A stretch of DNA of 29,137 nt. Source: a virus. This document shows positions 1 through 29,137 of the stretch, piece by piece. Location of the stretch: the IMG/VR virus record IMGVR_UViG_3300025168_000446, positions 1-29,137 of that record. The stretch is one strand, 5' to 3'. The notes beneath the pieces are model-generated. The model made no database searches, was not told the DNA's origin, and was given only the letters and a program-made list of their open reading frames with translations. Positions within the stretch are counted from its first letter, which is position 1. Every line of letters begins with the position of its first letter. The position numbers and the translations under genes are program-made.

Positions 1-77
1 ACTCAAACGACGACCCCCATTGTTCTCTGGCGATGAGGTACCCCCCTCTAGTATTAACAAAGTTAAATATAAATTTC

Positions 78-356
78 ATGACTGAAGATTTAGTTTATGT
101 TGTGGCTGTTGGACAGCACACTACAATCAATGGGAAGACTATGCAACCCATTAAGTTTAAGCACGAAGGTTCGCGCAAAATCCACTCTACACTAACGTTT
201 GATTTGGATATGTACCAACCAGACTCCGTCGTAGGTTGGGAGAGTGTGCCATCCAAGGATAACACAAAGCAATACGATGTATTACTTCCTTATATGTCTG
301 CTAGCGCAGCCAAGAAGGCGGACATGGCTATTGCCAAGGCCCGTAAAGAAATGTAG
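78..356 (+). CDS. hypothetical protein, 92 residues
   Basis: I do not recognise this protein. It is a small soluble polypeptide with a beta-rich first half and an alanine/lysine-rich helical C-terminus (AKKADMAIAKARKEM). The reading frame is open upstream to the window edge. I chose ATG 78 because the bases before it (TTAACAAAGTTAAATATAAATTTC) are the A/T-rich kind that precede the other starts here; an earlier ATG at 33 would add 15 residues. If the frame is really part of a longer gene, its start lies outside the window. The stop codon is inside the first arm of a terminator hairpin, so this gene ends its transcription unit. Confidence 0.6.
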   Translation: MTEDLVYVVAVGQHTTINGKTMQPIKFKHEGSRKIHSTLTFDLDMYQPDSVVGWESVPSKDNTKQYDVLLPYMSASAAKKADMAIAKARKEM

Positions 357-373
357 CATAGCTACATTTTTTT
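352..373 (+). terminator. intrinsic terminator after the first gene
   Basis: A perfect 6-bp stem TGTAGC/GCTACA (352-357 with 361-366) has a 3-base ATA loop and is followed directly by seven T residues (367-373). The stop codon TAG of the preceding gene lies in the left arm. This is a textbook rho-independent terminator for plus-strand transcription. Confidence 0.8.
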
Positions 374-387
374 AATTGACATTTGAT

Positions 388-463
388 TGTGTGAGTGGTC
401 ACCAACCACCACACACACCATATTGACATAAATCCCAATGTATACAATCTTGTTACATTGGAT
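388..463 (+). other. two tandem hairpins in a 312-base non-coding region
   Basis: The region 357-668 has no plausible gene. Its first half folds into two hairpins. Hairpin 1 (388-415) pairs TGTGTG with CACACA and GTGGT with ACCAC, around one bulged A and a CACCA loop. Hairpin 2 (432-463) pairs ATCC/AATGTA with TACATT/GGAT around one bulged C. The 3' arm of hairpin 2 can also pair elsewhere: TGTTA 451-455 with TAACA 468-472, or CTTGT 449-453 with ACAAG 478-482. Mutually exclusive folds are therefore possible. No T-tract follows, so these do not look like simple terminators. Confidence 0.45.
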
Positions 464-481
464 AGTATAACATTAGCACAA

Positions 482-573
482 GTGATGCGTCAACCCAGAT
501 GACTCTCGTATGAAAGAGTATTTAACCTAACGATCGGTTAGATGGTTTGTGAAATAGCTGTAAAACGCATCAC
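482..573 (+). ncRNA. candidate structured RNA, three-way junction
   Basis: A perfect 9-bp closing stem (GTGATGCGT 482-490 with ACGCATCAC 565-573) encloses two internal hairpins. The first pairs ACTCT 502-506 with AGAGT 515-519. The second combines AACC 524-527 with GGTT 544-547 and TAAC 528-531 with GTTA 537-540, around a GATCG loop. The result is a compact multibranch element of about 92 nt between a terminator and the next gene. It is not a tRNA: it lacks a T-loop consensus and an anticodon-arm geometry. It could be a free small RNA or part of the leader of the gene at 669. I recognise no known RNA family. Confidence 0.5.
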
Positions 574-580
574 ATAATAA

Positions 581-638
581 AAAGCTCTGGCAAAAGCTTC
601 AAGAGGTAGCAAGCTGTTCGCTTGTTACTCTCCTTGCC
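581..638 (+). ncRNA. hairpin with possible pseudoknot in the leader of the 669 gene
   Basis: A 9-bp stem GTAGCAAGC (606-614) with GCTTGTTAC (620-628), one G-U pair, is capped by TGTTC and extended by GAG 603-605 with CTC 630-632. Outside it, GGCAA 589-593 can pair with TTGCC 634-638. GGCAA also lies in the loop of a second possible hairpin, AAGCT 582-586 with AGCTT 595-599, so the whole could form an H-type pseudoknot. The element ends about 30 bases before the start codon at 669, and that gap is A/T-rich and unstructured. It is a likely 5' leader structure with unknown function. Confidence 0.45.
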
Positions 639-668
639 TTAACCTAAATTAACTTAATCATTAACAAA

Positions 669-977
669 ATGAAAAGACTAAACTACATTATTCTTGGATT
701 GTTAACTCTGTCTCTAGTAATATTGACAGACAGACTACATTTATCAGAAGCAATTGATAAACTTGTGTGCACATCCTTATGGTTATGCTGGCTTATTGTA
801 AGCTATGCTATTTATTTGTACAACACACGTAAATGGTGCGTCAAACGTTCACTTACAATTGGATGGATTGCAGGATTTGCAATAGCAATAGAAAAAACTA
901 AAGACTATTCATTCTCATGTCAAATGATATTACCTTTCATGGTAATGGAATTAGCATGGTATAAACAAGCAAACTAA
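669..977 (+). CDS. small multi-pass membrane protein, 102 residues
   Basis: The protein is dominated by hydrophobic segments: about residues 5-21, 32-50, 63-76 and 83-96, with a short basic loop between the second and third (NTRKWCVKR). This predicts three or four transmembrane helices and a location in the host inner membrane. I see no enzymatic motif. The start is ATG 669 after the A/T-rich spacer TTAATCATTAACAAA; no Shine-Dalgarno is present. It is the first gene after the structured region 388-638 and heads a run of small genes. A role in altering the host envelope or excluding other phages is possible but unsupported. Confidence 0.75.
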   Translation: MKRLNYIILGLLTLSLVILTDRLHLSEAIDKLVCTSLWLCWLIVSYAIYLYNTRKWCVKRSLTIGWIAGFAIAIEKTKDYSFSCQMILPFMVMELAWYKQAN

Positions 978-979
978 TT

Positions 980-1186
980 ATGGCACACAGTAAATTCAAA
1001 AAAGATATAAGACGAGCTCTTGCTAAAGATAGGCAAGATGCTCGTGATTCTTTCATCAACAAAGATGGATTAGATGCTTATGTGCAAATACGCAAAGCAT
1101 TACAAATCAATCAACCTGATGGTGCAAAGAAAGAGAAAGCTAAATTAGATAAAATCATTTCAACACTAACACGTAATAAGAAATGA
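980..1186 (+). CDS. small basic helical protein, 68 residues
   Basis: Unrecognised. The sequence is strongly charged and lysine/arginine-rich at both ends (KFKKDIRRALAKDR and TLTRNKK) with helical periodicity throughout, so it could bind nucleic acid. It starts two bases after the membrane protein stop. Its TGA stop overlaps the ATG of the next gene (ATGA), which implies co-translation. No cysteines, motifs or signal sequence are visible. Confidence 0.65.
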   Translation: MAHSKFKKDIRRALAKDRQDARDSFINKDGLDAYVQIRKALQINQPDGAKKEKAKLDKIISTLTRNKK

Positions 1187-1353
1187 TAGCAACTATAAAC
1201 TGTTCAGAGTGTGGCCATAATAAAGGTCATACTCTTGAACACGTTGGTCATGATATGCTTGCAGAATGCAGTAATTGTGACCACGTCAACGATGTAATAA
1301 CTGAATATCCAATAACTAAACAAACATTAACAGACTTTTATAACAAAGAATAA
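1183..1353 (+). CDS. zinc-ribbon mini-protein, 56 residues
   Basis: This short frame runs from ATG 1183, overlapping the previous stop as ATGA, to TAA 1351, two bases before the next start at 1356. It exactly fills what would otherwise be a gap. The translation has two CxxC knuckles, CSEC (residues 7-10) and CSNC (29-32), spaced like a zinc ribbon, with several histidines between them (residues 12, 16, 20 and 23). It probably binds one zinc ion and could contact nucleic acid or a protein partner such as a polymerase. The function is unknown. Perfect junctions on both sides and the paired knuckles support a real gene. Confidence 0.75.
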   Translation: MIATINCSECGHNKGHTLEHVGHDMLAECSNCDHVNDVITEYPITKQTLTDFYNKE

Positions 1354-1355
1354 TC

Positions 1356-1697
1356 ATGGTAAAAAACGAGAGAATTTACGACGCAATACAAACTATTGTA
1401 ACAAGTCCAGAATACAAACTGGAATCAATTGACAACAAAGAAACTGCAGTAAGCACTGTAAAACACTTGAGAAATCATGTAAAAACACTAATAAATATAG
1501 TGTATGAACTACATGAAGACAACAAAGATCTAAAAAGAATAGCAGATATGCTACAAACAGTTGACAAAGCTAAAACTAAATTATTTAGCAAACAGATTGA
1601 AAAGAGTGTAAGAGAAGATCATCACGATATAATGTCTTATGATGCTAGAAAAGGTGGTACATACAATTTCGAATGGGTTAAAGACTCTGGTTTATAA
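1356..1697 (+). CDS. hypothetical helical protein, 113 residues
   Basis: Not recognised. It is a charged, mostly helical protein; residues about 30-85 (from VKHLRNHVKTLINIVYELHEDN) have heptad-like spacing of leucines and isoleucines that may form a coiled coil. The C-terminal part (SYDARKGGTYNFEWVKDSGL) looks less helical. It starts two bases after the zinc-ribbon gene, and its TAA shares one base with the ATG of the next gene, so it belongs to the same translationally coupled set. No cysteines or catalytic motifs are visible. Confidence 0.65.
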   Translation: MVKNERIYDAIQTIVTSPEYKLESIDNKETAVSTVKHLRNHVKTLINIVYELHEDNKDLKRIADMLQTVDKAKTKLFSKQIEKSVREDHHDIMSYDARKGGTYNFEWVKDSGL

Positions 1698-2452
1698 TGA
1701 ACTTTGAAGATGCACAAGATGCTTGGGACTTATATAGTATAAGTCCTGAGCTAACGTGTACTTGTGATGAGTTTCATACTTGTCAACAATGTAACGAAGA
1801 AGAAAACCAAACAGACACTAAAGACACTAAAGAACACAAAATCATGGAAGCAAAAGAATTAACTGTCCAAGAATATAATGATCCACAATTAATCATAAAG
1901 AAATTAAAAGCACGAGTTAACGAACTTGAAGACCGAGAAGAACTACTTTTGATAGAAAAAAGTAAATCAAGAGGTGCTGCTGAAATTTATAAAGATGAGC
2001 TAATCAAAGCTGAAGGCCTTATAAAACTGCATGAAAATACTATAGCTAAACAAGAAATAAACTACAATAAAATGAGAGATCTTGAGTATGCTATTGCTAT
2101 AAGAAAACAAACAAATCACATACCTGTAGAATTTAAAATTAGAAATGAACGTAGATATGTGATTAAAGTATTAGCCAACACTCCAGAACTTATGGCTTAT
2201 ACTTATTATAAATATGATAGAGATATATATCCTGACTTACAAGAAGGTGGAGAAGAAATATCTTTAGAACAATATTTAAAAGCTTATCAAGAATATATTG
2301 GAAACATTCTTCTATCAAAAATGGGTGAATATAACTGTACTATAAATGAAATAGATACAGCAAAAGACAGATTCCATAAAAAGATGGAAGAACAATATCC
2401 AGATTCAGATACAGATCCTCGTGATTATCCTGAAGAACCTCAATATGAGTAA
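1697..2452 (+). CDS. hypothetical acidic coiled-coil protein, 251 residues
   Basis: Unrecognised. The N-terminus has a small cysteine cluster (CTCDEFHTCQQC, residues 21-32) that may bind a metal. A glutamate/threonine-rich linker follows, then a long charged helical stretch (about 65-130) likely to be a coiled coil, and a folded-looking region (about 140-235) with many tyrosines. The tail is acidic and proline-rich (YPDSDTDPRDYPEEPQYE). An internal ATG at 1844 is a possible alternative start that would remove the cysteine cluster. I kept ATG 1697 because it overlaps the previous stop by one base, as most neighbours do. Confidence 0.65.
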   Translation: MNFEDAQDAWDLYSISPELTCTCDEFHTCQQCNEEENQTDTKDTKEHKIMEAKELTVQEYNDPQLIIKKLKARVNELEDREELLLIEKSKSRGAAEIYKDELIKAEGLIKLHENTIAKQEINYNKMRDLEYAIAIRKQTNHIPVEFKIRNERRYVIKVLANTPELMAYTYYKYDRDIYPDLQEGGEEISLEQYLKAYQEYIGNILLSKMGEYNCTINEIDTAKDRFHKKMEEQYPDSDTDPRDYPEEPQYE

Positions 2453-2484
2453 ATGGTTAATGTGGGTTCGATTCCCACTACTCA
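2446..2484 (+). other. tRNA-like T-arm/acceptor minihelix
   Basis: GTGGG 2462-2466 and CCCAC 2474-2478 form a perfect 5-bp stem around TTCGATT, the consensus TpsiC loop. TACTCA follows immediately (2479-2484) and pairs perfectly with TGAGTA 2446-2451. This stacks a 6-bp acceptor-like stem on the T arm, as in the top half of a tRNA. The D and anticodon arms are replaced by about 10 bases, and no CCA is encoded. The left acceptor strand overlaps the stop codon of the preceding gene. It may be a degenerate tRNA or a tRNA mimic that attracts tRNA-processing enzymes. It is not a functional tRNA. Confidence 0.5.
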
Positions 2485-2495
2485 ACTAAAAAGGT

Positions 2496-2520
2496 TGCTA
2501 GTATACCTTCGAAACTAGCA
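2496..2520 (+). other. 7-bp hairpin before the 2547 gene
   Basis: TGCTAGT 2496-2502 pairs perfectly with ACTAGCA 2514-2520 around an 11-base loop containing TTCGAA. It follows the tRNA-like element and precedes an A/T-rich 26-base spacer and the ATG at 2547. No T-tract follows, so it is more likely a leader or mRNA-stabilising hairpin than a terminator. Confidence 0.45.
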
Positions 2521-2546
2521 TAAACATTTAAATACATGTAAACAAC

Positions 2547-3131
2547 ATGCCTAATCAATTAAACTCAGGGACTAAAGATGCCCTACAAAAAGGCGACACT
2601 TTATTAGTGAACGCCCGTCAAATCGCTAACGGTAAAATACAATTAGCATTTGCAGAAGTACTTACATCTTCTAAAGTAGAAAATGTTTTATCTATGCTAA
2701 ATAAATCAGATGATAGATTTAGTTCTAAAGCTCGTATGTCTTGGCAAACAGCTGAACCATTAGATGCTCAAGAATTGCTTGGTATCAACTTTGGTCCAGA
2801 TGCACCTTGGTATGACTCTGAAAAAGGTAAAATGCTTGACTTAGATGTTTTCAACCCTACTATGTTTGATAAACGTTGTAGAATAATTGTAACAGAAACC
2901 TTACAAGGTACTGAATGGCAATTAGAAAACTTAAAAAAGTCTGCTAAACGTAAAGGTAAAGAAGGTGACTTCATCACTCACAATGGTAACTATATATTTG
3001 CTAACACAGATGTTATTCTTACTAATGGTGCTACTGATGATTTACACACTTATCTAGAACCTGACTCAGTTGCTATTGCTTCTCCTACAGTTGTAGAAGC
3101 ATTTACAGCTGATGATATGCAGATGATGTAG
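2547..3131 (+). CDS. hypothetical protein, 194 residues
   Basis: Not recognised with confidence. It appears to be a soluble, mixed alpha/beta protein with an acidic C-terminus that ends in ADDMQMM. The middle (about 110-140) is basic (LENLKKSAKRKGKEGDF), and the rest has alternating beta-like segments (LLVNARQIANGKIQLAFAEV), so a nucleic-acid-binding barrel is possible. It is isolated between two hairpin-bearing spacers (2453-2546 and 3132-3208), which suggests its own expression control. Its third codon positions favour T and A like the neighbours, so I see no sign of recent transfer. Confidence 0.65.
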   Translation: MPNQLNSGTKDALQKGDTLLVNARQIANGKIQLAFAEVLTSSKVENVLSMLNKSDDRFSSKARMSWQTAEPLDAQELLGINFGPDAPWYDSEKGKMLDLDVFNPTMFDKRCRIIVTETLQGTEWQLENLKKSAKRKGKEGDFITHNGNYIFANTDVILTNGATDDLHTYLEPDSVAIASPTVVEAFTADDMQMM

Positions 3132-3141
3132 TATTAATTAT

Positions 3142-3194
3142 GTTAAGACAGTGTAAGGTTTTATTTAACGCCTTGACGCCAACACTGTCTTAAC
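3142..3194 (+). other. long perfect hairpin between two genes
   Basis: A perfect 13-bp stem, GTTAAGACAGTGT (3142-3154) with ACACTGTCTTAAC (3182-3194), is continued by AAGG 3155-3158 with CCTT 3171-3174. The 3' side runs into TTAATTTATTTATT and then the ATG at 3209. It could terminate the 2547 transcript weakly, or be a 5' leader structure of the 3209-5726 operon. A 17-codon frame (3140-3193) spans the hairpin but is probably incidental. Confidence 0.6.
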
Positions 3195-3208
3195 TTAATT
3201 TATTTATT

Positions 3209-3448
3209 ATGAGCTATATGAAATGGATTTATGCTATGGTTGTAGATAACAGCTATAATATATTTAAAATGATGTATCAACAAGCAGTTGAGAAAAATAT
3301 ATCAGCGTTTATGTTCCAAGGTTCGGAAATAAAAACAGCTTACGCTAAAAGTGTATGTGAATATGTAGACAAGCATTGTATGCCTGAATACGATCAACAC
3401 TTACAAGATACTGTTAATGACCGTGAACCAGATGAATTTACAACATGA
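3209..3448 (+). CDS. hypothetical protein, 79 residues
   Basis: Unrecognised small protein. Methionine- and tyrosine-rich near the N-terminus, helical in the middle, with an acidic C-terminus (DTVNDREPDEFTT). It contains two cysteines without a clear metal-binding pattern and no transmembrane segment. Its stop overlaps the polymerase start as ATGA (3445-3448), so it is co-translated with the DNA polymerase. A polymerase accessory role is a guess from position alone. Confidence 0.65.
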   Translation: MSYMKWIYAMVVDNSYNIFKMMYQQAVEKNISAFMFQGSEIKTAYAKSVCEYVDKHCMPEYDQHLQDTVNDREPDEFTT

Positions 3449-5334
3449 TATATTTTGTTACTTATAATAACGACATGTTCAACAATGACTTGTATTTTCA
3501 AGCTACTGTTGAAGATGCCGTTAATTATTGCAAAAGCAAGGAAATTCTTGCAGTTGATACCGAGACCACAGGTCTTAATTTTGTGCGTGATGACATAACT
3601 ATGTTTCAAATTGGTGATGATACTCATCAATATGTTATAGATGTGCGTGATTATCCATTAGTAATGTTTAAAGATATTTTAGAATCACCAAACATACTTA
3701 AGATATTTCACAACGCTAAATTTGACCTTAACTTTATCCGATACCATTGTGACATCAAATGTCAAAATGTGTATGACACTATGCTTACGGAAAAAGTTAT
3801 AAATTGTGGTAAAGAACTCAGTAACAGTCTTAAAAACACTGTTAAACGTTACCTCAACATTGAGCTTAACAAAAATGTGCAATCATCATTTATAGGTGGT
3901 ATAAATAAACAATTTACTACAAATCAAATTGTTTATGGTGCTAAAGATGTTGAATATCTTATTCAGATACACAACAAACAACAAGCACCTATCATTGTTA
4001 ACAAGCTTAAAAATGTTGTAGAACTAGAGAACCGTGCTGTGTTAGCATTTGCTGACATAGAATTTAACGGTATTTCCCTTGACTCAGACAAATGGATTAA
4101 ACTTAGCAAGAAATCATACTATGATGCTGAACTTTTGCAAGATATACTCAATCACTATGTGGTTGAAGACCATCGTATGCAAAAGTTTATACCTAAGTAT
4201 GTGCAAGGTGATTTGTTTGACACTGTTGAGAAACAAGTAGATATAAATTGGGATTCACCAAAGCAAGTGCTTGATGTATTTCAATGTATTATACCTAAAC
4301 TTGAAAATGTAAATGGCAAATCCATGTACAAGTATAGAAACAAATATCCTCTTATCAATGATTATGTTAAATACAAAGAAAAGATGAAGATAGCTACAAG
4401 CTATGGTGAAGCTTTCTTGAAGAATATTAACAAAGATGGTAAGATACACACTAGTTTCAATCAAATACTTGATACCGGTCGTGTAAGCAGCTCTAAGCCT
4501 AACATGCAGCAAATACCTGCAGATAATGCGTTTAGAAATTGTTTCACTGCACCAGATGGTTGGTCGTTTGTAAGTGCTGACTATGCTTCCCAAGAACTGA
4601 ATGTCATAGCTTTTGGTAGCCAAGATCCCGTGTGGATGAAAGCATTAGAAGATGGTCAGGACTTACACTCAACCTGTGCACAGCTTGTATACAAGAATGA
4701 ATGGGATTTTGCTGCTGAATATGATTGCTCTTACTTAGTTAATAAAAGTAAATGTAATTGTCCAAAGCACAAAAACCTACGTACTAATGTAAAGACTATT
4801 AACTTTGGTCTCGCATATGGTATGGGTCCTAACAAGCTTGCTGATACTCTCAACATATCTAAAGATGATGCAAAGCAACTCATTGAAGATTACTTCAGTG
4901 CGTTCCCTAACATCAAAGGCTTCCTTGAAAAGCTAGCTGATTTTGGTAAACAATATGGTTATATTAAAACCTTCCCACCGTTCAACCGGCGTCGTTGGTT
5001 TGTTAACTGGTTCCCAAAGATATGGAGTGATGAGTCAGCATCAATGGAGCTTAGTAGTATTGAACGTGCATCTAAGAATACACCAATTCAAGGTGCATCA
5101 GCAGATATGACTAAGCTTGCACTTGTATACATTTATGAGTATTTAGCTGATAAACAGCTGCCTGTTAAAGTTGTAATGACTGTGCATGATCAAATAGATA
5201 CTATCTGTGCAGACAGATATGTAGATAAATGGTCAGAAACTCTTACATATTTAATGGAGAAAGCAGCTAAGAAGGTAGTAACTAATGGTTTGCTTAAAGC
5301 AGACGTAAACATCAGTAAAGTATGGGAGAAATAA
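3445..5334 (+). CDS. family A DNA polymerase with 3'-5' exonuclease, 629 residues
   Basis: Replicative DNA polymerase similar in size and plan to T7 gp5. The proofreading domain shows Exo I DTET (D38, E40), Exo II NAKFD (D94) and Exo III YGAKD (Y164, D168). The polymerase domain shows TGRVSSSKPNMQQIP, motif A SADYASQELN (D379), motif B RTNVKTINFGLAYG (R446, K450, Y458) and motif C VHDQID (H581, D582). All catalytic carboxylates are present, so it should be active. An insertion between motifs A and B contains C428, C437, C439 and H442, which may bind zinc; this is unusual for the family. The gene overlaps both neighbours (4 and 13 bases), placing it in one operon with the DnaA-like, winged-helix and helicase genes. 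Confidence 0.97.
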   Translation: MIYFVTYNNDMFNNDLYFQATVEDAVNYCKSKEILAVDTETTGLNFVRDDITMFQIGDDTHQYVIDVRDYPLVMFKDILESPNILKIFHNAKFDLNFIRYHCDIKCQNVYDTMLTEKVINCGKELSNSLKNTVKRYLNIELNKNVQSSFIGGINKQFTTNQIVYGAKDVEYLIQIHNKQQAPIIVNKLKNVVELENRAVLAFADIEFNGISLDSDKWIKLSKKSYYDAELLQDILNHYVVEDHRMQKFIPKYVQGDLFDTVEKQVDINWDSPKQVLDVFQCIIPKLENVNGKSMYKYRNKYPLINDYVKYKEKMKIATSYGEAFLKNINKDGKIHTSFNQILDTGRVSSSKPNMQQIPADNAFRNCFTAPDGWSFVSADYASQELNVIAFGSQDPVWMKALEDGQDLHSTCAQLVYKNEWDFAAEYDCSYLVNKSKCNCPKHKNLRTNVKTINFGLAYGMGPNKLADTLNISKDDAKQLIEDYFSAFPNIKGFLEKLADFGKQYGYIKTFPPFNRRRWFVNWFPKIWSDESASMELSSIERASKNTPIQGASADMTKLALVYIYEYLADKQLPVKVVMTVHDQIDTICADRYVDKWSETLTYLMEKAAKKVVTNGLLKADVNISKVWEK

Positions 5335-5726
5335 ATCAACCAACTACTATTGAAGGCAGAGCTAATGAAACTTACGTAATCACACCTTTTGATTATATAT
5401 TTAAAGGTATTCGTAAAGAACTGCATGTAACTAAAGAGCAGATAATAAGTAGAAAAAGAGATAGAAATATAGTAGAAGCTAGACAAATGTTTTGTTTGTT
5501 AGCTAGAAGATTTACTAATAAAACTTCTGTACAAATAGGTAAAGCTATTAATAGAGACCATGCTACTGTACTATATTCTGTCTCTTCTATGGATAGTCTG
5601 CTTAAGTTTACTAAAAGATTAGCTATTGCTAAAAATTATATTGAAATGGACCTTGTACCTCAATTAGGAAAAGTTGAGGAGGTTAGAATTTGTGAATGTT
5701 GTAAACAACCAATCTTAAATGAATAA
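5322..5726 (+). CDS. stand-alone DnaA domain IV-like DNA-binding protein, 134 residues
   Basis: Residues about 40-95 match the DNA-binding domain IV of the bacterial initiator DnaA. Visible features are a basic helix (SRKRDRNIVEARQM, with R54 of the conserved RQ pair), a second helix (LARRFTNKTSVQIGKAI) and the signature RDHATV (78-83), which corresponds to RDHTTV. In DnaA this signature contacts the DnaA box in the major groove. The AAA+ ATPase and domains I-II are absent, so it can bind sites but not oligomerise or melt DNA in the DnaA manner. The C-terminus adds a small knuckle CECC (124-127) not found in DnaA. It overlaps the polymerase gene by 13 bases. It may mark the phage origin, recruit a loader, or compete with host DnaA. 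Confidence 0.8.
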   Translation: MGEINQPTTIEGRANETYVITPFDYIFKGIRKELHVTKEQIISRKRDRNIVEARQMFCLLARRFTNKTSVQIGKAINRDHATVLYSVSSMDSLLKFTKRLAIAKNYIEMDLVPQLGKVEEVRICECCKQPILNE

Positions 5727-5979
5727 AGTTAGAAAAACTCAAGTAGATGCATTTGATAGTATCAAGCAAAAGCTAGGTGCTAAACAAAGAGCAGTTGCGC
5801 ATGCCCTTAAGATATTGGGGGAAGCAAGCAACAAAGATCTGTCCAAGGCGTTGGGGTGGCCAATCAATCGTGTAACTGGTAGGGTAACTGAACTAGTTAA
5901 TCGTGGTATTGTAACCTCAAACTCAACAAAACGTGACCCTGAAACTAACAGGACAGTAACCGTATGGACACTAGCATAA
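5719..5979 (+). CDS. winged-helix DNA-binding protein, 86 residues
   Basis: A compact MarR/IclR-like winged helix common in phages. Helices 1-2 lie around AVAHALKILGEASNKDLSKAL, and the recognition helix is GWPINRVTGRVTELVNRG (about 47-64). The wing contains a basic turn and ends VTVWTLA. It probably binds DNA as a transcriptional regulator. It overlaps the DnaA-like gene by 8 bases and the helicase gene by 16, so it is made with the replication proteins; it could autoregulate this operon. No ligand-binding domain is attached. Confidence 0.8.
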   Translation: MNKVRKTQVDAFDSIKQKLGAKQRAVAHALKILGEASNKDLSKALGWPINRVTGRVTELVNRGIVTSNSTKRDPETNRTVTVWTLA

Positions 5980-7130
5980 AAACACACGCAGTCAAAGACA
6001 CTGAACAAAGAGCCGCATTAAATGCATGGGCTTCTCACAACTTTAGAGGTAGTATAATAGCTGGTACTGGCTTTGGTAAATCTAGATGTGGCGTAGTTGC
6101 AATCAACTATGTACTCAAACAGATACCCAAAGGCAGCGCACTCTTGCTTGTACCAACAGTACAATTGCAAGATCAGTTTAAAGAGGAGTTTATCAAATGG
6201 GGATTTGAGCAGTGTCTCGACCGTGTCGATATAATATGTTACCAGAGCGCATACAAACTAATAGACAATCATTATGATATTGTAGTATGTGATGAGATCC
6301 ATCTTGGCCTCTCACCACAATACCGTAAGTTCTTTAAGAACAATCAGTATGATCGTCTGTTATGTATGACTGCTACTCCGCCTGAAGAGGAAGAGTACAG
6401 ATTACTATTATTTAAATTAGCACCAACAATATATAGAATAAGTATTGATGAATGCGTCAGCCTAGGCCTAGTGTCACCATATGAAATACATTGTATTCCA
6501 ATTGAAATGACAAATGAAGAACAAACTGAATATAAAAGAATAAACAGAAAGTTCGTTAAACATAAACTAGCGCTTGGGTCTGACGCTTTCAATACTGCAC
6601 GTATTGTACTAGCGTCTGCTAATAGCAGTGGAGAAATGAAAGCACATGCTGCCGGATTTTACAGTGCTATACGTGAACGCAAGAAAATTGTAGACTGCGC
6701 AACCAATAAGGTTGAGAAGTTTAGAGAGATTGTGTACAATAATTTAAATAACAGAATAATAACTTTTGGCGGTAAGAATTCATTTACCGATGAACTAGCA
6801 GCAAGTGTTAGCCCACTAGCAGAAGTGTACCATAGCAAGAGAACAGCAAAGCAACGTAAAGAAGCATTGCGTAAGTTTAAGGAAGGGGAAGTCAATGTAC
6901 TTTGCTCAACTAAAGCTTTAAATCAAGGCTTTGATGTACCTAATGCTAATGTAGGTGTAGTATGTGGTTTGACTAGTAAAGCTTTATCAATGGTCCAACG
7001 TGTTGGTAGACTGATAAGGTTTGAGAAAGACAAGAAAGGTCTTGTATATGTCCTGTATGTAAAGGATAGTCAAGAAGAAAAATGGCTTAAAAACTCAGTC
7101 CAAAAGTTAGATGGTGTGAAGTGGTTATAA
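5964..7130 (+). CDS. SF2 DEAD/DEAH-like helicase, UvsW-type, 388 residues
   Basis: ATP-dependent DNA helicase or branch-migration enzyme. Motif I is GTGFGKS (34-40), motif II is DEIH (110-113), motif III is the TAT within CMTATPP. The C-terminal RecA-like lobe shows VLCSTKALNQGFDVPNA (motif V) and QRVGRLIR (345-352, motif VI, with the arginine finger). The short length and plan resemble T4 UvsW and similar phage helicases that remodel forks and R-loops. It is the last gene of the polymerase operon. A 93-base A/T-rich gap with a promoter follows. All key residues are intact. Confidence 0.93.
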   Translation: MDTSIKTHAVKDTEQRAALNAWASHNFRGSIIAGTGFGKSRCGVVAINYVLKQIPKGSALLLVPTVQLQDQFKEEFIKWGFEQCLDRVDIICYQSAYKLIDNHYDIVVCDEIHLGLSPQYRKFFKNNQYDRLLCMTATPPEEEEYRLLLFKLAPTIYRISIDECVSLGLVSPYEIHCIPIEMTNEEQTEYKRINRKFVKHKLALGSDAFNTARIVLASANSSGEMKAHAAGFYSAIRERKKIVDCATNKVEKFREIVYNNLNNRIITFGGKNSFTDELAASVSPLAEVYHSKRTAKQRKEALRKFKEGEVNVLCSTKALNQGFDVPNANVGVVCGLTSKALSMVQRVGRLIRFEKDKKGLVYVLYVKDSQEEKWLKNSVQKLDGVKWL

Positions 7131-7150
7131 AAATAATTTTAACAAATAAA

Positions 7151-7181
7151 TTTGTAGGTATGAATATTTTTATTACATTTG
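7151..7181 (+). promoter_or_regulatory. Bacteroidota-type promoter for the helicase/SPL operon
   Basis: TTTG at 7151-7154 is separated by 19 bases from TACATTTG at 7174-7181. This fits the primary sigma consensus of Bacteroidota (TTTG, 19-21 bases, TAnnTTTG). It lies in the only sizeable gap in the replication core (7131-7223), about 40 bases before the start at 7224. Transcription should begin near 7188. The -7 element overlaps a DnaA-box-like site by two bases. Confidence 0.5.
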
Positions 7182-7188
7182 TGGATAC
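7180..7188 (-). promoter_or_regulatory. near-consensus DnaA box in a candidate origin region
   Basis: Read on the minus strand, 7188-7180 is GTATCCACA, eight of nine matches to the DnaA box TTATCCACA. It lies in the A/T-rich gap 7131-7223 (long runs of A and T on both sides), directly upstream of the putative loader and DnaB genes and downstream of the operon encoding the DnaA domain IV-like protein. Only one good box is visible, so this is a candidate regulatory site or origin element rather than a proven origin. Confidence 0.35.
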
Positions 7189-7223
7189 GTTATATGCCAT
7201 TATAACAAAATCTTTTATATGCA

Positions 7224-7775
7224 ATGATTGTTGAACTAGATTTAAATATGCTTAAAGAGGTAGGTATGAGTCCTGATGACTTTACCTACCTTTATCTAGT
7301 TTATAAGAAGGGCAATAAATACAACCCACAGCTTAATCTTAAGCCAAACTTAGACAAACTTCAAGAGGAAGGTTACATCAAACTCGGTGATACAACAGAA
7401 AATCATGTTATTAGACACAAGTTTTTAGATTTATTTCTAGCAGACTTTGACAAGATGTTCAACGAGTTGATGTTAACCTATCCTATGAAGGTAAACTCTG
7501 ATAAAGGTGTCCGCATTTTACATGCTAAAGATCCTAACTCTAAGTCAAATCAAAAAGCAAAAGCTCGTTACAAAAGAATTGTTGACGGCAAGCCTCATGT
7601 CCATAAGAAGATAGTAGCTTGCCTAAACACCCAGCTAAAATTGGAGCGTAACAACTTAGGCTACATGCAAAACTTAGAAACATGGATTAACAATCATACT
7701 TGGGAAAAGTATGAAAATTTAGATGAAAATGACACACGAGACAAAACCAAACCACGAATCACAAGATCTCTTTAA
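7224..7775 (+). CDS. hypothetical protein, possible helicase loader or replisome organiser, 183 residues
   Basis: I do not recognise the family. The first half (MLKEVGMSPDDFTYLYLVYKK to LQEEGYIKL) has the look of a winged helix: a helix, a short turn and an 'EEGYIKL' wing strand. The second half is basic (SKSNQKAKARYKRIVDGK) and ends in a helical, tryptophan-containing tail. Phage helicase loaders are often encoded immediately before DnaB, and this gene overlaps the DnaB-like gene by 53 bases, so a loader or initiator role is a reasonable inference from position. The upstream ATG at 7219 hits a stop after one further codon, so ATG 7224 is the start. Confidence 0.65.
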   Translation: MIVELDLNMLKEVGMSPDDFTYLYLVYKKGNKYNPQLNLKPNLDKLQEEGYIKLGDTTENHVIRHKFLDLFLADFDKMFNELMLTYPMKVNSDKGVRILHAKDPNSKSNQKAKARYKRIVDGKPHVHKKIVACLNTQLKLERNNLGYMQNLETWINNHTWEKYENLDENDTRDKTKPRITRSL

Positions 7776-8697
7776 AGAAAAAGGATTTCATAGCATAGCA
7801 GACTCAGTAAATACCTCACTTAATGAGATAAAGAAAGGTATGCTTGGGCAGCGTGTGGTTTACCCCACTAAGTGGATAAGATTAAACAGAAACCTACTAG
7901 GTGGTCTGCAACCTGGCAAAATGTATGTCATAGCAGGTCGTCCAGGTGTAGGTAAAAGCGCATTCAGTAATCAGATGATCTTCGATCTCTTAGATACTAA
8001 CTCAAAGAAAAACTTAATGGTATTGTACTGGTCTTTCGAGATGCCTGGCCATCAGCAAATATTACGTGCTGGTGCTAAGGATGTCAAGAAAGAAGTGATG
8101 GATTTACTATCAGTACAAAACAAGTTAAGACAAGACGAGTATGATCTATATGCAGAGAAAGTTGCTGCTTATACTGAATATCCTATTTATTTTAATAACG
8201 TACCTAAAGACATAACATTTATTAAAAGGACTAATGCTGAGATAGCAGAGAGCTACCCGGACACTTTGGTCATAAATGTTTACGATCACTCTAGGTTAAT
8301 ATTAGCTAACGCCGATACAGAATTGCAAAAACTAAACCAAATATCAAAAGGGTGTATGTACATGCAAGCTAAATTTGGTGTTATTAATATACTGTTATCA
8401 CAATTAAATAGGAATATAGAACAAGAACATCGTGCCCGTAATCAGTACCAACCAATGCTAACAGATTTGTTTGGTGGTGACAGTATAGGTCAGGATGCTC
8501 ATGTTGTTATGATGCTACAGAGGCCATTTGACCTCTACGGTATTACAGATTTGTATTGCGATGAAGAGCCGGAAGGTTTGTTAGCGGTACACATCGAGAA
8601 AAACAGGGACGGCATGTTAGGTATGATACCATACGAAGCTGAACTTAGTACATTCACTATAAACGAAAGAAAATATGTTAATAACAAAAGTAAATAG
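7723..8697 (+). CDS. DnaB-like replicative helicase, 324 residues
   Basis: SF4 hexameric helicase of the RecA fold that unwinds the fork 5'-3'. Visible motifs are Walker A GRPGVGKS (72-79), H1a WSFEMPG, the Walker B region VINVYDHSRLI (D188), H3 SQLNR (226-230), DLFGGDSIGQDAHVV (arginine-finger region, as in 'GxIEQDAD') and EKNRDG near the C-terminus. It is shorter than bacterial DnaB (about 450) and lacks the N-terminal primase-binding domain, as in several phage helicases. The true start may be ATG 7729, two codons later. It overlaps the preceding gene by 53 bases and the next by 23. Confidence 0.92.
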   Translation: MKMTHETKPNHESQDLFKEKGFHSIADSVNTSLNEIKKGMLGQRVVYPTKWIRLNRNLLGGLQPGKMYVIAGRPGVGKSAFSNQMIFDLLDTNSKKNLMVLYWSFEMPGHQQILRAGAKDVKKEVMDLLSVQNKLRQDEYDLYAEKVAAYTEYPIYFNNVPKDITFIKRTNAEIAESYPDTLVINVYDHSRLILANADTELQKLNQISKGCMYMQAKFGVINILLSQLNRNIEQEHRARNQYQPMLTDLFGGDSIGQDAHVVMMLQRPFDLYGITDLYCDEEPEGLLAVHIEKNRDGMLGMIPYEAELSTFTINERKYVNNKSK

Positions 8698-9532
8698 AAA
8701 AGCCCTTGACATTAAAACAAGCGGTAGATCTACAGACTTTATTACACCTTCTTTTGGTCATGGCTGTTTGTACGATTGCAGTTACTGTTACATGAAACGT
8801 AACAAACCTAAAGGATTAACGATAGCACAGAATACAGGAGATATACTTACAGCAGTAAATAACCACGCATTCTTTACACACGTTAACAAACCTAATCAAA
8901 CACACGCGCAACACACTACTTACGACATTAGTTGTAACGAGGACTTTGCATTGCACCTTAGACATCACGACTGGGAGAACATCTTTGAGTTTTTTAGAAC
9001 TCACCCTATAGCCATGGGCTCGTTCGCTACCAAGTACGTGAACCCTAAGTTGATTGAGTATGACCCTGAAGGTAAAATACGAATACGTTTTAGTCTTATG
9101 CCTCAGCATATGGCTACACTTCATGAGCCTGCCACATCTAAAATTATTGATAGAATTAAAGCTATTAATGCATTTATAGATGCAGGGTATGACGTACATG
9201 TTAACTTTAGTCCTGTTATTATAACAGAAACATGGCTAGAGGATTACAAGCAGTTGTTTGGAATGCTGAATGATTATGTAGATTACAAAAAGCAAGTTCT
9301 TGCAGAAGTTATATTTCTAACTCACAACGAGAACAAGCACAGAGCTAATCTTATAGATAAACCGAATGCAGAAGCACAACTGTGGACACCAGATATACAA
9401 GAGGATAAGATCTCACAGTATGGAGGGAAAAACATTAGATACGAAAGACATCTTAAACGAGAATTAATTAACCAATTTACTAACCTTCATGATAACATTA
9501 TACCATGGAATAAAATAAGATACATATTTTGA
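8675..9532 (+). CDS. radical-SAM enzyme resembling spore photoproduct lyase, 285 residues
   Basis: The radical-SAM cluster motif is GCLYDCSYCY (C31, C35, C38), which binds a 4Fe-4S cluster that cleaves S-adenosylmethionine. The rest follows the spore photoproduct lyase plan: a YDISCNED segment with C87, a RIRFSLMPQHMATLHEPAT segment, and AINAFIDAGYDVHVNFSPVI. In the Bacillus enzyme a fourth cysteine about 40-50 residues after the cluster is the hydrogen donor; here C87 is 49 residues after C38. The protein has exactly these four cysteines. The expected activity is direct reversal of a thymine photolesion (5-thyminyl-5,6-dihydrothymine) in DNA. The phage substrate is unproven. It overlaps the helicase gene by 23 bases, tying it to replication. 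Confidence 0.85.
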   Translation: MLITKVNRKALDIKTSGRSTDFITPSFGHGCLYDCSYCYMKRNKPKGLTIAQNTGDILTAVNNHAFFTHVNKPNQTHAQHTTYDISCNEDFALHLRHHDWENIFEFFRTHPIAMGSFATKYVNPKLIEYDPEGKIRIRFSLMPQHMATLHEPATSKIIDRIKAINAFIDAGYDVHVNFSPVIITETWLEDYKQLFGMLNDYVDYKKQVLAEVIFLTHNENKHRANLIDKPNAEAQLWTPDIQEDKISQYGGKNIRYERHLKRELINQFTNLHDNIIPWNKIRYIF

Positions 9533-9801
9533 AAAAAGGATACTACGATTACGAGCCAATAGAAGGTAAACCAGAGTTTATTTCTAAAGGAAGACTCCCT
9601 GAATACAACAGAGAGAGAAGAGATGAAAAATTAAGAAAAGAAGAAGAAGCAAAGAAATCTAAATTTGTGACTGATGATGTATTTACATTACAATTTGGGT
9701 TTACATACCCTAAAACATATGCTAAATCATCTACAATAAATAGTGTGCCATACCCTAAAAACTTAGGTGCTAATGGCAAAATGAGCAGAAGGCATGGGTG
9801 A
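9529..9801 (+). CDS. hypothetical charged protein, TTG start, 90 residues
   Basis: Unrecognised. The only good start is TTG 9529, which overlaps the lyase stop as TTGA, mimicking the ATGA junctions elsewhere. The first half is very charged (EYNRERRDEKLRKEEEAKKSKF), and the second contains several prolines and tyrosines, ending in GANGKMSRRHG. It is probably partly disordered. It is the last gene before the structured gap 9802-10059. The non-ATG start means low or coupled expression. Confidence 0.6.
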   Translation: MKKGYYDYEPIEGKPEFISKGRLPEYNRERRDEKLRKEEEAKKSKFVTDDVFTLQFGFTYPKTYAKSSTINSVPYPKNLGANGKMSRRHG

Positions 9802-9803
9802 TT

Positions 9804-10040
9804 AAGAGTTAAACCCTGATAATGACAGTTACTCTTTGTAAGACTTCAGAACAAAACCTGTCAGCCTACATATTGCTAACACATAACTAGTGGTAATGTC
9901 TCAACAATACCAATAAGACCCCAGGTTATGTTGTTAGCTATTATACGATGAGCAAGCTGCGTGAGTGCTGCATACTTTTGCTGTAATTGAGGGGGAGGGG
10001 GTTATAAACTTGGTCGTCTATGCGGTCTTCCCCCAATTAC
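9804..10040 (+). other. structured non-coding region with several long hairpins
   Basis: The 258-base gap 9802-10059 lacks a credible gene but is full of pairing. TGACAG 9823-9828 pairs with CTGTCA 9858-9863. GCTAACACATAAC 9875-9887 pairs with GTTATGTTGTTAGC 9925-9938 (one bulge) and encloses TGGTA 9891-9895 with TACCA 9908-9912. AGCAA 9951-9955 pairs with TTGCT 9978-9982. GTAATT plus GGGGGA (9983-9996) pairs with TCCCCC plus AATTAC (10029-10040) across a GA bulge. The last hairpin runs into TTTATTTAAATT and the ATG at 10060. AAGAGT 9804-9809 with ACTCTT 9831-9836 is another option. It is likely an intergenic RNA, terminator-plus-leader, or replication signal; I recognise no family. Confidence 0.5.
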
Positions 10041-10059
10041 TTTATTTAAATTATATATT

Positions 10060-10293
10060 ATGGAATGGATTCCAGTTATAGTAGTAGGAGCTGTATTTGG
10101 CTTTATACTTTACCACACGTTAAAATCACCATTTAACCCAGAAGCTTATGAAAAAGAACAAAGGGCTATTATCGAAGATTCTCTGCGAAAGCCAAAAAAG
10201 AGGAAAAAGTATAAAAGTCGTGCAAAGGCTACTAAAGTTGAAGCACCACATCTCAGTAAGTCTAAACGTGCTAAAAAAAAGAATAAGGCATGA
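10060..10293 (+). CDS. small membrane-anchored basic protein, 77 residues
   Basis: A single N-terminal transmembrane helix (about residues 3-20, WIPVIVVGAVFGFILYHT) is followed by a strongly basic cytoplasmic tail (KKRKKYKSRAKATK ... SKSKRAKKKNKA). The basic tail could bind DNA or RNA at the inner membrane. It is the first gene after the structured region and overlaps the Sak4-like gene as ATGA (10290-10293), so it may tether recombination or replication complexes to the membrane. This role is inferred only from its topology and position. Confidence 0.7.
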   Translation: MEWIPVIVVGAVFGFILYHTLKSPFNPEAYEKEQRAIIEDSLRKPKKRKKYKSRAKATKVEAPHLSKSKRAKKKNKA

Positions 10294-10991
10294 GTAAACT
10301 ACCTAAGAAAAAAGTAAAAGCGAGTAGAAAATCACCAAAGAACATGATTATTTACGGTGCTCCTAAGATAGGTAAGACTACAGTGCTAGCTCAGCTAGAC
10401 GACTGTCTTATTATAGACTTAGAACAGGGCTCTGACATGTTAGATGCATTAAAAGTACAAGTAAATAGTCTAAAAGAACTAGGAGAGATAGGGAAAGAGA
10501 TATACCAAGAGGGTAAACCTTACAAGTATGTAGCTATCGATACTATCTCTAAGTTAGAAGAATGGTGTGAAGAAGAAGGTAAACAAATATACCTGAAGAC
10601 TCCAATGGGTAAAAACTTTGAACAAAAGAACCCAGGTATGTCTATCCTTTCATTGCCTAACGGTGCAGGTTATCTGTATCTTAGAATGGCATACAAGAAA
10701 TGGATAGATAGATTAAACACACTTGCCGATCATGTGATCCTTGTTGGTCACTTGAAAGACAAGATGCTTGAGAAGAAAGGTAAGGAAGTGGCTGTGAAAG
10801 ACCTCGACCTTACAGGTAAGATCAAGCAAATTACATGCGCAAACGCTGACGCAGTAGGCTATATCTATAGAGAAGACGATGTTACTATGGTATCATTTGA
10901 CTCACTAGGAGATGTAGTAGCCGGCAGTCGATGCGATCACTTAAAGGGTAAGACCATGCCTATGGAATGGTCAAAGATTTTTATTGATTAA
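10290..10991 (+). CDS. Sak4-like RecA-fold ATPase, 233 residues
   Basis: Phage RecA-like single-strand annealing/recombination ATPase of the Sak4 (AAA_24) type. Walker A is GAPKIGKT (23-30) and Walker B is YVAIDT (80-85), followed by ISKLEEWCEEEG. The later strand DHVILVGHLKDK is typical of the family. Basic residues precede the Walker A motif (KKKVKASRKSPKN). Sak4 proteins work with an SSB to promote strand annealing, and an SSB-like gene lies two genes downstream. All nucleotide-binding residues are present. The family name rests on motif order, so a different RecA-fold ATPase is possible. Confidence 0.85.
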   Translation: MSKLPKKKVKASRKSPKNMIIYGAPKIGKTTVLAQLDDCLIIDLEQGSDMLDALKVQVNSLKELGEIGKEIYQEGKPYKYVAIDTISKLEEWCEEEGKQIYLKTPMGKNFEQKNPGMSILSLPNGAGYLYLRMAYKKWIDRLNTLADHVILVGHLKDKMLEKKGKEVAVKDLDLTGKIKQITCANADAVGYIYREDDVTMVSFDSLGDVVAGSRCDHLKGKTMPMEWSKIFID

Positions 10992-11011
10992 CTGTTAAAA
11001 ATTTAACACAA

Positions 11012-11464
11012 ATGATTGAAACCAATCAACACGCAGACACAAGCGTTGAGTCACAACCGACTCCGCAGAACATCACAACCTCTATGATTATAGACGATCT
11101 AGAGAATGGGATTGACCGCAAGGGGATCCAAACTAAATACAGCCTAGAAGCTTGGGAAGTTACTGAAATGTTTAAGCATCCAGTACTTAAAGGTAAGAAG
11201 GTTAAGAAGAAGCGTAAGCTATCTTTCAATTTCATCGATGACACTGAGCATGAAATGCCGTGCTCTGTAGATCCTTCACAAGTAACTGTACAAGGAGTTA
11301 TCGAGGAAGTTATGGGTACAGTAAACACTATTACAGATACCTTTACCGATGGGCAAAAAGAGCAAATGGAAGGACAAGCTTGGGAAGAAGAAATCCAAGG
11401 ACGTCAAGAAATGGACGCTCAAGATCAATTAAATGAAATTAATAACGAAGAAGAAGAATTTTAA
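11012..11464 (+). CDS. hypothetical acidic protein, 150 residues
   Basis: Unrecognised. The N-terminal third includes a possible helix-turn-helix-like stretch (MIIDDLENGIDRKGIQTKYSLEAWEVTEMF, about 25-54). A short basic patch follows (KGKKVKKKRKLSF). The rest is acidic, ending in a glutamate-rich tail (NEINNEEEEF). It sits between the Sak4-like and SSB-like genes, two bases upstream of the latter, so it probably acts in the same recombination/replication module. A short inverted repeat (TGTTAA/TTAACA, 10993-11008) lies just before its start. Confidence 0.65.
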   Translation: MIETNQHADTSVESQPTPQNITTSMIIDDLENGIDRKGIQTKYSLEAWEVTEMFKHPVLKGKKVKKKRKLSFNFIDDTEHEMPCSVDPSQVTVQGVIEEVMGTVNTITDTFTDGQKEQMEGQAWEEEIQGRQEMDAQDQLNEINNEEEEF

Positions 11465-11466
11465 TT

Positions 11467-12246
11467 ATGGCAATTAAATCAAACGCAAGTACGCAAGAAG
11501 TAGTAGGCTCAGGAATGAAACTATACTCAGGATTAACTAACGTAAACGTTATAGCAGTTAACCCTACAATGGCTGAATTACACGCCCTTGACATTAAAGT
11601 TAAGAGTGAGCCAAATTATGAAGTAGCCTTCAGTGATCAAGAATACAACAAAGTAGTGTTCTGGTTGGGTAATGAAGATACTAAAGTTAAATTAGAGGTA
11701 TTGGTACAACCAAAAGCTCGTGTATCTCAAAATGGTAAGAACCAGTACATTAATGCTATTGGTCAAACTACATGGTCAGAAGGGAAACCTACATTTGACT
11801 GGTGGAAAGCTACCGGTGAGAGACATGCTTTTGTTGGTGAAGAAACTCTTATCAACTTTGTTAAAGCGTGGGCTAACGTAGCCAACGGCGATGACGTAAG
11901 CTTTGAAACAGGTAAGAAAATCTCTAACGGTGACGTATCAGAGATCAAAGCGCTTGTTAGCGTGTTGAAAGACAATCAAGTACGTGTATTGGTAGGTGTT
12001 AAAGATGACAAGTACCAAACTGTATACACTAAGCACTTTGGTCGTGTTAAACCTCAACGTGATGATTTCTTTGTTCGTAACTTAAACGACGACTATGGAT
12101 CATTCAACGCTGACTTTAACGCTGACTTAGCATGGGGTACGCATAATCCAACCATTAACTTGGTTACTCCTGACTCGAAAGAGGATGAAGACTGGACTAT
12201 GCCAGACAAGCCTCTTAACAGTACAGAAGACGACTCTCCGTTTTAA
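11467..12246 (+). CDS. SSB-like single-stranded DNA-binding protein, 259 residues
   Basis: The body is rich in beta-type segments (LEVLVQPKARV, RVLVGVKDDKYQTVYTKHF) and aromatic residues suited to stacking on single-stranded DNA. The C-terminus is disordered and acidic and ends EDDSPF, like the DDxxPF tip of bacterial SSB that recruits repair and replication proteins. The length is larger than E. coli SSB (178) and close to T7 gp2.5 (232). It lies between the Sak4-like and primase genes, as expected. The family assignment rests on the tail, composition and context, not on a clear OB-fold motif. Confidence 0.7.
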   Translation: MAIKSNASTQEVVGSGMKLYSGLTNVNVIAVNPTMAELHALDIKVKSEPNYEVAFSDQEYNKVVFWLGNEDTKVKLEVLVQPKARVSQNGKNQYINAIGQTTWSEGKPTFDWWKATGERHAFVGEETLINFVKAWANVANGDDVSFETGKKISNGDVSEIKALVSVLKDNQVRVLVGVKDDKYQTVYTKHFGRVKPQRDDFFVRNLNDDYGSFNADFNADLAWGTHNPTINLVTPDSKEDEDWTMPDKPLNSTEDDSPF

Positions 12247-13247
12247 TGATTGCATCACGAAGTAGTGATGATTACCTGCATACAGATGTCATACTTAGTA
12301 AAATTACTGAGTATGACATTTTCAGGTATTATATCAGAGGGTTTAAAGAGCTTAACAAAAAGTTCTGTAGCGAGTTACGTGAAGACAATACTCCAACCGC
12401 TGCTATATATGTATGGAAGAACGCCTTATTATACAAGGACCACGGTCATCCAGAACATACCTTTAACTGCTTCAGATATATCCAAGCATCATTTAATTGT
12501 GATTGGATAACTGCGCTGCGTATGGTAGACAGAGATTTTGCTTTAGGTCTTTCTTATACTAAAGACGACGGATTATTTTCTATGGGAGCTCAGGGTGTTA
12601 AACGAAAACAACCTGATCTCGTAGAAAAACTTACACTTATACGTAAGAAACGTCGTAAATGGAATAAGGACGATGCAAAGTTTTGGTCTAAATATTATAT
12701 AAGTAAAGATATTTTAGTTAAATTTGGCGTCGAACCTATAGATTATTATTGGGTCAACGAACATAGATTTAGCTGTAAAACAATCACTTACGCATATAAG
12801 TTTGGTCAAAGATTTAAAATCTACGCACCAGAAGAAACAGAGCGCAAATGGACAAGCAATGTTAAAGCAGTAGACACTCAAGGTTGGAATCAATTGCCTG
12901 AACAAGGTAATTTAGTTATTCTAACATCTTCGTTAAAAGACATCATGACTCTATATTCTGCAGGGTATCCCGCAATTGCTATGCAAAGCGAGATGCAAAT
13001 ACCAGCAGAAAAAGTAATAGAGAGTCTTAAGGAAAGATTTGCAAAAATCTTGGTTCTTTATGATAATGATTATGATAAAGCTACCAATCCAGGACAGATG
13101 ATGGGCAACAAGATCTGTATGAAGTATGGCCTAATAAATGTGTGTATTCCTAGTGAGTATGAATCGAAAGATCCATCTGACCTAGTTAAGAATACAAACA
13201 TAGCTATACTAAATCAGATAATTGATGAACAAAGAGGAGATAGTTGA
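12246..13247 (+). CDS. DnaG-like TOPRIM primase, 333 residues
   Basis: RNA primase for lagging-strand synthesis. The N-terminal region (about 40-95) has the layout of the CHC2-type domain (FCSELREDNTP ... LLYKDHG ... FNCFRYIQ), but only C41, C75 and C85 remain, so the zinc site is degenerate. The TOPRIM domain begins NLVILTSSLKDIMTLYSAGYPAIAMQSEMQIP (222-253), followed by VLYDNDYDKATNPG with D273 and D275. The glutamate usual in the first TOPRIM motif (VEGxxD or TEGxxD) is S here (TSSLKD, D232). It follows the SSB-like gene with a one-base stop/start overlap and precedes the SbcD-like gene. It is shorter than bacterial DnaG and has no helicase-binding tail. Confidence 0.8.
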   Translation: MIASRSSDDYLHTDVILSKITEYDIFRYYIRGFKELNKKFCSELREDNTPTAAIYVWKNALLYKDHGHPEHTFNCFRYIQASFNCDWITALRMVDRDFALGLSYTKDDGLFSMGAQGVKRKQPDLVEKLTLIRKKRRKWNKDDAKFWSKYYISKDILVKFGVEPIDYYWVNEHRFSCKTITYAYKFGQRFKIYAPEETERKWTSNVKAVDTQGWNQLPEQGNLVILTSSLKDIMTLYSAGYPAIAMQSEMQIPAEKVIESLKERFAKILVLYDNDYDKATNPGQMMGNKICMKYGLINVCIPSEYESKDPSDLVKNTNIAILNQIIDEQRGDS

Positions 13248-14352
13248 ATTTTTAAGAGAACGTACAGGCTATTTGAAAAAAGGATCAGCCTGGTTAGCAG
13301 AAAAATTTGAAGTACCAGAAACAGTAGCACACGCTGCACGTCGAGAAGCACTAGGCGTTAATTCTAACGATAATGTGCACGCCCCAGAATTTAAAGAACA
13401 CTTAGAGTCAAATGGCCTTACTATGGCAGATGTAAAATCTGTTAAGTTTTGGCAAGCGGCTAATGGTGACCAAAGATATTCTGTTGTAACTCAAAATCAG
13501 TGGCATGAATTTGGAAATATGAAACAAGAATTCATAGATCTAGTTAAAGAAGATGCCCCTAAAGTTGATGCAATAAAATACGCTTTTCTAGAAGATCCAG
13601 TAATGTTAGAAATATCATTACCGGATATACATTATGGTAAAGTATCAGGGGAAGGCCCACAGAAGTTAATAGATGACTATATGAAAGTCCTAGTAAACCT
13701 CATATCTAAAGCAGGAGGATTACATATAGACAGAATATTACTTCCAATTGGTAACGACGGTATGAATTCTGAAGGATTACGTAAAACAACTACTGCAGGA
13801 ACGCCGCAAGATGATTACATGGGATGGCGAGAGTCTTTCCGTGGTTATTGGCAGTTAATGGAGTATGCAATTACGTATCTTTCACAATACGCACCAGTAG
13901 ATGTGATTATAGTGCAAGGTAACCATGACTATGAACGTATGTTCTATGTAGGTGACCTGCTTGAAGCTAAGTTTTCAAACAATCCAAATATTACAGTAGA
14001 TAATAGTTTAGAAGAACGTAAATACTATCAGTATGGAACAAACATGATATTGCATTTCCATGGCGATAAAGTTAAAGCGGATAAAATCCCTTTACTTATG
14101 GCTACAGAGCAACCAATCATGTGGAGCCAGACTACATTCCGAGAAGCACATTTAGGGCATTATCATAAAGAGATGCTTAATGAGTTTATGGGAACTAAAG
14201 TCAGGTTTATTCCATCTATATGTGGTAATGACGAATGGCATAAGAATAAAGCTTATGTTGGCACCAAGCGTGTAGGTCAGGCCCATATATGGAGTAAAGA
14301 CAGAGGGTATGAAGGTAATTTCCAAACTAATATTGTAGCAAATGGGTTATAA
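13225..14352 (+). CDS. SbcD/Mre11-like metallophosphoesterase with HTH, 375 residues
   Basis: Calcineurin-like phosphoesterase, probably a DNA nuclease. Metal ligands are LPDIHYG (D134, H136), IGNDG (D178), QGNHDYE (N233, H234, D235) and LGHYHKE (H312, H314). In the second motif an asparagine precedes the aspartate (GND rather than plain GD), a small change. The N-terminus (residues about 5-45) looks like a helix-turn-helix (SAWLAEKFEVPETVAHAARREALG) that could bind DNA. I chose ATG 13225 over the TTG one codon earlier. The gene overlaps the primase by 23 bases and the nuclease gene by 11. A partner SbcC-like ATPase is not present in the window. Confidence 0.85.
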   Translation: MNKEEIVEFLRERTGYLKKGSAWLAEKFEVPETVAHAARREALGVNSNDNVHAPEFKEHLESNGLTMADVKSVKFWQAANGDQRYSVVTQNQWHEFGNMKQEFIDLVKEDAPKVDAIKYAFLEDPVMLEISLPDIHYGKVSGEGPQKLIDDYMKVLVNLISKAGGLHIDRILLPIGNDGMNSEGLRKTTTAGTPQDDYMGWRESFRGYWQLMEYAITYLSQYAPVDVIIVQGNHDYERMFYVGDLLEAKFSNNPNITVDNSLEERKYYQYGTNMILHFHGDKVKADKIPLLMATEQPIMWSQTTFREAHLGHYHKEMLNEFMGTKVRFIPSICGNDEWHKNKAYVGTKRVGQAHIWSKDRGYEGNFQTNIVANGL

Positions 14353-14773
14353 GAAGAAAGGTAAAGTTAAAGTAAGCGCTAAAAAAAATGTATATAAAGG
14401 AATTCAATTTCAATCTCTTTTAGAAAAGCATATGTATAAAATGCTAGACGACAATAAGATTAAAGTTGATTACGAAAAACATACATTTACTGTATTCCCT
14501 GGAATGGTATATCCACAAGCATGTTATGAAGGAACAAAAGCTAAGTTGTGTAATAAAGGTAGTAAAATACGACCTATTACATATACTCCTGATTTTGTTG
14601 ATCCTAATGGTAAATGGATAATCGAGACAAAAGGATACGCTAACGAGTCATTCCCTTTGAGATGGAAGTTGTTTAAAAAACATCTGAAAGAGAATAGCCT
14701 GACGTACGTTCTATTTATGCCTAGAAATAGGCAACAATGTATAGAAGTTTTAGAATTAGTACAACAATTATGA
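14342..14773 (+). CDS. PD-(D/E)XK nuclease (T7 endonuclease I / DUF1064-like), 143 residues
   Basis: A small nuclease with a basic N-terminus (KKKGKVKVSAKK). The catalytic set is E29 in SLLEKHMY, D84 in TPDFVDPNG, and E95-x-K97 in WIIETKG, the classic E ... PD ... ExK arrangement. The helix that follows (SFPLRWKLFKKHL) is typical of DUF1064 proteins, which are often annotated as Holliday-junction resolvases. It should cut branched DNA during recombination or packaging. It overlaps the phosphoesterase gene by 11 bases and the next gene as ATGA. Confidence 0.88.
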   Translation: MGYKKKGKVKVSAKKNVYKGIQFQSLLEKHMYKMLDDNKIKVDYEKHTFTVFPGMVYPQACYEGTKAKLCNKGSKIRPITYTPDFVDPNGKWIIETKGYANESFPLRWKLFKKHLKENSLTYVLFMPRNRQQCIEVLELVQQL

Positions 14774-15120
14774 CAAGACATGAGAAAGTAAATGCTCTCC
14801 AACGAGGAGACATAATAGCCGTTGTTCAACACAACGGCTTTTCTTTTGCTATATTTTGGGGATGGGATGGTAACGGTTATACATCAGAAGATGGTCAAGA
14901 TCGTAAAGCTTGGTATTATACAATACCTGAATTTACATTATCAAAATCCGGTATGAAAGAGTATTTTGATAAGATTAGAGCAGGAGAAAATAAATGGTTT
15001 CCTGGCGCTATATCTTGGACAACTAATTACGCTGAATTAAAAGTATTACCTATACCTAAAACCTATCTATCAGAATATCAACAAGAGTATGTTAATTTAT
15101 TAAATAACAAATTAAGATGA
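14770..15120 (+). CDS. hypothetical protein, 116 residues
   Basis: Unrecognised. It begins TRHEKVNALQRGDIIAVVQHNGFSFAIFWGWDGNGYTSEDG, a beta-rich, tryptophan-containing segment suggestive of an SH3-like barrel, and is helical at the C-terminus (SEYQQEYVNLLNNKLR). The longer frame could start at 14737, but ATG 14770 overlaps the preceding stop as ATGA, the usual junction here, so I prefer it. Its own stop overlaps the rIIA-like start as ATGA (15117-15120). No catalytic motif is visible. Confidence 0.65.
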   Translation: MTRHEKVNALQRGDIIAVVQHNGFSFAIFWGWDGNGYTSEDGQDRKAWYYTIPEFTLSKSGMKEYFDKIRAGENKWFPGAISWTTNYAELKVLPIPKTYLSEYQQEYVNLLNNKLR

Positions 15121-17924
15121 GTATAAAAACCATTGACACACAGATTAAAGGCTCTAAAGGGATCGAGAAAAAGATCAACGAAGGGGCAAAGAGAATGGTC
15201 TTTGACATTCTGCAATCAACGCAGTATTCTATGCCAATTTCGAGTACCATCCGCGAGCTCACAACTAATGCTTGTGATTCACAGAGGGAGAAAGAAATAG
15301 CATTAGAAATACTAAGTGGAGAGAAGAAAGCAGAAGACTATTACATTACGCGCTCAGGCGCACAGTACGAAGACAGTAACTTTAATGCAGAGTACTACAA
15401 TGTTTTACATCTAGACAAGCATAAGAATAAGATAGATCTTACTTATATTGAAAGTGAAGGTGTAGGCTATTGTGATACATTTGCAGTAATGGACTACGGC
15501 GTAGGTATTGGTGCACGCAGACTAGAGGGTGTCCTAGAATTAGGATATTCTACTAAGCGTAACACATCAGAAAACTTTGGTGCGTTTGGCTTAGGTGCTA
15601 AAGCAGCATTGTCTACCGGCGTTGATTTCTATACTATAGAAACTGTCTACAACGGAATGAGATTTAAATGTAATTGCTACAATTACAAGACTGATTTCAT
15701 TATACCAGCTTTCAATGTAGAAGCAGGTAAACAAAACCCATTTGTTACATTCTCAGATGGTACTAAAGTATATTATGAAGAATCAGATTCTAAGAATTAC
15801 ACGGAAGTAAGCTTCAGAACTAAGAAACATAACAGACGTAAGTACAAAGAAGCTATAGAAGAGCAACTAAATTACTTAAACAACGTTAACTTTTCAATTG
15901 TAGGCGAAAGCGGCTATGTAAATGAAGTTAACTTTAAGAACGATGTGATTTACAGCTCAGAGCATCTTATTATCAGTGATGGCTATACATATTCTAAACC
16001 ACATGTACTTGTGGTAAAGAATCCGCAAGCTGAAACAGGTATTAACTATGGTCACATAGATTTCCGAGAATTAGAAATGGAGCAACTGTATGGCGCTATT
16101 GCATTCAAATGTCCTATGAGACAGGTTGTAGTAGATGACAACGGCGTGGAAACAGTTATACAAGAAGGTGTTGACGTAACTCCATCGCGTGAGAAGGTAA
16201 TATGGAACGAAGCTACTAAAGCGTATGTTCAAGGTATTATTAAGAAAGCTGCGATAGAGGCTACTAATGTAGTCCAGGAAGAGCTAGACACTAAGGATTT
16301 CATTGATTGGATTTCTAAGACTCGTGCACTTGTTAGTGGTGCTCGTAGTGAGAATCGTGTTCTAAACAAACTATCTAATATTATAGATAAAGACATGATT
16401 AGTCCTACGTTCCCTGGTGATAAACGTATACGATACGCAGTTCCTACTAAGTTATTCGAAGGATTTAAGATTACTAAGCTTTTATATGAAGTTGAGAAAG
16501 GTAAATTTAAATCTGTAAGAGATGACAAATTAGTAGTGTGGGGCGGTATAGAGCCTAAGCATTTCTATTTTAAAGAGAATGTATCTTTCAATAGATTGAC
16601 GGATGCATATCTTATTAAAGGTGGAGAACAGGAATGTCGTCCTTCAGTACTTACTCTGGAAGATCTAGATGCTAAGTTTGACAGTAAGATTGCTATAGCT
16701 CAAGGAGAAGGTAAGCTTGCATTAACTAAAGAAAAGAATAGAGTTGCTCGTAAACGTGCAGCTGTACTTAAGTACTTTAAAGAGTCTGAGTTTTATCATT
16801 CTTATGATGATGTAGTAGTACCTGAAGACTGGACTACGGAGTTCACTACAGAAGAAGATCAAGCTATGGAAGTATCCAAGTTTGATAACATTTCTCCTGC
16901 AGAGCGCCGTGAGATAGAAAAGCGTATGGTTGCTTATTCTCTTAGATTTGATAAGAGACGTAATGATAATAAACAGTACACCCTTGACAAGATAGAGCCA
17001 AAGGCCAAAGATCTTATGGAAAGCGAGTCTCGTATTTATTATTGCACTAAAGCAGATGAAGATTTAATGCATCTAGCTGCTAAAATCTTACATGTGCAAG
17101 CTCCTAGCTTTAAAGAAGTTTACCCAGAGAATACATGGTCTAGTTGGGATACTGATCAGCAGCACCCAATATTCTATTATGAAGAACCAGCTGTTTCTCT
17201 TAGAGAGACATATGGAAGCAACAAAGGTAATTTCTATGACTGGACTGCAAAAACAGTTAAGACATGGGATACGCCGCAGTTGATTAGGGTAAGTGAAAAT
17301 AAAGTTAAATACATCAAGAAGAATCCAAATTGTAAACACATTAGTGAGTTCTTCTTACAAATGAATGATAAAGGAGGATACACAATGGATGATTCAATGA
17401 TTACATGGTTTACAGCTACTAAAGTAACTGAAATACAAGATCTTAAATTCTTATCAAGCTTTAAAAGGATTAATCCTGGGCTTCACAAGATCTACAAGAA
17501 AGTTATTAAAGCTAGAGAAAATTCATTTGAATACTACAGACACAGAAATCTAGACGAAACTGATGTGTTTAAGCAAGCTGAAAAGCTTATGGAGTTTCAA
17601 TTGTATTGTAAACAAGTAGAAAGCGAGGCTAACTCAGCTGAGCTAATTAGTAACAAAAGTAAGGAATTGTTTGTTCTATCTGATATAGGAGAATGTGTAG
17701 GCGTTAACATGGAGGTGCTAGATATGTATAACAACATACTAGAATTTTCTGAAGATGTTAAGCACTTACTTTCTGCTATAGAAGGTATAAACGAAAATAA
17801 ATCTATGACTCTAGACTTAGAGAAAGAGATAATTTCTTACTTAGAATGTAAAGGTAAAAACGAGTGGGATGTCAGTGACGTCCTGCCGGAAGAACCTGAA
17901 TTAGAGGAAGATAGCGCACAATAA
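15117..17924 (+). CDS. rIIA-like GHKL ATPase, 935 residues
   Basis: A large protein whose N-terminus is a GHKL (gyrase B/Hsp90/histidine kinase/MutL) ATP-binding domain. The N box is IRELTTNACDS (E47, N51, D54), G1 is DYGVG (126-130) and G2 is ENFGAFGLGAKAALS (152-166). These match T4 rIIA, which protects against host and prophage exclusion systems. The remaining 600 residues are unrecognised. The next gene is rIIB-like, matching the T4 rIIA-rIIB order. It is much longer than many small GHKL domains, so MutL or Hsp90 is unlikely. A stem-loop lies over its stop codon. Confidence 0.85.
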   Translation: MSIKTIDTQIKGSKGIEKKINEGAKRMVFDILQSTQYSMPISSTIRELTTNACDSQREKEIALEILSGEKKAEDYYITRSGAQYEDSNFNAEYYNVLHLDKHKNKIDLTYIESEGVGYCDTFAVMDYGVGIGARRLEGVLELGYSTKRNTSENFGAFGLGAKAALSTGVDFYTIETVYNGMRFKCNCYNYKTDFIIPAFNVEAGKQNPFVTFSDGTKVYYEESDSKNYTEVSFRTKKHNRRKYKEAIEEQLNYLNNVNFSIVGESGYVNEVNFKNDVIYSSEHLIISDGYTYSKPHVLVVKNPQAETGINYGHIDFRELEMEQLYGAIAFKCPMRQVVVDDNGVETVIQEGVDVTPSREKVIWNEATKAYVQGIIKKAAIEATNVVQEELDTKDFIDWISKTRALVSGARSENRVLNKLSNIIDKDMISPTFPGDKRIRYAVPTKLFEGFKITKLLYEVEKGKFKSVRDDKLVVWGGIEPKHFYFKENVSFNRLTDAYLIKGGEQECRPSVLTLEDLDAKFDSKIAIAQGEGKLALTKEKNRVARKRAAVLKYFKESEFYHSYDDVVVPEDWTTEFTTEEDQAMEVSKFDNISPAERREIEKRMVAYSLRFDKRRNDNKQYTLDKIEPKAKDLMESESRIYYCTKADEDLMHLAAKILHVQAPSFKEVYPENTWSSWDTDQQHPIFYYEEPAVSLRETYGSNKGNFYDWTAKTVKTWDTPQLIRVSENKVKYIKKNPNCKHISEFFLQMNDKGGYTMDDSMITWFTATKVTEIQDLKFLSSFKRINPGLHKIYKKVIKARENSFEYYRHRNLDETDVFKQAEKLMEFQLYCKQVESEANSAELISNKSKELFVLSDIGECVGVNMEVLDMYNNILEFSEDVKHLLSAIEGINENKSMTLDLEKEIISYLECKGKNEWDVSDVLPEEPELEEDSAQ

Positions 17925-17947
17925 GTTGCGCATCTTCTTAAAATTTT
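17907..17947 (+). terminator. terminator-like stem-loop over the rIIA stop
   Basis: GAAGAT 17907-17912 and GCGCA 17914-17918 (one bulged A between them) pair with TGCGC 17927-17931 and ATCTTC 17932-17937 across the loop CAATAAGT. The loop contains the stop codon TAA (17922-17924). TTAAAATTTT follows. The A-interrupted tail makes it a weak terminator or an mRNA-end stabiliser between the rIIA- and rIIB-like genes. Confidence 0.5.
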
Positions 17948-17983
17948 GTAATTTAGTAACTCAATTTAATAAACAGAAAACAG

Positions 17984-19153
17984 ATGATTACAGTTAACGT
18001 TATCGACGACAAAATCTGCGGCTCTTACGGTGACACACCGTTTGCAGTGCAGTACACAGAAGACACTTATGCAGAAATGATGGAGCTTGTAGATGAATCC
18101 GCATCCGTACAGGATATGGACGCATATAAAGACCTTATGTCTAAATTTGCTGCTCTTTGTGTTGTAGACTATACTAAAACAGTAGAGTCAAAATGCCCTT
18201 ACATTCATGTAAACAAGAATACAGGCGAGTTCTTCCTTAAGAGTGAAGGAGTTGTTTCTTCTATTCCTATGCCTCAAGCGTTGGTAGATAGAATATTCGA
18301 GTCTATTGACAAGGGTGTATCATTTGAGCCACTAGTTAAAATGTGGACCAGATGGTTGCGTAATCCTGTATTAGCAAAGAAAGCTGAATGTGATAGAGGA
18401 ATAGATTTCTCTAATCGCTTCTTTAACTTTGTTAATATGCAGTATGTGCACCCTAAACTTAAAGAAGAGCTCATGGAAGAGCAAGGTCTAAGTGAAGCAA
18501 TTGCTACTGCTCGTGCTACTATGTATCAAATGAAGATTACTCGTGAGGGTCTTCTTAATGGTTACAAAGTATCTAAAGAGATTATGCATAAGTATGACAC
18601 AGAAACAGGGGAGCAAGTAGATCGTTACGCTCGTACGTTCAATCCTGATACTGGTGAAATACAAGGAGATGGCCTTCCTGAGCACGTAGAAGACCGCCTA
18701 TTTGAACCTGCAATGATGGGTTCAGGTGGAGATGCGTTTTATTGCGAAGGTGATAACGGGTATTCATCTCCTCAACATTTCATTAAAGTTGGTTGTGTTC
18801 ACAGATTAGCTTCTTGGGACCAAGTCAATACTAATGATTTTACATCTTGCGTAAAAGGTCTTCATATTGGTGGCCTTAAGTATATCGCGTTCTATTCAGG
18901 TGAGATTCACAATATATTTGCGGATCCTATGCACATTGGTGCAGTGCCTGATGATGTAGACGGTGCTATACGTTGCAAGCAATACTTTGTTCATTCTTCT
19001 CTTGCAGGAGTAAATGGATCAATTTACCACAGTTCAACCTATGCAGCTATGACTGATGCCGAATGGCAAGAAATGCGGACAGAAGCAGTAAAGGTAAAGT
19101 TAGAAAGCAAAGCTCAAGTTGACAGAGAAGTCGCTGAGCTGAATGCTTTGTAA
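17984..19153 (+). CDS. rIIB-like protein, 389 residues
   Basis: The C-terminal half has the rIIB hallmark: FTSCVKGLHIGGLKYIAFYSGEIHNIFADPMHIGAVPDDVDGAIRCKQYFV, with C289, G292, L293 and H294 (compare the 'CSxGLHV' segment of T4 rIIB). The N-terminal part may be a regulatory or DNA-contacting region. T4 rIIB acts with rIIA to prevent premature membrane depolarisation by prophage exclusion systems. The gene follows the rIIA-like gene after a 59-base spacer with a stem-loop, so its level could be set separately. A strong terminator follows. Confidence 0.75.
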   Translation: MITVNVIDDKICGSYGDTPFAVQYTEDTYAEMMELVDESASVQDMDAYKDLMSKFAALCVVDYTKTVESKCPYIHVNKNTGEFFLKSEGVVSSIPMPQALVDRIFESIDKGVSFEPLVKMWTRWLRNPVLAKKAECDRGIDFSNRFFNFVNMQYVHPKLKEELMEEQGLSEAIATARATMYQMKITREGLLNGYKVSKEIMHKYDTETGEQVDRYARTFNPDTGEIQGDGLPEHVEDRLFEPAMMGSGGDAFYCEGDNGYSSPQHFIKVGCVHRLASWDQVNTNDFTSCVKGLHIGGLKYIAFYSGEIHNIFADPMHIGAVPDDVDGAIRCKQYFVHSSLAGVNGSIYHSSTYAAMTDAEWQEMRTEAVKVKLESKAQVDREVAELNAL

Positions 19154-19174
19154 CTGTGTGTTAAATTGGTTGAT

Positions 19175-19203
19175 GAAGGGGCCTAGTGCCCCTTTATCTT
19201 TAC
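19175..19203 (+). terminator. intrinsic terminator after the rIIB-like gene
   Basis: AAGGGGC 19176-19182 pairs perfectly with GCCCCTT 19188-19194 around CTAGT; G19175 can add a G-U pair with T19195. TTATCTTTAC follows. This is a strong G/C stem with a T-rich tail, ending the transcript that carries the rII-like pair. Confidence 0.75.
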
Positions 19204-19219
19204 TTTAAAAAGAAAAGAA

Positions 19220-19990
19220 ATGGAACGTATGACGGTTACAACAGCTCTAATAGATGCAGACAGCTTGATTTATTTCGAAATGAACAAGCCTACTCTAGAA
19301 GAAGCGATAGCAGGTATTGATGAGAGAATTGTCAGTATACTGAAAGAAACTAAAGCTGATGACTTTGCTGGATTTTTGACAGTAGGGAGATGCTTTAGAT
19401 ATGACAGAGCAGAGACAAGAAAATACAAAGGAAACCGTAAAAAGACAGATCGACCTATAATATTTTACGCATTAAAAGAATACTTACAACAAACTTGGAA
19501 ATTTACGTATTTAACAGAAGTAGAAGCTGATGATTTAGTGTGCATGTATGCAAAAGATCCGCCGATGTGGGCAACGATTGTAGTATGCAGCCCAGATAAA
19601 GATGTTTTAAAACAACTTCCTGGCAGGCATTATAATTATCGAACAGCGGAATGGATTGAGACTACCCCTGCGGAAGGCTTACTATTCTTATGGAAGCAAA
19701 TGCTTATGGGTGACCCTACGGATGGGATACCAGGAATACCTAAAGTTGGTGAAAAGACAGCCTCGCTATGGTTGAATGACGAATGTATGGGAGATTATCC
19801 TAAAATTGTACTAAATAAATATATAGAAAAATTTGGTATACACGAAGGAATTCTTAAATTTACAGAGACATTCAGATTGGTCTACATCCTCAAAACTGAG
19901 GAGGAACTCGAAAGAGAAACCGGGATCAAGCTACCAGAGCTAGTGCTACATAAATTTGAAACCAATAAAGACTCCGAGCTATGGCAGTAA
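19220..19990 (+). CDS. 5'-3' exonuclease (FEN / T7 gp6 type), 256 residues
   Basis: Structure-specific exonuclease that removes RNA primers and 5' flaps. Metal-binding and catalytic positions are ALIDADSL (D12, D14), RKYKGNRKK (the helical arch), EVEADD (E102, D104, D105), SPDKD (D126, D128) and GDPTDGIPGIPKVGEKTA (D165, D168, then a helix-hairpin-helix). All expected acidic residues are present. The length is typical for phage homologues. It follows the terminator at 19175 and overlaps the next gene by 10 bases. ATG 19229 is a second possible start, three codons in. Confidence 0.9.
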   Translation: MERMTVTTALIDADSLIYFEMNKPTLEEAIAGIDERIVSILKETKADDFAGFLTVGRCFRYDRAETRKYKGNRKKTDRPIIFYALKEYLQQTWKFTYLTEVEADDLVCMYAKDPPMWATIVVCSPDKDVLKQLPGRHYNYRTAEWIETTPAEGLLFLWKQMLMGDPTDGIPGIPKVGEKTASLWLNDECMGDYPKIVLNKYIEKFGIHEGILKFTETFRLVYILKTEEELERETGIKLPELVLHKFETNKDSELWQ

Positions 19991-20739
19991 CTTGCGATAA
20001 ACTAATCTACACGCCTACTGATGCATTATCATTTAGTATTACAGGCGGAACCAAAATTTTAACCCCCCGAACTGATAATGGAAAGATTATCTCCCTAGAA
20101 AGCCCCACTAGCTCAATAGAGCTGGGGCTAACTCTAGAGGTACAAAAGCAAAGATATAAAGTTAATATTATTGAGGAGAAAGTAATAAATGGAAGAACCA
20201 TATATTTACTATCTACCGCTAAAAAAACTAAATCTTCTACTTTTCTCTTTCCTATGTTAGGCGGGCAAAGATCAAACTTTTTTTGGGATAGATTATTTAT
20301 GAATTGTTTTATCGCTACAGATAATGATTCACATTGCATTGCATTGTTATACAGATGGTCAGGAGATCCTATGTTTATACAATTTGAAAAAACACTTAGT
20401 GAGTTTCCAAATTTTAGAAAGACATATGATCCTGACACTCAAACTGTTATGTTTGTATTTGATATACCTACAGAATACGAAGAAGATTACACGCATCTTA
20501 TGAGAGGCGGATACTCTAAATTGTCTACTGAGTATAAAAAAGATATACTAACATTTCATGGAGTAACTTCTAATAGTGAAATAGGCCAAATTTTATATAA
20601 AGATGCAAAACGCCGCGAACGTTTAAGTTTTAAACTAGGTGTAAAATTGCATCCAAATGCGGAACTATTAAGTATAATTAATTTTGAAGACGAGACGTTT
20701 AATTCAAACACATACAAATGTCAAAAGAAAACTTTGTAA
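19981..20739 (+). CDS. hypothetical protein, 252 residues
   Basis: Not recognised. The N-terminal third is beta-rich (KVNIIEEKVINGRTIYLLS), and the middle has aromatic and acidic segments (LFMNCFIATDNDSHCIALLYRWSGDP, YDPDTQTVMFVFDIP). A helical, charged C-terminus follows. The cysteines do not form a cluster. It overlaps the exonuclease by 10 bases and the nucleotide hydrolase by 22, so it belongs to the same small operon. A role linked to DNA metabolism is likely from position but is not shown by its sequence. Confidence 0.65.
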   Translation: MAVTCDKLIYTPTDALSFSITGGTKILTPRTDNGKIISLESPTSSIELGLTLEVQKQRYKVNIIEEKVINGRTIYLLSTAKKTKSSTFLFPMLGGQRSNFFWDRLFMNCFIATDNDSHCIALLYRWSGDPMFIQFEKTLSEFPNFRKTYDPDTQTVMFVFDIPTEYEEDYTHLMRGGYSKLSTEYKKDILTFHGVTSNSEIGQILYKDAKRRERLSFKLGVKLHPNAELLSIINFEDETFNSNTYKCQKKTL

Positions 20740-21134
20740 GGTATAAATACGACTTTGTTTCTAAAAAAACTGTAGGTTATATAGATAAACCAGGAGTAAT
20801 AAATAGATCAAAAGAGTGGCCAGACGAGCATAAGTATGCAGATAGGCACAATAAAGGTAAAATGGCTTGGGATCAAATTGATTTCGAGTCTCTTGAACCT
20901 CTTGTTGAAGTCTTAATGTTTGGAGAAACTAAATATTCTCGAGATAATTGGAAAAAAGGGCAACTTATAACTGAGTTATTAGGGAGCTTGTTTAGACATA
21001 TTATTGCTTTTCAAAAAGGAGAAGATTTGGATTCTGAAAGCGGTAAATCGCACATTGGTCATGCTATGTGTAATTTAATGTTTATTCAATACGTATTAAA
21101 TAATCACAAACAATTTGATAATAGAAAAAAATAG
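20718..21134 (+). CDS. DUF5664-like dATP/dGTP diphosphohydrolase family protein, 138 residues
   Basis: The region NKGKMAWDQIDFESLEPLVEVLMFGETKYSRDNWKKG (about 45-81) and the helix LLGSLFRHIIAFQKGEDLDSESGKSHIGHAMCNLMF (88-123) match the DUF5664 pattern, a MazG-like all-helical fold with acidic residues (E60, E64, E70, E86, then E102/D103/D105/E107) that could bind Mg2+. Homologues hydrolyse dATP/dGTP or purine nucleotides and alter nucleotide pools in infected cells. It is the last plus-strand gene, ends with TAG, and is followed directly by a bidirectional terminator. No purine-Z synthesis genes are visible here. Confidence 0.7.
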   Translation: MSKENFVRYKYDFVSKKTVGYIDKPGVINRSKEWPDEHKYADRHNKGKMAWDQIDFESLEPLVEVLMFGETKYSRDNWKKGQLITELLGSLFRHIIAFQKGEDLDSESGKSHIGHAMCNLMFIQYVLNNHKQFDNRKK

Positions 21135-21155
21135 GGGGCTTTGCCCCCCTTTTTT
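21125..21155. terminator. bidirectional terminator between convergent genes
   Basis: GGGGGC 21134-21139 pairs with GCCCCC 21143-21148 across TTT. AAAAAAA precedes (21125-21131) and TTTTTT follows (21150-21155), so the hairpin works as an intrinsic terminator in both directions. It separates the plus-strand replication block (stop at 21134) from the end of the minus-strand 1658-residue gene (stop at 21169). Confidence 0.85.
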
Positions 21156-21168
21156 ACTGTTGGTTGTT

Positions 21169-24100
21169 TTATGTTTTAGATGTTTTGTGTTGAGGGTAAA
21201 TTTCCATAGCTTTTGCTAACGCACCTAAGCCGGGAGCTAATTTAAATGTGTAATACCCTGCCTCTATACGATCAGTCTCAACCCCTTGCTTACCAGTTAG
21301 TCTATCACCAAGTTCGTCTGCACTATTGTTTAAAAGCTTAATACCATCTTGCACTAACCCAAGTAAAGGTATACCTGTAGATCGTGGTCCTACAAATTCT
21401 GTTGGATCCCAAAATACAGCTGTTTCTCTATATACTCTATTAAGAACATTATATGTTTTTCTTCCTAACCAGCTTTGACGTATATCAATTTTGCCGTCGT
21501 CATCCCAGTCACCGCCTAACCCCATTACAAGTAGTCCTAATAAAATAACTGCTCTTAATTCAGATAAAGTACCTCTAAGATTTCCTCGTTTCATTTCTAA
21601 AAACTTCTGAAATGCAGCTTCTCGTTTTGCTGGATCTCCTTTAAAATCAAAATCTGCATCTTCTGTTCTATCAGCTAAGAATAACTCAAACTCTTGCTGA
21701 GCTTTTCCTTCTTTTATAGTGTGCGAATTAGTTAAACCAAAGGTCCCAATATCTAATGTTATTTTACCTATATCAACTAAAGTGGCTGCTAAAAATTCTG
21801 TCATAGCAAACTCAGCTTTAACTAAGTCTCCCATACTATCAAATTCTGCATCAGGCCCAAAGTTCCCAAAGAAGCCTCTCCAGGTACCTTGATCAAAATG
21901 TTCTAAAATATGGTCATATCTTGTTATACCAAAACGTTCTAACGCTAATCCTGGTAACCATGATCTATAATGTAAGAAAAATCTGTTGATAAGTTTCATA
22001 CCTGCAGTGTTAATTGCTTCAGGAGACGCTGTACCTTTTATTTTGTTACTTATGATTCCATGTCTAGCCCTTAAACTGTTAAAAGAATTTTCTGTTTCAT
22101 TTGGAACTTTTACAAAATATTTATTCTGAGCTCCACTAAAAGTATATTTATCGTTATCTGTAACTTCCATAGAGTCGTAGACAGATTTAGTACCATCTGG
22201 TAACTCTGCTAGTCTTTTTAAATTACCTTCAGAATCTATACCATGATTTTTAGCCATAGCAACGGCTAATATAGTATCTACTTGTAAATCAGCTTGAGCT
22301 AAAAATTCAAACCAACGATCACCAGTCATAAACTTTGCGCGGTAATTACTAGACAACATTTCCCCTTTACGTTTTGACACATCTAGTACAGCTAATTGGA
22401 AATGCTCCATCACAGCTCTAACTTTAGGATCTCTTTTTATAATTGCCGCTTCCGCCTCTAACACCTGCTTGTTGTTAAAGTGTAAACCTTTAGATCCTTG
22501 AATGTGTACTCCTATAATACCAGCTACTCCAGCACCTACAGCTACAGGAACTTTTAAACCAAGAGCTCCAACAGATGCGTAGTTCTTTAAAGTTAATCCT
22601 GTTTTAACTAAACTTATATCATCGCCTACAATAACATCTTTATCTTTTAAAGTCCTACCGTATAAAGCATTGTCTATAACATCAGTAAAGTTTTGCGCAT
22701 TCGTTTGTGCAGTATTAAATACGTTGTGCACTTGACCAAAAGCTTTTTTTACTGCTGCCCCTTTTCTATCTTCTGCTATTTCATTTACAAGACCTTCTTG
22801 AAGTATAAGCTCTATAAGTAATAGCTCATCTTCTATTTCTCTTTTCATGTCATATTCAAAAGCAGATTGCCCTAATAAATACAATGATCTACTTAGTTCT
22901 GTAGATTTTAGTTGAGGTTTAATTTTATCATTACCAAACTCATCTTTTTCTGTAAGAGGAGTAGTAAATATACGAGGTATATGTCTGATAGGATTTCCTT
23001 TATCATCGATCATACCAAACAAATGATTTACATCATGCCCTTTTGCTTTAAATCTATCTGATATAGAAGCTTTAAATGAGTCTATTTTGTTATTAGATTC
23101 CAATAGTGCGTCTGTTGACGATTTGTTAACCCAAGCTACATAAGTGTTACCTAGATTTTTACCAAATTTATCCCCAAACTCTTTAATTTTATTAACGTGA
23201 AAATCATAATAAGATTTTAATCTTGAGTCACTTTGAATTTCTTTAAATTCATCCGTAACATATTCTTGAGTAGCTTCTTCGTTAATGTTTAACCAGTATT
23301 TACCTGCATCTAACCAGGCTTGAGTACTGTTTAATAAGTCATACCTTTTATTCCATTTAACTTTAGCTGCTTTTATACCTGCTTTGTTTGTAGGACCAAA
23401 ATGTTGTTCTATACGATTGTACTCACGTTTTTGCCACTCAGGAAAATCTCTATTAAATCTTTCTAGATTTATTGTGTGATGTTTTTTCATCCACAAATGA
23501 TCTCCCTTTTCTATGCGGTCATTTTTTATGTCGTAAAACTCTGTTTTATATTTGGCATATAAATTATGAGTATCACTATTTAATATTTTTTGTTCATACA
23601 CCTCTCTAAGAGACATACCGTTTTCTTCTGCATACTGTTTAAGTAGTTCGTCTTGAGCTTCTATCTCTGCTATAAGCTTAGCTTCAAACTTAACTTTAGC
23701 CCCATTAGCTTTATTCATAACATTTGTTACATATCTACTATAAGGGTTAGATTGCTGAGATACATTGATATAAGAATTAACTTTAGATTGAATTCTGTTA
23801 TATCTAAAATTATTAATACCTTTTTCTTTTGCTCTCATATCCATACGGTCAACCATAAACTCTTCTAGAGCTTTAATAGTTGTACCGATACTAAAAGAAG
23901 CACTTTCTAACTTTTTAACTAGTTCTTTACTATTTTTAGTATTAGATTTTTTAATTTTATTAGAAACATCATTTAATGTTGTATAAGCTTGAAAATGTAT
24001 TAACTCTCCATACACTTCTCTTAATTGTTTTTCTGATAAGTACTTTGGATTTAAAACTTGCTCTCCCTCTTTAGTTATAAATTCGTCATGCACACCTATA

Positions 24101-26145
24101 CCAGCCTCTGCAACACGAACTATTTTAAAAATGTTAGTTAGCCCAATACTTATATCTTTATTATGTTGAAGAGCTCTAATCATTGCAAGAGATTCATTTA
24201 TAACTTCATCTAAAGCAGCTCTATCTGCAAAAGGTGCATTTTTACGTTGTACTACAAGCTTCTTATATCTCCTCATTTCAGACTCTATAAGATTGTTAAC
24301 TTGTTTGTCATCTGTAGTCTCTTGCGCAACTGGTATAGGTCGTAGCCAATCTAATGTTGTTCCATCTAAAGATTCTATTTGACTTTTAGCGTCTTTTTTT
24401 GATAATATAGAAGGATCTACATAAGCCTCTAAAGCTGTTAATGAATTAGATAACCTCCCATCTTTAGACTCATAACGAACCGCTACAGGTACTATCCGGG
24501 ATTGTCGAACTCTTGTTACACCATACTTAGACAACAAGGCGTCTTTATAGTGACCAATTTGTGAATCGTATCCTTCTAAACTGCTAGCAAACATATCACC
24601 AGTAATACTTAGTCTACCTCTTCTTTCTTTAGAATATTGCGCATTAGAGCTTTTAAACTTATAATCATAAATAGAAGCAGATCCATCACTGTATAGGACT
24701 AACATATCGATAGTACCCCCAACCTGATTCTTTTCATCTGCTATAAATTGCTCTTTACGTATTACATATTTACCTTTAGTACCATTTTGTTTGTTTATAG
24801 CTTTTTGTTGGTCATCAATAGTTTTCTTTAAAGACTTCATAGCTAAACTTAGTCTATTGACATGCTCAGCTTTCATCATGCTACCTACACCTTGTATAAT
24901 TGCATTAATGCTTCCTTTACCTTCAAAATGGTAATCAATTAGATCTTCCATAATCAAGTGGCCTTTAGTACCCATAGCCATACGAATATTTTGATTATGC
25001 ATGTCTAATTCTTTTTCAGACTCACTTTTATATCCTACAAATTTTTGTTTAAATATTTCTGCTGTCCTATCTGACCCACGAAACTTTAATTCTTTACCTT
25101 TATATGGGCCTGCAATAGCTACGTACCTATTTATAGTAGAATCATCTCCTGCTATCTTTTTCCAATGACGTTTTAAATCATCGTTAGTAACTTTATCTAT
25201 TGTTATTTCCTTGTTTTCATAATTTTTAGAATCCTCGTCTAACTGATCGAGTATACTTTTACTTAAATCTTCTTGATAAAATACTCCGCTAACCTCTATA
25301 CCGGCAGGGTCACTCTGCATTACATTTTCTAGACTACGATTTACAACTCCAAGCGCTGCTTCAGCAAAGGGATCTGTCTGTGTTTTTCCAAACATTTTCG
25401 ATAACATGTTTAGAACTCTTTGCCACCATCTTTCTAGTCTCGATACTTTCTCTTTCTTTTCATTTGCCACATCTCCGTTAATAAGATGCTTTGTTATTAC
25501 TTTAGCTATAGCCTCTCTTTTAAGTAGATCTATATCGCCATTGTACTTTTTGTAGTAAAACCCATCTGGGTTAGCTACTTCTTTATATTCACTATAGTCC
25601 TGTATCATGTTGTACATAGACTTAAACAAAGGATTACCATCAGCTCTCAAAACTTCCACAATAAAGTGCACAGTCTCTTCGGTCAGTGTAGACATGTCTG
25701 CTTTACCAGTAACTAGCTGCACCGTCCTATTAGTAAGATCTGCTAAACCTGTAGCATTTATAGTTTCACCTCTATCATTTGTTAAAGTATCAACTGTTTC
25801 TACTTTTACGCCAATCTTATCTAAAAAGTAAAAAAGATCATTTTGTAGTTGCTGGTTAGCTTCAGAAAATTTTAGCTCTTTGCTTATGTTATTCCATTTG
25901 TCAAAATTATCGTTAACATCCATTAAGACATTTTGTACAATGTTATTTACTAAAGCAGGCTCTTGTAAAATACCAATATTTGCCGCGTCGTTAGTTGCTT
26001 TAAGGTAAGCTGCGTAAGCAAGATCCTCATTTCTACCATCGTTAATCAAAGAATTCATTTCTTTAAACAAAGGAGATTCTTGGCCGTACCGTGTTTTTAC
26101 AGTTTCTATTTTACCTTCAGTACTTCTTTCTATTCTACACGACAT
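21169..26145 (-). CDS. giant multidomain phage protein with PD-(D/E)XK nuclease, 1658 residues
   Basis: A very large protein of the kind crAss-like phages package in the head. In order: an N-terminal region with the segment TEETVHFIVE (155-164), which recalls degenerate zinc-protease motifs; a PD-(D/E)XK nuclease module with GGTIDMLVLY (D480) and SIYDYKFKS (D494, Y495, K496), like Cas4/RecB nucleases; long charged helical stretches (about 700-1100); a glycine/alanine-rich hydrophobic segment near 1190-1220; a membrane-like segment ILLGLLVMGLGG near residue 1520; and an EF-hand-like loop DWDDDGKIDIRQ. This looks like an ejected, membrane-interacting protein that may process DNA. It starts 3 bases after the RNA polymerase stop, so the two are co-transcribed. 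Confidence 0.8.
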   Translation of the reverse strand: MSCRIERSTEGKIETVKTRYGQESPLFKEMNSLINDGRNEDLAYAAYLKATNDAANIGILQEPALVNNIVQNVLMDVNDNFDKWNNISKELKFSEANQQLQNDLFYFLDKIGVKVETVDTLTNDRGETINATGLADLTNRTVQLVTGKADMSTLTEETVHFIVEVLRADGNPLFKSMYNMIQDYSEYKEVANPDGFYYKKYNGDIDLLKREAIAKVITKHLINGDVANEKKEKVSRLERWWQRVLNMLSKMFGKTQTDPFAEAALGVVNRSLENVMQSDPAGIEVSGVFYQEDLSKSILDQLDEDSKNYENKEITIDKVTNDDLKRHWKKIAGDDSTINRYVAIAGPYKGKELKFRGSDRTAEIFKQKFVGYKSESEKELDMHNQNIRMAMGTKGHLIMEDLIDYHFEGKGSINAIIQGVGSMMKAEHVNRLSLAMKSLKKTIDDQQKAINKQNGTKGKYVIRKEQFIADEKNQVGGTIDMLVLYSDGSASIYDYKFKSSNAQYSKERRGRLSITGDMFASSLEGYDSQIGHYKDALLSKYGVTRVRQSRIVPVAVRYESKDGRLSNSLTALEAYVDPSILSKKDAKSQIESLDGTTLDWLRPIPVAQETTDDKQVNNLIESEMRRYKKLVVQRKNAPFADRAALDEVINESLAMIRALQHNKDISIGLTNIFKIVRVAEAGIGVHDEFITKEGEQVLNPKYLSEKQLREVYGELIHFQAYTTLNDVSNKIKKSNTKNSKELVKKLESASFSIGTTIKALEEFMVDRMDMRAKEKGINNFRYNRIQSKVNSYINVSQQSNPYSRYVTNVMNKANGAKVKFEAKLIAEIEAQDELLKQYAEENGMSLREVYEQKILNSDTHNLYAKYKTEFYDIKNDRIEKGDHLWMKKHHTINLERFNRDFPEWQKREYNRIEQHFGPTNKAGIKAAKVKWNKRYDLLNSTQAWLDAGKYWLNINEEATQEYVTDEFKEIQSDSRLKSYYDFHVNKIKEFGDKFGKNLGNTYVAWVNKSSTDALLESNNKIDSFKASISDRFKAKGHDVNHLFGMIDDKGNPIRHIPRIFTTPLTEKDEFGNDKIKPQLKSTELSRSLYLLGQSAFEYDMKREIEDELLLIELILQEGLVNEIAEDRKGAAVKKAFGQVHNVFNTAQTNAQNFTDVIDNALYGRTLKDKDVIVGDDISLVKTGLTLKNYASVGALGLKVPVAVGAGVAGIIGVHIQGSKGLHFNNKQVLEAEAAIIKRDPKVRAVMEHFQLAVLDVSKRKGEMLSSNYRAKFMTGDRWFEFLAQADLQVDTILAVAMAKNHGIDSEGNLKRLAELPDGTKSVYDSMEVTDNDKYTFSGAQNKYFVKVPNETENSFNSLRARHGIISNKIKGTASPEAINTAGMKLINRFFLHYRSWLPGLALERFGITRYDHILEHFDQGTWRGFFGNFGPDAEFDSMGDLVKAEFAMTEFLAATLVDIGKITLDIGTFGLTNSHTIKEGKAQQEFELFLADRTEDADFDFKGDPAKREAAFQKFLEMKRGNLRGTLSELRAVILLGLLVMGLGGDWDDDGKIDIRQSWLGRKTYNVLNRVYRETAVFWDPTEFVGPRSTGIPLLGLVQDGIKLLNNSADELGDRLTGKQGVETDRIEAGYYTFKLAPGLGALAKAMEIYPQHKTSKT

Positions 26146-26148
26146 AAT

Positions 26149-29137
26149 TTAACAATTTGATTCTTTTTTAATTTGGAATAAAGTATCATTTACATTCCCA
26201 TCATTTTCATCTTCCCTTGGCTCAGCCTCTTTAAATGTTTCAGTTCCTACTGCTATCACCTCAATCTTAGACAAATATAGCGAATTGTTACCAGACACAA
26301 AGCCTTTATATGCAGCTGAGTTTTTCATACCTGTAAAACTTGTATACCCTAGCATAGAAGCAAATTGATCTTTAGATAACTTCTTTTCACCAGCTGCTTC
26401 TAAAACTTCAGGATGTTTTAGCATTTGATTTAATGTGCCTCTACCTTTATTAAATTTTGTAATTTGTATAGTAGTGCCATCAGTTAACACATATACACCA
26501 GAAGGTAAAACAGCTTTATCTGCGCTTAATATTTTATACCCTGCTGCAATTTTTTTAGACACTTCAGGTCCAGCTTTATATTCGCCTTCAATTTTAGCCA
26601 TTCTATTAGTTAAATACATACTAGCAGAATCAGTAGCTTCAATTGATTTTCCTCTTATACCTTTTTTAGCAGCTAATTGCCACTCAGACTCCCTATCAGC
26701 TCTCATGTAATGTGCGGACCCTCCAGGAGATTTTATAGTTAAAGAATTTTGTTTAACATTAGGAATAGCTTTTGCTTTAATTGTAGCTGTACCTATAGCT
26801 GCAGCTTTGCTTCCTTGGCTCCCAGCATATCTTATTTTAGTAATAGTGCTGTTATCCCAATTAGCATTATAAAAGTTTTTCCACATATTATCTAGCTCAT
26901 TGGTTACATTATTTCTTCCAACAAACGCATTAAATGCAGATTTAGTTATTGGTAGCACATCTTCTGCAGGTATAATACTGTAGAAAGCGTTAGGATTAAA
27001 ATCTACGCCTGATTGTAACATGCTAAAATAAATAAGATCTCTATAAATAGCAGGCTGAGCTTTTTTTAGCTCTCTCATCTCTTCTGCAATTACATCTACA
27101 TCCATCGTATTCATAACACTTTTACGTAACTTTAAGTTGTCTGAAGTAGCTTCTACTGCTCCTTGAACATAACTATCTAGTATAGGTAAAAATGCATCTA
27201 AAGCTACATTTGTAACTTCTAAACTATCTTGTAAAGACTTTACTCGTCTAGGTAAACTATTTTCTCCCTGCATCAAACTGTAGCGTTTATCTGCTATAGT
27301 TTCGTTTCCATTTACTACTACGCTTTGGATTAAAGCTGCAGTAATAAAATTATCAAATTTGTTTAGAGTATATATAACGTCATCTTTACGAATTCCATTA
27401 TTTATAAGTCCTACAGCTTTTTGAACAAAAAAGTTTCTAATTGCTTTATTACTATTTTTAAGATCTACTTGGCCTAATAACGTGTTAGATGCAAATAAAG
27501 CATCTCTGTTATATTTTAACATGCTTGTAGGAGTTTTGACTAAAAGTAAAGGATTAGTAAAATTATCTTCTATCTCAACAACCTCCTCCATAGCTTTCAT
27601 ATAAATATTCTCACTACCATTTTTTAATTTAACTTTGTCGTAAGAATGTATTTCTTGCAGTTTACGTAATTCTTCTGCATATTTTTTATATTCTAAAAAG
27701 TCTGTTAATATAGCTTTTTGTCTTTTTTTATCATTAGGTGTAAGTTGTTTACCTTCTTTTTCAGATTTTAATTTTTTACCAACCATTGATTTAAGTTGCC
27801 CCAAAGTAAATTGCATTGGGCCTCCTGTAGGAGCTTGTATTGCTGTATTACCGTATTTTTTACCATCAGATAAATCTCCTATTATATCTTCATCACTCAT
27901 ATAGCCATTTTTAGTTGTTCTAAGTGCTACACTTTGATTTAAACTTTTCATTCTTAGATAGTCACTAATAATAGGTTGAGACATAAAGTACAATACTTCT
28001 TCTAGTGGTAATCCAGCTCTTAATAATACCATATGTACGGCGGCTGCATCTTTACCTGCATTAACATACATTACAAATGGATCTTTTTCACCATCTACAT
28101 AACCTGTAACATATTGCTGCATCTCAGAATTAATTGATCGTTTAGAATTATTAGAATATACTTTAGATAATGAAGGAGCTCCAATTTTAGATATATTCTT
28201 AAAATTAAATTTATGCTCTTTGTTGAAAGCTAGTCCTGTCTTTTGAACTTTAATTGCGTGCGTCATACTTGTAGCTACAATCCCTGTACCTCCTAATGTT
28301 TGATACATTGTACGAGTAAGCTCAATAATATTTTTAAATGATAACTCATCTAAAAGATTTTTAGGTCTTTCTTCTAATACTTCTGCATTTGGGTCTACAT
28401 ACTTATCTGGATTTACTAAAGCATCTATTCTATATGCTAATTCTTTTAATCCATGCGCTCCTACTGGAGTAATTAACTGATCAAAACTTAAAGGATGTCT
28501 AAGTACATCTTTCATAAAAAACTGAAGCTCATTCTGCAAATACTCTTTTGTTTGCTTTTCTTGCATCGGTAATTCTTCAAACCCTTGTAGCTCAACTTGA
28601 TCATCAATTTTAGTCAAATCATTTTGTAGCTTAGCTTTAAACCCTAAAAGAGCATCTCTGTTAAAGTCTTGCCCTCGGAATATCCCTTCAGGAGTATTCA
28701 ACAATTGAGTATTTATATCCTCATAAATAACTTTAATTTGTTTAGATATATCTTCTTTATCAACTTTAGTTAAAGCTGCTTCTCTATCTTCTTTAAGCTG
28801 ATCTATTCTTTCTTTTCTAGCTTTTATTACTGGATGTTTAGCAAACGCTTTTAAGAAATCATTAGTTGTTTTTTTATTTGTATATATATTATCAAGCTCT
28901 TGAATTAAGCTTACTGCTTTATCTTGATCAAATAATTTTAAAATAACATTTTTATAGCCTCCAAGATCTCTAGATCTTAATTCAGATGCTTTAGTAATAA
29001 CAGGCTCTACAACTAGCTTACCACCAACAAATCTTGTGTTAGGTATGTATAAAGTCAATTTATCAATATCATAATCGGCTCCTGACTTAGCAACCATTTC
29101 AGATGGTACTACAATAGTAGAACCAGCAGATTGTGGT
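26149..29137 (-). CDS. C-terminal 995 residues of a crAss-like virion RNA polymerase (5' end outside window)
   Basis: The frame is open past the ATG at 29097 to the window edge, so the gene is truncated. The first visible residues, STIVVPSEMVAKSGADYDIDK, match the metal-binding loop of two-barrel (double-psi beta-barrel) RNA polymerases. The three aspartates of DYDID (visible residues 21, 23 and 25) correspond to the catalytic DxDGD/DFDID motif of the YonO and crAss-like polymerases, which bind Mg2+ in the active site. The following 970 residues lack other motifs I can name. Such enzymes travel in the capsid and transcribe early phage genes after ejection. The upstream barrel must lie beyond the window. 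Confidence 0.8.
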   Translation of the reverse strand, partial: PQSAGSTIVVPSEMVAKSGADYDIDKLTLYIPNTRFVGGKLVVEPVITKASELRSRDLGGYKNVILKLFDQDKAVSLIQELDNIYTNKKTTNDFLKAFAKHPVIKARKERIDQLKEDREAALTKVDKEDISKQIKVIYEDINTQLLNTPEGIFRGQDFNRDALLGFKAKLQNDLTKIDDQVELQGFEELPMQEKQTKEYLQNELQFFMKDVLRHPLSFDQLITPVGAHGLKELAYRIDALVNPDKYVDPNAEVLEERPKNLLDELSFKNIIELTRTMYQTLGGTGIVATSMTHAIKVQKTGLAFNKEHKFNFKNISKIGAPSLSKVYSNNSKRSINSEMQQYVTGYVDGEKDPFVMYVNAGKDAAAVHMVLLRAGLPLEEVLYFMSQPIISDYLRMKSLNQSVALRTTKNGYMSDEDIIGDLSDGKKYGNTAIQAPTGGPMQFTLGQLKSMVGKKLKSEKEGKQLTPNDKKRQKAILTDFLEYKKYAEELRKLQEIHSYDKVKLKNGSENIYMKAMEEVVEIEDNFTNPLLLVKTPTSMLKYNRDALFASNTLLGQVDLKNSNKAIRNFFVQKAVGLINNGIRKDDVIYTLNKFDNFITAALIQSVVVNGNETIADKRYSLMQGENSLPRRVKSLQDSLEVTNVALDAFLPILDSYVQGAVEATSDNLKLRKSVMNTMDVDVIAEEMRELKKAQPAIYRDLIYFSMLQSGVDFNPNAFYSIIPAEDVLPITKSAFNAFVGRNNVTNELDNMWKNFYNANWDNSTITKIRYAGSQGSKAAAIGTATIKAKAIPNVKQNSLTIKSPGGSAHYMRADRESEWQLAAKKGIRGKSIEATDSASMYLTNRMAKIEGEYKAGPEVSKKIAAGYKILSADKAVLPSGVYVLTDGTTIQITKFNKGRGTLNQMLKHPEVLEAAGEKKLSKDQFASMLGYTSFTGMKNSAAYKGFVSGNNSLYLSKIEVIAVGTETFKEAEPREDENDGNVNDTLFQIKKESNC

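Follow-up and report, generated by a model that had tools for sequence, protein, structure and literature searches.

A stand-alone DnaA domain IV gene, probably exchanged singly, at the polA locus of a crAss-like phage

What use would a phage have for the DNA-reading part of the initiator DnaA, if it carries that part alone? The question is raised by the gene of a 134-residue protein, P0001, in a stretch of viral DNA of 29,137 nucleotides (IMG/VR record IMGVR_UViG_3300025168_000446), hereafter called the window. A preliminary description had read P0001 as a DnaA domain IV standing alone, with a cysteine knuckle at its C-terminus, and had considered three roles: bringing a loader to the phage origin, competing with host DnaA for its boxes, or repressing transcription. 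The reading frame and the positions of its two motifs, RDHATV (residues 78-83) and CECC (residues 124-127), are as described there (Table 1).

Table 1. Features of the DnaA domain IV gene and of its surroundings in the window.
Feature	Position	Strand	Basis
PolA, DNA polymerase I family, 629 aa	3445-5334	+	PHROG DNA polymerase, E 1.4e-109
Stand-alone DnaA domain IV gene (P0001, 134 aa)	5322-5726	+	ORF, PF08299, fold match
Bac_DnaA_C domain, residues 24-88 of P0001	5391-5585	+	Pfam and six-frame family search
R46, counterpart of E. coli R399 (TTA minor-groove reader)	5457-5459	+	Alignment to 1j1v
R54-Q55, counterparts of E. coli R407-Q408	5481-5486	+	Alignment to 1j1v
R78-D-H-A-T-V83, start of recognition helix (E. 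coli RDHTTV, 432-437)	5553-5570	+	Alignment, conservation in 34 proteins
CECC tail, residues 124-127; conserved form C-x-[HC]-C	5691-5702	+	Alignment of relatives, A1
Winged-helix protein, 86 aa	5719-5979	+	phrog_1123, E 5.7e-22; HTH_24
SF2-type helicase, 388 aa	5964-7130	+	PHROG DNA helicase, E 5.5e-40
183-aa protein just before DnaB	7224-7775	+	phrog_9474, replication initiation protein, E 0.0019 (weak)
DnaB-like replicative helicase, 324 aa	7723-8697	+	PHROG, E 2.6e-35; NCBIfam DnaB, E 3e-34
Primase, nearest named relatives crAss-like phages	12246-13247	+	Similarity search

P0001 is almost certainly a DnaA domain IV on its own. The Pfam profile search matched its residues 24-88 to Bac_DnaA_C (PF08299) with E 6.9e-18 and 64.9 bits, above the curated cut-off of 31.5 bits, and its best sequence match in the PDB is domain IV of E. 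coli DnaA (1j1v, E 1.1e-6). An AF2 model, for which an alignment of 34 window and locus sequences was used, shows the fold of the DnaA DNA-binding domain (DBD), with helix-turn-helix and basic loop; its block-mean pLDDT, 89-96 for residues 21-110, falls to 51-71 across the C-terminal ~24 residues. When this model was compared with known structures using Foldseek, it matched the DnaA-DBDs, each on its box DNA, of M. tuberculosis (3pvp, TM to target 0.90) and of E. coli (1j1v, TM to target 0.87), and the top 12 fold matches in the PDB were DnaA without exception. Profile and fold together rule out a chance likeness or membership in another helix-turn-helix family, and the identity proposed in the preliminary description is thus borne out by both, and by the relatives: no unrelated helix-turn-helix family was the best profile match, and the predicted fold is that of DnaA domain IV, at TM 0.87-0.90. 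The NCBIfam DnaA models touch P0001 only with their domain IV end (TIGR00362 at positions 348-427 of 437, with 56 bits versus 343.9), which indicates that P0001 lacks domain I and the AAA+ ATPase, the latter as had been claimed; a hidden AAA+ domain in the reading frame can be discarded on the same comparison. Unlike the DnaA proteins of E. coli and M. tuberculosis, P0001 has none of domains I-III, and its 134 residues do not make up a full initiator. The start codon is supported by an N-terminus, MG[EK][IV], that is kept in the relatives. On the opposite strand of the gene, stops were found in the frame read.

Whether such a protein could still read a DnaA box depends on a few residues. In E. 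coli DnaA, R399 reads the TTA part of the box in the minor groove, a helix formed by residues 434-451 reads TnCACA, and the changes R399A and T435M make box binding defective (PMC5742627). Counterparts of R399, D433, H434 and T436 are all present in P0001, as R46, D79, H80 and T82, respectively. The E. coli residue numbers were set on the alignment from the length of that protein. R54, G73, H80, T82 and V83 do not vary among 34 phage DnaA-IV proteins, and each of R46, R78 and D79 is conserved in at least 90% of them. The position of T435 differs from E. coli, being alanine (A81) in P0001; the same alanine is found in a Bacteroidales DnaA, the full-length protein encoded in a Paludibacteraceae MAG (L118, NRDHATV), and A81 is therefore no phage oddity, and the reading head of P0001 looks host-like. 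Because the base-reading residues are kept in the phage proteins and A81 also occurs in a full-length DnaA, phage DnaA-IV proteins are likely to bind the normal DnaA box. A natural variant was seen in contig L113 (2649-3008), where the recognition helix reads RNHSTV, with Asn at the counterpart of D433.

P0001 differs from domain IV of DnaA in two additions, about 20 N-terminal residues and the C-terminal C-x-x-C tail. The cysteine knuckle of the preliminary description holds in its outer positions and needs refinement in between: eight close relatives (alignment A1) all have C124 and C127, while residue 126, a Cys in P0001, is usually His. CECC is thus the local version of a fuller pattern, C-x-[H/C]-C-[K/N]-Q. 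A C-x-x-C tail is also carried by a second allele type at the polA locus, and it is missing from the other phage DnaA-IV groups listed. The tail offers two to three potential metal ligands per chain, in a part of the model where confidence is low. Metal binding is putative, and two chains might jointly form a metal site.

The gene turned out to be less unusual than had been implied, as stand-alone DnaA-IV genes are common in phages and already annotated. Examples are Cellulophaga phi19:3 gp13, Tenacibaculum Gundel_1 Gundel1_36, Olleya Harreka_1 Harreka1_24, Octadecabacter DB virus 2 gp52, and a gene of Manatee Spring phage ctNMl277. Like P0001, these "DnaA proteins" are stand-alone Bac_DnaA_C domains (98-145 aa), and several lie within early or replication gene runs. 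Pairwise identity is low (28-44% over the matched parts) and, unlike P0001, these proteins lack the CxxC tail, do not overlap polA, and do not belong to crAss-like phages. Two short patterns taken from alignment A1 retrieved 265 relatives in IMG/VR, of which 80 were kept; nearly all are short and of single-domain size, and a few have 204-251 residues. Inspection by eye suggested a VRR-NUC-like C-terminus in two of the longer proteins (L036 and L084) and a DUF4406-like N-terminus in another (L098), and L102 seems to be a further longer protein with an extra domain. PF08299 was matched by 41 of 41 phage members of alignment A2 at E ≤ 0.01. A limited test, a single-sequence tblastn, detected no DnaA-IV match in the Crassvirales records of the phage collection.

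Reuse of the DNA-binding domain of DnaA outside DnaA has a precedent in Y1 transposases of TnpA-REP subclass 2.1.2, which have a C-terminal Bac_DnaA_C-like domain (PMC6006769); there the domain is fused to a nuclease, whereas in P0001 it stands alone. Short helix-turn-helix proteins that resemble the domain are also annotated on alphaproteobacterial plasmids (Xanthobacter, Beijerinckia, Methylocapsa; H79, H80, H82). The literature searched contained no paper on a phage stand-alone DnaA domain IV and no experiment on any phage DnaA-IV. What is new here is a crAss-like lineage with a cysteine-tailed DnaA-IV gene that overlaps polA and has apparently been exchanged.

The surroundings of the gene identify the phage and bear on its role. 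PolA, the primase and a 982-aa protein of the window have their best matches in crAss-like records, and the layout, in which genes of one orientation form the replication block and large genes on the opposite strand come after it, is like that of Cellulophaga phi14:2; by its nearest replication genes and this layout, the window phage is classified as crAss-like (Crassvirales). As the preliminary description had it, the gene lies inside the DNA polymerase operon: it overlaps polA by 13 nt, an arrangement also found in relatives, and is itself overlapped by the winged-helix gene by 8 nt, which in turn overlaps the SF2 gene by 16 nt. This arrangement would place DnaA-IV for production together with the phage PolA. 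The 183-aa protein is a candidate helicase loader. In L009, a phage that otherwise differs, DnaA-IV is likewise followed by a relative of the winged-helix protein (31% over 86 aa), and the nearest named relatives of the winged-helix protein itself are from mycobacteriophage (54% identity for Pharb), a considerable jump in hosts.

Other features of the window can be summarized briefly. A radical-SAM protein with a match to spore photoproduct lyase (PF20903, E 5e-28) adjoins DnaB (8675-9532, plus strand); its relative in contig G002 sits elsewhere on that contig. A 935-aa RIIA-like lysis-inhibitor protein with a hint of a GHKL ATPase is encoded at 15117-17924 (plus strand) of this crAss-like phage. 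A gap of 259 bases (9801-10060), between the genes at 9529-9801 and 10060-10293, holds a strong inverted repeat, aattgaggggga ... tcccccaatt, and a 22-base inverted repeat (3133-3203; 91% complementary) between the genes at 2547-3131 and 3209-3448 is likely a terminator. Searches of the window for RNA families and tRNA gave none, and no anti-phage-defence match was obtained.

The history of the gene was examined by comparing the window with sister contigs (L111/L032, L112, L113/L123 and L114/L121). DnaA-IV shows only about 62% nucleotide identity to the sisters, and two alleles can thus be distinguished at the locus. Just downstream, identity is 93-97% for the winged helix, 84-91% for the SF2 helicase, 85-88% for the 183-aa gene and 92-95% for DnaB; polA, just upstream, has 78-84%, and genes further upstream have 62-65% in two of the sisters. 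At the protein level, DnaA-IV of the window is nearest to that of L006, from the other crAss-like group (62%, versus 51-54% for the sisters), and the downstream proteins (winged helix, SF2, 183-aa protein and DnaB) show the reverse, with 87-100% to the sisters and 40-67% to that other group. Trees of SF2 and DnaB unite window and sisters in a clade at 100/100. For DnaA-IV, an AU test of that clade gave p 0.087, above 0.05, so the case for exchange rests mainly on the contrast in identity, about 62% at the gene against 84-97% just downstream. The simplest reading is that DnaA-IV was probably replaced as a single gene, with both ends of the apparent exchange near its borders; extreme divergence of this gene alone is a less likely alternative. 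Every relative that has polA shows the end of PolA, ...WEK-stop, overlapping with ATGGGA[AG]AA. L009, in which the stretch available has no polA relative, keeps MGEI, together with WER-stop in the polA frame and the winged-helix neighbor. A possible interpretation is that this WER-stop is the scar of a transfer, even if four codons are weak evidence alone.

If P0001 reads DnaA boxes, the next question is where such boxes are. The window contains no exact box (TTATNCACA), and neither do the sister contigs G007, G008 and G009; over 24 other contigs as a whole, exact boxes are in no clear excess over a reversed-word control. In the crAss-like clade, 4 were observed against 14.5 expected, compared with 11 against 12.9 for the reversed word. 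Depletion of the box was dropped as strong evidence, since it is mild: the box ranks only 201 of 10,773 patterns, with 200 other words more depleted, and codon effects may account for it. Clusters of boxes were sought in 400-base windows, with 60 simulations per contig and E. coli oriC as positive control. The scan picked out oriC (0 of 60 simulations reached the observed maximum), and in none of 19 DnaA-IV phage contigs, mostly fragments, did it reveal a clear oriC-like cluster. Eighteen of these are ordinary, with at least 20 of 60 simulations reaching the observed maximum; G001 is marginal (5 of 60), where two boxes lie 80 bases from each other close to the start of the contig. Contig G002 (88.5 kb) has no cluster, its GC-skew minimum near 73 kb included. 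The window and the related contigs, partly incomplete, thus give no clear sign of a canonical phage oriC. A possible box, GTATCCACA, in the gap between the SF2 and 183-aa genes (7180-7188, minus strand) was discarded, as it is not conserved in sister phages. At 3031-4050 of L007, upstream of the replication block, a tRNA-Met and a small ORF precede a gene-free stretch of ~600 bases, with no Rfam match besides the tRNA; part of this stretch, with a 42-base exact repeat, is found at the start of L003.

Because the phage genomes have no clear box cluster, host boxes are the likelier main targets, and the reading that we tentatively favor is that P0001 acts in trans, mainly on boxes of the host, as a competitor or regulator. 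P0001, which is devoid of ATPase, self-assembly and helicase-loading domains, would bind double-stranded DnaA boxes, perhaps as a dimer held together through a metal site common to the two C-x-x-C tails. On the host chromosome it would find boxes at oriC and at DnaA-controlled promoters, and would displace or block host DnaA there. Host re-initiation would thereby be limited, or DnaA-dependent transcription changed, while the phage relies on its own polymerase, primase and helicase. This reading draws support from the Bac_DnaA_C profile, the DnaA-DBD fold, the conserved box-reading positions and the host-like A81, and from the scarcity of boxes: none exact in the window and three sister contigs, depletion in the clade, and no clear cluster. 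Exchange of the gene singly also fits a trans-acting protein, as no neighboring cognate site is needed. Other points speak against it: most contigs are fragments, so that a box site could lie off-contig; box depletion is only mild; and the gene belongs to a replication operon, with replication genes common nearby in other phages (no baseline), which suits a role in phage replication. A more specific version, that P0001 is a dominant-negative DnaA that occupies host oriC boxes and stops re-initiation, with few phage boxes to avoid titration and the gene exchanged as a single-gene cassette, is rather unlikely.

The gene's location could instead mean that P0001 marks the replication start of the phage, at a single site or a few, canonical or variant, and recruits the replisome there through the 183-aa protein and DnaB, thus filling the role of a missing replisome organizer. 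We regard this as possible, if somewhat doubtful. It would agree with the overlap with polA and with the gene order of phi14:2 (Crassvirales), where, as in the window, the DNA polymerase gene is shortly followed by a candidate of this kind, the "putative replisome organizer" N356_gp019, with one 50-aa ORF in between; a Rep_Org has been named for crAss-like phages (PMC7886860), and N356_gp019 matches phrog_15090 (function unknown) and not the family of P0001. Elsewhere, DnaA-IV is at most 3 kb from a "DNA replication protein" gene in phi19:3 and Gundel_1, and among 94 neighbors at 27 divergent loci the commonest PHROGs include primase/helicase (10), DnaB-like helicase (5) and replication initiation protein (3), counts that have no matched baseline. 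The same idea meets difficulties in the lack of a clear box cluster, even on the 88.5-kb G002 with its skew minimum, and in the presence of two divergent alleles where the downstream replication genes are otherwise 84-97% identical. The proposal of the preliminary description that P0001 brings a loader to the phage origin is thus weakened in its canonical DnaA-box form.

Transcription offers a further role, which we consider unlikely: P0001 might repress or activate a few phage promoters in the manner of DnaA, acting with the adjacent winged helix. The helix-turn-helix of DnaA domain IV is sequence-specific (PMC5742627), and the two genes are also adjacent in the otherwise different L009; against this, the one intergenic alignment examined had no conserved box. 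That P0001 is a remnant or a chance resemblance without function is highly improbable, since only its short length speaks for this, while frame, base-reading residues and cysteine tail are kept in relatives at 50-63% identity, and every close relative that covers the locus has the gene, replaced and not decayed.

Action mainly on host boxes is tentatively favored over a site on the phage origin and over phage promoters. If P0001 binds boxes without a motor, it would be a simple handle of the phage on host replication initiation, and a natural DnaA domain IV inhibitor for microbiologists to study. A gene that overlaps polA and has apparently been exchanged makes one step of crAss-like replication, or of its contact with host initiation, directly testable.

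Follow-up and report, generated by a model that had tools for sequence, protein, structure and literature searches.

We found that a crAss-like phage fragment encodes a shortened member of the spore photoproduct lyase (SPL) family of radical SAM enzymes, with a cysteine at the predicted hydrogen-donor position. The fragment is the whole 29,137-nt stretch of DNA that was analyzed, referred to here as the window. SPL is the textbook spore enzyme, and its lesion, spore photoproduct (SP), is characteristic of spores and dry DNA. A predicted shortened SPL relative with the key catalytic residues intact is also encoded by hundreds of related sequences from uncultivated viruses. We suggest, with slightly more confidence than doubt, that this N-terminally shortened phage enzyme, probably of Bacteroidota-type origin, restores TpT in UV-damaged phage DNA.

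The SPL-like open reading frame (8675-9532, + strand) starts with ATG and encodes 285 amino acids. A sequence-only reading had taken the product for an SPL-like radical SAM enzyme, and this identity is borne out by two profile families, phmmer and the predicted fold. The protein matched the Pfam SPL family PF20903 (E = 5e-28; 98.4 bits versus a cut-off of 27), a cut-off also passed in 15 of 15 related contigs searched. It matched SPL of Geobacillus thermodenitrificans (GtSPL, 4fhc) by phmmer with E = 6e-12. Such scores lie well beyond chance. The Pfam Radical_SAM profile alone scored 19.1, below its cut-off of 29.5; both marks of the radical SAM superfamily were found, the CxxxCxxC motif (C31, C35, C38) and, in a structural model, the core barrel fold. 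The nearest model was TIGR03886 (E = 7e-96; 321.4 bits, below the equivalog cut-off of 437.55). The match starts at profile position 62, and positions 1-61 are unmatched in the window protein. TIGR04070, the spore photoproduct lyase sensu stricto that reverses 5-thyminyl-5,6-dihydrothymine, scored 88.5 bits, below its equivalog cut-off of 400. Judged by these scores, the window protein is not a canonical SPL, and its nearest family, TIGR03886, comprises the SPLs of bacteria that do not sporulate. A closer relationship to another radical SAM family had been named as evidence against the earlier assignment. It was found only in the weak sense that TIGR03886 is a sister subfamily (321 versus 88 bits), and the protein stays within the SPL family.

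The predicted fold agrees with this assignment. An AF2 model based on 46 aligned proteins of the window and the loci had a mean pLDDT of 94, and its top six PDB matches in Foldseek were all SPL entries. VIA-align superimposed 275 of the 285 residues on chain residues 61-341 of the GtSPL-substrate complex 4fhf (Z 30.6, rmsd 2.1). Other radical SAM families gave Z of at most 14.2 (viperin, 13.6). A full-length viral relative, L188, aligned with SPL across 338 residues (Z 39). The prediction for the phage enzyme is thus an SPL barrel lacking the first ~60 residues. Generic radical SAM similarity, including that to viperin, would also be expected of an enzyme that edits bases or nucleotides or of a counter-defense protein, neither acting in repair, and the gene shifts among early-gene positions as an accessory gene might (see below). 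But SPL stands at Z 30 against at most 14 for the other families listed, and the donor cysteine is retained at the SPL position. We regard a function outside repair as improbable.

The residues expected of an SPL are largely in place. The window protein has cysteines only at 31, 35, 38 and 87. The first three lie in the cluster motif CLYDCSYC, and C87 is 49 residues past C38 in the context YDISCNED, just as the sequence-only reading had described for the 285-residue product. By MAFFT alignment, CLYDCSYCY (8765-8791, +) contains the putative [4Fe-4S] cluster ligands C31, C35 and C38 together with the radical-relay tyrosines Y37 and Y39, equivalent to Gt Y96 and Y98. Alignment with characterized SPLs, the check proposed for C87 (8933-8935, +), placed it on the hydrogen-donor cysteine (Gt C140, Bacillus (Bs) C141) in three ways: by phmmer against 4fhc, by MAFFT with a mixed set, and by HHalign of the viral profile against five canonical-type SPLs (probability 99.7). 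The MAFFT set left out L160, L161, L162 and L185 (duplicates), L166 (truncated) and L170 (another family). According to one study, this cysteine is very likely the direct hydrogen donor of SPL, and Y99 (Bs)/Y98 (Gt) continues the radical relay with support from Y97 (Bs)/Y96 (Gt); the Bs C141A variant yields TpTSO2- in dithionite (PMC3742179).

K120 (9032-9034, +; MAFFT) and Y249 match Gt K174 and Y305. Two other positions are changed: E89 replaces Gt S142, and Q248 replaces R304 (Q248-Y249, equivalent to R304-Y305, 9416-9421, +; MAFFT and HHalign). We take K174 to belong to the substrate site, R304-Y305 to act in lesion recognition, and S142 and R304 to contact the substrate. Because both changes fall on these presumed contacts, the lesion may differ from spore photoproduct.

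We found the same residues across the viral relatives. In three overlapping scans of viral sequences, 153 of 163, at least 567 of 600, and at least 593 of 600 pattern-bearing stretches encoded relatives. From the best 80 of each scan we obtained 196 loci, which collapsed to 142 distinct proteins, a sample that leans to close relatives. Among these 142, 138 are short, with the same length as the window protein, and 4 are full length (L187-L190). The donor position in this best-80 set holds Cys in 138 proteins, Glu in three (L187, L188 and L190) and Thr in L252, the single short protein of the 138 with Thr there. Equivalents of Gt C90, C94, Y96, C97 and Y98, and a Lys at the K174 position, occur in 142/142 of the same set; Glu replaces S142 in 136 of these and Gln replaces R304 in 129. 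Near the C-terminus, at a site that holds a Cys in cellular TIGR03886 proteins (Gt position 335; N279 in the window protein, 9509-9511, +), 136 of the 142 have Asn. The Glu-type genes of L190 (a 321-kb viral contig), L187 and L188 are full length, and no crAss-type portal was found there.

Relatives outside these scans were few. A tblastn search of 50,697 sequenced-phage records gave one remote match (24% identity over 60%; a 335-aa protein with Tyr at the donor position). No gene of this kind was found in 126 records with a crAss-like portal, unless the remote-match record is one of 66 unlisted. In the literature searched, outside which most subscription journals lie, we found neither a description of a viral SPL gene of this type nor an enzyme assay of a viral or TIGR03886 SPL. 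Tyr also takes the donor position (YDTDL or YDCDS) in a distinct SPL-like radical SAM family, found in a gut phage record and in bacterial genomes (L159 (MT835514.1), L165, L167-L169 and L176-L179).

Repair of SP by the phage enzyme is the best reading of these data. We infer that the enzyme is active, that SP is its substrate, and when it acts. The phage SPL would be produced together with the replication proteins in crAss-like phages. C31, C35 and C38 would hold the [4Fe-4S] cluster used for SAM cleavage, and the resulting 5'-deoxyadenosyl radical would abstract H6 of the cross-linked thymine pair, so that the bond breaks. The thymine methyl radical would then take a hydrogen from C87, and Y39, supported by Y37, would pass the radical back to SAM. 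Whether UV struck the phage DNA inside the virion or inside the infected cell, TpT would be restored ahead of the polymerase, with no need for light. The same fold and radical chemistry could also act on some other thymine adduct or dimer, one that arises in wet, packaged or modified DNA, with the E89 and Q248 changes retuning the lesion pocket. The frequency of these two changes in the best-80 viral set is consistent with this, as are two features of the closest relatives in cells: they do not score as sporulation enzymes, and they are found in bacteria that form no spores, Deinococcus among them. But the donor Cys, both tyrosines and K120 are kept as in canonical SPL, and we consider another substrate possible rather than probable.

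The SPL gene is under purifying selection. Comparison of the window gene with nine relatives gave dN/dS values of 0.07-0.12. None of the 196 locus proteins was shorter than 270 aa (0/196), in a sample of best matches that is biased to intact copies. The gene can be missing: in a close relative, L260, dnaB is followed directly by the Sak4 ATPase gene with no SPL between. An empty slot would fit a gene that is merely carried along and does nothing for the phage, but selection already disfavors that explanation, as does the absence of short copies among these best matches, and we think it very improbable.

In the window, the SPL gene lies among replication genes. The gene for a DnaB-like replicative helicase (7723-8697, +) overlaps the start of SPL by 23 nt at its 3' end, and a 90-aa ORF with a TTG start (9529-9801, +) overlaps the SPL stop by 4 nt. 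A homologue of the 90-aa ORF also follows SPL in other loci. Because of these overlaps, expression of SPL with the replication genes is likely. Downstream is an AAA_24/Sak4-like ATPase gene (10290-10991, +; profile searches). The interval 9802-10059 gave no significant signal of structured RNA (z -0.8). At the end of the early region is a gene for a dATP/dGTP diphosphohydrolase-like protein (PF18909; 20718-21134, +).

The position of SPL varies among the viral loci. We used the other window genes as markers, and 117 of 142 loci from the best 80 of each scan hold at least one. The nearest upstream marker in these 142 loci was dnaB in 32, the SF2 helicase gene in 28, o14342 in 11 and polA in 4. 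The order RIIA-SPL-RIIB was found in 12 of the 142, and the remaining arrangements were varied, including loci cut by a contig end. The RIIA-like and RIIB-like genes adjoin in the window (15117-19153, +) and have SPL between them in other crAss-like contigs. The sequence-only reading had SPL traveling with the helicase; with DnaB nearest upstream in only 32 of 142 loci of the best-80 sample, this fails as a rule. Since the nearest markers vary and L260 is without SPL, we view the gene as an early-region accessory that is kept while its place changes. The slot after dnaB in L259 (6180-6990) has ~0.8 kb without an ORF of at least 50 aa. A decayed SPL was considered there, and no convincing SPL trace was found (best E 0.08). 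The slot had no match to an Rfam family, and short stretches of it are common to window positions 9949-9973.

By its replication genes and their order, both of crAss type, the window is part of a crAss-like phage genome. DNA polymerase A (3445-5334, +) and DnaB have crAss-like proteins as their first phage matches, and the primase (12246-13247, +) is homologous to that of cr108_1. Two large ORFs of 1658 and 982 aa (21169-29097, -) have homologues solely among crAss-like phage proteins. At the contig end (26149-29097, -) is a GADYDIDK motif. The DYDID-type motif presumably resembles the catalytic motif of the crAss-like virion RNA polymerase, which suggests that the large minus-strand ORF encodes such a polymerase. 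A crAss-type terminase and portal are absent from the 29-kb window and present in the sister contigs G001 and G002, whose SPL proteins are 93% and 89% identical to that of the window. Among 25 records searched, many of them fragments, 9 had the portal and 8 the terminase. To our knowledge, Bacteroidota do not form endospores. The non-spore-forming hosts expected earlier agree with this host phylum, which we assigned via Crassvirales; members of Crassvirales infect Bacteroidota (PMC10136315).

Cellular TIGR03886 proteins fall into two types. Proteins above the TIGR03886 cut-off were sparse. In the class of G018 (presumably Alphaproteobacteria) they occurred in 1 of 289 genomes, and in one of its orders in 5 of 297; for the class of G017 (presumably Bacteroidia) the counts were 1 of 295 and, in one order, 35 of 291. 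The proteins of 30 of the latter 35 genomes were read (29 new plus L174). Of 35 cellular TIGR03886 proteins read in all, 22, all from the Bacteroidia order, have both the donor Cys and the near-C-terminal Cys, and 13 have Glu at the donor position with the near-C-terminal Cys. Seven proteins from plasmid records (two Deinococcus, Methylobacterium, Aureimonas, Roseomonas, Nonomuraea and Streptomyces) all have Glu at the donor position, and six, all except that of Streptomyces, have the near-C-terminal Cys. One TIGR03886 branch thus has Glu in 20 of 20 cellular relatives (13 + 7) and the near-C-terminal Cys in 19. Trees were built from 46 and 53 chosen rows. In a tree built without both Cys columns, the donor Cys needs two changes and is most simply ancestral. 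The nearest cellular rows to the window by identity are the Bacteroidia Cys/Cys proteins, leaving aside L098 and L164, MAG contigs that may be of phage origin. The phage gene likely came from the host phylum, from a Bacteroidota-type TIGR03886 lineage, on a tree whose outgroup branch is long and whose branching among the three big groups is tentative.

Just two of the tabulated TIGR03886-type proteins, viral and cellular together, lack Cys at both sites: L252 (Thr, Asn) and Streptomyces L154 (Glu, Leu). This pattern fits a second possible donor, and relatedness alone could also give it: exchange between the two cysteines on the tree comprises only 2 independent pairs and has no statistical power. 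In Roseomonas (L153, 2299-4420) and in three Bacteroidia genomes (G797:C1, G786:C35 and G778:C1), SPL-family genes of two subfamilies occur in close proximity, which suggests a working pair.

Some cellular relatives lie near repair genes. In five annotated regions, one TIGR03886 gene adjoins dinB, with a uracil-DNA glycosylase gene next to dinB, one adjoins a photolyase gene, and one is two genes from a ddrO paralogue. The neighbors in the other two are not repair genes, apart from a second SPL-family gene adjoining in Roseomonas. One paper predicts that LexA controls splB homologues in alpha- and beta-Proteobacteria (PMC3323433); another reports that UV induces an SPL family gene of Curtobacterium and notes that SP forms after the B- to A-form transition in dried DNA (PMC12029717). 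Photolyase (PF03441) and pyrimidine-dimer glycosylase (PF03013) were each found in 0 of 16 contigs, a weak result as the contigs may be fragments.

We tentatively propose a broader scheme, which we hold as a minority possibility. The condensed DNA of crAss-like virions would gain SP under UV, and these phages would bring a light-independent SP lyase; packaged phage DNA would have to be similar enough to dried A-form DNA for SP to form. The donor would have moved within the family: one branch would have changed Cys to Glu and would use the near-C-terminal Cys, and the phage branch would have retained the original donor and lost the near-C-terminal one. A large viral SPL branch that keeps the donor Cys, in contrast to the Glu of many bacterial relatives, would make two questions testable: whether SP arises in packaged phage DNA, and what role SPL relatives play in bacteria that do not form spores. 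How radical SAM enzymes quench radicals could be studied on the Cys/Glu switch and its candidate second Cys, a natural experiment, and the phage protein, small and standing alone, is a practical assay target.

The window resembles cr108_1 (Crassvirales, Steigviridae) in the order helicase/nuclease, hypothetical, DnaB, ATPase, two hypotheticals and primase, and in its homologous PolA, primase and large ORFs. In contrast to the window, the DnaB helicase gene of cr108_1 overlaps the ATPase gene with no SPL between, and the matched proteins are only about 20-30% identical. The phage enzyme shares with the Geobacillus thermodenitrificans and Bacillus SPLs (SplB; 4fhc, 4fhf; TIGR04070) the predicted fold, the cluster motif and equivalents of Gt Y96, Y98, C140, K174 and Y305. 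It differs from them in sequence (24-28% identity), in having no ~60 N-terminal residues, in the S142 to E and R304 to Q changes, and in a phage replication context with no SplA gene adjoining. The TIGR03886 type of Deinococcus, Alphaproteobacteria and Actinomycetota is 38-43% identical over 98% of the protein; unlike the phage enzyme, all 20 proteins of this type examined carry Glu in place of the donor Cys, and 19 have the near-C-terminal Cys. The Bacteroidia type (22 proteins, e.g., L288-L293 and L305) is full length (343-350 aa) and has the near-C-terminal Cys where most viral proteins have Asn, but it is 45-52% identical to the phage protein (tree rows), has a donor Cys in YDIGCNSD, and shares with it the C-terminus IPW-IRYIF.
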